From: a virus
IMG/VR virus record: IMGVR_UViG_3300025701_000030
Coordinates: 1-35,259 of that record
Length of the DNA stretch: 35,259 bases
Strand: one strand, 5' to 3'
Part shown: positions 1 through 35,259 of the stretch, piece by piece
Layout: each line of letters begins with the position of its first letter
Position numbering within the stretch: position 1 is the first letter of the stretch
Made by a program: the position numbers and the translations under genes
The notes under the pieces: generated by a model
Told to the model about the DNA's origin: nothing
Database searches by the model: none
What the model saw: the letters and a program-made list of their open reading frames with translations, nothing else

Positions 1-1
1 C

Positions 2-64
2 ACGGCTGCAAGCGTTGCGTACTTGTGGGTAGATAAGCTGAGGGGCTCTGGCGGGGCTCACTAG
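2..64 (+). CDS. Possible 3' end of an upstream gene
   Basis: Frame 2 is open from the window edge and ends at a TAG at 62-64, giving about 20 residues ending in RGSGGAH. The stretch is richer in G+C than the genes that follow. It could be the tail of a gene that begins left of the window, but 20 codons are too few to prove coding and no family is recognisable. Confidence 0.22.
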   Translation, partial: TAASVAYLWVDKLRGSGGAH

Positions 65-111
65 GACATTTGCGATACATATACTGGTATCGTTGAATAG
101 TAGAAACACTT

Positions 112-132
112 AGGGAGTCCATGTGGCTCCCT
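112..132 (+). other. Stem-loop before first small gene
   Basis: AGGGAG at 112-117 pairs with CTCCCT at 127-132, with two further pairs inside (one a G-T wobble). No T-run follows, so it is not a classical terminator; it may be an RNA processing or stability hairpin in the leader. The flanking stretch 65-147 has no convincing gene. It holds a -10-like TATACT at 80-85 without a good -35 partner. Confidence 0.45.
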
Positions 133-147
133 TACAAGGAGAATAAA

Positions 148-237
148 ATGACAATTGCAACAGCTTCAATCATAGGTATTGTCTTCATATTATCAGTCAC
201 AGTAGTAGGACTGATCATTGAGGAAATAATAAGTTAA
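148..237 (+). CDS. 29-residue single-span membrane peptide
   Basis: An ATG preceded by AAGGAG at 136-141 opens a 29-residue frame. Nearly all of it is one hydrophobic helix (residues 2-23, rich in I, V, L and A) ending in the acidic cap EEIIS. The ribosome binding site is near-perfect and the next gene follows in the same direction 18 bases later, which supports real coding. It would insert in the host inner membrane. No family is recognisable. It is one of five or more tiny membrane proteins in this arm. Confidence 0.6.
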   Translation: MTIATASIIGIVFILSVTVVGLIIEEIIS

Positions 238-255
238 CATCCAAGAGGATATGTT

Positions 256-663
256 ATGCGTGATTCAAACACTTTAAAGAATCTCTCAGGTAAAACTATC
301 ACTGTAGTTATCAGTGGAAGTCATACATTGAGACAAGCAGCATTAAGACAAGGTGTGCTGTTAAAGGCTGGTAGATATGTTGTTTCTGTTGTACGTAGAA
401 GCAATCGTAATGTCAACCTTTACCAAGTACAAGCTGGTCAGTTCACATTCATGGCTATTCTAAAAGCAGATGAACACAGTGATGAGACACGTCTTGTCAC
501 ATTCTACTATGGCCAATCAGAAGCTGATGTCTTAGAACATCGTAACAATTCTTACGCTTATGGATTAGACAGTAGAGCTAAGAACAATGACACTTTAACA
601 ATGACGCAACTGATTGAAATATATAAAGAAATCAAAGAGGATCTATCATGTCAATACTATTAG
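256..663 (+). CDS. Hypothetical early protein, 135 residues
   Basis: The start ATG follows AGAGGAT at 244-250. The product is soluble and slightly basic, with an N-terminal half of alternating hydrophobic residues (KTITVVISGSHTL, GRYVVSVVRRSNR) that suggests a beta-rich fold, and a charged helical end (LIEIYKEIKEDL). I do not recognise the family. Its last bases overlap the next small gene, as in a translationally coupled operon. Its position at the start of the early arm suits a host-takeover function, but this is inference. Confidence 0.7.
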   Translation: MRDSNTLKNLSGKTITVVISGSHTLRQAALRQGVLLKAGRYVVSVVRRSNRNVNLYQVQAGQFTFMAILKADEHSDETRLVTFYYGQSEADVLEHRNNSYAYGLDSRAKNNDTLTMTQLIEIYKEIKEDLSCQYY

Positions 664-749
664 TGCTTATCTCACTAACAATAGCTGCCGCACTAGGGGC
701 TGCATTTGCACTAGCTATCTTCAACATCAAAGACAACTTAAAGGACTAA
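648..749 (+). CDS. 33-residue single-span membrane peptide
   Basis: The ATG at 648 lies inside the end of the preceding gene, in another frame, with AGAGGA at 636-641 as ribosome binding site. One hydrophobic helix covers residues 2-25 (LLVLISLTIAAALGAAFALA), followed by a short charged tail (NIKDNLKD). The next gene starts two bases after its stop. Coding is supported by the ribosome binding site, the tight packing and the clear membrane segment. Function unknown. Confidence 0.55.
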   Translation: MSILLVLISLTIAAALGAAFALAIFNIKDNLKD

Positions 750-751
750 TT

Positions 752-886
752 ATGTATAGTTATGAGCAACACGCTAAAAAGATAAGGGATAGAAGAATAA
801 ACGCAGTTAAGACAGTCTTATGGTCAATGTCAATAATGTCAATACCTCTTGTCTTAGTGTTAATAGCTAATCACACCCTGTCATAA
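752..886 (+). CDS. 44-residue membrane protein, basic N-terminus
   Basis: The start is the ATG at 752, with AAAGGA at 740-745 at good distance; a longer frame from 614 has no ribosome binding site and overlaps two genes. Residues 1-20 are basic and hydrophilic (HAKKIRDRRINAVK). Residues 22-40 form one membrane helix, so the N-terminus is probably cytoplasmic by the positive-inside rule. The first conserved stem-loop follows directly after its stop. No family is recognisable. Confidence 0.6.
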   Translation: MYSYEQHAKKIRDRRINAVKTVLWSMSIMSIPLVLVLIANHTLS

Positions 887-888
887 TA

Positions 889-908
889 AACTCTCGCAGG
901 CTCGAGTT
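889..908 (+). promoter_or_regulatory. Conserved stem-loop, copy 1
   Basis: AACTC (889-893) pairs with GAGTT (904-908) around the loop TCGCAGGCTC. The core CTCTCGCAGGCTCGAG at 891-906 is identical to copies at 1695-1710 and 8648-8663. The stem differs from the other copies, yet pairing is kept. It lies 42 bases before the ATG of the next gene. It may be an RNA regulatory element or a hairpin promoter. Confidence 0.7.
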
Positions 909-950
909 ATCCCGTGAGAAACACCATTCATTACCAAAAGGATACATATT

Positions 951-1091
951 ATGTATAATCAAGACTATCAAGAAATCACTACAATCCATGGTCAAGAGTT
1001 AAACAAGGATGAAATAACTCTTCAAGAACTCTTCGACCTAGGCTACTTCGAAGAAGAAGAATACACAATCGATCCAGAAATGGAAGATTAA
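951..1091 (+). CDS. Acidic 46-residue protein
   Basis: The ATG is preceded by AAAAGGA at about 936-942. The product is strongly acidic (ELFDLGYFEEEEYTIDPEMED), with no membrane segment and no cysteine. Small acidic early phage proteins often mimic DNA or bind host enzymes, but nothing here fixes the target. It stands alone between the conserved stem-loop upstream and an intrinsic terminator downstream, so it is likely a single-gene transcription unit, which is unusual in this packed arm. Confidence 0.65.
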   Translation: MYNQDYQEITTIHGQELNKDEITLQELFDLGYFEEEEYTIDPEMED

Positions 1092-1101
1092 TCAATAACT
1101 T

Positions 1102-1129
1102 AGCTCTCCTCACGGAGGGCTTTATTTTT
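1102..1129 (+). terminator. Intrinsic terminator after acidic small gene
   Basis: AGCTCTCC (1102-1109) pairs with GGAGGGCT (1114-1121) around a four-base loop with one wobble, followed by TTATTTTT. It starts 11 bases after the stop of the 46-residue gene. Confidence 0.85.
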
Positions 1130-1152
1130 AACTAATCCAAGAGGGCACACTT

Positions 1153-1305
1153 ATGCTAACTGTATTATTAATTATAAACCTAGTAACAATCCCACTTCTA
1201 TTCCTTACCAAGGACAGAGTGGACAGATTCACAATAAGATTAGTAGCAGTCAGCTTGTGTGTCTTCAACATGCTAATCTGCTCATCAGGTACAACAACAT
1301 GGTAA
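1153..1305 (+). CDS. 50-residue membrane protein
   Basis: The start ATG follows AAGAGGGCA. Residues 1-18 are a hydrophobic helix (LTVLLIINLVTIPLLFL). A charged linker (TKDRVDRFTIR) leads to a second hydrophobic stretch at residues 29-43, so a two-span hairpin is likely. The stop overlaps the start of the metalloprotease gene (ATGGTAA), which points to coupled translation. No family is recognisable; early membrane proteins of this size may act in exclusion or host membrane changes, which is inference. Confidence 0.55.
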   Translation: MLTVLLIINLVTIPLLFLTKDRVDRFTIRLVAVSLCVFNMLICSSGTTTW

Positions 1306-1685
1306 ATATTGACGATATAATAGGTGATTTATTGCCAATTGTGTCAAAATGCATGAAGTATGCAGGTAGAAAACCAATGCTTGTTGATGCAAAAGCAGAT
1401 AGGTCCATAAAGGTTGAGAATCAAGCATACTGTGAATACTTAGGTGATTCATTCGGTGTGCGTTGGTTCTCAATCACGTACCATCCCTCTCTTGAGCAAG
1501 ACGAGAGGGCTCTTATAACCATGCTTTCTCATGAGTTAATACATGCAGTACAGTACGCTAGAGGTGATAAGTTCGACCACAGCCTACCCTACTCACAACA
1601 ACCACATGAAATCGAAGCATACAACCTTGAGGGAGTCGTAGCAGACTCTTACTTCTCCCTTAAGAACCCTAAAGTAACACCTTAA
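1299..1685 (+). CDS. Small zinc metalloprotease-like protein (HExxH)
   Basis: This 128-residue protein carries HELIH at residues 78-82, the zinc-binding signature of zincin metallopeptidases. The two histidines would bind zinc and the glutamate would be the catalytic base. HEIEAY at 103-108 offers a downstream glutamate as third ligand, the spacing expected of short zincins of the SprT or phage metallopeptidase type. I chose the ATG at 1299, which overlaps the stop of the previous gene; a GTG at 1257 in frame would add 14 residues. No signal peptide is seen, so it would act in the cytoplasm. The substrate is unknown, and a host or phage protein target is inference. Confidence 0.75.
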   Translation: MVNIDDIIGDLLPIVSKCMKYAGRKPMLVDAKADRSIKVENQAYCEYLGDSFGVRWFSITYHPSLEQDERALITMLSHELIHAVQYARGDKFDHSLPYSQQPHEIEAYNLEGVVADSYFSLKNPKVTP

Positions 1686-1691
1686 GTACAT

Positions 1692-1713
1692 GACCTCTCG
1701 CAGGCTCGAGGTC
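1692..1713 (+). promoter_or_regulatory. Conserved stem-loop, copy 2
   Basis: GACCTC (1692-1697) and GAGGTC (1708-1713) form a perfect six-pair stem around the same ten-base loop as in copies 1 and 3. The outermost pair is G-C here and A-T in copy 3, a compensatory change. It lies 48 bases before the start of the ssDNA-binding protein gene. Confidence 0.75.
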
Positions 1714-1761
1714 TTAAATGGCACAATGCCAAACAAATCTAATCCAAATAGGAAATATATT

Positions 1762-2265
1762 ATGACTACTCAAATCAATGAACCACGCAACTATGTAATC
1801 AAAGATGTTGAATTAAACTACGCTAAAGTTGCTAAGCCAGTCAGCCCCTTCGGTGTTGAGCAATATGAAGTACAAATCGCTACTACTGATCGTCAGTTAG
1901 CGGAGACATTGAAAGCTAACTTCTTCAATGTTAAAGAGAAAGACGGTAAGTTCATTGTGTCATTGAAACGTAAAGCACAACGTGCAGACGGTTCAGATAA
2001 CGGTGCTCCTAAAGTCTTCGATAAGAACTTGCAGCCAATCGAGGGTGAAGCCCTTACTAAGATTGGTAACGGTTCTAGAGGCAATGTTAAGGTGTTCCAA
2101 TACCCTTACAGTGCTGGTGGTCGTTCTGGTATCGCTGGTTCATTAACAGCAATCCAAATCACAGACCTTGTGGAGTACTCAGGTATGGGCTCTATCACTG
2201 ATGGGTTCGACTTACCTTCAGCACCTGGAGATAGCACTGTAGAGGACGCTGGAGCAGCGTTCTAA
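1762..2265 (+). CDS. ssDNA-binding protein, T7 gp2.5-like
   Basis: This 167-residue protein resembles podoviral single-stranded DNA-binding proteins: an N-terminal beta-rich OB-fold-like region (NYAKVAKPVSPFGVEQYEVQ), a basic middle (VSLKRKAQRADG) and aromatic strands (GNVKVFQYPYSAGGRSG). The last residues (STVEDAGAAF) are mildly acidic and end in phenylalanine, as in T7 gp2.5, where the terminal F helps contact polymerase and helicase. It would coat single strands during replication and recombination. The ATG at 1762 is chosen because the upstream extension runs through the conserved stem-loop. The acidic tail is weaker than in T7. The stop overlaps the start of the next gene. Confidence 0.75.
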   Translation: MTTQINEPRNYVIKDVELNYAKVAKPVSPFGVEQYEVQIATTDRQLAETLKANFFNVKEKDGKFIVSLKRKAQRADGSDNGAPKVFDKNLQPIEGEALTKIGNGSRGNVKVFQYPYSAGGRSGIAGSLTAIQITDLVEYSGMGSITDGFDLPSAPGDSTVEDAGAAF

Positions 2266-2441
2266 TGAACCCTTGGTATAGAACTGAAGATGTCCATACG
2301 TTGCTCAGAGAGGCCCTTGATGGGGTTCTCTTAGCACAAGAGTTAATACAGAATGGTAATGAGGGTTTAGCAGTAGATGAGCTAGAAATAGCATTCAGTC
2401 ATCTTAAACTCTTACAAGAAGCAATCAGTGAGTCCTGTTAG
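2265..2441 (+). CDS. 58-residue helical protein, unknown
   Basis: The ATG overlaps the stop of the ssDNA-binding protein gene (TAATG), so translation is probably coupled. The sequence is predicted helical and acidic (VHTLLREALDGVLLAQELI, LAVDELEIAFSHLKLLQEA), with leucine spacing suited to a two-helix bundle. Its stop lies inside the stem of the terminator at 2429-2459. No family is recognised; a partner of the ssDNA-binding protein would fit the coupling but is inference. Confidence 0.65.
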   Translation: MNPWYRTEDVHTLLREALDGVLLAQELIQNGNEGLAVDELEIAFSHLKLLQEAISESC

Positions 2442-2459
2442 GGCTCATTGGTTTTTTTT
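2429..2459 (+). terminator. Intrinsic terminator after ssb operon
   Basis: TGAGTCC (2429-2435) pairs with GGGCTCA (2441-2447), including one G-T wobble, around a five-base loop. TTGG and eight T residues (2452-2459) follow. The left stem and loop overlap the last codons of the 58-residue gene. Confidence 0.9.
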
Positions 2460-2471
2460 GATATGTCAACC

Positions 2472-2520
2472 CAAGGCCCCTACGGACCTTGTGTTAACTC
2501 AAGGGGATTCCCCTTGTAAC
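2472..2520 (+). other. Two adjacent hairpins in intergenic gap
   Basis: Hairpin one pairs CAAGG (2472-2476) with CCTTG (2487-2491), with two further C-G pairs inside. Hairpin two pairs CAAGGGG (2500-2506) with CCCCTTG (2510-2516) around a three-base loop, and is framed by GTTA (2493-2496) and TAAC (2517-2520). They lie between the terminator and the next gene. Neither is followed at once by a long T-run. They may protect or process the next mRNA. Confidence 0.5.
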
Positions 2521-2535
2521 CCCTTTTAGAGGATA

Positions 2536-2549
2536 CCGACAAGGGCCCC
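2536..2549 (+). promoter_or_regulatory. CCGACAAGGGCCCC motif, copy 1
   Basis: This 14-base motif matches 8567-8580 at 13 of 14 positions. Both copies follow GATA at a short distance, lie downstream of an intrinsic terminator and precede a new run of genes. That placement fits a phage promoter, possibly for the T7-like polymerase, but two copies are too few to define a consensus. Confidence 0.4.
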
Positions 2550-2550
2550 C

Positions 2551-2718
2551 ATGGATTACATCAAAACAAAGTTAGCACTTATAAAGCACCACATCTACCG
2601 TATTGTCACAAACTACTCTATGAAAGGCCATCGTTGGGCTAGAGTATTAGTGATTTATACTTATCAAAAGAAACTCAAACAGGAGCACAAATTCTATGTT
2701 CAATCAAAATCAGAATAA
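2551..2718 (+). CDS. Basic 55-residue protein, unknown
   Basis: The ATG comes directly after the CCGACAAGGGCCCC motif; AAGGG within the motif could serve as ribosome binding site. The product is very basic (KTKLALIKHHIYRIV, MKGHRWARVLV, YQKKLKQEHK), with a possible amphipathic or membrane-surface helix. It overlaps the next gene by 23 bases in another frame. No family is recognised. Because motif and start touch, either the motif is not a promoter or the mRNA is almost leaderless; coding is therefore only moderately sure. Confidence 0.45.
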   Translation: MDYIKTKLALIKHHIYRIVTNYSMKGHRWARVLVIYTYQKKLKQEHKFYVQSKSE

Positions 2719-2929
2719 AGTTAAGATGGCAACTGTCAATGAGTTGTTAGCCCTTCCTAAACAGACTAGCCATGTCCGATACAAAAGCGAGAATGATCGC
2801 ATGTGGCCCCTCCTAGTCCCAGAGGATATACGTTCAGATGCAGGTTCAGCTAAGGCATCTAAAAACCGTATGTTCTGCAAGATAAATACCTTCACTAAAC
2901 ACTATGAGGAGCACTCATTATGTCTCTAG
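2696..2929 (+). CDS. Hypothetical protein, 77 residues
   Basis: AGGAG near 2682 gives a ribosome binding site for the ATG at 2696; a later ATG at 2726 lacks one. The middle (ELLALPKQTSHVRYKSENDRMWPLL) is polar with few hydrophobic stretches, and no known motif is seen. Its end overlaps the start of the exported ClpP-fold gene by ten bases, so the two are likely translated together. Function unknown. Confidence 0.6.
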   Translation: MFNQNQNKVKMATVNELLALPKQTSHVRYKSENDRMWPLLVPEDIRSDAGSAKASKNRMFCKINTFTKHYEEHSLCL

Positions 2930-3567
2930 ATAAAAAAGCTAAAGTGTTGACACAAGCTACAATAACTATAATATTGCTGATGTCATTCATAACATATGTA
3001 AATAATGCCGATGCAGCTACCATGCGTATATCTGATAAAGGCACAACCCTGTACTATGACGGTGCTGTTCAATGGGGTGACTACCATAGGCTAAAAGATC
3101 TGATTAATAAGAATCCTAAACTCCTATACATATCTCTTAACTCAAGAGGTGGGTCAGCTCAAGAGGGACGTAACATAGGTATCCTACTAAGAAAGTCACT
3201 ACTGACTACTGTAGTCCAAGAGAATGCCATATGTGCATCAGCTTGTACTTCTATGTTCCTAGGTGGTGTAGTGCGTATAGTTGAGTCATCTGCAAGAATG
3301 ATGTACCATCCGCCATACATGGAGGAATATCCTCAAGGTTGGACAATGGAGCATATAGCGTTAAGTGCTCAAAACCAAACAGCAATCGAGATAGCACACT
3401 CAGTGGCACTTGTTGAGCTTAACAAAGAGTTTCAAGTTGTTAAGTTCTTGTTGCACAATGTGTATAACTTGAAAACAAACAGTGGGATACTCTATACTGC
3501 ATCCCCTCAAGAACTTCTAGATTCTGGTATTGCTACTCGAGTTTACACAAAAACCAAAGGTGAGTAA
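2920..3567 (+). CDS. Exported ClpP-fold serine protease-like protein
   Basis: This 215-residue protein starts with a lysine-rich end and one hydrophobic helix (about residues 11-27), then an A-D-A site near residue 32, so a cleaved signal peptide is likely and it would act in the periplasm. The rest matches the ClpP/crotonase fold: LNSRGGSAQEG at 73-83 (oxyanion-type glycines), CASAC with the candidate nucleophile Ser107, and MMYHPP with His130, the order seen in ClpP. It belongs with the secreted ClpP-like proteins rather than cytoplasmic ClpP. It lies just before the AAA+ gene, but a periplasmic protein cannot dock with it. The substrate is unknown. Confidence 0.7.
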   Translation: MSLDKKAKVLTQATITIILLMSFITYVNNADAATMRISDKGTTLYYDGAVQWGDYHRLKDLINKNPKLLYISLNSRGGSAQEGRNIGILLRKSLLTTVVQENAICASACTSMFLGGVVRIVESSARMMYHPPYMEEYPQGWTMEHIALSAQNQTAIEIAHSVALVELNKEFQVVKFLLHNVYNLKTNSGILYTASPQELLDSGIATRVYTKTKGE

Positions 3568-3569
3568 TC

Positions 3570-4619
3570 ATGGCTGATAAAAACACTAAATATATGTTCG
3601 CAGACACTTGTGAACCACTGTTCTATATGCTTGATAGAGACAGTGATACAATATCTTGGGTATTCATTATGGATTCCAATGAAGCTGTATCTCTCTCAGA
3701 CAGCGATATGGATGATCTTATCCAGAAAGGTAAAGTTGTACAAGAGACAGAAGAAGCATTGTCAAGTTTCTTCACAGATGCAATCAATGGCAAAGGTGGT
3801 GAAAATGCTATCAACATGTTCGGTTTCTTAGAAATACCTGCTCCTACTACCTCTGATAAGAAAGAAGAAAACACAGAGGATGAGGGTGAAGTGATCAAAG
3901 TGCCTGATACATACCGACCAGAGCTATGTAATACCTCTATCTCACCAGAAGTACTCGTTAAAAAGCTAAAGATTGCAGAGTCAAAGACAGAACGTCCTGA
4001 TTGTATCTCTATCTTATTCGAAGGTGTTCCTGGAAGTGGTAAGACACTAGCTGCTGCATACATAGGTAAGGAACTCGGTAAGACTGTTAAGTCATACAGA
4101 TTGAGTGAACTACAGAACAAGTATGTTGGTGAGTCTGAAAAGTTGATTGCTGAAGCATTTGATAAAGCAGAAGAGAATGGTCACATATTACACATTGATG
4201 AGATTGATTCACTCAGCCGTTCACGTAACGATGAGTCTAAAGGTCATGAGATCAAGATGTGCAACACACTGTTACAATGCCTCGATAGGTTCAAGGGTAT
4301 CTTCATAGCTACCACTAACTATCGTGATGAGTTAGACTCAGCAGTCAAACGTCGGTTCTTACTCAAGCAAGAGTTCAAGAACTGCACTTCAGAACAAGCT
4401 AATGAACTCTCTAAGTTGTTCTTCGGTAAGCGCATAGCCCCTATGAACCTACCTAACGAGACATTCGCCCCTGCAGACTTCAATATCGTCAAGAACTCCT
4501 TCTTGTTCGAAGAAGATAAGACAATCAACCGCAAGTTCATCCTCAAGCGTCTCACAGAAGAAGCAAAGGATCGTAACGGTAAAGACTTAGTTAATAAGAA
4601 AAAGGTAGGATTCCTATGA
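3570..4619 (+). CDS. Classical AAA+ ATPase (unfoldase-like)
   Basis: This 349-residue protein has an acidic N-terminal region (1-140) and one AAA+ module. Seen motifs are Walker A GVPGSGKT (152-159), a pore-loop-like KYVGESEK starting at residue 184, Walker B HIDEIDSL with D210 and E211, sensor 1 in FIATTNY, and arginine fingers R261 and R262. The pattern is that of FtsH/Vps4-like classical AAA proteins, which thread substrates through a hexamer. The C-terminus reads KKVGFL; V-G-F resembles the IGF/IGL tripeptide by which ClpX and ClpA dock on ClpP, although there it sits in an internal loop. With clpP two genes downstream, a phage protease complex is a fair inference. The end overlaps the next gene by four bases. 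Confidence 0.85.
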   Translation: MADKNTKYMFADTCEPLFYMLDRDSDTISWVFIMDSNEAVSLSDSDMDDLIQKGKVVQETEEALSSFFTDAINGKGGENAINMFGFLEIPAPTTSDKKEENTEDEGEVIKVPDTYRPELCNTSISPEVLVKKLKIAESKTERPDCISILFEGVPGSGKTLAAAYIGKELGKTVKSYRLSELQNKYVGESEKLIAEAFDKAEENGHILHIDEIDSLSRSRNDESKGHEIKMCNTLLQCLDRFKGIFIATTNYRDELDSAVKRRFLLKQEFKNCTSEQANELSKLFFGKRIAPMNLPNETFAPADFNIVKNSFLFEEDKTINRKFILKRLTEEAKDRNGKDLVNKKKVGFL

Positions 4620-4795
4620 GTGATCTAAGAAAACAATCTCAAGCAAGTATTACAGAGTTATCAAAACTGGCTGACTACTGTTCCATGATGTCTTGTAAGA
4701 CAGGTGAGAGTAAATACATGACAGCTTATCACGAAGTAGCAGATGCAATGGTCAGTATTAAAGAGTTCATTAAGAGTGAGGAAGAAAACCTATGA
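4616..4795 (+). CDS. 59-residue helical protein between ATPase and clpP
   Basis: Both ends overlap neighbours by ATGA, so it is translated in step with the AAA+ ATPase and ClpP. The product is helical and acidic at the end (VADAMVSIKEFIKSEEENL), with cysteines at 22 and 27. No family is recognised. Its place between an unfoldase and its likely peptidase suits a substrate adaptor or assembly factor, but that is inference from position alone. Confidence 0.65.
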   Translation: MSDLRKQSQASITELSKLADYCSMMSCKTGESKYMTAYHEVADAMVSIKEFIKSEEENL

Positions 4796-5370
4796 TACCT
4801 ATGATTGTAGAGAAAGAAGGTTCAAGAGAACGCTCATGGGATGTGTACAGTCGGTTACTAAAGGACCGTATCATCTTCCTTAACACGGACTTCAATGATG
4901 ACATGGCTTCTGCAATCTGTGCTCAGCTTATCTTGTTAGAGGCTGAAGACTCAAAGGCAGATATCACTATGTATATCAACAGTCCTGGAGGTTCTGTTAG
5001 CTCAGGCATGGCTATCTATGATACAATGCAGTACATCAAACCAGATGTGTCTACAGTTATCATGGGCCAAGCATGCTCCATGGGTTCCTTCACAGCTAAT
5101 GCTGGTGCAGCAGGTAAACGATTCATGTTACCAAATGCACGTCACATGGTTCACCAAGTGTCAGCAGGCACTAGTGGTCAATGCTCAGACATGGAAATTG
5201 CAGTTAAAGAGGCTCGTCGTATTAACGATGATCTGGCTAAAATCTATGTCAAACACAACAGTAAAGGTAAGACACTGTCAGACTTCCGAAAGGTAATGGA
5301 CCGTGATAGTTGGATGACATCACATGAAGCATTGAAGTTCGGTCTTATTGACAAAATCATTAAACGATAA
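4792..5370 (+). CDS. clpP: ATP-dependent Clp protease proteolytic subunit
   Basis: This 192-residue protein aligns with bacterial ClpP over its whole length. The triad is in place: Ser96 in GQACSMGSF, His121 in PNARHMVHQ and Asp172 in DRDSWMT, with Ser-His spacing identical to Escherichia coli ClpP. YINSPGGSVSSGMAIYDTMQ and the C-terminal GLIDKIIK are family hallmarks. It would form a 14-subunit chamber that needs a AAA+ partner, either host ClpX/ClpA or the phage ATPase two genes upstream. No long propeptide is seen. The start shares ATGA with the gene before. A phage-encoded active ClpP is uncommon; it may redirect host proteolysis or process phage proteins. Confidence 0.93.
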   Translation: MIPMIVEKEGSRERSWDVYSRLLKDRIIFLNTDFNDDMASAICAQLILLEAEDSKADITMYINSPGGSVSSGMAIYDTMQYIKPDVSTVIMGQACSMGSFTANAGAAGKRFMLPNARHMVHQVSAGTSGQCSDMEIAVKEARRINDDLAKIYVKHNSKGKTLSDFRKVMDRDSWMTSHEALKFGLIDKIIKR

Positions 5371-5373
5371 ACT

Positions 5374-5507
5374 ATAACATAAGGAGGATTGCCGTTCTCT
5401 TAAGTTATATGCATTACAAGATGTAGAGGGTTGCCGCCCTCGGGAACAGTATGGTCTTGCCGGACCATGCTTTTCTTCAAGTACATTCCAAGAGTGTGCT
5501 TCAAGAA
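5374..5507 (+). ncRNA. Four-hairpin structured element, TTGCCG loops
   Basis: Hairpin A pairs AGGAGGA (5382-5388) with TTCTCTT (5395-5401), extendable outward to 5374-5408. Hairpin B pairs GAGGG (5426-5430) with CCCTC (5437-5441). Hairpin C pairs ATGGTC (5451-5456) with GACCAT (5463-5468), extendable by three pairs. All three have the loop TTGCCG (5389-5394, 5431-5436, 5457-5462). Hairpin C is followed by TTTT. Hairpin D pairs TTCTT and AAGTACA with TGTGCTT and AAGAA (5473-5507) around a C-C mismatch. The element fills the gap after clpP; no gene is seen in it. Whether it is a stable RNA, a terminator cluster or a leader is not known. Confidence 0.6.
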
Positions 5508-5529
5508 GAGTTCAACTAGAGGATACATT

Positions 5530-5946
5530 ATGAAACGCTATCAGGTATACAAAAACCTACACAAAAACTGCTGGTCTATCAGAGATGCTAAAACCAAACA
5601 TGTTGTTGGTCATGCTGATACTGTTCAGTTGTTCCAAGTGAAATATAAAGTAAGTAAAGCAGGTCGTGAGAGAGTCTTAAGAGACCAGCGTAAGAGCGTC
5701 CATGCAGTAGTTGAGGGTGAGATTGTATCAGTCTCAGGCTTCACTTCCTTCAAAGGTAGGTCATTCCAATCTCATGGAGTGTACCCTAACTTATACTCCG
5801 ATAGAGTATACCTAGAAGAGCTCACATACAACCCCTACAGGTTCACTCACTTCGTCAAGAAGATGTCTGAGAACTTAGTACTGAATAGTCGTATGGCCAC
5901 ACTTGACCGCCATGGCAAGCTAACTGGAGGATTCCAAAGCATATGA
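5530..5946 (+). CDS. Conserved-type phage protein, 138 residues
   Basis: The ATG at 5530 follows AGAGGAT (5518-5524); a TTG-start extension to 5431 would run through the hairpins and is rejected. The protein is basic, opening with MKRYQVYKNLHKNCWSIRD and with GRERVLRDQRKSVHAVVEGE in the middle. From memory, small proteins of this pattern occur in many lytic phages without known function; I could not check this. The second half is aromatic and beta-like (GVYPNLYSDRVYLEELTYNP). Its stop overlaps the next start. Confidence 0.75.
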   Translation: MKRYQVYKNLHKNCWSIRDAKTKHVVGHADTVQLFQVKYKVSKAGRERVLRDQRKSVHAVVEGEIVSVSGFTSFKGRSFQSHGVYPNLYSDRVYLEELTYNPYRFTHFVKKMSENLVLNSRMATLDRHGKLTGGFQSI

Positions 5947-6137
5947 ATAGTAGAATAGATGAACTAACCATTGAGACTCTTGATGACAACATCGAGATTG
6001 CCCTAGAAATATTGACCAACCTAGAGTCTGGTGAGTATACACCACGTATGGCTGCACAATTCCTCTTTCAACTAGTAGAGGATTGCCAGTGCCATGCTAA
6101 AGATATCGAGTACACTAAGTATTATGGAACTGATTAA
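5943..6137 (+). CDS. Acidic helical protein, 64 residues
   Basis: The start ATGA overlaps the previous stop. The product is acidic and helical (ELTIETLDDNIEIALEIL, AAQFLFQLVEDCQCH), with two cysteines near the end. It overlaps the next gene by 14 bases. No family or motif is recognised. Confidence 0.65.
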   Translation: MNSRIDELTIETLDDNIEIALEILTNLESGEYTPRMAAQFLFQLVEDCQCHAKDIEYTKYYGTD

Positions 6138-6318
6138 GTATACAATACACTACCATAAGGGAACACCTTCGAAGTCCCAGGTAGTCCACAAAGATATCGT
6201 GTATTCTCAAAATGACATATCAGCAGATAAAGCACGTAAAACTCTTGAGGTCCTAGCTCCAGAGCATGACTTCAATACCTTATGTCAAACCCAATACCTA
6301 GAAAACGAAGGATTATAA
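6124..6318 (+). CDS. Hypothetical protein, 64 residues
   Basis: I place the start at the ATG at 6124, inside the end of the preceding gene; an ATG at 6094 in the same frame lacks a ribosome binding site and would overlap by 44 bases. AAGTATT upstream is a weak ribosome binding site, so coupled translation is likely. The N-terminus is beta-like (LIKYTIHYHKG) and the rest helical (ISADKARKTLEVLAPEHD). No family is recognised. Confidence 0.55.
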   Translation: MELIKYTIHYHKGTPSKSQVVHKDIVYSQNDISADKARKTLEVLAPEHDFNTLCQTQYLENEGL

Positions 6319-6319
6319 G

Positions 6320-6520
6320 ATGAGTAAGCTATATAAACTATGTACAGGTAAGAATGGTTGTAACGGTGTGTTACCCTTAGACCAGTTCGCTACTGATAAA
6401 AGCTCCGTAGATGGTCACTACCGTTACTGTCGTTCATGTGAGCGTAAGTACCAAAAGAAAATGAAAAAAGTCCGTGAGGCATATGGTGTAGGATTGCGTG
6501 AACTATCTAAACTAAACTAA
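6320..6520 (+). CDS. Small zinc-finger-like protein
   Basis: This 66-residue protein starts one base after the previous stop, with GAAGGAT as ribosome binding site. Cysteines at 8 and 13 and the pair in YCRSCERKYQ (37 and 40) suggest one zinc site. The pattern PLDQFATDKSSVDGHYRYC resembles the short zinc-binding module found at the N-terminus of phage HNH nucleases, here without a nuclease domain. The C-terminus is basic (KKMKKVREAYG). DNA or RNA binding is likely; the role is unknown. Confidence 0.7.
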   Translation: MSKLYKLCTGKNGCNGVLPLDQFATDKSSVDGHYRYCRSCERKYQKKMKKVREAYGVGLRELSKLN

Positions 6521-6544
6521 TCAAAAAAAACCCAGGAGGGTACT

Positions 6545-6796
6545 ATGAGTAACATAATTGAAGAAACTGTGCATGTTGAGCTACGTGACTTAACCTTTGA
6601 GGTAGAAGTTGCTTACCTTCCTAGTAATAATGCAACAGACCCACGTGATAACTTCGAGGGTGCGATTATAAGTTATGACCTCATTGAGGTTTACTATGAC
6701 CAAGGCTATGCAGAGTTTCCACCAGACACTGTTAATTGGTTAGCTGAGCAACATGGTGATGAAGTTGTAGAAGAACTTAAGGAAATATTACTATGA
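6545..6796 (+). CDS. Acidic protein, 83 residues
   Basis: A strong ribosome binding site, AGGAGGG, lies just before the ATG. The product is acidic, with an N-terminal strand pattern (TVHVELRDLTFEVEVAYLP) and an acidic C-terminal helix (EVVEELKEILL). It overlaps the next gene by four bases. No family is recognised. Confidence 0.7.
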   Translation: MSNIIEETVHVELRDLTFEVEVAYLPSNNATDPRDNFEGAIISYDLIEVYYDQGYAEFPPDTVNWLAEQHGDEVVEELKEILL

Positions 6797-7245
6797 TTAA
6801 AATACCTAACCTAGAACGATTGGCTCTTGAAGCAATATTAAATGACGGTACATACAATGGTGATGAAGATTGGTGGACAAGTATGACCACTAATGAGACT
6901 AAAGTATATGACATCAACGTCTATCATGAAAACCCATCTGATACTAATGTTCGTATAACAATCTACAACTGTATCGCTTCAATGGACGGTACCAATTGGG
7001 TAACAGATACAGAAAGCGAAGCAGGTTTCATGGAAATACCTAAGTCCGTAATCATGCCTGATAGACAGGAAAGATTATATGAAGTGTCCTTCCAAGTTAT
7101 CACAGAGTATACCGTTAGCGTACATAATAGTGAACACGCTGAAGCATTACGTACAGTTAGACGTATGGATAATGAGAACGACTTAATAACTCGTGGAAAG
7201 TTCAAAGGTATGCATACAAAGATAACATCATGTAAGGAAATGTAA
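6793..7245 (+). CDS. Hypothetical protein, 150 residues
   Basis: It starts in an ATGA overlap with the gene before and ends by sharing one base with the gene after. The first part reads as a small beta domain (TKVYDINVYHENPSDTNVR). The end (YEVSFQVITEYTVSVHNSEH, followed by ALRTVRRMD) looks like a short beta-alpha unit often seen in small phage proteins. No catalytic motif is seen and I do not recognise the family. Confidence 0.7.
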   Translation: MIKIPNLERLALEAILNDGTYNGDEDWWTSMTTNETKVYDINVYHENPSDTNVRITIYNCIASMDGTNWVTDTESEAGFMEIPKSVIMPDRQERLYEVSFQVITEYTVSVHNSEHAEALRTVRRMDNENDLITRGKFKGMHTKITSCKEM

Positions 7246-7445
7246 TGAGTCAGGAACTTAAGTTAATATACAAATGTGTCTCATACCTCGAAGAACAAGG
7301 GTATTATGGTAATATAGACCTAATATACGCTGTCAATGAGGTTGCTAATGATGCAGCATACTATATCTGTGAACGCTTCACTACTCCCGATGGTGGTGAG
7401 GTTGATGATAACACTTACCAAGTCATTAAGGAGTGGTTAGAATGA
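7245..7445 (+). CDS. Acidic protein, 66 residues
   Basis: The ATG overlaps the previous TAA by one base (TAATG), with TAAGGA upstream. The product is acidic and mixed helical (LIYKCVSYLEEQGYYGNIDL, then GEVDDNTYQVIKEWLE), rich in tyrosine. The stop overlaps the next start by ATGA. No family is recognised. Confidence 0.65.
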   Translation: MSQELKLIYKCVSYLEEQGYYGNIDLIYAVNEVANDAAYYICERFTTPDGGEVDDNTYQVIKEWLE

Positions 7446-7675
7446 GAGAATCACACAAACACGCAGAATTAATTGATATTGTAAAAACAATTAACTTGTA
7501 CTTCCATTATCAATCACTGTCAGAGTCCTTCCACGACATGGCGGAAATAGCGAGGGAGAATGGTGACCATGAAGATGTAGTGCGCTTATGTAAAGACTCC
7601 ATCAAATATGCCAAGTATGCTATGGATGTAAAGCGTATCATCATTGATGAGTTTAAAGAAGAATTAGAGGATTAG
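7442..7675 (+). CDS. Helical protein, 77 residues
   Basis: AAGGAG at about 7428-7433 serves the ATG at 7442; an earlier in-frame GTG at 7433 is less likely. The protein is all-helical in appearance (AELIDIVKTINLYFHYQSL, DVVRLCKDSIKYAKYAMDV) with a charged C-terminus (EFKEELED). It may form a small bundle or an oligomer. No family is recognised. Confidence 0.65.
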   Translation: MRESHKHAELIDIVKTINLYFHYQSLSESFHDMAEIARENGDHEDVVRLCKDSIKYAKYAMDVKRIIIDEFKEELED

Positions 7676-7677
7676 TT

Positions 7678-8388
7678 ATGAAAGGTTTTATTCTATATGA
7701 AGGCCCCTCAATGTTCGATAAGAAACCCATAGTAGCCATCGTGACCTTCAGCTCAACCAATGAGAAGACAGGGAACATGGCACAACTATGGATACTTCCT
7801 AAAGACGTAGCACCCCATGAAGCAGTCAAGTCCGGGAAGGACCAATCTGTCTGTGGTGGTTGCCAGCATCGACACAATCTAGGAGGTGCCTGTTATGTTC
7901 TACCATTCCAGGGCCCTCTATCTGTATGGCGTTCATACAAGCGTGGATTGTACCCTAAATCGAACCCTAAGGCTCTCCTAAAGCTTATGCTTAAGGAACT
8001 AAGGCTAGGTGCTTATGGAGACCCCGCAATGCTCCCAGAAGACCACCTACGAGCTGTCAAATCAGTAGCCCGTGGTACAACAGGTTACTCTCACCAGTGG
8101 AAGAATAAGAGACTCAAACATGCTATGCAGTATTGCCAAGGGTCCGTAGATTCACTAGAGGAAGCTAAACAGTTCAAAGAAATGTATCCTAATGGTCATT
8201 ACTTCCGTGTTACTGATGATATCTCAGATATACAAGAAGATGAAATACAATGCCTCGCAGATACCAAAGGCTTAACATGCCAACAGTGCATGTTATGTGA
8301 CGGCACTAAACAGAATATCGTCATAGAAGTACATGGCGCTAAGAAGTCTCGGTTCACCTCAGATATTCAGATCAAGGAAGTTGTTTAA
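7678..8388 (+). CDS. Conserved-type phage protein with cysteine clusters, 236 residues
   Basis: It starts two bases after the previous stop. The N-terminus (LYEGPSMFDKKPIVAIVTFS) and the segment APHEAVKSGKDQSVCGGCQH followed by GGACYV form a pattern I associate with a widespread phage family of unknown function. GPLSVWRSYKRGLYP follows. Cysteines in C-G-G-C and later in TCQQCMLCDG suggest at least one zinc site. The final third (IVIEVHGAKKSRFTSDIQ) is basic. A nucleic-acid role is likely from the charge and cysteines, but no catalytic motif is clear. The stop overlaps the next start. Confidence 0.75.
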   Translation: MKGFILYEGPSMFDKKPIVAIVTFSSTNEKTGNMAQLWILPKDVAPHEAVKSGKDQSVCGGCQHRHNLGGACYVLPFQGPLSVWRSYKRGLYPKSNPKALLKLMLKELRLGAYGDPAMLPEDHLRAVKSVARGTTGYSHQWKNKRLKHAMQYCQGSVDSLEEAKQFKEMYPNGHYFRVTDDISDIQEDEIQCLADTKGLTCQQCMLCDGTKQNIVIEVHGAKKSRFTSDIQIKEVV

Positions 8389-8504
8389 TGTCAGAAGTTA
8401 TTGGTTTTGTAGCACCTCTTGCCCTTGCCCTCTTTGTTATCAGAGGGTATGTCTTCATCTTCAAAGAAGAGTTAGACAACTGGTGTGATGACAATGAAGA
8501 CTAG
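8388..8504 (+). CDS. 38-residue single-span membrane protein
   Basis: The ATG overlaps the stop of the preceding gene (TAATG), with AAGGAAG upstream. Residues 4-25 form one hydrophobic helix (IGFVAPLALALFVIRGYVFI). The C-terminus is acidic (EELDNWCDDNED). It closes the run of small genes; the terminator starts at its stop codon. Function unknown. Confidence 0.6.
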   Translation: MSEVIGFVAPLALALFVIRGYVFIFKEELDNWCDDNED

Positions 8505-8530
8505 GGACCCTTAGGGTCTCTTTCCTTTTT
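8503..8530 (+). terminator. Intrinsic terminator closing small-gene operon
   Basis: AGGGACCC (8503-8510) pairs with GGGTCTCT (8514-8521), with one G-T wobble, around the loop TTA. The tail TTTCCTTTTT follows. It overlaps the stop of the 38-residue gene. Confidence 0.85.
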
Positions 8531-8566
8531 GCTTCAACCGTCTGCCCCTTTCCCTTTTTGATAAAA

Positions 8567-8580
8567 CCGACATGGGCCCC
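8567..8580 (+). promoter_or_regulatory. CCGACATGGGCCCC motif, copy 2
   Basis: This second copy differs from 2536-2549 by one base. It follows a pyrimidine-rich stretch (8531-8560) and GATA, and comes after a terminator. It lies 129 bases before DUF3310 and the replication genes, a sensible place for a promoter. Apart from this motif and the stem-loop at 8645, no gene is seen between 8531 and 8695. Confidence 0.42.
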
Positions 8581-8644
8581 ATTATACGCCCCAGGAATAC
8601 GCTTCGGCAATCACTTGGTCCCCTTAAGAAACCCTAAAGACACT

Positions 8645-8666
8645 AACCTCTCGCAGGCTCGAGGTT
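8645..8666 (+). promoter_or_regulatory. Conserved stem-loop, copy 3
   Basis: AACCTC (8645-8650) pairs perfectly with GAGGTT (8661-8666) around the same ten-base loop as copies 1 and 2. It lies 29 bases before the start of the DUF3310 gene, at the head of the replication block. Confidence 0.75.
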
Positions 8667-8695
8667 TTAAGAGGTATTAAATATAGGAATTATAA

Positions 8696-8932
8696 ATGAA
8701 TGCAGTGAACCCTAGCCACTATCAAAGTGGTACAATAGAATGTATAGATTATATAGAGGAAGTTCTAGGTCCCGATGGATCTATAGCTTACTGCCAAGGT
8801 AATGTGACTAAGTATCTTCACAGATGGAAGATGAAGAATGGTCTCGAGGATCTAAAGAAAGCTCAATGGTACATCAACAAGATGGTAGAGCTAGAGACTA
8901 AGAGAGATGAAGAAGACGTAGAGTACCTATAG
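8696..8932 (+). CDS. DUF3310 family protein (T7 gp1.7-like)
   Basis: This 78-residue protein has the DUF3310 signature: NPSHYQSGTIECIDYIEEV near the start, then GNVTKYLHRWKMKNGLEDLK and KAQWYINKM. The family is common in phages and, as I recall, includes the T7 gp1.7 nucleotide kinase; this short version consists of the core only. It would support nucleotide supply for phage DNA synthesis. It leads the replication block, after the third conserved stem-loop. The ribosome binding site (TATAGGAA) is fair. Confidence 0.8.
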   Translation: MNAVNPSHYQSGTIECIDYIEEVLGPDGSIAYCQGNVTKYLHRWKMKNGLEDLKKAQWYINKMVELETKRDEEDVEYL

Positions 8933-9011
8933 GGATATACCCTCGGGGCCTACAAGAGTTATCGTACAGTTAAACTAAACACAATGCAACCCTAAGCTAC
9001 CATAATGTAGC
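8931..9011 (+). other. Leader of polymerase gene with two hairpins
   Basis: AGGG (8931-8934) pairs with CCCT (8940-8943) directly at the stop of the DUF3310 gene. GCTAC (8996-9000) pairs with GTAGC (9007-9011) around CATAAT, just before the AGGAG ribosome binding site (9012-9016) of the polymerase gene. The second hairpin could limit access to that site. No gene is seen in 8933-9022. Confidence 0.4.
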
Positions 9012-9022
9012 AGGAGATAGAA

Positions 9023-10870
9023 ATGAGCAAATACATATTTGATATAGAAAGTGATGGCCTACTAGATACCATAAGTACTATCTGGTGCCTAGTACTACAA
9101 GATGCAGACACTAAAGAGATCTTATCTTACAGTGATTACGATGATGACCTACCTAGTTTAGCAGAGGGTATGCAGAAGCTACAGGATGCTGAGTTACTTA
9201 TAGGGCATAACATCATAGGGTATGACGTACCTGCTATTAAGATAGTCACAGGTATAGACCTGATGGATAAGAACATGCATGACACTTTGATTATGTCTCG
9301 TGTTAATCGCTACAAGCGTCCCTTCGTAGGACACTCGTTGAAAGCATGGGGTGAGTTCCTAGGGGACTCTAAGCTACAGTATGATGACTGGACTAAGTAC
9401 TCTAAGCAAATGCTAACGTACTGTATACAAGACGTTGAGTTGAACACACAGGTCTATGATGTAGTACTTGGAGAGTTCAAACAGTTAGCTGCACACAACC
9501 CTAACTATGCTAAGGGTATGCGTATGGAGCATGAGGTAGCTAAGCTACAAGAAGCTATCACAGAGGAAGGTTGGAACTTCGATGAGGTTAAGGCCAGGGA
9601 AACTCACAAGCGTATGACAGATCGTATGGAAGCCATTGAGAAAGAAGTGTATCCACACCTAGGGACTCACAAGGTATTCATAGATAAAGAAGAGAAGACA
9701 GCTAAGTATAAGAAAGATGGTACATACACAGCTGTAACTTGTCGTATCCTGTCTGATTACCTAGGACGTCCTATCATGGGTGAAGATGCACTGTTAGATA
9801 ACCCACCAGTACAACCTGGTCAAGGTATCAAGCGTTCACGTATAGAGCAGATCACACTAGGTCAAACAGACTTAGTCAAAGAGTGGTTACTATCTATTGG
9901 TTGGAAGCCTGATGAGTATAACCGTAAGATGATCAATGGTCGTTGGCAGAACACAGGTCCTAAGCTAACAGAGACATCCCTCAGTAAGCTTGGTAAGTTC
10001 GGTGAGTTAGTAGGTGAGTATTATACTATACGTAACCGTTCAAGTGTCTTAGAGAGCTGGTTAGAGAACCTTAAGGATGGTCGCTTACATGGTAAGATGT
10101 TCACCATAGGTACTCCTAGCTTCCGTGCAAGACACTCTATCATTGTTAACATCCCCTCAACAGAAGCTGCATGGGGTAAAGAGATGCGTGAGCTATTCAG
10201 AGCTGACGAAGGTGACCTGTTAGTAGGTGCAGATAGTTCAGGTAATCAGCTACGTGGTCTAGTCCACTATGTTAATAACCCTGAGTATACTGACGTCGTG
10301 ATTAACGGTGACCAACATCAGCGTAATGCAGATGCACTAGGTTGTACACGTTCGACTGCTAAGTCATACTTGTATGCTTATCTATTCGGTGCAGGTGATG
10401 GTAAACTAGGTCAAGTGTTGTCTGGTAAATCTAATCCTACACTAGGTCGTAACTCTAAGGAGCAGTTTGCTAGATCTATTAAAGGTCTAGACAAGCTTAA
10501 GAAATCAGTAGAGGGTGCATGGGCTCAACGTGAACATCAACAAGGTATGGGGTGGATCTTCGGATTAGATGGTCGTCCAGTGTTCGTACCTTCACAACAC
10601 CAATGTCTTAACTATCTCTTGCAGTGTGCCGAGGGTATCACTTGTAAGGCTGCAGCTGTATGGGCTATGAAGAAAATCAAAGAGGAAGGACTACGTGGTA
10701 AGCTACGTATTATCTACCATGATGAAATTCAGATTAGTGCTCACCCTGATGATGCTGAACGTATCAAAGAGATTGCTGCTGCATCATTCAAAGAAGCCCC
10801 TAAGGACTTCGGTGTGATGGTAATGGATGGTGATGGATGTGTAGGGAGAGACTACTCGGAGACACACTAA
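9023..10870 (+). CDS. Family A DNA polymerase, T7 type
   Basis: This 615-residue replicative polymerase has a 3'-5' exonuclease domain: FDIESDGL with D7 and E9, IGHNIIGYDVPA, and YCIQD. The polymerase domain has motif A VGADSSGNQLR (D404), motif B RSTAKSYLYAYLFGAG (K447, Y451), and motif C YHDEIQ (H566, D567, E568). Tyr451 matches T7 Tyr526, which governs discrimination against dideoxynucleotides; the next helix residue Y530 of T7 is F455 here. It is shorter than T7 gp5 (704 residues), so the thioredoxin-binding insert may be reduced or missing. A strong AGGAG site precedes the ATG. The stop overlaps the endonuclease VII gene. Confidence 0.95.
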   Translation: MSKYIFDIESDGLLDTISTIWCLVLQDADTKEILSYSDYDDDLPSLAEGMQKLQDAELLIGHNIIGYDVPAIKIVTGIDLMDKNMHDTLIMSRVNRYKRPFVGHSLKAWGEFLGDSKLQYDDWTKYSKQMLTYCIQDVELNTQVYDVVLGEFKQLAAHNPNYAKGMRMEHEVAKLQEAITEEGWNFDEVKARETHKRMTDRMEAIEKEVYPHLGTHKVFIDKEEKTAKYKKDGTYTAVTCRILSDYLGRPIMGEDALLDNPPVQPGQGIKRSRIEQITLGQTDLVKEWLLSIGWKPDEYNRKMINGRWQNTGPKLTETSLSKLGKFGELVGEYYTIRNRSSVLESWLENLKDGRLHGKMFTIGTPSFRARHSIIVNIPSTEAAWGKEMRELFRADEGDLLVGADSSGNQLRGLVHYVNNPEYTDVVINGDQHQRNADALGCTRSTAKSYLYAYLFGAGDGKLGQVLSGKSNPTLGRNSKEQFARSIKGLDKLKKSVEGAWAQREHQQGMGWIFGLDGRPVFVPSQHQCLNYLLQCAEGITCKAAAVWAMKKIKEEGLRGKLRIIYHDEIQISAHPDDAERIKEIAAASFKEAPKDFGVMVMDGDGCVGRDYSETH

Positions 10871-11226
10871 TGAAATGCAAACATGAGGGTTGTGACAATG
10901 ATGCTTATTATAATAAGAAAAGAAAGTATCAATCGTCTACCTGTACTATTTGTAAGAACAATCTGACAAGATACAACCTAACAACCCCTGAAAGGGATAC
11001 CTTATTGGTATCTCAAGGGGGTCGTTGCAAGTGTTGTGATAGGAAGATAACCTTTGGTCTTAACGGTACCAGTAAACATGCTGCTGTTGTAGACCACTGC
11101 CATAAGTACGGACACGTTAGGGCAATAATATGTGGGAGATGTAACAACATACTAGGGCAAGTTAATGATAACCCCCTAAGATTATATCAAATGGCCCACT
11201 ACCTGGAGGACGACAATGAAAGATAG
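10870..11226 (+). CDS. Recombination endonuclease VII
   Basis: This 118-residue protein shows the endonuclease VII zinc fold: paired cysteines in CKCC, the active-site segment VVDHCHKYGHVRAIICGRCN, and the helix DNPLRLYQMAHYLE. The family cuts Holliday junctions and branched DNA before packaging. An extra cysteine-rich N-terminus (CKHEGCDNDAYY, CTICKNN) precedes it. I chose the ATG that overlaps the polymerase stop (TAATG). Free-standing homing relatives exist, but the position inside the replication block favours a resolvase role. It overlaps the exonuclease gene by 11 bases. Confidence 0.85.
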   Translation: MKCKHEGCDNDAYYNKKRKYQSSTCTICKNNLTRYNLTTPERDTLLVSQGGRCKCCDRKITFGLNGTSKHAAVVDHCHKYGHVRAIICGRCNNILGQVNDNPLRLYQMAHYLEDDNER

Positions 11227-11923
11227 AATAAACATACTAATAGATGCTGATAGTATCTACTTCAAGGTATGTTGCGTAACGAAACGTAAGCATGAGATAC
11301 GTAAGTATATCAAGCAGAAAATACGAGAGATAGAAGGTGATTGTTCTTTCTTCTTTGACAACGTAAATGTAATGCTTGCAATCAAAGGCAAGGGTAACTA
11401 CCGTGATAGACTCTTTGAGAACTACAAAGGTAAACGTCCAGAGTTAGAACAGGACATGAAGGAAGCCCTTGCATACGCCTTAGAGTTCATGGAGAATGAG
11501 ATGGGAGCTATCCCTTGTCATGACATGGAAGCTGATGATATGGTAGCTATCTGGGCCTATGAGTGTATGGATCATGATGAGCCCTATGTCATTGCTCATA
11601 TAGATAAAGATATAGATCAAGTACCAGGTGCACATTACAACTTCAACAACCAGAACATGTACGATATAACACGTGAAGATGGTTACAAGAAGCTAATGCT
11701 GCAGTGTCTAACAGGTGATAGAACAGATAACATTGCAGGTATTAAAGGTATAGGTCCGAAGAAGGCTGCTTTATTACTAGAAGATGTACACCCTGTGGAT
11801 TACTGGAAGACAATAGAGAACGCATGGGCTGAGAAGCAAGCAGGTGATCCATACTTGTCCCATAAACTACTACGTATGATAACCTCTTGGGAGGAGTATG
11901 ATTACATTACATCATCGCTTTAA
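11216..11923 (+). CDS. 5'-3' exonuclease, FEN family (T7 gp6 role)
   Basis: This 235-residue protein has the FEN/PIN order of acidic clusters: LIDADSIYF (D10, D12), the arch segment FENYKGKRPE, MEADDMVA, IDKDIDQVPG, and a helix-three-turn-helix DNA-binding segment GDRTDNIAGIKGIGPKKA. It would remove RNA primers and resect ends, like T7 gp6. GGAGG lies just before the ATG, inside the end of the endonuclease VII gene. The end overlaps the RusA gene by 26 bases. Confidence 0.9.
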   Translation: MKDRINILIDADSIYFKVCCVTKRKHEIRKYIKQKIREIEGDCSFFFDNVNVMLAIKGKGNYRDRLFENYKGKRPELEQDMKEALAYALEFMENEMGAIPCHDMEADDMVAIWAYECMDHDEPYVIAHIDKDIDQVPGAHYNFNNQNMYDITREDGYKKLMLQCLTGDRTDNIAGIKGIGPKKAALLLEDVHPVDYWKTIENAWAEKQAGDPYLSHKLLRMITSWEEYDYITSSL

Positions 11924-12275
11924 CGTAAAACCCCTCAGTGCCAATAAGATGTTTGGTCACAGAGGAAAGACAACATTTAAAACTAAGGACTACTTAGGGT
12001 ACCAAAATGAAATACGAGATGAGATTCGACAGGAAGCAGAGGATGATGAATGGCCTTTTGCTAGTAGCTACGTTAAGTTCACTATTACTGCTGGGCTTTC
12101 TAACCGTGGTGCTGACCTTGATAACATCCTGAAACCCCTGTTCGATACATACCAATCTATCTACACCAACTTCAATGACAACAAAGTGTACCTCATCAAG
12201 GCCACTAAGGACATCGTTAAGAAAGGTGAAGAGTACTTAGAAGTAACCGTTGAGGAATATACTGATGGCGAGTAA
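11898..12275 (+). CDS. RusA family Holliday junction resolvase
   Basis: This 125-residue protein has the RusA signature: NRGADLDNILKPLFD with D73 and D75, and NDNKVYLIKATKD with D94 as a third metal-binding acid. RusA cuts four-way junctions symmetrically. With endonuclease VII three genes away, the phage would have two unrelated resolvases, perhaps one for replication recombination and one for packaging clean-up (inference). The ribosome binding site GGGAGGAG is very close to the ATG at 11898. The end overlaps the PhoH gene. Confidence 0.85.
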   Translation: MITLHHRFNVKPLSANKMFGHRGKTTFKTKDYLGYQNEIRDEIRQEAEDDEWPFASSYVKFTITAGLSNRGADLDNILKPLFDTYQSIYTNFNDNKVYLIKATKDIVKKGEEYLEVTVEEYTDGE

Positions 12276-12951
12276 GAAACAAATACAAGAGTTAGCCCTT
12301 AAAGGAACCCCTGTTCCACCATGTAAACTTGTTAAACCTAAGACTAAGAACCAACATAAACTATGGACTGCTCTACTGAACAATCCCTTAGTATGTGGTA
12401 TTGGTTTCGCAGGAACAGGTAAGACATTTGTAACAGGTATGACAGCTTGCAGTATGCTTACCGATGGTAAAGTTAAACGTGTCATCATCACACGTCCTAA
12501 CGTGCCTACAGGGAGAACCCTAGGTCATTTTCCAGGCACTGTAGCTGAGAAGATGGAACCATGGTTAGCACCTATTACAAGTGTACTTAAGGATGGTTTA
12601 GGTAATGCTAAGTATGAAGCTATGATTGATAAAGAAATACTTATACAACCTCTAGAGACTATCAGAGGGCAATCCTTTGAGGATGCATTCATTATCGTAG
12701 ATGAGTCTCAGAACTTAAGTATGGATGAAATAAAAGCATTGACTACCAGGATTGGTGAGGGATCTGTAATGGCTCTCATTGGGGATCCACAACAGTCAGA
12801 TGTACGTGATGGCAGTGATCTACTTAAGTTTGTACACTTATGTAATGCATCAGGAATAGATGTACCCCTAGTGGAGTTCCAGATAGCTGACATTGTACGT
12901 TCAGAGATGTGTAAGAAACTAATAACTATGTTCTATGAGGAAGGCCTATGA
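12265..12951 (+). CDS. PhoH-like ATPase
   Basis: This 228-residue protein shows the PhoH P-loop domain: Walker A GFAGTGKT at 47-54, Walker B FIIVDESQN and LIGDPQQSD. IRGQSFEDAF is a family hallmark. PhoH proteins are RNA- or nucleotide-related ATPases and are frequent in marine phages; their role during infection is unsettled. I chose ATGGCGAGT at 12265, with GAGGA eight bases upstream, over an in-frame ATG 15 bases earlier. It overlaps RusA by 11 bases and the next gene by four. Confidence 0.9.
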   Translation: MASKKQIQELALKGTPVPPCKLVKPKTKNQHKLWTALLNNPLVCGIGFAGTGKTFVTGMTACSMLTDGKVKRVIITRPNVPTGRTLGHFPGTVAEKMEPWLAPITSVLKDGLGNAKYEAMIDKEILIQPLETIRGQSFEDAFIIVDESQNLSMDEIKALTTRIGEGSVMALIGDPQQSDVRDGSDLLKFVHLCNASGIDVPLVEFQIADIVRSEMCKKLITMFYEEGL

Positions 12952-13160
12952 AGACTTGGCGAGTTAAGACAACAAAAGATATTGACACAGTACAAGCAGA
13001 TGACTTACAATACACTCAGGTGTGTGCTAAGTTTGTCAAGAAAGAAGAACAAAAGGCAGGAGCTATCATTATGTCTGATGGTCCTAAGGAGATAGATGTT
13101 ATCTCTTACCCTTACCAGAATGTGATATCTATTGAGGAGATCACTGATGGCGAAGTATGA
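12948..13160 (+). CDS. Hypothetical protein, 70 residues
   Basis: It starts in an ATGA overlap with the PhoH gene. The N-terminal half is lysine-rich (KTWRVKTTKDIDTV, FVKKEEQKAGA). The second half looks beta-like (EIDVISYPYQNVISIEEI). Its end overlaps the zinc-ribbon gene by 14 bases. No family is recognised. Confidence 0.6.
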   Translation: MKTWRVKTTKDIDTVQADDLQYTQVCAKFVKKEEQKAGAIIMSDGPKEIDVISYPYQNVISIEEITDGEV

Positions 13161-13347
13161 TTACCATTGTAACAACTGTGGGTATGAGGTCATAGACTAC
13201 GTCAAGGGTATGACTGAACCACATCCACCATGCCCTGATTGTGACAGTAAACTATCAGTAGTGTATAACACTTCAGCAAGCGTAGGTAACACAGGGTTTT
13301 GCCCAAGCAGACCTACAGGTGTTCTAACAAATAAGGTAAAGAAATAA
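13147..13347 (+). CDS. FmdB-type zinc ribbon protein
   Basis: This 66-residue protein begins MAKYDYHCNNCGYEV and has a second pair in CPDCDSK, the four-cysteine zinc ribbon of the FmdB family. The C-terminus is basic and flexible (SRPTGVLTNKVKK). Such ribbons bind zinc and probably nucleic acid or protein partners. GAGGAG upstream supports the ATG at 13147. The stop overlaps the next start by one base. Confidence 0.75.
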   Translation: MAKYDYHCNNCGYEVIDYVKGMTEPHPPCPDCDSKLSVVYNTSASVGNTGFCPSRPTGVLTNKVKK

Positions 13348-13598
13348 TGGTAAACCTCGAAGAATTAACTAAAAGAGAAATAATAGAAAAACTACACGAA
13401 ATAGGTGAAGAACGTTGTGAACAAAGACTAATGCGTCAGAACAAAGACAGTCTGATTAGACTGCATGCTACCCTTTTAAAAATGAAAGAGATTAAAGAGA
13501 TAGAGGAAGAGTGTGAGAGCGATAAGAAAAATACCTTATCTCGTTACCTAATCCTTAGTGCTCTATTGTTATGTCTTTTATTACTATCAGGAGTGTAG
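13347..13598 (+). CDS. Coiled-coil protein with C-terminal membrane anchor
   Basis: The first 60 residues are charged and helical (ELTKREIIEKLHEIGEERCE, EIKEIEEECESDKKN), suited to a coiled coil. Residues 66-83 are one hydrophobic helix (YLILSALLLCLLLLSGV), so it would be tail-anchored in the inner membrane with the helix in the cytoplasm. The start overlaps the previous stop and the MazG gene starts one base after its stop. No family is recognised. Confidence 0.65.
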   Translation: MVNLEELTKREIIEKLHEIGEERCEQRLMRQNKDSLIRLHATLLKMKEIKEIEEECESDKKNTLSRYLILSALLLCLLLLSGV

Positions 13599-13599
13599 A

Positions 13600-13902
13600 A
13601 TGAACTTAAACGAATTAGAAGCAGCAACAATTGTATGGGGATATGAGAAAGGTATCCTGCCAAACCCAAGTGCATCAGCACAGTTTAGCAAGACCCTTGA
13701 GGAAGTCCAAGAGTTATCAGAAGCTATCTCTGAGAGTGATATCTTTGAGGTGAAGGATGCCATTGGGGATATCATGGTTACCCTTATCATGCAGACTCAA
13801 GCTTGGGATACAGATTTAACAGAGTGCCTTACACAAGCATACGAGACTATTGCTAAACGTAAAGGTAAGATGGTGGACGGTATATTCGTTAAGGAAAACT
13901 AA
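13600..13902 (+). CDS. MazG-like nucleotide pyrophosphohydrolase
   Basis: This 100-residue protein has the MazG metal-binding pattern: KTLEEVQELSEAI followed by FEVKDAIGDIMVTL, i.e. EExxE then ExxD. It would hydrolyse nucleoside triphosphates, or perhaps (p)ppGpp-like alarmones as suggested for some phage MazG proteins. The ATG at 13600 follows CAGGAG; a frame extension to 13558 reads through the anchor of the previous gene and is rejected. It is a single-domain form common in marine phages. Confidence 0.85.
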   Translation: MNLNELEAATIVWGYEKGILPNPSASAQFSKTLEEVQELSEAISESDIFEVKDAIGDIMVTLIMQTQAWDTDLTECLTQAYETIAKRKGKMVDGIFVKEN

Positions 13903-13912
13903 GGGGTTAGTC

Positions 13913-14059
13913 ATGTCACGTAAACGTAATGCAGCATTTGAATATGAGCAGGAAGTTAACGAGAAGATCCGAGAGAAAACTGGTAAGATGTATAAAGAAA
14001 CCAAACGTAGAAAGAAACAATTAAGTAAGGATGAGATCTTTGAGAACCGATGGAAATAA
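13913..14059 (+). CDS. Basic 48-residue protein
   Basis: The ATG follows TAAGGGG. The product is strongly basic and helical (MSRKRNAAFEYEQEVNEKIR, then KETKRRKKQLSKDEIF), with no hydrophobic core, so it may bind nucleic acid or fold on a partner. It overlaps the next gene by 29 bases. No family is recognised. Confidence 0.6.
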   Translation: MSRKRNAAFEYEQEVNEKIREKTGKMYKETKRRKKQLSKDEIFENRWK

Positions 14060-14258
14060 CCACGAGCAAGAACTGAATGAACTCACTAACCTTATCATGG
14101 ATAACTATGATGTCTATAACTTATCCAGTATAGAGAACAGAGACGTGAGAGAAACCGTAGAGTTTATGATGTCTAACTGGAAAAATATAAATCAAAGCTA
14201 CAAAGTGTGGCGTGTCAGTATGACATTAAGAACTCTTAAAAACCTACTAAACCAATAG
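14031..14258 (+). CDS. Hypothetical helical protein, 75 residues
   Basis: The frame is open from an ATG at 14031, with TAAGG abutting it; an in-frame TTG at 14040 or an ATG at 14098 are other possible starts, and none has an ideal ribosome binding site. The sequence is helical (QELNELTNLIMDNYDVYNL, RETVEFMMSNWKNI). It sits tightly between two genes and its stop is 17 bases before the primase start. No family is recognised. Confidence 0.5.
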   Translation: MRSLRTDGNNHEQELNELTNLIMDNYDVYNLSSIENRDVRETVEFMMSNWKNINQSYKVWRVSMTLRTLKNLLNQ

Positions 14259-14275
14259 AATCAGAGGACAAAACT

Positions 14276-15913
14276 ATGATTGAATCACAACTAATATCAG
14301 GTAAGTACCCATGTAATAACTGTGGTTCATCTGATGGTCGTGTGAAAAGAGAAGACGGTAGCAGCTTTTGCTTCGTATGTAATACAAACTTTAAGAACTC
14401 AGAGGACACTATGGAGTTATCAAATGCTGGAACTACCACCAATACTAATACTTATGAATCAGTGGAAGCTGTTTCTAATTATCGCAGCTTTGCTCTTAGT
14501 TCGAGAGGTATTTCGAAGAAAGTAGTAGATGCCTTCGGTGTTAAGATGTCTACCTCAGAAGATGGTAAAAGACCTGAAGCACACTACTACCCGTTCACTA
14601 AAGCAGGTCAAGTAGTAGCCTATAAGAAACGTGGGTTACCTAAAGTGTTCAGCACAATAGGTGACTTCAAAGGAGCAGACTTGTTCGGTCAGAACATCAG
14701 TACCAATGGGCGTACCTTAGTTATCACTGAGGGTGAGCTAGATGCACTGGCTGTTGGTCAAGCATACATGGATAAGTATAACCGCTTGTACCCTGTAGTG
14801 TCACTACCTAATGGTGTAGGTTCCCTTAAGTCTATCTTACACAACCTAGAGTTTGTTCGTAGTTATGAAACTGTTGTCCTTATGTTTGATATGGATGAAG
14901 CGGGTCAATCTGCTATCACTGAAGCTGCAAAGATGGTGGGTATTGGCAAGGTTAAAGTTGCAAAGTTGAAAGAGAAAGACCCATGTGATGAGTTAAAAGC
15001 TCACGGCTCCAAGGCTATCCTTGAGGCTATATGGAATGCACAAACGTGGAGCCCTGCAGGTATTGTAATGGGTGAAGCTATCTGGGAACAGTTCATGGAA
15101 CGTAAGAACGTTGAGTCTGTCCCTTACCCTGATTGTTTAGGAGGATTAAATGAAAAACTTGATGGTATTAGATATGGTGAGATTACATTGTTTACATCTG
15201 GCACGGGTAGTGGTAAGTCCACTGTTATCAAAGAGATTATCCTTGATCTTCTTGAGAAGACTGGCGATAAGATTGGACTCATATCTCTCGAAGAAAGCGT
15301 GGGAGATACTGCGGAAAAACTTATCAGTATGGCGCTCAAAAGACCAGTCGGTGGCCATCCGCCCATTACTGACGAAGAACTTAGACATGGATATGAAAAG
15401 GTATTTGGTGACGAAAGACTTGTCATGCTCGACCACCAAGGTTCGGTAGGTGATTCTGGTCTTATCAATAAGATTGAATACATGGCACTCATGGGCTGTA
15501 AGTACTTAGTACTAGACCATATTACTATTGCTGTGTCAGAAGGAGCTGATGGTCTATCAGGTAATGAAGCAGTAGATAAAGTAATGTCTGACTTACTAAA
15601 GGTTGTTAAGCAACACAACGTATGGTTAGGGCTTATCTCTCACCTTCGTAAGTCCCAAGGGAAATCCTTTGAGGAAGGACAGTTACCTTCTATTGATGAC
15701 ATTAAAGGGTCTGGTTCCATTAAACAAATCTCGTTCGACATCATAGCCTTTGCCCGAAACTTAATTGCGGAGGAGGAGTATGAACGTAATACAATTAAAC
15801 TCCGAGTCCTTAAGTCTCGTTTCACTGGTAAGACAGGTGATGCAGGTGCAGCTATCTACAACGCTGAGACCTCACGCTTAACCCAGGGACAGGTAGGGTT
15901 CGAAATGATCTAG
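14276..15913 (+). CDS. Primase-helicase, T7 gp4-like
   Basis: This 545-residue protein joins an N-terminal zinc finger (C13, C16, C32, C35), a TOPRIM primase domain (VITEGELDAL, LMFDMDEAGQ) and a hexameric DnaB/gp4-type helicase. The helicase has Walker A SGTGSGKST at 308-316, LVLDHITI as Walker B, ISHLRK, and a C-terminal arginine region (LRVLKSRFTGKTG) as in T7. It would unwind DNA ahead of the polymerase and lay lagging-strand primers. AGAGGA lies before the ATG. Bases about 15200-15430, over Walker A and after it, use more C- and G-ending codons (ACG, GCG, CTC, CCG) than the flanks, which may mark a recombinant patch. Confidence 0.95.
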   Translation: MIESQLISGKYPCNNCGSSDGRVKREDGSSFCFVCNTNFKNSEDTMELSNAGTTTNTNTYESVEAVSNYRSFALSSRGISKKVVDAFGVKMSTSEDGKRPEAHYYPFTKAGQVVAYKKRGLPKVFSTIGDFKGADLFGQNISTNGRTLVITEGELDALAVGQAYMDKYNRLYPVVSLPNGVGSLKSILHNLEFVRSYETVVLMFDMDEAGQSAITEAAKMVGIGKVKVAKLKEKDPCDELKAHGSKAILEAIWNAQTWSPAGIVMGEAIWEQFMERKNVESVPYPDCLGGLNEKLDGIRYGEITLFTSGTGSGKSTVIKEIILDLLEKTGDKIGLISLEESVGDTAEKLISMALKRPVGGHPPITDEELRHGYEKVFGDERLVMLDHQGSVGDSGLINKIEYMALMGCKYLVLDHITIAVSEGADGLSGNEAVDKVMSDLLKVVKQHNVWLGLISHLRKSQGKSFEEGQLPSIDDIKGSGSIKQISFDIIAFARNLIAEEEYERNTIKLRVLKSRFTGKTGDAGAAIYNAETSRLTQGQVGFEMI

Positions 15914-15926
15914 GAAAAGAAATCAT

Positions 15927-18065
15927 ATGACATGGACTGAAGAAGTACAAATGTACCTATTAGGACAAATAACTGATAGGTACAGAGCTAGACACTTAGG
16001 TATTAAAACACTTAAGGAACTAGAAGGTGTCTCTCCTTCACAAGTAGAATCCTACGTGGGCCTAGCTCACGAGGTTATCTCCTCAGCATGTGGTCAGACA
16101 CTAAAGGATACTCCGGATAGTGGTTACAGCTGCAAGCTAACACTAGCGAGTTCTACCATAGGCCGTAAGATACTATCAACATTCCGTGTAACAGAGGATA
16201 GGAAGGACACCAAGATCTACCTGATGATTGGTGACCTAATAGTGGAAGCCTTCTTTAACTGTGAGCTAATAGATATAGACATACCTGAAGTCCCCGAGGG
16301 TTCACGCACATGGACACCACCTGTGACAATAACACCAACTGAGACATGGCCTGTAGATGTACCTGAATGTTCATCCAAGTACAGTATACGTGGTTCATTC
16401 TTCAAGAAGCCTAGGGATATATCACAACACTTCCAAAGAATACCGATTGATGGTACAGGATTAGTGTCTTTCGTTAAGATCATTAAGAACTGGTCGGAAG
16501 ACAATGGTCTAGACTTTCGTAAGATGGCAAGGACTCCTGCTCTACAAGCTGTGAGTAGACTACAACAGACAGGTTGGGTTATTAACAAGGATGTACTACG
16601 TGTTGTCGCTGACAAGCCTGAGGCTTTCTTCAAGGCTGGTAGTAAAGAAAAGAAACAGGTATCTCAAGAGATAGAGTACAACTACATACTGTCTAAAGCT
16701 AATGCATTTGAAGACAGAGAGTTCTTCATGGCAGCTGACATGGATTATCGAGGTCGTATCTACTTCAAGGAATCCTTTCTTAACTTCCAGGGTAGTGACT
16801 TAGCTAAGGGTCTGTTAACATTCTCAGTGGCTAAAGAGGTTACCCCTGAAGGACTCCGTTGGTTAAAGATACACACAGCTTCTAGTTACAATGAGTCTTA
16901 CAACATAAACAGAATACCCGAGTGGTGTACATCAGACTACAAGACATACCTGCAGTCAGAAGGACTAGAGGATATCTCTGTGGATAAGATGACACTACGG
17001 GATAGAGAACTATGGTGTGACAACAATGAGGAACTAATAAATGAAACAGTTAAGAACGGAACGATACACGAGTGTGAGAAACCTGTTAACTTTCTGGCTG
17101 CTGCTATTGAGTTATCTAGTTATTGGGATTGTGATGGCACCTTTTATAGTAGTCTTCCTATCCCTGTGGATGGTAGTAACAATGGTTGGCAGCATCTTGG
17201 AGCCATCAGTAAGGACACACAAACAGGAAGACTAGTTGGACTAGAACCTGTGGGTATACAGAATGACTTCTATGTTCAGTGTGCTAAGAAACTGATAGAG
17301 TTAACTAACGATGAAAGAAGAAGTCAGATACTAAGTGACATGCCTATGAAGCACATACGTAAGTACATAGCTAAACGTGGTAGTATGACACGTGCTTACT
17401 CAGCTGGTATGGGTAAGATACGTGACAACATGTATGCTGATTGCCGCAAAGGTAATGCACATAGGGCTTATGGGATAACCCTTGAGGACTGTGAGGGCTT
17501 CGCTAAGGACCTTATAAAGGCCATAGAGAAGACTTGCCCTGGACCCCTGAAGACTATGAAGTTCCTGCAGAAGTTAGCAGGTGAGCTGGTTGAGAGTAAA
17601 GCAGATGCCATCACTTGGGAAACCCCAGCAGGATTCCCTGTGATATACAAGAAGGGTTACTTGAAGAAGATGAAAGTGAAGGGAACTATCCGAGGGTACG
17701 GTAAGAAGAAAGGTACTCGAGGTAGGGTCAACCATGTGTTACAGTTCGAGTCTGATATACTAGACCCACGTAAGGTAGCCTGTGGTGTGTCGCCTAACTT
17801 CATACACTCTAATGATGCAGCTCATATGCAGTTGGTTATCAATGAGTTCGATGGTTCTTTCGGTGCTATACATGACAGCTTCAGCACACATGCAAGTCAA
17901 GTGGATGAACTTATAAGAAAAACAAAAGAGATCTTCGTTGATATGTATAGCGTAGATAATTATTTTAACTTAATAGAAAAGAAGTTAGGAGTGACATACA
18001 CACAACCACCCTTAGGGGATCTGGATGTAGCAGATGTGTTCTTCTCAGATTACTTCTTTGCCTAA
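15927..18065 (+). CDS. T7-like single-subunit RNA polymerase
   Basis: This 712-residue polymerase shows DMDYRGRIY (D273 to R277), motif A PVDGSNNGWQH (D415), motif B AKRGSMTRAYS (K483, Y491), PNFIHSNDAAH (H627) and motif C AIHDSF (H649, D650). The K-to-Y spacing of eight equals T7. T7 RNA polymerase is 883 residues; here the N-terminal part before DxxGR is about 150 residues shorter, which may alter promoter recognition or the initiation-to-elongation switch. It is encoded at the end of the left arm rather than near the start as in T7, so it would be made with the replication proteins. AGGAAA lies nine bases before the ATG. Confidence 0.95.
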   Translation: MTWTEEVQMYLLGQITDRYRARHLGIKTLKELEGVSPSQVESYVGLAHEVISSACGQTLKDTPDSGYSCKLTLASSTIGRKILSTFRVTEDRKDTKIYLMIGDLIVEAFFNCELIDIDIPEVPEGSRTWTPPVTITPTETWPVDVPECSSKYSIRGSFFKKPRDISQHFQRIPIDGTGLVSFVKIIKNWSEDNGLDFRKMARTPALQAVSRLQQTGWVINKDVLRVVADKPEAFFKAGSKEKKQVSQEIEYNYILSKANAFEDREFFMAADMDYRGRIYFKESFLNFQGSDLAKGLLTFSVAKEVTPEGLRWLKIHTASSYNESYNINRIPEWCTSDYKTYLQSEGLEDISVDKMTLRDRELWCDNNEELINETVKNGTIHECEKPVNFLAAAIELSSYWDCDGTFYSSLPIPVDGSNNGWQHLGAISKDTQTGRLVGLEPVGIQNDFYVQCAKKLIELTNDERRSQILSDMPMKHIRKYIAKRGSMTRAYSAGMGKIRDNMYADCRKGNAHRAYGITLEDCEGFAKDLIKAIEKTCPGPLKTMKFLQKLAGELVESKADAITWETPAGFPVIYKKGYLKKMKVKGTIRGYGKKKGTRGRVNHVLQFESDILDPRKVACGVSPNFIHSNDAAHMQLVINEFDGSFGAIHDSFSTHASQVDELIRKTKEIFVDMYSVDNYFNLIEKKLGVTYTQPPLGDLDVADVFFSDYFFA

Positions 18066-18074
18066 GGGACCCTT

Positions 18075-18224
18075 ATGGGATTATGTGGATTAACAGATGA
18101 TGAGATTGCATCAGGGTACTACTATGACAGTAGTGGTAACCTATGTAACAAGTATGATATCTTCGAAGAGGATATTGCAGAACAAGAACTAATAGATAAA
18201 CTTTATGGAGATGCTAATGAGTGA
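18075..18224 (+). CDS. Acidic 49-residue protein
   Basis: AAGGGA between the RNA polymerase stop and this ATG is a good ribosome binding site. The product is acidic (GLTDDEIASGYYYDSSGN, IFEEDIAEQELIDKL) with two cysteines. It overlaps the next gene by eight bases. No family is recognised. Coupling to the polymerase gene would suit a polymerase partner or inhibitor, as T7 lysozyme is for T7 RNA polymerase, but nothing in the sequence shows it. Confidence 0.6.
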   Translation: MGLCGLTDDEIASGYYYDSSGNLCNKYDIFEEDIAEQELIDKLYGDANE

Positions 18225-18453
18225 CAAGAACTACCTTGCAGCACAGGGTGTGACAGACCAAGAGATCATAGATGAGTTTGGAAACCCAGGTGATGAAGAC
18301 ATAGATCTATATGCAGCACGTATGGTACGTGAGAGGAACAAGAACCTGTATATGGAGCAAGGCATGAAAGAGAAAGAAGCTAATGCCAAGGCACACAAAG
18401 GTTACGCTGTTACGATGAACCGTATACGTACATCTAAGAAGAACAAGAAGTAA
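18217..18453 (+). CDS. Hypothetical protein, 78 residues
   Basis: I chose the ATG at 18217, with GGAG at 18207-18210; in-frame ATGs at 18205 and 18211 are possible. The N-terminus is acidic (GVTDQEIIDEFGNPGDEDID) and the C-terminus basic (RIRTSKKNKK), with a helical middle (ARMVRERNKNLYMEQGMKEK). It is the last gene of the left arm, and the terminator begins at its stop. No family is recognised. Confidence 0.65.
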   Translation: MSDKNYLAAQGVTDQEIIDEFGNPGDEDIDLYAARMVRERNKNLYMEQGMKEKEANAKAHKGYAVTMNRIRTSKKNKK

Positions 18454-18509
18454 AAAAAAGAACCCCCTAGAGATTACCATTACGGTAGCCTTTAGGGGGT
18501 ATATTTTTT
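18454..18509 (+). terminator. Bidirectional terminator between converging arms
   Basis: ACCCCCTA (18462-18469) pairs with TAGGGGGT (18493-18500), with a smaller TACC/GGTA hairpin inside. An A-run lies to its left and a T-run (ATATTTTTTTT) to its right, so it can stop transcripts from both sides. It fills the gap between the stops of the converging arms. Confidence 0.93.
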
Positions 18510-18926
18510 TTATTTCTTACCGACTACCTTGAGGTAATCTTGAGCCTTCTTCATGAGCTCTTCTTTAGTTAGTTCGTCATAGGACATTTCAACTACTGTA
18601 CTTTCAACACTAGCTTTCTTAGCTGTCTCATAGGGAGCAAGCTTAGTTGCTAGGTCTTCAGCCTTATCATAGTCACCCTCTTTCAGGGCCTGCATCATGC
18701 TTAAGCGTAACACTTCCACTGCTAAGGGTGCATCATTGGCTACCTCAGAGTAGTCCTTGTATCCCTTAGTGAACTCTTTGAGTGCTTCACGCTCTGCCTT
18801 CTGGCGTCTACGTGTTTCCAATCCTTTCTCTCGAGCAGCATTGGATGTCTCTGAAGTAAACTGTGGAGCAGCGTGTGCCTTAAGTGCTGCAATACTGTTA
18901 GGGTTTTTCCCTTGGTTACCTGCCAT
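18510..18926 (-). CDS. Last late gene, 138-residue basic-N-terminus protein
   Basis: AGGAGG precedes the ATG at 18926. The N-terminus (MAGNQGKNPNSIAALKAHA, then AREKGLETRRRQKAER) is basic, and the rest helical and acidic (SYDELTKEELMKKAQDYL). The combination of a glycine/asparagine-rich start, a basic helix and the segment ALKEGDYDKAEDLATKLAPY recalls some phage terminase small-subunit-like proteins, but the match is loose and the gene is far from where terminases are expected. It could equally be a small virion protein. It is transcribed last in the late arm, directly after the polymerase-like gene. Confidence 0.7.
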   Translation of the reverse strand: MAGNQGKNPNSIAALKAHAAPQFTSETSNAAREKGLETRRRQKAEREALKEFTKGYKDYSEVANDAPLAVEVLRLSMMQALKEGDYDKAEDLATKLAPYETAKKASVESTVVEMSYDELTKEELMKKAQDYLKVVGKK

Positions 18927-18937
18927 AGGTCCTCCTA

Positions 18938-21900
18938 TTAATGGGCATAATATTGATAGTTCTTCACACCTTGTTTGTTAATCTCAGCAATAAGCTTCTT
19001 CTGCTTACCCTTGACTTTCTCATAGTGTGCGTCTAGTTGTTGTTTAATGTTAAAGTTTCTTAAGAAATAACTGTAGAGTTCTTGTAGTTGTCTTCCAGTT
19101 ATAGTCTCAGGTTCTTTAGTCATGTCGAACCCTTGGTTCTTCATAGCCTGCATGAGGGACTTAGCATGTTGGTATGCGATCTCAGAATCATTGATGTAAC
19201 TGAATACCTCAATGGCACCAGATGGGTAAAGGTTACCCTTCTTACTCATGGAGACCTCTAAGAGTTGAGCAAAGAATGGATCTATATCTGTCATATTCAT
19301 AGTAGATTTAGGATCAATTGCTTTAGCAGTCTCAGTCATCTCTGTGCGTAGTTCTTCTACTGACTCACTCATAGCTTTCAAGAAGCTCCACTGGGTGTTA
19401 GCATCGAACCAGTTCTGGTTTAACTCTTCAAGTATGACATCATAACCATTAGCATCCATCTTCACAGCATCATAGATTGAGTGGAAGTATGGGTTACCTT
19501 TGGATGCCTTGTTAAGTTTAGCCCAAGAGCTACCAGTCACAGTGTTAGTGATAGCATATGCATCTGTTGCATGGATAGGACCAGGAACAGCAGCACCTAC
19601 AGCATTGAACTTACCTTGCTTGACTATGAAACCAAAGTCATCATAGACATTCCCTTTACGAGACCTAGCGTTCTGCTCACCCTTCGCATACTTAACAGCT
19701 TCTTTCTTCTGACCATCAACCATATACTGGATACGTTCTTCAACGTTACCCAAGGTTGACTCATCTACCCCACCGAACTTCAAGGGGAAACCACCAGGTC
19801 CGTCTATCTCAAACAAACGATTAGCCATTGCAGCGTAGAATGCAGAAGCTTTCATTAAACCCCTTGAGTGTATAGCATCAGGATCTAGTACGTCCATGAT
19901 AGCAGACTCATATGTGAGTAACAGGTAGTCACCTACGTTGTAGGTAGTACCGTTCATCTTATTCAACTCAGCTATCTTACTGTTGACAATATCTAAAGCC
20001 ATAGAGAAGTTATCTAACTTACTCCGCTGCTTACCTGTTGCATCCATCCCATCAGCTGCTTGTTGTATCTCACGTGAGAAGTCATCCATCATCCCTTTGA
20101 AACCAGAGATATCCATGCCGTAACCGAATACCATTGTGGTTTTCTTATTGAAGTCACGCCAGTTAAAGATACCTTTAGCTACATCATACATCTCTGTCTT
20201 AACATCATCAAGTTCAGAGATACCTTCTAAGCCATTGTTGGTATCCTCTAGTCTAGCGTTAAGGTTATCAGCTAGTTGGTCACGTATATCACCATCATCA
20301 AGGAGGTTGATATCGTTGGTACGTAATACACCAGTTGATAGTGCCAGTTCAATAGAGCCCATCTGTAAACCCATAGCTGCTAGGCCATTGGTCTTACCAT
20401 CGATGTAAGCATTGAAATATGAGTAGTGCTTAAGACCTTTAGTCATAGCTGTGTCGTACTTATAGAAGTCTATTAGACCATCTATGAAGTGTTGACCGTC
20501 TTCACCTTTATTTGCAATCGCCTCAATCAGTTGTGCATCCTTCTCAGGATCTAACTGTAATCCCTTGACCTTAGGAAACTTAGGGTCATTAAGGGCAATA
20601 CCTTGTTGAATAGCAGTAGCAACAGCTTCAAGCTCACTATCAGTCATTGAGTTATTCAAGACTTCATTCAATCGCTTACCCCAAGCTGCAAGCTTGAAGG
20701 TATTAGCCTTGACAGCTAGTTCACGTTGAACTGGTAGCAACGTATCAGCATCTTTAACTAACATCATAGCGTACATCTGACGTAGGTTCTGGTCAGTACG
20801 ACCACCCCTTTTGATCTCCACAGGTGTAGCGTTACGAGTTACGAAACGTACAGGCTTAGATGTCGTAGGGTTGAAGTGTGTTTGGTTAGGTGTTAAACGA
20901 CCAGCAAAACCTTGAACAGTGTAGGTCAAGTAGTTGGCACCATTACGTTCCGTAGCAATACCAAAGATCTCTTGGGCTGCTTTGTTCTTAAGGGCTTCCA
21001 TGTTTTCAAACGCAGAGTAAGGTTTACCTTCTACAATCTGACCACTAGCACGTAGCTCTGCATCTTGTTTCTCAAGCGCATTGAACTTGTTAGCCTGGGC
21101 TTGACCTAGGTTATTAACAGTACCAAACAGATCACTCAGTGGGTTCTGAGCACCTTGTAGCACTGGTAGCATAGTGCTATATAGAATCTTCTCACGTTGC
21201 TTGTCAACAACATTAGGTATAGACGCTAAGTTCTTAACAGCCTGATTAGTTCTACGATGGTTCTCTGCCTTTCTCTTATTCTTCTTAGACTTCTTGGCAC
21301 CTGTCACTTTCTTAGTGATCTTCTTACCTTCACCTACCTGTCTACCTGTAGGAGACGGAGACTTGAGTGTTCTTACATGTTCTTTAGGGAACATCAAACG
21401 TCTAGCTGTAGAGGAATCATTCATCTTCTCAACGCCTACATTGGTAAGCTCGAATTGAACTTGACTACCTACCTGCTTACGGTTAACCATGTCAGGGTTA
21501 GCTTTCGCATAGACCTCTTTGAACATGTCACCAAGCAGAGTAGCTTGTTCTTCTGACAGGTTAGACTCAGACTCACCTCTAGTCTCTTTAACAAACTCTT
21601 CATGTATCTTACGACCTAACTGTGCGTTCTGTGATTGCTTCTTAGCATATGCACCAGGTGCCAGTTCTATATCTTCTTCCATAATCTCTGGTTCAAAAGA
21701 GTCCATATCTTCTTTCTTCTTAGCAGAGAACTCTTGAGCTAGGAAGTCTTCTGTTACTAGTGAACCAATAGTAAGGAAGTCTGAATCAAACTGAATAGTT
21801 TCCTTACGACCAGTACCCTGTACAGCACCTATATCTTGTAGTGTCTGAGGTAATGGTGCACCTTCACCTAGTAACGCCTTGTCTCTACCTATCTGTGTCC

Positions 21901-22423
21901 CCAATACGATAGAGCCTAGACTCTCAAAAGTCCCATCAGGATTCTGTTGGAAGTTATTAACCTGCTTAGGTAAGTTCTTTGCACGATCAAAGATACCACC
22001 ATCCCTGCCATACTTAGACTGGAATGCCACACCTTTACTCTGTGCTTCTGCCTTACGTTGGTAAGTGTTAATACGTTCCCCATGGAAACCTTGATGGTAA
22101 CGCTTACGAACACTATCTATCTTCTCATTCTCTAACTGTGCTTTCCCCTCAGGGGTCTGTGTGTACTGACCTTCAGCAGACTTATCAAAGTCATCTGAGC
22201 GTTGACCTTCTATGTCAGCTTGTTGTTTGAAAGCTTCATACTCACCGTTGATTACCGCATCCAATACGGGATCACTAAAGCCAGTGTCCTCAACTTTAGG
22301 GGTAGCCTCGGGGGCTACCTCCTGGGTAGTTGGTGTGGCTTGTGGGACATTTGATTGTAACTGCTCGACTGCCGAGGGCTTATCGAAACTAGTTGCAATA
22401 CCTGCGCTAAATTTACCAGCCAT
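18938..22423 (-). CDS. Virion RNA polymerase-like protein (single-subunit RNAP motifs)
   Basis: This 1161-residue protein lies among ejection-protein genes. Four regions match single-subunit RNA polymerases in order: GFAGR (505-509) for T/DxxGR, with G in the first position; IDGKTNG (D675) for motif A; WRDFNKKTTMVFGYG (R756, K760, Y768) for motif B, with T7 spacings of 4 and 8; PGPIHATD (H951) and SIYDAV (D985) for motif C, with Y replacing the usual H before the aspartate. Long N-terminal (1-480) and C-terminal parts lie outside this core; residues 375-410 are very basic. By analogy with phage N4 it could be packed in the head and injected to read early genes. The T/DxxGR and HDS changes could instead mean a degenerate enzyme. 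Confidence 0.7.
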   Translation of the reverse strand: MAGKFSAGIATSFDKPSAVEQLQSNVPQATPTTQEVAPEATPKVEDTGFSDPVLDAVINGEYEAFKQQADIEGQRSDDFDKSAEGQYTQTPEGKAQLENEKIDSVRKRYHQGFHGERINTYQRKAEAQSKGVAFQSKYGRDGGIFDRAKNLPKQVNNFQQNPDGTFESLGSIVLGTQIGRDKALLGEGAPLPQTLQDIGAVQGTGRKETIQFDSDFLTIGSLVTEDFLAQEFSAKKKEDMDSFEPEIMEEDIELAPGAYAKKQSQNAQLGRKIHEEFVKETRGESESNLSEEQATLLGDMFKEVYAKANPDMVNRKQVGSQVQFELTNVGVEKMNDSSTARRLMFPKEHVRTLKSPSPTGRQVGEGKKITKKVTGAKKSKKNKRKAENHRRTNQAVKNLASIPNVVDKQREKILYSTMLPVLQGAQNPLSDLFGTVNNLGQAQANKFNALEKQDAELRASGQIVEGKPYSAFENMEALKNKAAQEIFGIATERNGANYLTYTVQGFAGRLTPNQTHFNPTTSKPVRFVTRNATPVEIKRGGRTDQNLRQMYAMMLVKDADTLLPVQRELAVKANTFKLAAWGKRLNEVLNNSMTDSELEAVATAIQQGIALNDPKFPKVKGLQLDPEKDAQLIEAIANKGEDGQHFIDGLIDFYKYDTAMTKGLKHYSYFNAYIDGKTNGLAAMGLQMGSIELALSTGVLRTNDINLLDDGDIRDQLADNLNARLEDTNNGLEGISELDDVKTEMYDVAKGIFNWRDFNKKTTMVFGYGMDISGFKGMMDDFSREIQQAADGMDATGKQRSKLDNFSMALDIVNSKIAELNKMNGTTYNVGDYLLLTYESAIMDVLDPDAIHSRGLMKASAFYAAMANRLFEIDGPGGFPLKFGGVDESTLGNVEERIQYMVDGQKKEAVKYAKGEQNARSRKGNVYDDFGFIVKQGKFNAVGAAVPGPIHATDAYAITNTVTGSSWAKLNKASKGNPYFHSIYDAVKMDANGYDVILEELNQNWFDANTQWSFLKAMSESVEELRTEMTETAKAIDPKSTMNMTDIDPFFAQLLEVSMSKKGNLYPSGAIEVFSYINDSEIAYQHAKSLMQAMKNQGFDMTKEPETITGRQLQELYSYFLRNFNIKQQLDAHYEKVKGKQKKLIAEINKQGVKNYQYYAH

Positions 22424-25400
22424 TATTTATCTCCTAGATAATTCCATCCTGTTTCTATTGACTTACTGATACCCGTAGTTGGTATACCAGTTAACTTGAT
22501 TGCTTTCTCTGCAATGTTGGCATCACCTTCGATACCTTTCCCTACTGTTTCTATTGTTTGTCCTGCTTTACTTAATGCAGGTGATTGACCACTGATACCA
22601 TTCCAAGCCCACTCTGCTAGGTTACTAGAACGATCTTCATACATAGGATACAATGTATCTGTTATACGACTAGCTGTACCTAGTAAACCTGAGGACTCTA
22701 TACCACGACGAATGTATTCCTCTTCATCCAGGTATGGGTTGTCTTCACCGAACTTGAGTAGATCTTTAAGGTACTGTGATAAGAACCCCATTGCTATCAT
22801 CCCTACCATAGTAGAGAATGCACTGTACTTCATAGCAGGTGAACCACGTTTAATATACTCACCCCAGAGTTGAGGGATTATCTTAGCCGTGAACGTAGCC
22901 ATGAAACCTTGGAACTGTGTGAACAATGCAAACCGTGGATCACTGTAGAACAATGGACGGTTACCTGCTGTTGGTGTGACAATCGCATCATTAACAAAGT
23001 TATAAGTAGCGTCACGAGTTAATGAATCAAACAACTCTACCTCTCGAGGAGTAAGAGTCTCAGGGTCTTTCTTCATTATGTTTCTAAGAGTATCCAAGGC
23101 AGTAGGTGTGATGTTGATACCAATGTTTCTTAACTTCTCCTTAGACTCCATGACCTCGTTGGTCATTGGGGTTCCTTCGGGGTGATTAAGTATAGTATCT
23201 ATGTGGTTCAACATGAAGTCACCAGCAAATGATACACGTATTGCACGAGTCATATCTGTGTACTGTGTTAAACCGTTAGCAAGGAAGAATCTCTTTAGCC
23301 ATTTCTGCTTAAGTTGAGATACCTCTGTAACACCTGAGGTTGTAGCAGCACCAACATCCCATGAGTAGAAACCAGCCTTACGTAGATCTTGTTCACGTTT
23401 AGTGCCCCTGTTCTTAAGACTGTTGTATAACTCATCGATGTTCTGTGGGTTACTGCCTTCTGCATTCAGCGTACCTGTCATCTTCTTAGCTGCATCCTTA
23501 GCTATCTCCTTCACCTGCTTCATGTCTTTAGGTGTAAGACCTTTAGTGGTTAGGGCTAGTTCAGGTAATGAAGCAACTGTCGCTGTCCATAGACTAGAGA
23601 TAGTCGTTAGGAAAACAAAGTTTCTTTGCTGCTTAATAATAGCCTTACCTTCTTCAGTCGTAGGACGCTTGTAGTTCCCTGAGTCTGCATCTAAGTAATC
23701 CTTAATACCTTTACCTAGTTTAGCAGCTTCTGCCACAGGCATACCTTCTTTGATTGCTCTAAGAAGTAACGCTGAAACATTCTTACCATTCATACCGACA
23801 TACTTATCATGGGCCTGATACCTAGCAGCAGCGCTTGCAGCACTAGATATGTTCTCAAAGATATCTTGATTCATGAACTTGTTAAACTCTGCACGTTCAG
23901 ATAAACCTAAGGTTCTCTTCTTGTGTGATCCAGGGATTGGTGAACCCTTGGCAAGAGTGAATGCTTCATTCAGGTCATTAACTTGATCGTTCTCAACGAT
24001 AGCTTCTGTAAGAGCGTTAGCATCAGCACGTGATATCTCAAGACCAGGTATCTCCATAAGAAGCTTGATGAAACCATTACGGTCATTATCAATAGCTTGT
24101 TTATCAAAGCCTTTGTACTTCAACAAATAGTTATCTATGTAACCTAGCTTGTCGTTGTATTGCTTTTGATCTCCGTACATCTTATCAGATAACTTCTGTA
24201 AGTCCCTAGCGAATCGTAGGATAAGCCCCTTATGAGGACCAGCAGGTATCAGGTCTTTGTTAATAAGTTTAGTCTCAGGATCTATAGCAGCTCGTGCTTG
24301 TTCATAGATCATCTGACTAACCTTGGCCTTCCCTTTATAATCAGTAGCACCCACACCAAACTGCTTATACATTGCTTCAGGTTCAGGTATTGAACTCTTA
24401 TACTTAGATACTACGTTATGTTTGAAGTTCTCATAAGTATCCCCAGAGTATATCCGTTGTATCTTACCACCGAACATACCTGAGAGTTCTCTAACAGCTC
24501 TGTACTTAGCGATGTCTTTGTTCTTGAACATGTTGTCCAGTGAACCCTTGAAGAACGCTAGGGGGTTTCCTAGGAGTGCCATTGTCTTTTCTGTGAGAGT
24601 CATCTTGCTTCTGTTGTCAGCATGCATCTCAGCAAAAGCATCAAGACCTACTTCCTGTACACGAGCGTACTCTTCCTCTGACATACCATCAGGTCCATCC
24701 AAGGGTGTAGTGTCTTCAATTCTGTCTGCTTCTATCCTAGCCTTCTTAGTTAACGTGTCTGTAGTTGGCATCACTAGACCATTGTCTTCATAATACTTTA
24801 ACTCATCTTCGTATATCTTAGATGCTTCTGATTGGTAATCTGGATCTGCATCAGACAACTTCCATGCAGTGTCACTCCACATAGCTTTATCTTTAACAGT
24901 ACCAACACCACCGAAGATACCACCTAAGGAAGCACCACCAATAGCAGCTTGGATTGCACGGTCTGTTAGCTCATCCCAGTTGATAACGCCATCTGTTTGA
25001 GCCCCAAGGTAACCTATGGTTTCCTGTAGTGCTTCTGTAACACCTTCAGTTACACCTGATTTACCTATGTTCTCCAAGGTATCTAAGAACATACGCTTTT
25101 TGTCTAGTTGAGACTTGGCTGCCTTAGCTGCATCCTTTGACAAAGAGGCTAACTCTTTACGTGTAGCAGCTGCAAGCATAGCAGTAGCTTCTTTCTTAGG
25201 TACACCACTCTTCACCAGGACCTCTAGTCCTTCCTTAAAGAGTTCCTTGGGTGGCCCTGACTTAAGCATAGCTCCAAGACCTAATCGATCAAGGGCTGCC
25301 ATAGTTACACCAGCAGCGATAGCTCTAGTGGCATCCTTCTCTTCGTCTGGTTGCTCTGAGTAAACACCACCAGAGTATAAGCCAGCAACACTACCAAGAC

Positions 25401-26322
25401 CCACTACAGCACCAGCTGTACCAGCAACTGCACCACCTGCAGTACCTATCATAATAGCTGCCATGTAAGGCATGGAGCCAGCAAGAAGATTACCTGCATA
25501 CTCCACTGCATCTCCGAATCCATTCACATCCTGGTAGTTAGACAGGGTCTTAGGGGCTTCAGCTACACGAGCCTTAGCTCTTTGTGTGCCTGCTTCACCT
25601 ATCTCAGACAGAGCTTCGTTACCAGTTATGTCACCTAGCATCATAGCTAACCCATAACCAGCCTCTGTTACTGCTTCAACACCATTATCAAAGGATGTAC
25701 TGAAAGGACTAGTAGCCTCATTGAGTAAGTTCCTGTCATTGTTTTTGAATTGTAAAGCGGAAGTAGTATACTTACCTCCACTGTATGCGTACTGAAGTTC
25801 AGATAATGCTTGCTCTTTAAAGTTCAAGTCATCTTGAGGACCACGCCCCATAGCTTCTTTGAGTTGCTCAGCAATTACCTTATTCTCTTCACTAGCATTT
25901 ATAATAAGTTTGTCACCGAATAGGTCGGCAACTCTCTTGGCATCCATGTCTTCACGAGAAGTGTATGCACCACCTTCCATCATACCAGTACGTATAAGTT
26001 TAGTAGTGAAGCTTTCACCCTTGTCGTTCTGTAAGTCTACTAACCCACGATCATGGGCAGCACCTTCTTCCATCTTAACTACATTGGTAAACCCCTGCTC
26101 TCTTGCAAGACGTTGGATACTCTCGGTAACAACACTGCTACCTTGAGTACCTTGAGCATACATCTTACCTTCCGAGGTATACTTGGAGAGCTCAGGGGCA
26201 TCAAACCCCTGTACACGGTATGACTTCCCTTCTTGATCACGGATGGTATCAGCATCGATGAAGTCGTACTGTCCATTTAGAGTTGTACCATTTATGATTT
26301 TATCTAGTAAGTCATCAGCCAT
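22423..26322 (-). CDS. Large ejection protein with N-terminal nuclease-like domain
   Basis: This 1299-residue late protein opens with a staphylococcal-nuclease-like domain (about 15-115): FIDADTI (D25, T26), SYRVQGFDAPE (R36, D41, E44) and HDRGLVD (R92). These match catalytic R35, E43 and R87 and metal ligands D21 and D40 of the family, at nearly the same spacings. A glycine-rich membrane-like stretch follows near 278-318 (AAIMIGTAGGAVAGTAGAVV), with another near 460. The long remainder is helical, with PTAGNRPLFYSDPRFALF and QFQGFMATFTAKIIPQLW near the end, a pattern seen in large injected phage proteins. It would leave the virion with the DNA. AGGAGG precedes the start; the stop overlaps the next gene. 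Confidence 0.8.
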   Translation of the reverse strand: MADDLLDKIINGTTLNGQYDFIDADTIRDQEGKSYRVQGFDAPELSKYTSEGKMYAQGTQGSSVVTESIQRLAREQGFTNVVKMEEGAAHDRGLVDLQNDKGESFTTKLIRTGMMEGGAYTSREDMDAKRVADLFGDKLIINASEENKVIAEQLKEAMGRGPQDDLNFKEQALSELQYAYSGGKYTTSALQFKNNDRNLLNEATSPFSTSFDNGVEAVTEAGYGLAMMLGDITGNEALSEIGEAGTQRAKARVAEAPKTLSNYQDVNGFGDAVEYAGNLLAGSMPYMAAIMIGTAGGAVAGTAGAVVGLGSVAGLYSGGVYSEQPDEEKDATRAIAAGVTMAALDRLGLGAMLKSGPPKELFKEGLEVLVKSGVPKKEATAMLAAATRKELASLSKDAAKAAKSQLDKKRMFLDTLENIGKSGVTEGVTEALQETIGYLGAQTDGVINWDELTDRAIQAAIGGASLGGIFGGVGTVKDKAMWSDTAWKLSDADPDYQSEASKIYEDELKYYEDNGLVMPTTDTLTKKARIEADRIEDTTPLDGPDGMSEEEYARVQEVGLDAFAEMHADNRSKMTLTEKTMALLGNPLAFFKGSLDNMFKNKDIAKYRAVRELSGMFGGKIQRIYSGDTYENFKHNVVSKYKSSIPEPEAMYKQFGVGATDYKGKAKVSQMIYEQARAAIDPETKLINKDLIPAGPHKGLILRFARDLQKLSDKMYGDQKQYNDKLGYIDNYLLKYKGFDKQAIDNDRNGFIKLLMEIPGLEISRADANALTEAIVENDQVNDLNEAFTLAKGSPIPGSHKKRTLGLSERAEFNKFMNQDIFENISSAASAAARYQAHDKYVGMNGKNVSALLLRAIKEGMPVAEAAKLGKGIKDYLDADSGNYKRPTTEEGKAIIKQQRNFVFLTTISSLWTATVASLPELALTTKGLTPKDMKQVKEIAKDAAKKMTGTLNAEGSNPQNIDELYNSLKNRGTKREQDLRKAGFYSWDVGAATTSGVTEVSQLKQKWLKRFFLANGLTQYTDMTRAIRVSFAGDFMLNHIDTILNHPEGTPMTNEVMESKEKLRNIGINITPTALDTLRNIMKKDPETLTPREVELFDSLTRDATYNFVNDAIVTPTAGNRPLFYSDPRFALFTQFQGFMATFTAKIIPQLWGEYIKRGSPAMKYSAFSTMVGMIAMGFLSQYLKDLLKFGEDNPYLDEEEYIRRGIESSGLLGTASRITDTLYPMYEDRSSNLAEWAWNGISGQSPALSKAGQTIETVGKGIEGDANIAEKAIKLTGIPTTGISKSIETGWNYLGDK

Positions 26323-26330
26323 GTGGCCTC

Positions 26331-28268
26331 CTATTTAACGTTTCGTTCATCTAACCCTAAGCGATTGGCTAGGAATACATAGAAACCATTCTCACCTTTG
26401 TTGGCTAGATTGTTCCATTTCTTTTGCTTGTCTTCTAGTTTGTTCCACTCTGGAACTAAAGCTGTGTAGTATTGATTAGCGACATCATGAATATCCTTCT
26501 CACTGCCTTTAGCTTCTAGTCGAGCCTTAATGGCTGAGTTAATATTAGCCATCTTATCAGCATCAATGTACAACTCTTTACCATCTTTGGTTGTCTCACC
26601 TGTTTTAAACAAGTCAGCACTACCACCAGCAGATGTTCTTATTACCAGTTGGTTAAGGAAAGGACGGATATCCGAAGCTCTAGTACGACTAGATCCAGAG
26701 AAGTTGATTGCATCAGTGTAAGCACTTTGTACCAACCCAGCGAGTTCCTCAGGGGGTACGCCAGCTTGGGTAGCCCACTCAGCTATCTCACCTGCAGCTG
26801 TTTGTGGTTTAATGTTAGTACGATACATGGTACCTTCATCACCTTGCATAGAACCATCACGTTTCTCTAACTCAAGAAGTTGCTTAGCTGTTATGTTACG
26901 ATAATCATTGATACGTTGACGATGCTCTTTAGTACCTGTCACTTTATAAGGGTCTGTCTCATACTTAGTAACATCAACTGGTTTACCTTTAGGGTTAACA
27001 AGTACCTTATTACCATTAGCATCTTCACCTTCAAAGAGTGTTGTAGGTTTACCGTCAGGTCCTATAGAACGTATAGGGTTAGCTCTGTCGATCTTACCTG
27101 TCTTCTTATCTTTATACTTGGCGTCTATCTGCTTCTTAATCTCATAGTCTTCTAGGCCTTGTTGACGTTTCTGCTTAGCAGCTTCAGCAGCAGCCTTAGC
27201 ATTAGCTTTCCCCTGAAGACCTTTAACGTATTGACCAGCAGACCAACGTAGAGAACCACCATGACTGAAACCCATAGCTCGACTACCAAGATACATCAAA
27301 GCTTGCTTGGTTAGTTCTTCACTGTCAAGTAGTTCACCACCAACCTTCTTAAACATATCAACCACTGAGCTAAAGAAACCTTTACCTTCTTCAGTCTCTA
27401 CTTCATTTTGACCAGACTTAAGTAGGTCTTCAGCTGAGTACTGTATGAGGTTCTGCTCTTCTTCAGCTTCCCCTGGGAACATATCGTCAACAGATGTCTT
27501 AAGTATGTTAGCGTTATTGAACTCTTGTTGTAGTGCATCTAAGTCTAGGTCAGGGACTTCTTCACCTGTTGGAGGTACATTACCTGTTGGAGGTACATCC
27601 TTTATCTCAGGGACTTGTTCTTCAGATTGAGAAGCAGTACGTCTATCTTGTGTGGACAAAGCACCGCCAGTGATATCATGTATTAAATCACCAGTATCTT
27701 TAGTACCCTCTACCTCCTGAACACCACCACCTTCTCCAGGCAGTGACCCAACACCGAACTCGTCTATCATAGCTGAACCAGTAGGGTTACTGTAACCTTC
27801 TATAGGAACCAAGTTAGGATTCACAGAACCTAAAGCGTTAGTTAAACTTTCAGGTCTCTCAGGTATCAGTGGAAGACTGTTAAAATAATCTTCTATTTTA
27901 GCATCTTTATCAGACACAGCAGTTGGAACACCACCACCTTCATTAAGATACTTAGTATCACACTCACAACCTTTACTGCAACTACCCTTAGAGACATCAC
28001 CACCTTTGTTGTGATACTCAGGTATAGTCCCACCTTGGGCTTTCTGTATAGCACGACCATGGTTATTCATTTGTTCTATCTCTGGACCGAACTCACGTAC
28101 TGCTTCAGCGTTCATTACGAACTCGCCTGGAGTTAACCATGCAGGTACAGTATCGGTCCCCTTAGGGCTCCCTGGGTGATCAGGTATCCCTTGCATCTTA
28201 GGTACATCAAACTCATAAGAGATGGATGAACCGTCAGAATTCTTTTGTGTTACTTTCTTTAAATTCAT
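26331..28268 (-). CDS. Structural protein with VPAWLTPGEFVMN motif, 645 residues
   Basis: GAGGAG lies before the ATG at 28268; an in-frame start 39 bases earlier is less likely. Residues 41-53 (VPAWLTPGEFVMN) form a motif common in phage tape-measure and internal virion proteins. Then come a cysteine cluster (CSKGCEC near residue 95), an acidic proline-rich stretch with the repeat PPTGNVPPTGEEVP, and a basic helical part (ANAKAAAEAAKQKRQQGLED). The C-terminal half is globular (TAAGEIAEWATQAGVPPEEL). It probably forms part of the ejection core with its neighbours. The start overlaps the stop of the gene before. Confidence 0.75.
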   Translation of the reverse strand: MNLKKVTQKNSDGSSISYEFDVPKMQGIPDHPGSPKGTDTVPAWLTPGEFVMNAEAVREFGPEIEQMNNHGRAIQKAQGGTIPEYHNKGGDVSKGSCSKGCECDTKYLNEGGGVPTAVSDKDAKIEDYFNSLPLIPERPESLTNALGSVNPNLVPIEGYSNPTGSAMIDEFGVGSLPGEGGGVQEVEGTKDTGDLIHDITGGALSTQDRRTASQSEEQVPEIKDVPPTGNVPPTGEEVPDLDLDALQQEFNNANILKTSVDDMFPGEAEEEQNLIQYSAEDLLKSGQNEVETEEGKGFFSSVVDMFKKVGGELLDSEELTKQALMYLGSRAMGFSHGGSLRWSAGQYVKGLQGKANAKAAAEAAKQKRQQGLEDYEIKKQIDAKYKDKKTGKIDRANPIRSIGPDGKPTTLFEGEDANGNKVLVNPKGKPVDVTKYETDPYKVTGTKEHRQRINDYRNITAKQLLELEKRDGSMQGDEGTMYRTNIKPQTAAGEIAEWATQAGVPPEELAGLVQSAYTDAINFSGSSRTRASDIRPFLNQLVIRTSAGGSADLFKTGETTKDGKELYIDADKMANINSAIKARLEAKGSEKDIHDVANQYYTALVPEWNKLEDKQKKWNNLANKGENGFYVFLANRLGLDERNVK

Positions 28269-28269
28269 A

Positions 28270-29328
28270 TTAGACTCCTCGGCCTCTGTAATTAGGCATA
28301 GGATCACCTATTATTCCACCACCTGATCTATACGCCACTGTTGTACTTTGAGCATTACCAAAACTCACGGGATACTCATTTGTTTGTAGAGTTTGTCCTT
28401 GCAACCCTACTCCAGTTGGCACTGGTGATGAAGGATCCCTACCTATACCATAACCTCTAGTCCCACCAGGAGCTGTAATAGTAGGTCGAGGTGGAGGTGT
28501 AGTCGGTGGAGGTACTCCCATATCTGGCTGTACTGTAGGTGCCTGTGGTATTTGGTTTTGTGGTGGAGCACCTACGTCATTCCCTGGGTTTGGAAGATTA
28601 GGTATCTCACGAAACCCTACCTTCTTTCTTTCTCTATATTGAATGTTCTCTAGTCCACTGACACCAGGTAGTGAAGACACAGGTATACCAGGGATCCCTG
28701 ATTGAGGTCCCTGTCCTGGTAGTATCATGTTACCTGATGTATCATATGTAACTTGTTGACCGTACTGTGCTTCAATAGGTGTGGTTATATTATCACTGAA
28801 GTCACCTAACCCACCTGTAGTAGGTGAGGTACTCATAGTTGCCCCATCACCGTAGTCAGTACCGAAAACATCACCTTGATTAGGCATAGCACTTACGTCT
28901 ATGGAACTTGGTGGTGGTGCTACAACATCTGTTAAGACACTATCCAGAGTAGCATTAGGGTTAGAACCATAATACTCTGCAATCGCTGGGTCACTGTTTA
29001 CAATGTCTTCAGTGATACGTATAGACTGTTCTTCAGTCAGTAGTGTAGGGGCTGCATCCCCTCTCACTTGAGAATCTGAAGAGTCTCTTCCATACTCGTC
29101 TATTCTAGCTTGAGCCTCTTGTGCTTGAACATCATTACCTGTGGCAACTATTTGATCGGATATGTTCTGCTCTATCGTAGGTATCTGAGGTTGTATATTA
29201 AGACCCCCTGAGACACTTGCAGAAACAGCTTCGGGGTCTATAGGGGGAGCACCCATCATGTCTTGTATCTGTTGTTCAGATAAACCTAAGCTCCGTAAGT
29301 ACTCTATATCACTTTGAGAATATGACAT
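28270..29328 (-). CDS. Proline-rich virion protein, 352 residues
   Basis: The N-terminus has a short UBA-like helix pair (YLRSLGLSEQQIQDMMG). The rest is low-complexity and disordered, rich in P, G, Q, S and T (PPPTTPPPRPTITAPGG), ending YRSGGGIIGDPMPNYRGRGV. Such proteins occur beside ejection proteins in podoviruses and may link or be threaded through the tail. No enzyme motif is seen. Position and tight spacing (three bases from the gene before) support a virion role. Confidence 0.7.
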   Translation of the reverse strand: MSYSQSDIEYLRSLGLSEQQIQDMMGAPPIDPEAVSASVSGGLNIQPQIPTIEQNISDQIVATGNDVQAQEAQARIDEYGRDSSDSQVRGDAAPTLLTEEQSIRITEDIVNSDPAIAEYYGSNPNATLDSVLTDVVAPPPSSIDVSAMPNQGDVFGTDYGDGATMSTSPTTGGLGDFSDNITTPIEAQYGQQVTYDTSGNMILPGQGPQSGIPGIPVSSLPGVSGLENIQYRERKKVGFREIPNLPNPGNDVGAPPQNQIPQAPTVQPDMGVPPPTTPPPRPTITAPGGTRGYGIGRDPSSPVPTGVGLQGQTLQTNEYPVSFGNAQSTTVAYRSGGGIIGDPMPNYRGRGV

Positions 29329-29331
29329 ACA

Positions 29332-29940
29332 TTACCCCTTGTTGTGTTTGTCTACCAAGCCACCTTGATTAAGAAACATTGCACCTAATGGAGAGAGAGC
29401 CTTAAAAGCATCTTGAACTTTACCGTTACCAGCTATAGCAGCTACAGGTGATAACATACCAATGTTACCTTGACTAGCAGCTAACAGTGGAGACAGCATA
29501 GCTAAGTAATCTCTTGTCTTAAGACTACCTTGATGTTTAGCTTGACCACCATCAGCATGGTACTGAACACCACCTTGTCCGAAAGCTAAAGCCTTCTTCA
29601 TCATCTCTTCTTTTTCTTTATCTTGGAATATATTAGGAGTCGTAGCTTTTGCTAAAGGATCCTTTAAGGCATTAGCAGCTGCAGTCTTTGCAGTCTCCTT
29701 ACCTAACATACTACCTATAGCATTAGAAGCTTCATCTGTTCCTAGTGCTGCCATACCACCTTGCATAGCTGCTTGTCCTAAACTAGCACCACCTAAGGCA
29801 CTACCTAAGGCACCACCTGCTGCTCCACCTAATGGACCACCTATTGCAGTACCTGCTATTGTTCCTGCCATTGATAGTAAAGGAGCTAAACTGTTACCTT
29901 TTTGCTGTATCAATCCAGGATTAACTCTTGCGATTGCCAT
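29332..29940 (-). CDS. Glycine-zipper ejection-type protein, 202 residues
   Basis: Residues 20-55 are a long glycine/alanine-rich hydrophobic stretch (GTIAGTAIGGPLGGAAGGAL) typical of glycine-zipper membrane segments, as in phage DNA-transfer proteins that open a channel in the inner membrane. The middle is charged (NIFQDKEKEEMMKKAL) and FGQGGVQYHADGG resembles a motif seen in virion proteins. It overlaps the gene before by one base (TAATG). Confidence 0.75.
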   Translation of the reverse strand: MAIARVNPGLIQQKGNSLAPLLSMAGTIAGTAIGGPLGGAAGGALGSALGGASLGQAAMQGGMAALGTDEASNAIGSMLGKETAKTAAANALKDPLAKATTPNIFQDKEKEEMMKKALAFGQGGVQYHADGGQAKHQGSLKTRDYLAMLSPLLAASQGNIGMLSPVAAIAGNGKVQDAFKALSPLGAMFLNQGGLVDKHNKG

Positions 29941-30548
29941 TACTTACCCCCTCCACCAGTTGTAGTTTGTGATTGACTTTGAGGTGCAGAACCTAATAGA
30001 CCAAAGTATCTTTCAGCACCAGAGATAGGTGCATCTAATGTCTCTTGTTCTAGACCACGTCTTTGATTAGCAATCTGTCCAATAGCTTCAGCTGATTGTT
30101 GTTTAGCATTTAAGTCTGCTTGTTGTAGTTGCATAGCTTGATCAGTCATAGCAGCTTCACGTGCTCTGTCTGCACGAGCAGAACCTAATGCACCTTGCTG
30201 GCCTTGGATTATCTGACCTTCAGTAGAACGAAGTTGGTTGAGTAAGTTCTCAGTACCTAGTCCTTCACTCATTGTCTTTTGAGCTAACCCTTCTTGTTGA
30301 GTCAATGCCTCTTGGACACCCTCTTGCCCTGCACGTTGCTCATATGTACCTGAACGGTAGTCACGAGTGACATCTTGAAGAGCTGGCAATATAGCTCTTT
30401 TAATATCTGGGTCAAGAGAAGTAGTTGTAGTTTGAGCACCACCTCCTCCACCACCAAATGCAAGGTTCTTATTTACTATCCTTGCAATGTCTTCAGGGAG
30501 GTAATCCATCCCAATTGTCATGTCGTTTACTTCGAATTGGTTAAACAT
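29940..30548 (-). CDS. Glutamine-rich virion protein, 202 residues (gp14-like position)
   Basis: AAGGAGGG at about 30553-30560 and the ATG at 30548 define the start; an in-frame ATG 33 bases earlier lies inside the HNH gene. A glycine run (FGGGGGGAQTTTTS) is followed by a long helical region rich in Q, A, E and R (EALTQQEGLAQKTMSEGLG, AMQLQQADLNAKQQSAEA), then a flexible Q/T/G end. Composition and position, first in the run of ejection proteins, resemble T7 gp14. The homology is not proven. Confidence 0.7.
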   Translation of the reverse strand: MFNQFEVNDMTIGMDYLPEDIARIVNKNLAFGGGGGGAQTTTTSLDPDIKRAILPALQDVTRDYRSGTYEQRAGQEGVQEALTQQEGLAQKTMSEGLGTENLLNQLRSTEGQIIQGQQGALGSARADRAREAAMTDQAMQLQQADLNAKQQSAEAIGQIANQRRGLEQETLDAPISGAERYFGLLGSAPQSQSQTTTGGGGK

Positions 30549-30549
30549 G

Positions 30550-31008
30550 TTAACCCTCCTTAAATTTACATTTATCGCCATGGTGGCGTGAATAGTTTGC
30601 CTTGCCTAACACCTTACCGCAGTGCTCACAAGTTTCTGTAGGGGCATTAGCAGCAACTGCAGCCTCCCTCTGATGATTAGGATTCTTAGACATAAGAGCT
30701 GCATGAGCTTCCTTCTGATGATTAGGATTCTTAGCTAGTGCGTAATTACCATAACCCCTTGTAGCTTTACCGCCAGTAACTCTACCATTGTGTTGAGCTA
30801 TTCGAGATGCCTCATCCATGGTCATTTGACCAGATAGACATTTCCAAGCTACCTTATCCTGCCACCTACCATTAGTTTCCCAGAGCTTCTTATGAATATT
30901 GATGTGCTCATAAAGCGTAAGTTCAACTAAGTTAGAAGGATCATCTGTCCCTCCCATGTGTCTTGGAACTAAATGGTGCTTGTGTGTTATACCAGATAGG
31001 TTTTTCAT
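30550..31008 (-). CDS. HNH homing endonuclease
   Basis: This 152-residue protein starts in an ATGA overlap with the gene before. Residues 8-40 hold an HNH site (HKHHLVPRHMGGTDDPSNLV, then EHINIHKK). KNPNHQKEA and KNPNHQREA form a tandem 15-residue repeat with a 20-base identical DNA core (30670-30689 and 30715-30734), probably DNA-contacting. A C-terminal zinc finger (CEHCGKVLG, then HHGDKC) follows. Such genes spread by cutting alleles that lack them; here it sits between a GNAT-like gene and ejection genes. Confidence 0.85.
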   Translation of the reverse strand: MKNLSGITHKHHLVPRHMGGTDDPSNLVELTLYEHINIHKKLWETNGRWQDKVAWKCLSGQMTMDEASRIAQHNGRVTGGKATRGYGNYALAKNPNHQKEAHAALMSKNPNHQREAAVAANAPTETCEHCGKVLGKANYSRHHGDKCKFKEG

Positions 31009-31475
31009 ACTTTTCCCCTATAGGTATATGAGAGCGTCCCCTCATATCTTTTATTTAGAAACTCTATGTAGTTCTTAGCTTCTTTTGATTCGTGAATACT
31101 GTCTGCTCTCCAAGATACTATACCGTTGTCCTTACAGTATTCTATCATCATGTCAAATAAAGCAGATACATCCTTAGCATTTTTATGTTTGGTTTGATTA
31201 ACATCTATTATCATATCGTCCACATTCATCACTACAGAACCATTGTATGATTCGTTAAAGGTAGATGCAGTCATGAAAGCAGAGATTAAACCAGTGTTAT
31301 CATCAAGGACCTTAAGAGCTAAGTAGTTCTTATTACCTTGTTCTTGTTGTGACACATGGTTAATAAGATTCTGTATCCAATACATCTCATTACGCTCATA
31401 TGTGTAACTATCTGAACACCATGTGGCATCCATCAGTAGTGTTGCTTCTACTATATCATTCTTATTTAATAACAT
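31005..31475 (-). CDS. GNAT acetyltransferase-like protein
   Basis: This 156-residue protein has a strand-helix order like small GNAT proteins: YLALKVLDDNTGLISAFM, VVMNVDDMIIDVNQ, a helix DVSALFDMMIEYCKDNGI, and the end FLNKRYEGTLSYTYRGKV. The acetyl-CoA loop (Q/RxxGxG/A) is not clear, so the call is tentative. Its start is preceded by AAGGGA buried in the stem at 31477-31530. Late GNAT-like proteins of this type occur in podoviruses near lysis genes. Confidence 0.6.
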   Translation of the reverse strand: MLLNKNDIVEATLLMDATWCSDSYTYERNEMYWIQNLINHVSQQEQGNKNYLALKVLDDNTGLISAFMTASTFNESYNGSVVMNVDDMIIDVNQTKHKNAKDVSALFDMMIEYCKDNGIVSWRADSIHESKEAKNYIEFLNKRYEGTLSYTYRGKV

Positions 31476-31476
31476 A

Positions 31477-31530
31477 ATGGTCCCTTAAGATACTATAGGT
31501 ATATAGATACCCCTTCTATTAGGGGACCAT
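31477..31530 (-). promoter_or_regulatory. Stem-loop element covering a ribosome binding site
   Basis: ATGGTCCC (31477-31484) pairs with GGGACCAT (31523-31530), an eight-pair stem. Inside, GGTAT (31498-31502) pairs with ATACC (31507-31511). A rival hairpin pairs CCCCT (31510-31514) with AGGGG (31521-31525). The ribosome binding site of the GNAT-like gene, AAGGGA read on the minus strand, lies in the outer stem. The gap between holin and GNAT-like gene is otherwise empty. Confidence 0.55.
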
Positions 31531-31544
31531 CTCCCCGTAAACTA

Positions 31545-31892
31545 TCACTTACTACCTTTAATATTAGCTAACGAGCGTATCCCAAATGAAGCAGCAACTG
31601 CAGCCCCTAGGAAACCTTTGTACCAATCTGGCATACCTTCTAACGCTATGAACCCTTGTTCAACATAGGGAACTAATGGGGGTATAAAGCACATGATAAG
31701 AGGTACACTGAATAACAATGTAAACCATTCATCTTTCCATGAGCTCTGACTACCTTTAGCGTGTAAGGCTTCCCAATCGCCTCCTTGTTGGATTAATTCC
31801 AACTCTTTAGTCTGTACAGCTTGAGCTTTCTCAGCCTTATTAGAGAGCCATTGGGAGGCCAATGATCCTATTGCTGTTATAATCTGTATCAT
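31545..31892 (-). CDS. Holin, three-span type
   Basis: This 115-residue protein has an N-terminal hydrophobic helix (MIQIITAIGSLASQWL), a charged linker, then DEWFTLLFSVPLIMCFIPPL and PDWYKGFLGAAVAASFGIRS. This order matches the three-span holin family found in podoviruses and gene transfer agents. It would make holes in the inner membrane at lysis. It overlaps the XhlA-like gene by ATGA. No endolysin gene is visible nearby in the window, so that may lie to the right. Confidence 0.8.
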   Translation of the reverse strand: MIQIITAIGSLASQWLSNKAEKAQAVQTKELELIQQGGDWEALHAKGSQSSWKDEWFTLLFSVPLIMCFIPPLVPYVEQGFIALEGMPDWYKGFLGAAVAASFGIRSLANIKGSK

Positions 31893-32170
31893 TTATCAAC
31901 CCCTATTTTAACTAACCAGACAGCAATGGATACCAGACCACCTACGATTACCCAAAAGAACTTATCAGCAAAGTTAGCTACACTTTTGTTTTCAAATGAA
32001 ACCTTACCTATTTTATCAAGCTCTCGTTCTAGTTTGTTTAAACGAAACTCTACTTGTTTTATCCTAGTGTCTGTTGAAACTTGCTTCTCTTCAACACGAG
32101 CAATGGATTCCAATATATCCACTAACCTGTCTAGCTTTTGTTCTATCCTGTTGAGTCTTTCTTCACTCAT
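31889..32170 (-). CDS. XhlA-like coiled-coil membrane protein
   Basis: This 93-residue protein has a long coiled coil (RLNRIEQKLDRLVDILESI, QVEFRLNKLERELDKI) and one C-terminal membrane helix (FFWVIVGGLVSIAVWLV). That layout matches XhlA-type proteins, which work with holins in host lysis. It directly precedes the holin gene in transcription order. AGGAAG precedes the ATG. Confidence 0.7.
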   Translation of the reverse strand: MSEERLNRIEQKLDRLVDILESIARVEEKQVSTDTRIKQVEFRLNKLERELDKIGKVSFENKSVANFADKFFWVIVGGLVSIAVWLVKIGVDK

Positions 32171-32173
32171 GGT

Positions 32174-32446
32174 TCACTTCCTTAGTTTATTCCAATAATA
32201 CCAACTGAAAGTCTTATTACCAAGCCACATAATGCAAGCCATAAACAAACCACCATGATGGCGGACACAAGTGAATAGCTCTTTATCCACCTGTGCCTTA
32301 GTCAAATCGTGTTTGTCTTGGTTCATGTAGTACCAATCGTGGTCTTTGCAACAAGGGCAACCCCACTCTCTACCGAACCAACCGTCAAACCAAGCTGTGC
32401 AATACTGACCCCGTTCTATTAAGGTTTTGTATATCCACTTAAACAT
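32174..32446 (-). CDS. Small protein with phospholipase A2-like CCxxHD motif
   Basis: This 90-residue protein, starting at the ATG that overlaps the previous stop (TAATG), has C-C-K-D-H-D-W-Y-Y from residue 32. The CCxxHDxxY pattern is the calcium and active-site signature of secreted phospholipase A2, with H36 and D37 as the catalytic-type pair. LTKAQVDKELFTC downstream resembles the second helix with its aspartate. The C-terminus is aromatic and hydrophobic (LFMACIMWLGNKTFSWYYW) and could touch the membrane. It lies among lysis genes, so a role in membrane damage or entry is plausible but inferred. Confidence 0.6.
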   Translation of the reverse strand: MFKWIYKTLIERGQYCTAWFDGWFGREWGCPCCKDHDWYYMNQDKHDLTKAQVDKELFTCVRHHGGLFMACIMWLGNKTFSWYYWNKLRK

Positions 32447-32727
32447 TACCAAGGCAATCCTGAAATTACCTGTGGAGCTGCTTGTGCTTCTAAGTCTGCG
32501 TCCAAGACTGATTCAATCTGTGCAACTTCTTCTTCCGTAAACCAACCGACCACCATAGCTTCTGTTAAGTCTTCAAAGGCTGTGAAGCTGTCAGCGTCTG
32601 GGTCTGGTGTGAAAGATTTCGTGCCGTATGTGTTAGCTGTGTAGTCTCCAGAGGTCTTTGTAGCAGTCCAATGTGCCACTACAACACCGCCGTCTTGTGT
32701 GCGTTCTAAGTTTACAATGTTAATCAT
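32446..32727 (-). CDS. Phage accessory protein, DUF7936-like
   Basis: This 93-residue protein follows the pattern of a small family found after tail fibre genes: INIVNLERTQDGGVVVAHWT, SFTAFEDLTEAMVVGWF, and the ending ISGLPW. Its role is not known; tail fibre assembly or attachment has been suggested by position. The family name is from memory. The start overlaps the stop of the gene before (TAATG). Confidence 0.65.
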   Translation of the reverse strand: MINIVNLERTQDGGVVVAHWTATKTSGDYTANTYGTKSFTPDPDADSFTAFEDLTEAMVVGWFTEEEVAQIESVLDADLEAQAAPQVISGLPW

Positions 32728-32891
32728 TAAACTATTACTCCTAATATAATACTATTATTATTTTCTACAAAGCGTACAAGCCCATCAATAGGCGAACTAG
32801 AGTCTGTAGAATCATTACCAAACTCTATTTTCACGTCTCCTTTTTCTTCTTTCAGTTTCTCAAGATAAGCAATAGTTTCTGAAATAGTCAT
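32727..32891 (-). CDS. Hypothetical protein, 54 residues
   Basis: The ATG at 32891 follows AGGAGAG on the minus strand, a good ribosome binding site. The product is acidic (IAYLEKLKEEKGDVKIEFG, NDSTDSSSPIDGLVRF) and ends in a hydrophobic strand (SIILGVIV). It fills the gap between two tail-region genes and overlaps the next start by one base. No family is recognised. Confidence 0.6.
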   Translation of the reverse strand: MTISETIAYLEKLKEEKGDVKIEFGNDSTDSSSPIDGLVRFVENNNSIILGVIV

Positions 32892-32892
32892 G

Positions 32893-33144
32893 CTACTCTC
32901 CTAAGTCTCGTGAAGCCAAATAAGCGTCTTTCATTTCCTGTGTGAATACTGCGTTAGCTACCGCTGTAACTTCGTCTGATTCGGCTGTTAAGTCGTCTGT
33001 AGGCATGACAACATGGCGATGATACGAGCTAGATAGTTCTTGCCCATCTTCAACGATTGCTGTCTTTGTGCGTACTTGAATTGCTTTCCAGTCGCCTGTT
33101 GAGACTATTTCAATCTTGTCTTGTGTGATTTGTTTTTCTAACAT
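32893..33144 (-). CDS. Hypothetical protein, 83 residues
   Basis: I chose the ATG at 33144 because GAGGAAA lies seven bases before it; an in-frame start at 33180 lacks a site. The product opens MLEKQITQDKIEIVSTGDWK and has a strand-like middle (SYHRHVVMPTDD) and a helical end. It looks like a small tail-region accessory protein, and no family is recognised. Confidence 0.6.
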   Translation of the reverse strand: MLEKQITQDKIEIVSTGDWKAIQVRTKTAIVEDGQELSSSYHRHVVMPTDDLTAESDEVTAVANAVFTQEMKDAYLASRDLGE

Positions 33145-33181
33145 TTGTGTTTCCTCGTTTTGTCTGTATAGATAATCCAAT

Positions 33182-33661
33182 CTATATAATAAACTTATTA
33201 GACTTTCGTCTATTTTCTTCTGCGGTTATAACTTGCAAATTATCTTGAGTGTGTAGACCGCTAACATTTTTACCTTGCAATGGGACAATATGGTCAACCT
33301 CATGCTGTATACCTGTTTGCTCTGTTAGCTTTTTAGCTAAAGCATACAACTCTTTAATTAACTCCCTATCTGCCCATGTAGAGGTGGCTAAAACACATCG
33401 TTTTTCTCTAGCTGTAGTAGTTTCAAGTTTACGATATTTGTTGTTTTCGTACCACTCTTTACTGTTAGCTAAATGATGCTCTTTATTTTCTTCATACCAC
33501 TTTGCATTCAACTCACTATGCTTTTCTTTATTGCGTAAATTCCACTTCTTACTTGCTTCATGCTTACAGTCTTTGCACCATGAATGATAAGTGCCTCTAT
33601 CAGACCGCTTATAGAAACGGTCTAAAGGTTTTTCACATTTACACTTAGAACAAGTTTTCAT
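33182..33661 (-). CDS. HNH endonuclease with zinc-finger N-terminus
   Basis: This 159-residue protein has an N-terminal zinc module (CSKCKCEKPLDRFYKRSD, then WCKDCKHEASKKW), a linker with repeated W-Y-E units (KWYEENKEHH, EWYENNKYRK), and a C-terminal HNH site HEVDHIVPLQGKNVSGLH with NLQVI and EENRRKSNK. It is likely a homing endonuclease in the late operon. It starts by overlapping the tail fibre stop (TAATG). The base composition is more A+T-rich than the fibre gene, in line with separate origin. Confidence 0.85.
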   Translation of the reverse strand: MKTCSKCKCEKPLDRFYKRSDRGTYHSWCKDCKHEASKKWNLRNKEKHSELNAKWYEENKEHHLANSKEWYENNKYRKLETTTAREKRCVLATSTWADRELIKELYALAKKLTEQTGIQHEVDHIVPLQGKNVSGLHTQDNLQVITAEENRRKSNKFII

Positions 33662-35259
33662 TAATTCACCTTGTAACTTCCGTATATCGTCAACGTGTCG
33701 TTTGCAGAAAAGGTAAAGTTTGAAACATTAGCCACGGCTTCACTTTGCCCCCCTTCCTCTAGTACTACCCCAACATATGCACTTCCATCTTGAAAGTAAG
33801 CATGTGGAGTTTTTGCAGAAGAAAATGAAACGCCACTTGTTGAGATTGCCGCCCTACCTCTTTCATTCGTTAAAAGTTTTGAATTAAAAGGAAGTCCGTA
33901 GATTCTTATATCTCCAGAACCCATTGAAGTAACAGTGCTGAATTGAATAAATAGCTTGAAATGAACTATATTACCCACTTTTGTGTAGTACCCTGCTTGC
34001 TTAGAGTAAGCTACATTTTGACCACTACTTGATGGAGTATAGGTGGGGGTAAACGTACCAGTCTCATAATCATCCAACTTATTAGCCGCACCAGTTCCGC
34101 CAAGATAGACACCGCCTGATAGGTATAGGTCTTTGAATTGCGATGTTGTACTGCCTAAGTCTATAGCTCCACTTCTTATCGTATTTGAACTAGGACTGTG
34201 CGGAACTATGTTGTCATAAATACCAGAACACAATAAACCTGTATCCCCAGAACCTATATACATTACGCCATAAGCACTACCAATCGACCCAACTGTTGAG
34301 CCGTCTTTGCGGAATTGTGTAATATCTCCATCATTCCCAATTCTATTGTGGACGCATACAGTATCATTACTAACTTCATTTTTTATCAGTCCGTTACTGT
34401 AGACAACCAAACCTGAATTACCTGTAGCACTATTAGTACGCCCAACCAACAGATTACCAGAGCTGTCTATACGTGCTCGTTCTGTGCCACCAGTGTAAAA
34501 CGCTCTAATCGATGACCCGTAATTACGCTCCATTACAACGCCATTATAAGTAATATCATGATATTGTGATGATTGACCGCCTACTCCGTACTTATACTGC
34601 CAAGTATTAAATCCATTATGCACAGAAATACCATCATCATAAGGACTAGACAATGTCATAGATAAACGCTTACTAGGACTAGCTGTACCAATCCCAACAT
34701 TACCGCTAGAGTTTATGCGCATAGCTTCTGAGCCGTCCATTCGGAAAGTCATGACGCTTCCACCTACAGCATTATTTTCATCCACGGATATAACTAGATT
34801 ACCGTATCGACCATCTAATGATGATAGACCAGAACCACTTGACATTTGTATCTTTGTGTCTGTAGAGCCAGTGCCATTTAGGTGCAGTTTAGCACTAGGA
34901 CTAGCTGTACCAATCCCCACGTTGCCGCTAGAGTCTATGCGCATGCGTTCTGTGTATGTAGATGAGCCAGTTCTTGCGCCAATAACGTACTCAGCACTTG
35001 AAGCAGAGCCACCGCCCACTACACCTGTATACATAACACCTGTGCCTGAAGTACCTGCCACAGTATATCGGGTCATAGCAGTAGCACCAACAGTAACGTC
35101 TGTGTTGCTAACGACTTCTATTGCTGGTGGTAGTGCTGTAGATGAATAAACAGTTGAATCTGAATCGGCTAGTGTAAGGGTAGCGTATGGACTCGTACCA
35201 ATCCCCAAACTCTCAGCACTAGCATCCCATACGAATTTTGCAGTCGTTCCAGTGTCTTC
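33661..35259 (-). CDS. Tail fibre protein, C-terminal part (5' end outside window)
   Basis: The frame is open to the window edge, with no start needed inside; about 532 residues are visible. They carry repeats of the form MRIDSSGNVGIGTASPSAKL (three or more variants), typical of phage fibres with triple-stranded or beta-helix shafts. The end (YETGTFTPTYTPSSSGQN, GYYTKVGNIVHFKLFI, GDIRIYGLPF) is a C-terminal domain frequent in marine phage fibres, which probably forms the receptor-binding tip. The repeats cause near-identical DNA stretches at 34672-34722 and 34894-34944. It is the first late gene in the window. Confidence 0.88.
   Translation of the reverse strand, partial: EDTGTTAKFVWDASAESLGIGTSPYATLTLADSDSTVYSSTALPPAIEVVSNTDVTVGATAMTRYTVAGTSGTGVMYTGVVGGGSASSAEYVIGARTGSSTYTERMRIDSSGNVGIGTASPSAKLHLNGTGSTDTKIQMSSGSGLSSLDGRYGNLVISVDENNAVGGSVMTFRMDGSEAMRINSSGNVGIGTASPSKRLSMTLSSPYDDGISVHNGFNTWQYKYGVGGQSSQYHDITYNGVVMERNYGSSIRAFYTGGTERARIDSSGNLLVGRTNSATGNSGLVVYSNGLIKNEVSNDTVCVHNRIGNDGDITQFRKDGSTVGSIGSAYGVMYIGSGDTGLLCSGIYDNIVPHSPSSNTIRSGAIDLGSTTSQFKDLYLSGGVYLGGTGAANKLDDYETGTFTPTYTPSSSGQNVAYSKQAGYYTKVGNIVHFKLFIQFSTVTSMGSGDIRIYGLPFNSKLLTNERGRAAISTSGVSFSSAKTPHAYFQDGSAYVGVVLEEGGQSEAVANVSNFTFSANDTLTIYGSYKVN
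34672..34722 (-). repeat. Tail fibre internal direct repeat, copy A
   Basis: This 51-base stretch matches 34894-34944 at all but four positions. It encodes one NSSGNVGIGTASPSK-type unit of the fibre shaft. Such repeats permit recombination between fibre genes. Confidence 0.8.
34894..34944 (-). repeat. Tail fibre internal direct repeat, copy B
   Basis: Second copy of the 51-base repeat at 34672-34722, in the same direction, 222 bases away, and encoding DSSGNVGIGTASPSA. A weaker third unit (GIGTSPYATL) is coded at the right edge. Confidence 0.8.

Follow-up and report, generated by a model that had tools for sequence, protein, structure and literature searches.

Covarying inverted repeats before early phage genes as likely promoters of a T7-like RNA polymerase

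Introduction

The closest described parallels to the element reported here are the early promoters of phage N4. In the N4 genome (NC_008720) the sites gttgc-TTC-gcaacTTATGGAC, gaagc-TCC-gcttcTTTTGGAT and gctgc-TCC-gcagcTTTTGGTA, which we take to be P1-P3 from their position and the published -11 loop geometry, show the order hairpin, TTTT or TTAT, then GGA or GGT. The active N4 hairpin is that of the template strand, with a sheared G.A pair in its loop, and the non-conserved stem bases are free provided that pairing is kept (PMC4496689). In the open-access literature which we searched, no hairpin promoters of phage RNA polymerases (RNAPs) outside N4-type phages were found. Promoters of the T7 type are fixed double-stranded sequences, and the nut/boxB site of phage lambda is a small hairpin at early operon starts with a lineage-specific sequence.

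In this work we have investigated an inverted repeat in a stretch of viral DNA of 35,259 nt (positions 1 to 35,259 of IMG/VR record IMGVR_UViG_3300025701_000030, hereafter the window) and in its relatives. In common with the N4 promoters, the element occurs in few copies, lies on the early strand and is a GC-rich inverted repeat with a tiny loop; stem bases which are free but complementary, and a short A/T spacer followed by a GGA-type start, are N4 features that are likewise met here, and in some lineages the template strand also has a G.A in the loop (GNA). It differs in that its hairpin has two parts and the stem contains template G.A pairs, whereas the N4 stem has 5-7 bp, and in its start-like motif, which falls 17-19 nt after the loop and not about 10 (11 nt after the loop centre). 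Its loop has 2-4 nt compared to 3 nt in N4, with 3-nt loops only in the relatives G13, G14, G23 and L055, and the cognate N4 enzyme, a giant virion RNAP of about 3500 aa which N4-type phages inject, was not found in the genomes carrying the element that were searched for it. Since the logic is shared but the stem, the G.A pairs and the spacing differ and no virion polymerase was detected, we file these elements as working like N4 promoters and not as members of that class.

Features shared with T7-type promoters are the encoded T7-like RNAP and an A/T stretch followed by a GG or GA start, and the position of T7 phi2.5 before gene 2.5 is paralleled by the element directly before the gene of the ssDNA-binding protein (SSB). 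Unlike T7-type promoters, the element is a covarying inverted repeat with a free stem and is not used on the late strand. It resembles lambda nut/boxB in being a small hairpin that recurs where early operons begin and whose sequence is specific to the lineage, but here selection acts on the template strand of the DNA, and a start-like motif marks the end of the element. The lambda hairpin lies within the transcript, whereas the predicted start of our element falls downstream of the hairpin, although no transcript map is available.

Results

An earlier note on the window, made without database searches, had claimed three exact copies of a 16-base core, CTCTCGCAGGCTCGAG, and had judged them not to be expected by chance. 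Both claims held. The copies lie at 891-906, 1695-1710 and 8648-8663, all intergenic and on the + strand (Table 1); no further match with up to three mismatches exists in the window, and shuffled windows contained a mean of 0.09 such matches, none of them reaching three. The stems and the fixed ten-base loop were as the note gave them, and so were the distance of 29-48 bases to a start codon (about 42, 48 and 29 nt for the extra copy, II and III) and the downstream genes: an acidic small protein, SSB and a DUF3310 protein, for which the PHROGs label is 'nucleotide kinase'. The number of copies has to be extended, since the sister contigs L004 and L010, which are >99% identical to the window and continue it leftward, hold a fourth exact one about 25-40 bp before the window begins. 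This copy sits in the non-coding region between the leftward terminase/portal genes and the rightward early genes. Beyond the window and these sister contigs, the exact 16-mer was found in only three unrelated contigs of IMG/VR. Pattern matches in L001, L002 and L005 were discarded because these contigs are unrelated.

Table 1. Positions of the element and of neighbouring features in the window
Feature	Position	Strand	Remarks
Hairpin element, extra copy	889..908	+	AACTC-TCGCAGGCTC-GAGTT; 5' of the 46-aa acidic ORF
Predicted transcription start GAG	916..918	+	first G at +17 after the loop; inference
46-aa acidic ORF	951..1091	+	first gene past the extra copy; no family match
Intrinsic-terminator-like site	1102..1121	+	closes the unit begun at the extra copy
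Hairpin element II	1692..1713	+	GACCTC-TCGCAGGCTC-GAGGTC; 5' of SSB
Predicted transcription start GGC	1720..1722	+	inference
gp2.5-like SSB	1762..2265	+	phrog_112; first gene past element II
Intrinsic-terminator-like site	2423..2453	+	closes the SSB unit
Intrinsic-terminator-like site	8503..8521	+	precedes element III
Hairpin element III	8645..8666	+	AACCTC-TCGCAGGCTC-GAGGTT; 5' of DUF3310 and polA
Predicted transcription start GGT	8673..8675	+	inference
DUF3310-type protein	8696..8932	+	PHROGs 'nucleotide kinase'; first gene past element III
Single-subunit T7-like RNAP, 712 aa	15927..18065	+	proposed promoter reader

Two partial likenesses of the core were seen in the sister contigs. A 13-base exact piece of it, TCTCGCAGGCTCG, lies inside the portal gene (L004 about 1845-1860, - strand; L010 about 85), on the late strand and with partly wobble-paired flanks; it might be a chance match or an internal site. 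About 95 bp to the left of the fourth copy, CTCGCTTCGCTCG (L004 about 5418-5430) is identical to the core of the putative promoter in L055 and has no clear GGA start; perhaps it is a decayed element.

The window encodes SSB, the DUF3310-type protein, a family A DNA polymerase, a primase-helicase and the single-subunit RNAP, and the early/middle genes of this phage run rightward while the late genes run leftward. On L013, a related contig, the portal gave a match to the SU10 family of portals. Terminator-like sites close two of the hairpin-led units and precede the third copy, indicating that the copies start separate transcription units.

Another motif, WACCGACA, often doubled, was noticed in the window (2534-2541 and 8565-8572) and in G5, G7, G10, G12, G14, L059 and L060; in several relatives it is placed on the early strand, past intrinsic terminators and ahead of the next unit. 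We rejected ACCGACA as an RNAP promoter, as it sits after terminators and, judged by eye, has no initiator at a fixed spacing.

Relatives were gathered through homologues of SSB and RNAP as contigs with conserved gene order. In those whose SSB is 42-67% identical, a hairpin of this kind stands at the corresponding genes: where the early region begins, ahead of SSB and of the DUF3310/DNA polymerase group and, in several genomes, ahead of primase. In total we collected 46 sites from about a dozen lineages, mostly 23-60 nt ahead of start codons and at several operon starts. Each longer genome repeats its own version of the core three to five times. Between lineages the core varies: CTCGCARGCTC in the window, G6/G7, L059-L061 and G21; CACGC-AA-GCGTG in G5 and G25; CCGC-AA-GCGG in G12 and one G10 site; CACGT-RA-ACGTG in G8; and CACAC-TNC-GTGTG in G13/G14/G23. 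Absence or scrambling of the element at the same genes in relatives would have refuted the earlier note; this check was run and did not refute it, placement being syntenic, with covarying stems, in about ten relatives.

The three window copies alone gave only weak support to the note's claim of covariation, which became strong once the relatives were added. Among 14 close elements, 33 cells were changed on both sides compared to 12.7 in shuffles, and among 28 elements there were 55 such cells compared to 17.0 (0/500 shuffles), a signal that was lost when the pairing was slid by one to three columns. Positions that vary between the copies of a single genome paired in 42 of 48 cells, compared to 22.6 once the arms had been swapped (0/2000), and G8 holds two versions of one stem, CACGT/ACGTG and CAGCT/AGCTG. 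A covariance model (R1) built from 28 sites, the search which the note had proposed, recovered the known sites and added new ones in contigs outside the seed, namely three each in G021 and G022, two in G025 and one each in L041, L106, L111 and L192, always on the early strand, which is that of the RNAP gene. The same sites scored far lower under a sequence-only model from the same alignment, so structure adds much to their detection. It should be kept in mind that the sites share descent and the counts therefore overstate their independence. Conservation and covariation show that the loop region is fixed while the stems change by compensatory substitution, and that both are selected; the note's view that something reads the element is thus supported.

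The element has its limits. None was recognisable in the closest isolate, Roseobacter phage CRP-7, and the covariance model had no matches in T7, in the left 12 kb of N4 or in CRP-7. Searching de novo for 9-mers that repeat and have flanks able to pair gave too much noise, and in a generic scan for a hairpin plus GGA other clades could not be distinguished from background. The covariance-model search of 1.1 Mb gave no matches on the late strand, which means that the late genes need another promoter.

On that strand we observed a conserved motif, GGGGGGTAC(C)AAA..AAGGGTACATATATATAT..TTATAG, before the terminase gene (L004 about 4560-5100; also G5, G8, G12, G14, L060 and L061). It could be a late promoter or a packaging site, and we list it merely as a candidate for either.

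Which strand would fold? In the nine-pair arms of the 46 sites, the coding strand shows C.T or T.C in 84 of the 96 non-Watson-Crick cells, which are thus G.A on the template, and shows G.A in none. The template G.A pairs are often tandem 5'-GA/5'-GA, an arrangement that is stable in DNA, and their positions vary by lineage (offsets 3-4, 6-7, or 6 alone). DNA energy parameters favour folding of the template strand in 42 of the 46 sites and of the coding strand in one, and no G.U occurs in the inner seven pairs (34 sites). Taken together, the template G.A bias, the better template fold and the lack of inner G.U are the opposite of what is expected for an RNA hairpin. Template loops are mostly GNA triloops in G13, G14, G23 and L055. 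The DNA hairpins predicted for the window copies are weak, about -2 to -5 kcal/mol (-2.1 to -4.7), and the leftmost folds no better than shuffles, so that any extrusion would need supercoiling or a protein; extrusion at N4 promoters depends on supercoiling and SSB.

When the sites are anchored on the loop, an A/T-rich stretch at +10 to +16 is followed by a G at about +17 and then a purine, and conservation stops at about +21. Of the 46 sites, 41 have a G-purine, mostly GGA, beginning at +17 to +19, compared to 2-14 in control windows further downstream. The best offset lies at +16 to +19 in every lineage with two or more sites, differing by 1-2 nt between lineages, and a set of eight new sites reads, for example, ...TTTAATAAGGA, ...TTTAAAATGGA or ...TATTGTGGA. 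R1 was partly trained on this motif and the later sites are not fully independent evidence for it; the first 34, on the other hand, were gathered by the hairpin alone, without the start motif. The arrangement resembles an initiation site of the T7 polymerase family, an inference from sequence alone for which there are no transcript data. Starts at 916, 1720 and 8673 would give leaders of 35, 42 and 23 nt. The earlier note had left open whether the hairpin forms part of the mRNA or precedes it; the start-like G 17-19 nt past the loop and the fold of the template strand favour upstream, again without transcript data.

The RNAP of the window has PF00940 and PDB matches to T7 RNAP. In profile searches its best match was T7 RNAP, with a weak match to N4 RNAPII (gp15/gp16), and it shows no sequence similarity to the N4 virion RNAP, which is the sole enzyme known to recognise hairpins of this sort. 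With N4 gp50 or its polymerase domain as query, phmmer found nothing significant among the six-frame ORFs of eight genomes, several of which, the window included, are incomplete. A T7-like RNAP is encoded in all genomes long enough to show it. The link between its specificity loop and the hairpin core was mixed: the loops of L125 and L129 are almost identical, yet their cores differ. No sigma-70-like site was seen on the + strand in roughly 1.3 kb ahead of the early genes, which leaves room for a packaged RNAP or for a host promoter of another type.

The gene at 18510-18926 (-), which adjoins the RNAP gene, is on the late strand in the window. Most relatives instead carry the homologue on the early strand, where it usually follows hairpin site III directly.

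Discussion

We consider it likely (probability about 0.77) that the compact T7-like RNAP of the phage itself uses these elements as promoters. What has been shown is the conservation, the covariation, the fixed spacing to an initiation-like motif, the template-strand bias and the placement with respect to strand and genes; the promoter role, reading by the phage RNAP, actual extrusion of a hairpin and transcription from the site are inferred, and no transcript data support them as yet. In such a promoter the inverted repeat, imperfect and rich in GC, would have its centre about 18 bp ahead of the start and would be followed by a short A/T stretch and a GGA-type start. The folded template strand would comprise an outer stem whose sequence is free, then G.A pairs and an inner stem, closed by a very small loop, and the RNAP may read this hairpin through fixed bases near the loop, as the N4 virion RNAP does with its early promoters, and then initiate at the G past the A/T stretch. 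The predicted promoters would drive short rightward early/middle units with SSB and with the DUF3310/DNA polymerase/primase/RNAP segment.

The most serious rival is a hairpin in the 5' leader of the mRNA, bound by a phage or host protein and acting in antitermination like nut, in translational control or in 5' stability. The covarying stem, the fixed loop and the location, in most cases 23-60 nt ahead of a start codon and at several operon starts, would all suit it. We nevertheless regard it as unlikely, since the unpaired cells would be C.U in the RNA sense, with G.A only on the template strand, since in 42 of 46 sites it is the coding strand that has the poorer fold and the inner pairs lack G.U, and since the initiation-like motif at a fixed distance is left unexplained; in addition, no Rfam family matches the element at the gathering score, which was our threshold.

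Could the element instead be a palindromic operator, read as double-stranded DNA by a dimeric regulator? It is near-palindromic and intergenic, and one sequence is repeated exactly within a genome, but the stem bases vary freely if paired, even between copies in one genome (G8), and the element is asymmetric between strands in its fixed orientation, template G.A bias and one-sided initiator, which makes an operator very unlikely. Several copies begin 3-7 nt past a stop codon and have a few T after them, which brings to mind weak intrinsic terminators, or hairpins at the 3' ends of the preceding genes. This explanation can be all but dismissed: ordinary terminators with long T tracts occur elsewhere in the same genome, and they do not share the fixed loop or the GGA at fixed spacing.

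More questions follow from the preferred reading, that of promoters for the phage RNAP. Does a compact T7-like RNAP of 700 aa, and not an N4 virion polymerase, recognise template-strand hairpins extruded from double-stranded DNA? To us this bolder reading could as easily prove wrong as right. If it is true, hairpin promoters would be a broader mode of recognition by single-subunit RNAPs, not tied to the giant N4 polymerase, and the phage would offer a small system for cruciform-dependent transcription as well as a new orthogonal polymerase/promoter pair. Under the same reading the RNAP might conceivably be carried in the virion to start early transcription. The G.A-paired hairpins are a searchable signature for annotating transcription units in this group of uncultured phages.

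Lastly, a gene for an AAA ATPase (window 3570-4619) adjoins one for a protease that, by eye, looks ClpP-type (4792-5370). These neighbours suggest that the phage may encode an ATP-dependent protease, a possibility that rests on this assignment by eye.

Follow-up and report, generated by a model that had tools for sequence, protein, structure and literature searches.

Known motor-peptidase pairs and the phage locus

The motors of ClpP are taken to be of the ClpX, ClpA or ClpC type, while the proteasome has classical AAA motors that act through their C-terminal tails. For the proteasomal ATPases and HslU, docking through such tails is the rule. The anti-phage protein IetA is an AAA ATPase whose partner is a subtilisin. 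In ClpXP and ClpAP, an AAA ring is joined to ClpP and docks by a tripeptide of a hydrophobic residue, glycine and phenylalanine or leucine, as set out in PMC7112951 and PMC8745299. Phage ClpXP pairs are already known: the annotation of Pseudomonas phage MIJ3 lists clpX, clpS and clpP, several Clp proteins are annotated in Agrobacterium phage Atu_ph07 according to PMC6102473, and a viral contig (L008) carries ClpX 3.6 kb from ClpP. At the locus described here, the motor class and the docking mode would be new. No paper on a ClpP-docking classical AAA protein or a C-terminal IGF tail was found in the open-licence PMC literature, preprints excluded.

The DNA analysed, called the window below, is a virus record of 35,259 bases (IMG/VR IMGVR_UViG_3300025701_000030) and is probably a fragment. 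Its plus strand encodes a family-A DNA polymerase, a primase-helicase, a T7-type RNA polymerase, a Gp2.5-like protein, an exonuclease and PhoH, and the minus strand carries the structural genes, between about 18.9 kb and 35.3 kb. A near-identity search of positions 1-18200 against a phage collection gave no match, and the records of this phage group are all environmental contigs, with 0 isolates. Four tightly packed plus-strand genes lie in the early/replication part (Table 1). The stop of the ATPase gene and the start of the 59-aa gene share an ATGA at 4616-4619, and the stop of the latter and the start of the ClpP gene share another at 4792-4795. The translational link from ATPase to ClpP through a 59-residue gene, proposed in a first-pass annotation, is thus borne out by overlaps at both junctions.

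Table 1. Features of the ATPase-ClpP locus (window coordinates)
Feature	Position	Strand	Evidence
ClpP-related protein, 215 aa	2920..3567	+	NCBIfam NF045542 2.4e-6; phrog_30575 1.3e-5
Classical-clade (Cdc48/PAN-like) AAA ATPase, 349 aa	3570..4619	+	Pfam, phmmer, AF2 model, Foldseek
Walker A, G152-T159	4023..4046	+	sequence; G152, G155, G157, K158 invariant in alignment A5
Pore-loop-1-like KYVGESEK, 184-191	4119..4142	+	sequence; G187, E190 invariant in A5
Walker B region LHIDEID, 207-213	4188..4208	+	L207, D210, E211, D213 invariant in A5
Sensor-1 region ATTN, 247-250	4308..4319	+	N250 invariant in A5
Paired arginines R261/R262 (arginine-finger position)	4350..4355	+	invariant in A5
C-terminal tail 337-349, predicted unstructured	4578..4616	+	pLDDT < 50 at 339-349
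V-G-F-L: putative ClpP-docking tripeptide 346-348 plus one residue	4605..4616	+	[VAI]GF in 4/4 phage ATPases
59-aa protein, overlapping ATPase and ClpP genes by ATGA	4616..4795	+	sequence
Full-length ClpP, 192 aa, with N-terminal axial-loop region, without long propeptide	4792..5370	+	Pfam, phmmer, E. coli alignment
ClpP catalytic Ser96	5077..5079	+	aligns with E. coli S97
ClpP catalytic His121	5152..5154	+	aligns with E. coli H122
ClpP catalytic Asp172	5305..5307	+	aligns with E. coli D171

A presumed AAA ring and its putative docking on ClpP would liken this locus to ClpXP and ClpAP, but the phage motor is of the classical Cdc48/PAN-like type and its motif is in a C-terminal tail, whereas that of ClpX is in an internal loop (IGF at residue 268 in E. 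coli). The motors of the PAN/Mpa/Rpt-20S and Cdc48-20S systems belong to the same classical AAA clade and are the nearest solved sequences and folds; they differ in that the phage partner is ClpP and the phage tail is [VIA]GF followed by one to three residues, not HbYX. MIJ3 and Atu_ph07 likewise encode a ClpP plus an unfoldase, although with ClpX/ClpA-type motors and jumbo genomes, and the MIJ3 genes do not overlap ClpP. A complete unfoldase-protease pair on a podovirus genome had been called unusual. For the pairing itself there is precedent (MIJ3, Atu_ph07, L008), and it is the motor class and the place of the motif that stand out.

The ATPase, its tail and the neighbouring proteins

The ATPase consists of an N-terminal region (residues ~1-108), a single AAA module (~109-336) and the tail. 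It matches Pfam AAA PF00004 at 4.2e-28, its best solved-sequence matches by phmmer are VCP-like and Cdc48 ATPases, and the top Foldseek matches of its AF2 model are 26S Rpt subunits, FtsHi, Msp1 and p97, with PAN also found. The Walker motifs, the pore-loop-like KYVGESEK and the paired arginine fingers given in the first-pass annotation were all recovered: Walker A, D210/E211 of Walker B and N250 of sensor-1 are intact, and G187, E190, R261 and R262 do not vary in alignment A5. This alignment comprises 72 rows picked for the GF tail, so that the invariance of G347 and F348 in it is by construction. Since all catalytic motifs are intact, the ATPase should hydrolyse ATP. Residues 1-108 have no family match and are poorly modelled by AF2; in the same model, helix 321-336 is the last element and an unstructured tail follows.

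Membership of the ClpX/Clp group was rejected. The ClpX profile gives 15.3 bits against a cut-off of 370.75, the ClpB_D2-small domain PF10431 is missing from the Pfam scan of the ATPase and from the whole window record, and there is no internal IGF loop, the motif being at 346-348 of 349, past the last helix. IetA is the best NCBIfam match (78.9 bits) and the top PADLOC match (95.2 bits), and IetA is also an AAA protein encoded with a peptidase. However, the NCBIfam score is far under the curated cut-off of 510 bits, so that this identity was rejected as well; in addition, the phage partner is ClpP and the IetA-like protein of L183 has no GF tail. L183 (Paenibacillus phage Yyerffej) has an IetAS-like arrangement, in which the AAA gene is closely followed by a peptidase-domain gene and one annotated as a putative toxin. 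The best PHROG is 10401 (137 bits), a group of tandem-AAA ATPases named 'ATP-binding protein' at NCBI. Its proteins also have a C-terminal IGF, but they possess two AAA modules in about 700 aa and are without an adjacent ClpP, and the phage ATPases form a separate clade.

The C-terminal V-G-F-L noted in the first-pass annotation was confirmed (K-K-V-G-F-L), and it fits the ClpP-docking motif (L/I/V)-G-(F/L) described in PMC8745299. The four phage ATPases known to us from this analysis end in KKKVGFL (window), IKKAGFAHE (L004), IKKVGFAHE and NKIGFL, and the AGF of L004 departs from the described motif. Burial or lack of conservation of the tripeptide had been named as arguments against docking; residues 339-349 are predicted to be unstructured (pLDDT < 50), and GF is kept in 4/4 phage ATPases. 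Among these four, 5/13 tail positions are invariant, compared with 0/48 in residues 60-107, a region mostly of low model confidence (Fisher p = 2e-4). From sequence and model, the conserved positions in this flexible tail look like a short docking motif. In ClpXP, the IGF residues pack into ClpP clefts, as stated in PMC7112951.

The ClpP is a full-length enzyme with the triad S96/H121/D172, as had been proposed. It matches Pfam CLP_protease at 3.5e-71 and solved ClpPs at 5.6e-60 (phmmer, residues 1-190 of 192 aligned), is identical to the mature ClpP of E. coli K-12 at 91/192 positions (47%), and scores 267 bits against NF001368, over its cut-off of 249. We compared the cleft at residues which, R192 apart, we take to be the positions that receive the IGF loop. 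Tyr62, Met92, Phe112 and Leu114 are unchanged between the phage and E. coli proteins, and F82Y, I90V, L48I, F49L and L189I are conservative changes. The other changes are V44C and the replacement of Tyr60 by Thr, the latter common to the three phage ClpPs compared. Nothing in the window ClpP is aligned at E. coli R192, a residue critical for ClpX binding in E. coli ClpP according to PMC7112951.

Two further proteins are encoded in the cluster. The 59-aa protein has no family match in Pfam, PHROG or NCBIfam; a search for its gene elsewhere returned the same virus and nothing more, and the gene is missing at the AAA-ClpP junction of L004 and L005. A role as adaptor would be a guess. The 215-aa ClpP-related gene, which the first-pass annotation does not mention, ends 2 bp upstream of the ATPase gene and gives the operon a second protein of the ClpP fold. 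The hydrophobic N-terminus of its product is a probable signal or anchor, an apparent Ser is seen in CASAC and an apparent His in YHPP, and a search for relatives also returned only the same virus (L359 and L360, at 100%). Whether this protein belongs to the ATPase-ClpP system is uncertain.

Relatives in viruses and bacteria

The ATPase and ClpP are found together in four distinct viruses, namely the window and three others with an ATPase 51-59% identical to it. L002 and L003 are the same virus as the window (100%). In L004 and L005, the ATPases are 59% and 58% and the ClpPs 70% identical to those of the window, and the two reading frames overlap directly without the 59-aa gene. L006 was reached through its ClpP (66%) and sits in the 60,656-base record G005, where the ATPase (51%) is on the same strand, 10.5 kb upstream. 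Thus the genes are adjacent in three viruses and 10.5 kb apart in one, and since G005 has both, the pairing has survived a rearrangement of the gene order. ATPase and ClpP go together in four viruses through insertion, loss and rearrangement around them. The E-values, together with the three other distinct viruses with both genes, exclude a chance origin of the observation. A Clp-type ATPase with PF10431 was found in 0/6 podovirus-type records, which may be incomplete.

A full-length ClpP (>180 bits) was found on 7/21 viral records that encode this kind of AAA protein or a close relative of it, and a weak match on 2/21; of the control records, 1/25 has a weak match. Record size confounds this co-occurrence, because the controls are mostly smaller records and 5 of the 7 full-length-ClpP records exceed 200 kb. 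Several individual records look like repeated pairings of a GF-tailed classical AAA protein with ClpP. G023 (231 kb) encodes a full ClpP and a single-AAA protein of 309 aa with KVGF at its end, and on G019 (55 kb) the gene of a GMGF-bearing tandem AAA is about 5.4 kb from that of ClpP; a search for PF10431 Clp-type ATPases found none on either. On L097, a jumbo contig of 354,680 bases, a differently built AAA protein (174-1238; PF00004 41.9 bits) ends in KKMGFV 4.8 kb from ClpP, which looks like a separate instance of the GF tail. Two other candidates were rejected as they have no GF tail: the AAA gene at L180:6787-7911, 72 bp upstream of ClpP in Atu_ph07, encodes a protein ending in SFVF, and that at L155:267-1442, about 1.1 kb upstream of ClpP, one ending in YYDF. 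On each of the jumbo records G011 (462 kb) and G014 (465 kb), two ClpP-like genes are accompanied by two ATPases with PF10431 and a tandem AAA that has an IGF tail.

The same C-terminal [ILVM]GF is carried by a Cdc48-like tandem-AAA family of bacteria and viruses. It is in the last 8 residues of 70/77 bacterial members from the best 80 of 436 loci, compared with 7/1454 other ORFs of at least 200 aa on genome, viral, plasmid and phage loci. A bacterial member is defined here by a tandem-AAA profile score of at least 300 bits and a stop on the locus, with lower-scoring or cut rows excluded. Within the same best 80 of 436 loci, 74 tails have a GF, preceded by I in 49, M in 16, V in 5, L in 2, F in 1 and S in 1, so that MGF (16/74) departs from (L/I/V)-G-(F/L); here too GF is 0 to 12 residues from the end. 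This variable distance is more in keeping with a peptide motif than with an HbYX tail, which depends on its carboxylate. In viral rows of at least 300 bits, [ILVM]GF is in the last 8 residues of 13/17 and the last 25 of 15/17. The motif is C-terminal in 1/29 viral AAA rows of 100-200 bits (L299) and 3/12 rows of 30-100 bits (L325, L326, L337); L295, whose 225 bits place it between the 100-200 bin and that of at least 300, ends in KVGF. None of 10 outgroup AAA sequences, taken from records of phages and viruses, has a C-terminal GF.

In a set of ten tandem-AAA proteins, IGF is in the last 8 residues of seven, further in for two and absent from one (L196). Plasmid relatives end in IGFVY, IGFLQ, IGFR, IGFV, IGFLH and IGFGR. 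The plasmid tandem-AAA genes L188-L195 are near WYL-domain, DUF2779, Sir2, nuclease, macro-domain or BREX genes, which gives several of the plasmids a defence-island look. The tail of the bacterial member L197 is also unstructured in its model (residues 695-700, pLDDT < 50), and another member, L189, scores 428 bits against PHROG 10401. The nearest further relative, which ends in PIGFIH, is a 695-aa tandem-AAA protein of MT835507; across the AAA module it shares 45% identity with the L176 ATPase. MT835507.1 is catalogued as a human-faeces phage but has the look of a bacterial fragment, the best relative of its tandem AAA being a Pseudomonas luteola plasmid protein (54%). In a sample of one bacterial class, the family was found in 12/185 genomes (about 6%). 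Among the matches with the C-terminus kept, 9 carry [ILM]GF there (in L376 more than 8 residues from the end), and L377 and L384 (one genome) and L383 (SGF) are without it; L382 is broken.

The window tail VGFL agrees with the C-terminal [ILVM]GF of this family, and one of the four phage ATPases has AGF. Nevertheless, the phage ATPases were rejected as family members: they have one AAA module, and in the tree they form a clade (100/99) outside the bacterial GF clade (split 98/88). From this split, the GF tail is either ancestral or was acquired more than once, and it may be convergent between the phage and bacterial ATPases.

No strong ClpP match was found within 5 kb of the bacterial tandem-AAA genes in the best 80 of 436 loci. 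In the bacterial genomes examined, clpP and a proteasome-fold peptidase gene are each present in 28/28, so that occurrence does not decide the partner of the family; in 2/28, which also have clpP, the proteasome-fold matches are only weak (best 39.7 and 33.8 bits). The phages, with a ClpP gene beside the motor, point to ClpP.

The proposed machine and its alternatives

We suggest that the phage probably makes its own two-part ATP-dependent protease, in which a Cdc48/IetA-like motor docks by its tail on the phage ClpP. This reading, as advanced in the first-pass annotation, has gained partial support from the co-occurrence of both genes in four viruses, the kept unstructured tail and the same motif in the Cdc48-like family; the ATPase hexamer, docking on ClpP and degradation are what we infer. 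The classical-clade ATPase, probably a hexamer, would recognise substrates through its N-terminal region and pull them through the KYVGE pore loop. The flexible C-terminal tails would tether the motor to a presumed tetradecamer of the phage ClpP, with the (V/I/A)-G-F tripeptide entering the hydrophobic ClpP clefts just as ClpX inserts its internal IGF loops. The substrates could be proteins of the host or early proteins of the phage; this guess comes from the location of the genes among those for replication.

The cleft might also suit a different motor. As most of the compared residues are kept, the phage ClpP might redirect host ClpX or ClpA, and the AAA ATPase would be a separate machine, a remodeller or chaperone, that just happens to be encoded in the same operon. 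Many viral ClpP loci are indeed without a nearby AAA (22 Walker-A ORFs within 5 kb, on 21/162 loci), and PMC7824862 discusses jumbo-phage ClpP as used against the host. Yet the ATPase is encoded by every one of the four viruses that have this ClpP subfamily (66-100% identical), the genes are coupled or overlapping in three of the four, and the tail motif would be left unexplained; we regard this as unlikely. The tail could instead dock the phage ATPase mainly on host ClpP, with the phage ClpP a mixed or decoy subunit. The bacterial tandem-AAA proteins, which have no adjoining ClpP in the best 80 of 436 loci, would need the clpP of the cell (28/28 genomes). The phage, however, keeps a ClpP of its own coupled to the ATPase gene, which makes this arrangement very unlikely.

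It is quite unlikely, in our view, that the likeness to IGF is coincidental and the tail has another job, with HslV, an Anbu-type peptidase or a non-protease partner, or in ring assembly. Tail docking by the proteasomal ATPases and HslU would suit such a role, as would the nearest annotated family, anti-phage IetA with its subtilisin partner; proteasome-fold peptidases in 28/28 bacterial genomes are compatible with it, and occurrence does not separate the readings. Against it, two of these genomes have clpP and only weak proteasome-fold matches, the distance of GF from the end is not fixed, the phages place ClpP and not HslV beside the ATPase, and the L097 protein has its GF tail near a ClpP. 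In a last reading, the ClpP would be a head-maturation protease, as the PHROG labels of its relatives say, and the ATPase an assembly chaperone. This was rejected and we give it hardly any credence, since the ClpP is of the full-length enzyme type by its NF001368 score and lies among plus-strand early/replication genes, far from the minus-strand structural genes.

Returning to a tail-docked motor on ClpP, we lean slightly towards a wider reading, in which Cdc48-like classical AAA motors that dock by a C-terminal I/V/M-G-F tail form a widespread and so far unrecognised class of proteases that depend on ClpP, and in which the small phages with a private ClpP reveal the partner. As part of the same reading, the motors would mostly be tandem proteins of about 700 aa on proteobacterial chromosomes, plasmids and phages. 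If this is true, a classical motor with the Clp docking tripeptide as its C-terminal tail bridges the ClpP and proteasome designs. The phage would gain a private proteolysis machine that is independent of host ClpX, and host ClpP would become a testable partner for a large uncharacterised family of bacterial ATPases.

What the first reader, a model, noticed from the sequence alone, without database searches (positions are those of the whole stretch)
5374..5507. Array of hairpins sharing the loop TTGCCG
Three consecutive hairpins have different stems but the identical six-base loop TTGCCG (5389-5394, 5431-5436, 5457-5462), and a fourth 12-pair hairpin follows. The stems have no common sequence, so the repeat is not a simple duplication; selection on loop identity is implied. 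It may bind a protein or a small RNA, act as tandem terminator, or be a stable non-coding RNA. The gap lies between clpP and an unrelated gene.
Basis: seen in the sequence. Interest (0 to 1): 0.75.

Follow-up and report, generated by a model that had tools for sequence, protein, structure and literature searches.

The report
Phage RNA hairpins sharing one loop
Between two genes of a virus of bacteria lies a stretch whose RNA should fold into a packed row of hairpins, three of them ending in the same six-letter loop; the structure looks real and RNA-based, but it was found in only one virus species and its job is unknown.

Summary
In the 159-base gap between clpP and a Phage_L5_gp82-family gene, TTGCCG caps three hairpins (loops 5389, 5431, 5457). 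None of 20,000 shuffles of the gap, and none of 1,000 of the window, gives three same-loop hairpins. The loop is not a generally favoured one. The fold belongs to the RNA-sense strand: -53.0 kcal/mol against -35.3 for the antisense, a difference no shuffle reached, because it relies on G-U pairs. Nearly the whole gap is paired: five hairpins and a closing helix, ending just before the next gene's ribosome site.

Corrections: hairpins 1 and 2 are not unrelated (13 of 16 bases identical, with one compensatory change); hairpin 4 has 17 pairs, not 12; a weak extra hairpin lies between 1 and 2.

Limits: the array exists only in this phage and two near-identical contigs. Three diverged relatives that carry clpP lack it, so conservation cannot be tested. 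Rfam and the phage collection have no match.

Best reading: a co-transcribed intercistronic RNA whose hairpins set the fate of the clpP/gp82 transcript, the repeated loop being a multivalent site for one trans factor. Shown: structure, strand and loop repetition. Inferred: function and ligand.

The parts
4792..5370 (+). clpP-like protease gene, upstream neighbour
   Evidence: PHROG 94 (head maturation protease) E 3.6e-52 and ATP-dependent protease families; 66-70% identical homologues in G001, G004 and L286
5373..5409 (+). Hairpin 1: outer stem UAUAAC/GUUAUA, inner stem AGGAGGA/UUCUCUU, loop UUGCCG 5389-5394; carries a strong Shine-Dalgarno-like AAGGAGG with no start codon at a usual distance
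   Evidence: -9.7 kcal/mol, z -3.05; pairs
5410..5425 (+).
   Evidence: -2.4 kcal/mol
5426..5441 (+). Hairpin 2: GAGGG-UUGCCG-CCCUC, loop 5431-5436; 13 of 16 bases shared with hairpin 1
   Evidence: -9.5 kcal/mol
5444..5513 (+). Predicted 4-pair closing helix GAAC/GUUC (5444-5447 with 5510-5513) that holds hairpins 3 and 4 in a three-way junction
   Evidence: MFE and centroid; pairs
5448..5471 (+). Hairpin 3: AGUAUGGUC-UUGCCG-GACCAUGCU, loop 5457-5462, followed by UUUCUUC (terminator-like); in the full fold the outermost A-U pair is not formed
   Evidence: -13.4 kcal/mol, z -4.92; terminator-like site; its 18-mer core is found only in two near-identical contigs
5471..5509 (+). Hairpin 4: 17 pairs with one mismatch; its 5' arm contains the U-tract that follows hairpin 3
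   Evidence: -18.8 kcal/mol, z -6.30 for 5470-5514; pairs
5518..5523 (+). AGAGGA, likely ribosome-binding site of the downstream gene, outside the predicted fold
   Evidence: sequence, fold
5530..5946 (+). Downstream neighbour, 138 aa, Pfam PF25735 Phage_L5_gp82 / PHROG 586, function unknown
   Evidence: E 2.7e-27, 7.7e-29; AlphaFold2 pLDDT 86, no PDB match at E 0.001 or better

Best explanation
The gap encodes a compact, sense-strand structured RNA of about 140 nt, co-transcribed with clpP and the gp82-like gene (no promoter-like site was seen at its 5' edge). It works as an intercistronic control element: the hairpins block or punctuate the transcript (3'-end protection of the clpP part, partial termination at hairpin 3, an open ribosome site for the next gene just after hairpin 4). 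The three identical UUGCCG loops are a multivalent docking site for one trans-acting partner, most likely an RNA-binding protein of phage or host, that changes this outcome during infection. Shown here: the fold, its strand and the loop repetition. Inferred: the cis role, the existence of the partner and every step of control.
For: Three same-loop hairpins, 0 of 20000 gap shuffles and 0 of 1000 window shuffles. Stability on the RNA-sense strand only: 11 of 56 predicted pairs are G-U, and -53.0 against -35.3 kcal/mol for sense and antisense of the gap. The loop is not a generically favoured one, so loop identity between the unlike stems of hairpins 2 and 3 asks for a reason. Hairpins 1 and 2 differ by one two-sided and one one-sided pair change, both keeping the pairs. 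No promoter-like site was found on the + strand between 3571 and 7099, and the putative phage promoter motif is only at 2535 and 8566 on this half, which fits co-transcription. The fold ends 4 bases before the next gene's ribosome site.
Against: No diverged homologue of the array exists in anything searched, so there is no covariation across species: G001 has one unlike hairpin after clpP, and G004 and L286 have a 9-nt gap. Homologues of the downstream gene in 11 diverged viral loci and in 3 members of this phage group have no UUGCCG-loop hairpins upstream. No partner protein is identified; the gp82-like protein has no recognisable RNA-binding fold. No transcript data.
Confidence: 0.4

Rival explanations
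1. Plain structural barrier or weak tandem terminator: stable hairpins protect the 3' end of the clpP mRNA and partly terminate transcription at hairpin 3. The shared loop has no ligand: hairpins 1 and 2 are an old duplication and hairpin 3 has the loop by chance or through loop stability.
For: Hairpin 3 is followed by a U-tract and is picked as terminator-like; its -13.4 kcal/mol is like that of three other terminator-like hairpins of this phage (-11.5 to -18.1). Hairpins 1 and 2 share 13 of 16 bases. L014 also has one stable hairpin after clpP (-15.2 kcal/mol for 6575-6630).
Against: UUGCCG is not enriched as a loop in 2.6 Mb of other phage DNA, so loop stability is a poor reason. Hairpin 3 matching a given loop by chance costs about 1 in 4096 (arithmetic, equal base frequencies). 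Terminator-like sites are no more frequent than in shuffles.
Confidence: 0.33
2. A separate trans-acting RNA (decoy or sponge): the array is cut out or made as a discrete RNA of about 140 nt whose loops titrate a host RNA-binding protein or a host small RNA with a CGGCAA seed.
For: Compact, nearly fully paired, with a possible terminator; three copies of one loop suit titration.
Against: No promoter-like element directly upstream, and hairpin 4 plus the ribosome site follow the U-tract, which suits an mRNA leader better. The best complement in phage non-coding RNA is 8 nt at 8605 (CGGCAAUC, to hairpin 1's loop), which is within chance. The host is unknown, so host targets were not searched.
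Confidence: 0.15
3. Chance or neutral relic: leftover sequence from a module swap between clpP and the downstream gene, with no selected function.
For: Present in one phage species only; the neighbourhood after clpP differs in all 3 clpP-bearing relatives examined.
Against: Fold z -4.36 and the same-loop triple are both unmatched in shuffles; a gap of this size is unusual in a half-genome where most neighbouring genes overlap or nearly touch.
Confidence: 0.09
4. DNA-level element (cruciform, primase or single-strand initiation site, protein-binding palindromes).
For: Hairpin arrays of this size occur in single-strand replication starts of small phages (recalled, not looked up).
Against: The fold depends on G-U pairs of one strand; the other strand folds no better than shuffles (z -0.60).
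Confidence: 0.03

Closest known systems
Phage intercistronic hairpins / intrinsic terminators (for instance stable CUUCGG hairpins of T4; recalled)
   Same: Stable hairpins between genes of one transcript; hairpin 3 has a short U-tract
   Different: Loop UUGCCG is not the generic stable loop, is repeated three times on stems of which one is wholly unlike the others, and the array is nearly continuous with a predicted junction
Multi-site RNA operators and sponges with a repeated loop (for instance tandem CcsR RNAs of Rhodobacter or CsrA-titrating RNAs; recalled, not looked up)
   Same: One loop motif presented several times on stems of different sequence
   Different: Different motif; no known ligand; located inside a gene cluster of a phage
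Start-associated and extended start-associated sequences of Cluster K mycobacteriophages (PMC3203893, passages seen)
   Same: Repeat elements, some with inverted repeats, just upstream of phage gene starts
   Different: Those are dispersed copies with a conserved repeat sequence, and the authors saw little support for mRNA hairpins; here the copies are tandem, the loop is the shared part and pairing is strongly supported

Membership tests
Rfam families (release 15) | Covariance-model score at or above the gathering threshold | tested here: not met
   0 matches in the whole window; in 5300-5600 up to E 5 only a chance-level ES205 hit on the other strand, 15.3 bits against 86
Intrinsic (Rho-independent) terminator | Stable G+C-rich hairpin directly followed by a U-tract | tested here: inconclusive
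   Hairpin 3 qualifies weakly (4 G-C pairs by the scan's count, tail TTTCTTCAAG); hairpins 1, 2 and 4 have no U-tract; site count equals chance
Intrinsic (Rho-independent) terminator | Transcript 3' ends at the site | not testable with these tools
   No RNA-seq available
tRNA / tmRNA | Cloverleaf or tmRNA model match | tested here: not met
   ARAGORN 0 genes
Conserved structured ncRNA family | Homologues with compensatory changes across species | tested here: not met
   No homologue outside two near-identical contigs; 3 of 3 clpP-bearing diverged relatives examined lack the array. It is therefore not filed as a family
Multivalent RNA-binding-protein operator or sponge | Repeated loop presented on unlike stems, beyond chance | tested here: met
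   (unlike for hairpin 3 against 1 and 2; hairpins 1 and 2 are similar)
Multivalent RNA-binding-protein operator or sponge | A ligand binds the loop | not testable with these tools
   No ligand known; the fold search of the neighbouring gene product gave nothing

The most novel reading that the evidence does not exclude
A phage RNA that presents one six-base loop three times as a multivalent receptor for an unknown RNA-binding protein or small RNA of its host, either titrating it or using it to switch expression between the clpP part and the gp82-like part of an operon.
Probability: 0.3. Interest if true: 0.65.

Novelty: new variant of a known kind. Interest (0 to 1): 0.42.

Why it matters
If the shared loop is a docking site, the array is a ready-made bait: three copies on one short RNA, an easy pull-down for an RNA-binding factor in a poorly known group of phages. 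If it is only a barrier, it still shows that intergenic RNA structure in phages can turn over quickly together with gene modules, so absence from relatives does not mean absence of structure.

Tried and rejected
Rfam at gathering threshold and at E up to 5: nothing. DNA similarity of the gap to 50,697 phage records: no match. Exact 18-mer of hairpin 3: only the two near-identical contigs. Same-loop hairpin pairs were searched in the relatives and CRP-7: scattered pairs were found, many of them plain repeats; none is an array like this.

Coding explanation rejected: the in-frame extension upstream of the gp82-like gene does not resemble the N-terminal extensions of homologues; a 22-codon ORF (5451-5519) has no clear ribosome site. 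Autoregulation by the gp82-like protein was considered: the model is confident (pLDDT 86.2) but has no PDB relative, so it neither supports nor excludes this. CRISPR-repeat mimicry was considered because a paper on type I-F Cas8-HNH (PMC11480323, one passage seen) holds UUGCCG; it lies in the guide part of a laboratory crRNA, not in the repeat, and the unlike stems do not fit a repeat. Loop-to-target pairing inside the phage: best 8 nt at 8605, or 9 nt on the minus strand at 33854 inside a coding gene, judged chance. Kissing between the three loops is excluded by sequence (UUGCCG is not self-complementary). Literature searches (UUGCCG with loop; tandem hairpins and identical loop; podovirus intergenic stem-loops; phage sponge; translational operator; conserved loop; listings and starts of abstracts seen) found no description; searches on L5 gp82 gave no function (listings; PMC3203893 passages). 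A word search of two roseophage papers, PMC12629253 and PMC6918029, found none of promoter, terminator, hairpin or stem-loop. Nothing wider is claimed about the literature.

Full report
WHAT IS THERE. The window is a 35,259-base virus record (G000) with a single-subunit RNA polymerase (PHROG 414) on the + strand and long genes on the - strand from about 18.5 kb (DNA polymerase, primase-helicase and virion roles of other genes are read from matches and from the gene order). Its closest isolate in the phage collection by RNA polymerase is Roseobacter phage CRP-7 (33.9% identity); by helicase it is about equally CRP-7 and Pelagibacter phage Kolga (50%). The finding lies in the 159-base gap 5371-5529 between a clpP-like gene (4792-5370) and a 138-aa gene of the Phage_L5_gp82 family (5530-5946).

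CHECK. The triple was not reached in 1000 shuffles of the window or 20000 of the gap (3 of 20000 had two, none three). The whole gap folds better than all 1000 shuffles (z -4.36). Pairing covers 56 pairs in 150 bases, 11 of them G-U (3 of these 11 are the U-G of the loops, which the program pairs, leaving UGCC). Because of the G-U pairs the antisense strand folds no better than its shuffles (z -0.60); the sense-antisense difference of -17.7 kcal/mol was not reached by any of 1000 shuffles. This points to RNA, read in the direction of the genes. Among the 10 non-coding gaps of 45 bases or more that I tested in the + half (by my own gene table), this gap has the second strongest + strand z (-3.73 with 100 shuffles), after 18454-18510. 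Against it: a sliding scan with arbitrary 150-base frames and 30 shuffles ranks this region only 12th of 245; its frames cut the array and take in coding sequence.

ANATOMY. Hairpin 1 (5373-5409), a weak hairpin (5410-5425), hairpin 2 (5426-5441), then a predicted closing helix (5444-5447 with 5510-5513) that holds hairpin 3 (5449-5470 in the full fold) and the long hairpin 4 (5471-5509). The ribosome-binding site and start of the next gene follow at 5518 and 5530, outside the fold. Hairpins 1 and 2 differ by an A-U/G-C exchange and a G-U/G-C change, both keeping the pairing; with only two copies this is suggestive, not proof.

IS THE LOOP SPECIAL? In 273 loci (2.6 Mb, both strands, same-phage loci removed, 120 of them chosen by a TTGCCG pattern) 7 of 2259 TTGCCG have a stem of 6 or more pairs, 0.31%, rank 54 of 91 hexamers (mean 0.39%); CTTCGG, which contains the well-known stable UUCG loop, comes first with 14 of 1085 (1.29%), which shows that the test can detect a favoured loop. 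So a general preference for UUGCCG does not explain the triple.

RELATIVES. Two contigs are the same phage (99.8-99.9% identical over 8-12 kb) and carry an identical gap, which says nothing about constraint. The helicase search returned 49 loci, one of them the same phage (L103); none of the other 48 has a TTGCCG hairpin of 4 or more pairs, nor has the CRP-7 stretch L102. Of 12 related records searched for clpP, 2 have it (G001 and G004), and a further search added L286. In all three the array is missing: G004 and L286 have a 9-base gap and another small gene; L014 (record G001) has one hairpin with a different loop and then the helicase gene. In G004 and L286 the genes between clpP and the homologue of the gene at 7678 also differ from the window's. 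The array therefore seems to belong to a local module swap, and its conservation cannot be judged. The gp82-like gene has matches in 589 phage records; upstream of it in 11 diverged viral loci, in 3 relatives and in CRP-1 and CRP-125 I saw no comparable array.

MECHANISM. Shown: a sense-strand RNA fold (predicted) with a threefold loop. Inferred: co-transcription with clpP (no promoter-like site seen on the + strand between 3571 and 7099; putative phage promoter motif only at 2535 and 8566 in this half), action as an intercistronic barrier or partial terminator, and use of the repeated loop by one partner. The partner is unknown. The gp82-like protein would be the natural candidate for autoregulation; its model has no relative in the PDB, so this stays open. 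I give 0.4 to the docking-site version, 0.33 to a plain barrier without ligand, 0.15 to a separate trans-acting RNA, 0.09 to chance, 0.03 to a DNA element.

VERDICT. The structure is well supported at the RNA level by computation; the repeated loop is beyond chance; the function is open, and restriction to one phage species limits what can be inferred. New variant of a known kind (phage intercistronic structured RNA), interest 0.42.

Noticed in passing
window 891-906, 1695-1710, 8648-8663; L099 5515-5530: CTCTCGCAGGCTCGAG occurs three times in the window and once more upstream of it in the same phage, its core 45-64 bases before gene starts in the window. The flanks often extend the CTC/GAG pairing with different bases. 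The core TCGCAGGC also lies upstream of the same SSB-position gene and of the g7678 homologue in relatives (L279, L286). In L286 the pairing differs, so a sequence element such as a promoter or operator is as likely as a hairpin.
   Followed up: partly
window 2535 and 8566; relatives L108, L110, L112, L114, L123, L130, L131, L136: A T-rich tract followed by AACCGACA, often in two copies some 32-59 bases apart, is enriched and strand-biased in the relatives (ACCGACA 58 against 9 in 52 loci that overlap in part, repeats). It may be the promoter of the phage RNA polymerase.
   Followed up: partly
window 18454-18510: A very stable hairpin on both strands (z -5.7 and -5.0) between the converging + and - strand genes, perhaps a two-way terminator.
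   Followed up: no
window 2920-4619: A second, weakly ClpP-like protein with an N-terminal hydrophobic stretch and a AAA+ ATPase sit just before clpP; the ATPase/clpP pair is kept in relatives G004 and L286, the second ClpP-like gene had no match there.
   Followed up: no
L102 (Roseobacter phage CRP-7), loops at 337 and 1138: Two hairpins with the same loop TGTAATG on different stems, at or near gene boundaries of the early region, a possible parallel to the finding; two copies only, may be chance.
   Followed up: no
window 5451-5519: A 22-codon ORF overlaps hairpins 3 and 4 and stops right at the next gene's ribosome site; no clear ribosome site of its own (read).
   Followed up: no
window 5381-5387: AAGGAGG, a strong Shine-Dalgarno-like sequence, lies in the stem of hairpin 1 without a start codon at a usual distance (read).
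   Followed up: no

Follow-up and report, generated by a model that had tools for sequence, protein, structure and literature searches.

A compact N4-type virion RNA polymerase candidate encoded beside a T7-like polymerase in phages outside Schitoviridae

Phage N4 packs a virion RNA polymerase (vRNAP) in its head and injects it with its DNA. In the N4 enzyme the residue before xxGR is T and motif C reads FDG; the corresponding residues of T7 RNA polymerase are D and HDS. The N4-type vRNAP has been described as a giant enzyme that is unique to Schitoviridae (PMC12633501), and its mini-vRNAP portion contains the TxxGR motif together with motifs A, B and C, all of which keep their catalytic functions (PMC4496689). 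An HMM survey of N4-like viruses placed vRNAP among seven hallmark genes and also recovered matching sequences outside the family, accompanied by no more than two of the hallmarks (PMC10654107). We found no report in the open-access literature of a compact vRNAP encoded beside a T7-like polymerase.

We analyzed the IMG/VR virus record IMGVR_UViG_3300025701_000030 over positions 1 to 35,259, a stretch of 35,259 nt that is called the window here and comes from an uncultured, short-tailed phage. The genes that bear on the comparison with N4 are as follows.

15927..18065, plus strand: P0001, T7-like single-subunit RNA polymerase, 712 aa (Pfam RNA_pol 1.8e-53, phrog_414 4.5e-105)
18510-18926, minus strand: 138-aa ORF after the P0002 gene
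18938..22423, minus strand: P0002, compact N4-type vRNAP candidate, 1161 aa, 0 cysteine
22423..26322, minus strand: P0003, large cysteine-free ejection-type protein, 1299 aa (phrog_6958 virion structural protein, 7e-36)
26331..28307, minus strand: P0004, structural protein that includes a short stretch resembling a tape measure (library match and synteny)

The plus-strand frame across 18938-22423 is full of stops; the P0002 ORF is on the minus strand, where it is the last large gene of a structural operon. The P0003 gene lies directly upstream and overlaps it by one base, and in the relatives described below a P0003-like gene likewise adjoins directly upstream wherever the contig extends far enough. 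In 35 of 35 loci the gene for the T7-like polymerase converges on that of the vRNAP, about 225 to 1043 bases away. N4 follows this plan as well: its minus-strand structural operon closes with gene 50 (vRNAP), which faces the plus-strand gene 49. At the N terminus of P0003 (window 25900-26322), invariant residues D23, D25, R36, E44 and R92 recall the catalytic residues of staphylococcal nuclease. An SNase-like domain was suspected from these residues only and was set aside, as Pfam and PDB profile searches for it gave no match.

The initial annotation had read P0002 as a second single-subunit RNA polymerase on the strength of short motifs, and each of these motifs is present in the protein as described: QGFAGR509, D675GKTNG, R756-x3-K760-x7-Y768-G, PGPIHATD954 and SIYD985AV. 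The pattern Rx3Kx7YG, however, also arises in 198 of 20,000 shuffles of P0002 (~1%), so the motifs alone are unconvincing and an independent test was needed. Searches of Pfam, PHROGs, PDB sequences and 50,697 phage records with P0002 as a single query gave no significant match, and neither did a divergent member of its family. Since P0002 alone finds no library match, detection of such proteins depends on a family profile, on structure or on other members.

Two scans of IMG/VR yielded 46 loci that encode P0002 relatives, and two more were present in metagenome-assembled contigs. Full-length members of this family have 1116-1369 aa. We aligned 36 of them (alignment A2; pairwise identity from 20%, median 32%) and found only 31 invariant columns, among them R509, D675, K760, Y768, G769 and D985. 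Were invariant columns drawn at random, the chance that R509, D675, K760, Y768 and D985 would all fall among these 31 is about 1e-8. The column of R756 holds R in 31 members, K in 4 and S in 1. This conservation across 36 homologues settles that the motifs are real.

The same alignment bears on two deviations from the canonical motifs, the G in T/DxxGR and the Y-D-A of motif C, which had been read either as divergence or as a sign of lost activity. The residue before xxGR is A, G or T in the family members displayed, and most members have YDA as motif C; both deviations are features of the whole family and not signs of decay. Loss of activity is an unlikely meaning for them, because the catalytic residues do not vary among the 36 divergent members. 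An unguided library scan with members taken singly gave a consistent picture, in that 24 of the 36 match phrog_414 RNA polymerase (best 3e-7), P0002 itself having no match. In two genomes the vRNAP-like gene also gives a Pfam RNA_pol signal that is below the cut-off (6e-6 in G010, 5e-4 in G009). The family profile found no match among PDB sequences.

For comparison with N4, we used a mini-vRNAP profile that combines N4 with 11 further N4-like phages, of which ten are recorded as Schitoviridae. A2 matches this profile (hhalign 97%, E 1.1e-10, score 105.8, 823 columns), with P0002 residues 182-1125 aligned to mini-vRNAP residues 128-1096 at an identity of about 13%. E-values of single-pair hhalign runs are not calibrated against a database, and the yardstick is therefore a set of controls: the reversed N4 profile scores 18.8 against A2, and five unrelated families of the same loci (a DNA polymerase, a primase-helicase and three structural families) score 14-24. 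Against a profile of T7-like polymerases A2 reaches 37.3, barely above its reversed control of 32.2, and by hhalign P0002 is not a member of this T7-like (Autographiviridae type) profile. A profile-profile comparison of the kind that had been recommended as a check matches the vRNAP domain of N4 and places P0002 closer to it than to the T7 class. The aligned parts of P0002, with the N4 residues to which they correspond in this register, are listed here.

21884..22423, minus strand: N-terminal extension, P0002 residues 1-180 (mostly low AlphaFold pLDDT)
19049..21880, minus strand: region homologous to N4 mini-vRNAP 128-1096 (P0002 182-1125; hhalign)
20897..20899, minus strand: R509, equivalent of N4 R424 in TxxGR (invariant in 36; N4 register)
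20399..20401, minus strand: D675 in DGKTNG, motif A aspartate, N4 D559 (conservation and N4 register)
20120..20158, minus strand: motif B, R756-x3-K760-x7-Y768, N4 R666, K670 and Y678 (conservation and N4 register)
19562..19564, minus strand: D954 in PGPIHATD, N4 D929 (D in 35 of 36; N4 register)
19469..19471, minus strand: D985, motif C aspartate, N4 D951 (conservation and N4 register)

At motif A the two enzymes share DGxTNG, which is DGVTNG in N4 and DGKTNG in P0002. Hhalign of P0002 alone against N4 and against a T7-like polymerase was not significant, although motif A was correctly aligned, and the A2 HMM reached a best E of 5e-4 against single N4-type sequences, most of which did not rise above shuffles. 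The link to N4 consequently rests on profile-profile and fold evidence.

An AlphaFold model of P0002 based on the 36 sequences has a pLDDT of 75.7 and a pTM of 0.77; pLDDT exceeds 80 over most of residues 390-880 and 940-1150. A Foldseek search of the PDB with this model gave 66 matches at E<=0.001 (best E 3e-15), and the best 50 of the 66 comprise only T7, mitochondrial and N4 single-subunit RNA polymerases. Among the matches listed, the highest query TM, 0.46, belongs to the N4 mini-vRNAP-P2 promoter complex (3c3l); TM-scores of 0.4-0.5 indicate a shared fold class at considerable divergence. In a viral structure library the model matched T7-like polymerases and the virion polymerases of Schitoviridae, and an earlier model built from six sequences had led to the same structural families. 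The predicted structure of P0002 therefore has the right-hand fold of single-subunit RNA polymerases, as the initial annotation had anticipated.

The whole catalytic domain of N4 gp50 thus has a homolog in P0002, and both genomes encode a second phage polymerase. The differences lie in what surrounds the domain. N4 vRNAP has 3,500 aa and P0002 has 1161; P0002 consists of the polymerase domain and an extension of ~180 aa only, falls well short of the giant size (~3,500 aa) of the N4 type, and lacks both the N-terminal domain and the autoinhibitory C-terminal domain of N4. Without these domains, its packaging and ejection would rely on partners. The second polymerase also differs, being the two-subunit RNAPII in N4 and a single-chain T7-like enzyme here.

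The ordinary T7-like polymerase that had been called at 15927-18065 is real, given the Pfam match of P0001. We considered P0001 as a relative of N4 RNAPII and rejected this, as it is much closer to T7 RNA polymerase, which scores 214 bits against the P0001-family profile (vs 32 and 21 for N4 RNAPII). P0001 and T7 RNA polymerase share with P0002 a single-subunit right-hand fold and the order of the motifs, and the catalytic columns of A2 are in register with R277, D415, K479, K483, Y491, D630 and D650 of P0001, in which the arginine column of motif B is a lysine. P0001 differs from P0002 in its normal cysteine content and in being encoded by the replication operon.

This difference in cysteine extends across the group. 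The 36 members of A2 contain 4 cysteines in 41,863 residues (0.010%), whereas the T7-like polymerases of the same genomes contain 633 in 42,894 (1.48%). The P0003 family resembles the former, with 4 in 55,135, and N4 gp50, gp51 and gp52 have 0 cysteine, like P0002. Absence of cysteine has served elsewhere as grounds for proposing vRNAPs: the proposal for StenR_269 and proteins of Zobellviridae was based solely on their size, their helicity and the missing cysteine (PMC10747016). We reject it as a marker of polymerases, since HMO-2011 gp22 (L084) and PA11 gp34/gp35 (L083), which are large and occupy a similar slot, are cysteine-free and showed neither convincing polymerase motifs nor a profile match. 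Because such cysteine-free non-polymerases exist, the pattern supports ejection and passage through the tail, not polymerase identity. Judged from these sequences, the PA11 result would also question the published vRNAP suggestion for Zobellviridae.

Taken together, the kinship with the N4 virion polymerase that had been suggested for P0002 is supported by the profile match, the fold, the gene position and the absent cysteine. P0002 is best read as a compact N4-type vRNAP outside Schitoviridae, without the large flanking domains of N4, and its proposed role in the virion follows the analogy with N4. We think it probable that this vRNAP is active, is packaged and ejected, transcribes early and is then followed by the T7-like enzyme. 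Under this model, P0002 would be made late, together with the structural proteins, and would be packaged alongside the neighboring ejection proteins (P0003-type partners). It would then cross the short tail as an unfolded chain, regain its fold inside the host and transcribe the early phage genes there; P0001, from the end of the replication operon, would serve transcription from the middle phase onward, including the late genes. We extrapolate packaging, ejection and activity here from N4, and we infer both the use of early promoters and the switch from one polymerase to the other.

Some of this evidence would also fit an ejected protein that keeps the polymerase fold, has lost all or most of its polymerase activity and is now mainly structural, serving as T7 gp16 does in the inner-membrane portion of an ejection channel or in DNA translocation. 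Its gene adjoins those of ejection-type proteins, cysteine is nearly absent, ejection-type proteins in the same slot of other podoviruses have no polymerase signal, and the motifs deviate in YDA and A/G-F-x-G-R. We regard this reading as improbable: R509, D675, K760, Y768 and D985 would not be expected to remain invariant in 36 members once catalysis had been lost, and N4 is active despite FDG in motif C (PMC4496689). Slightly less probable again is an active single-subunit RNA polymerase that works inside the cell, for example in late transcription or primer synthesis, and is not packaged. Although the polymerase fold and the catalytic residues would suit such an enzyme, it fits poorly with a gene that is the final large one in the structural operon and adjoins that of an ejection-type protein, with a near-total loss of cysteine that the T7-like polymerase of the same genomes does not share, and with closest relatives that are virion enzymes. 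Chance motif matches in a helical ejection protein without polymerase kinship, an idea that motif B in 1% of shuffles and the lack of a family match for P0002 alone might encourage, are refuted by the family profile, the fold search and the blind PHROG scan, each of which independently indicates an RNA polymerase.

A search for N4-like promoter hairpins (short stem, 3-nt loop) gave no convincing candidate that is conserved across relatives; the promoter-contact residues of N4 are not conserved even within Schitoviridae. In this window only, three intergenic hairpins on the plus strand (889-908, 1692-1713 and 8645-8666) carry an identical 10-nt loop, TCGCAGGCTC, on stems that covary (AACTC/GAGTT, GACCTC/GAGGTC and AACCTC/GAGGTT). 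Each precedes a start codon by a few tens of bases and is only weakly stable as single-stranded DNA; these hairpins are possibly a promoter or a 5'-UTR element. Other repeats were seen in related phages. L072 has three copies of a palindrome-like sequence, CACGCAAGCGTG, in its early or replication region (6871, 8384 and 11753), and arrays of three adjacent hairpins, with stems of 7-8 bp and loops of 3-5 nt, occur in L073 (3377-3439) and L075 (reverse complement, 8546-8605), with stems that differ between these two phages.

Repeats resembling T7-type promoters (CTATAAGG...) stand ahead of the replication and terminase operons in some relatives and were not seen in the window. The repeats CTATAAGGGGTATATA and CTATAAGGAACTTAGA occur on both strands, at 1941, 3940, 4137, 12699 and 12762 in L076 and at 3817, 5633, 5972 and 11930 in L075 (reverse complement), again before the replication and terminase operons, and are likely promoters of the T7-like polymerase. 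Because the T7-like polymerase gene closes the replication operon, and T7-type repeats precede that operon in some relatives, the first transcripts of this gene would need another polymerase, which could be the vRNAP or the host enzyme. A T7-type repeat is also found upstream of the early block, so a scheme in which the vRNAP acts first is not exclusive. Sites resembling sigma-70 promoters number 34 in window positions 1-19000, against 48 +/- 5.5 in shuffles, which is no more than a weak hint.

The window stops short of the portal gene, and we turned to a long relative of 60.7 kb (G001) for the remaining structural genes. Its portal belongs to the same PHROG as that of N4 (phrog_1216, 9.6e-84), whereas its major capsid protein and TerL fall in phrog_1328 and phrog_2, vs phrog_1357 and phrog_38 for N4. 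With the portal in N4's PHROG and the capsid and terminase elsewhere, these are not ordinary Schitoviridae. A cultured marine phage, Roseobacter phage CRP-7, has the gene order seen here: a T7-like polymerase (gp30, 1,111 bits against the family profile), gp33, and a P0003 homolog (gp34, 1,229 bits). The gene between them is the following.

L048 (MK613349) 17859-21566: CRP-7 gp33 (QBQ72826), hypothetical protein, 1235 aa, cysteine-free, in the vRNAP slot

CRP-7 gp33 contains K-x3-R-x7-YG at motif B, where arginine replaces the motif B lysine, and IHDA at motif C. Over its whole length it has no significant match to either vRNAP family profile, and motif A and the xxGR arginine were not identified in it. 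On these sequence features gp33 is a candidate vRNAP relative only.

These observations describe a probable single-subunit virion polymerase in a phage group beyond Schitoviridae, as a stand-alone domain of the size of N4 mini-vRNAP. We lean, by a modest degree, toward an unrecognized lineage outside Schitoviridae that ejects a minimal N4-type polymerase and then uses a single-chain T7-type enzyme, and whose early infection may be independent of host RNA polymerase. A polymerase of this size bears on the role of the other 2,400 residues of N4 vRNAP and on how a polymerase passes a narrow tail. CRP-7, which is cultured and has the same gene order, is a possible bench system for these phages, in which the transcription strategies of N4 and T7 would be linked within one genome.
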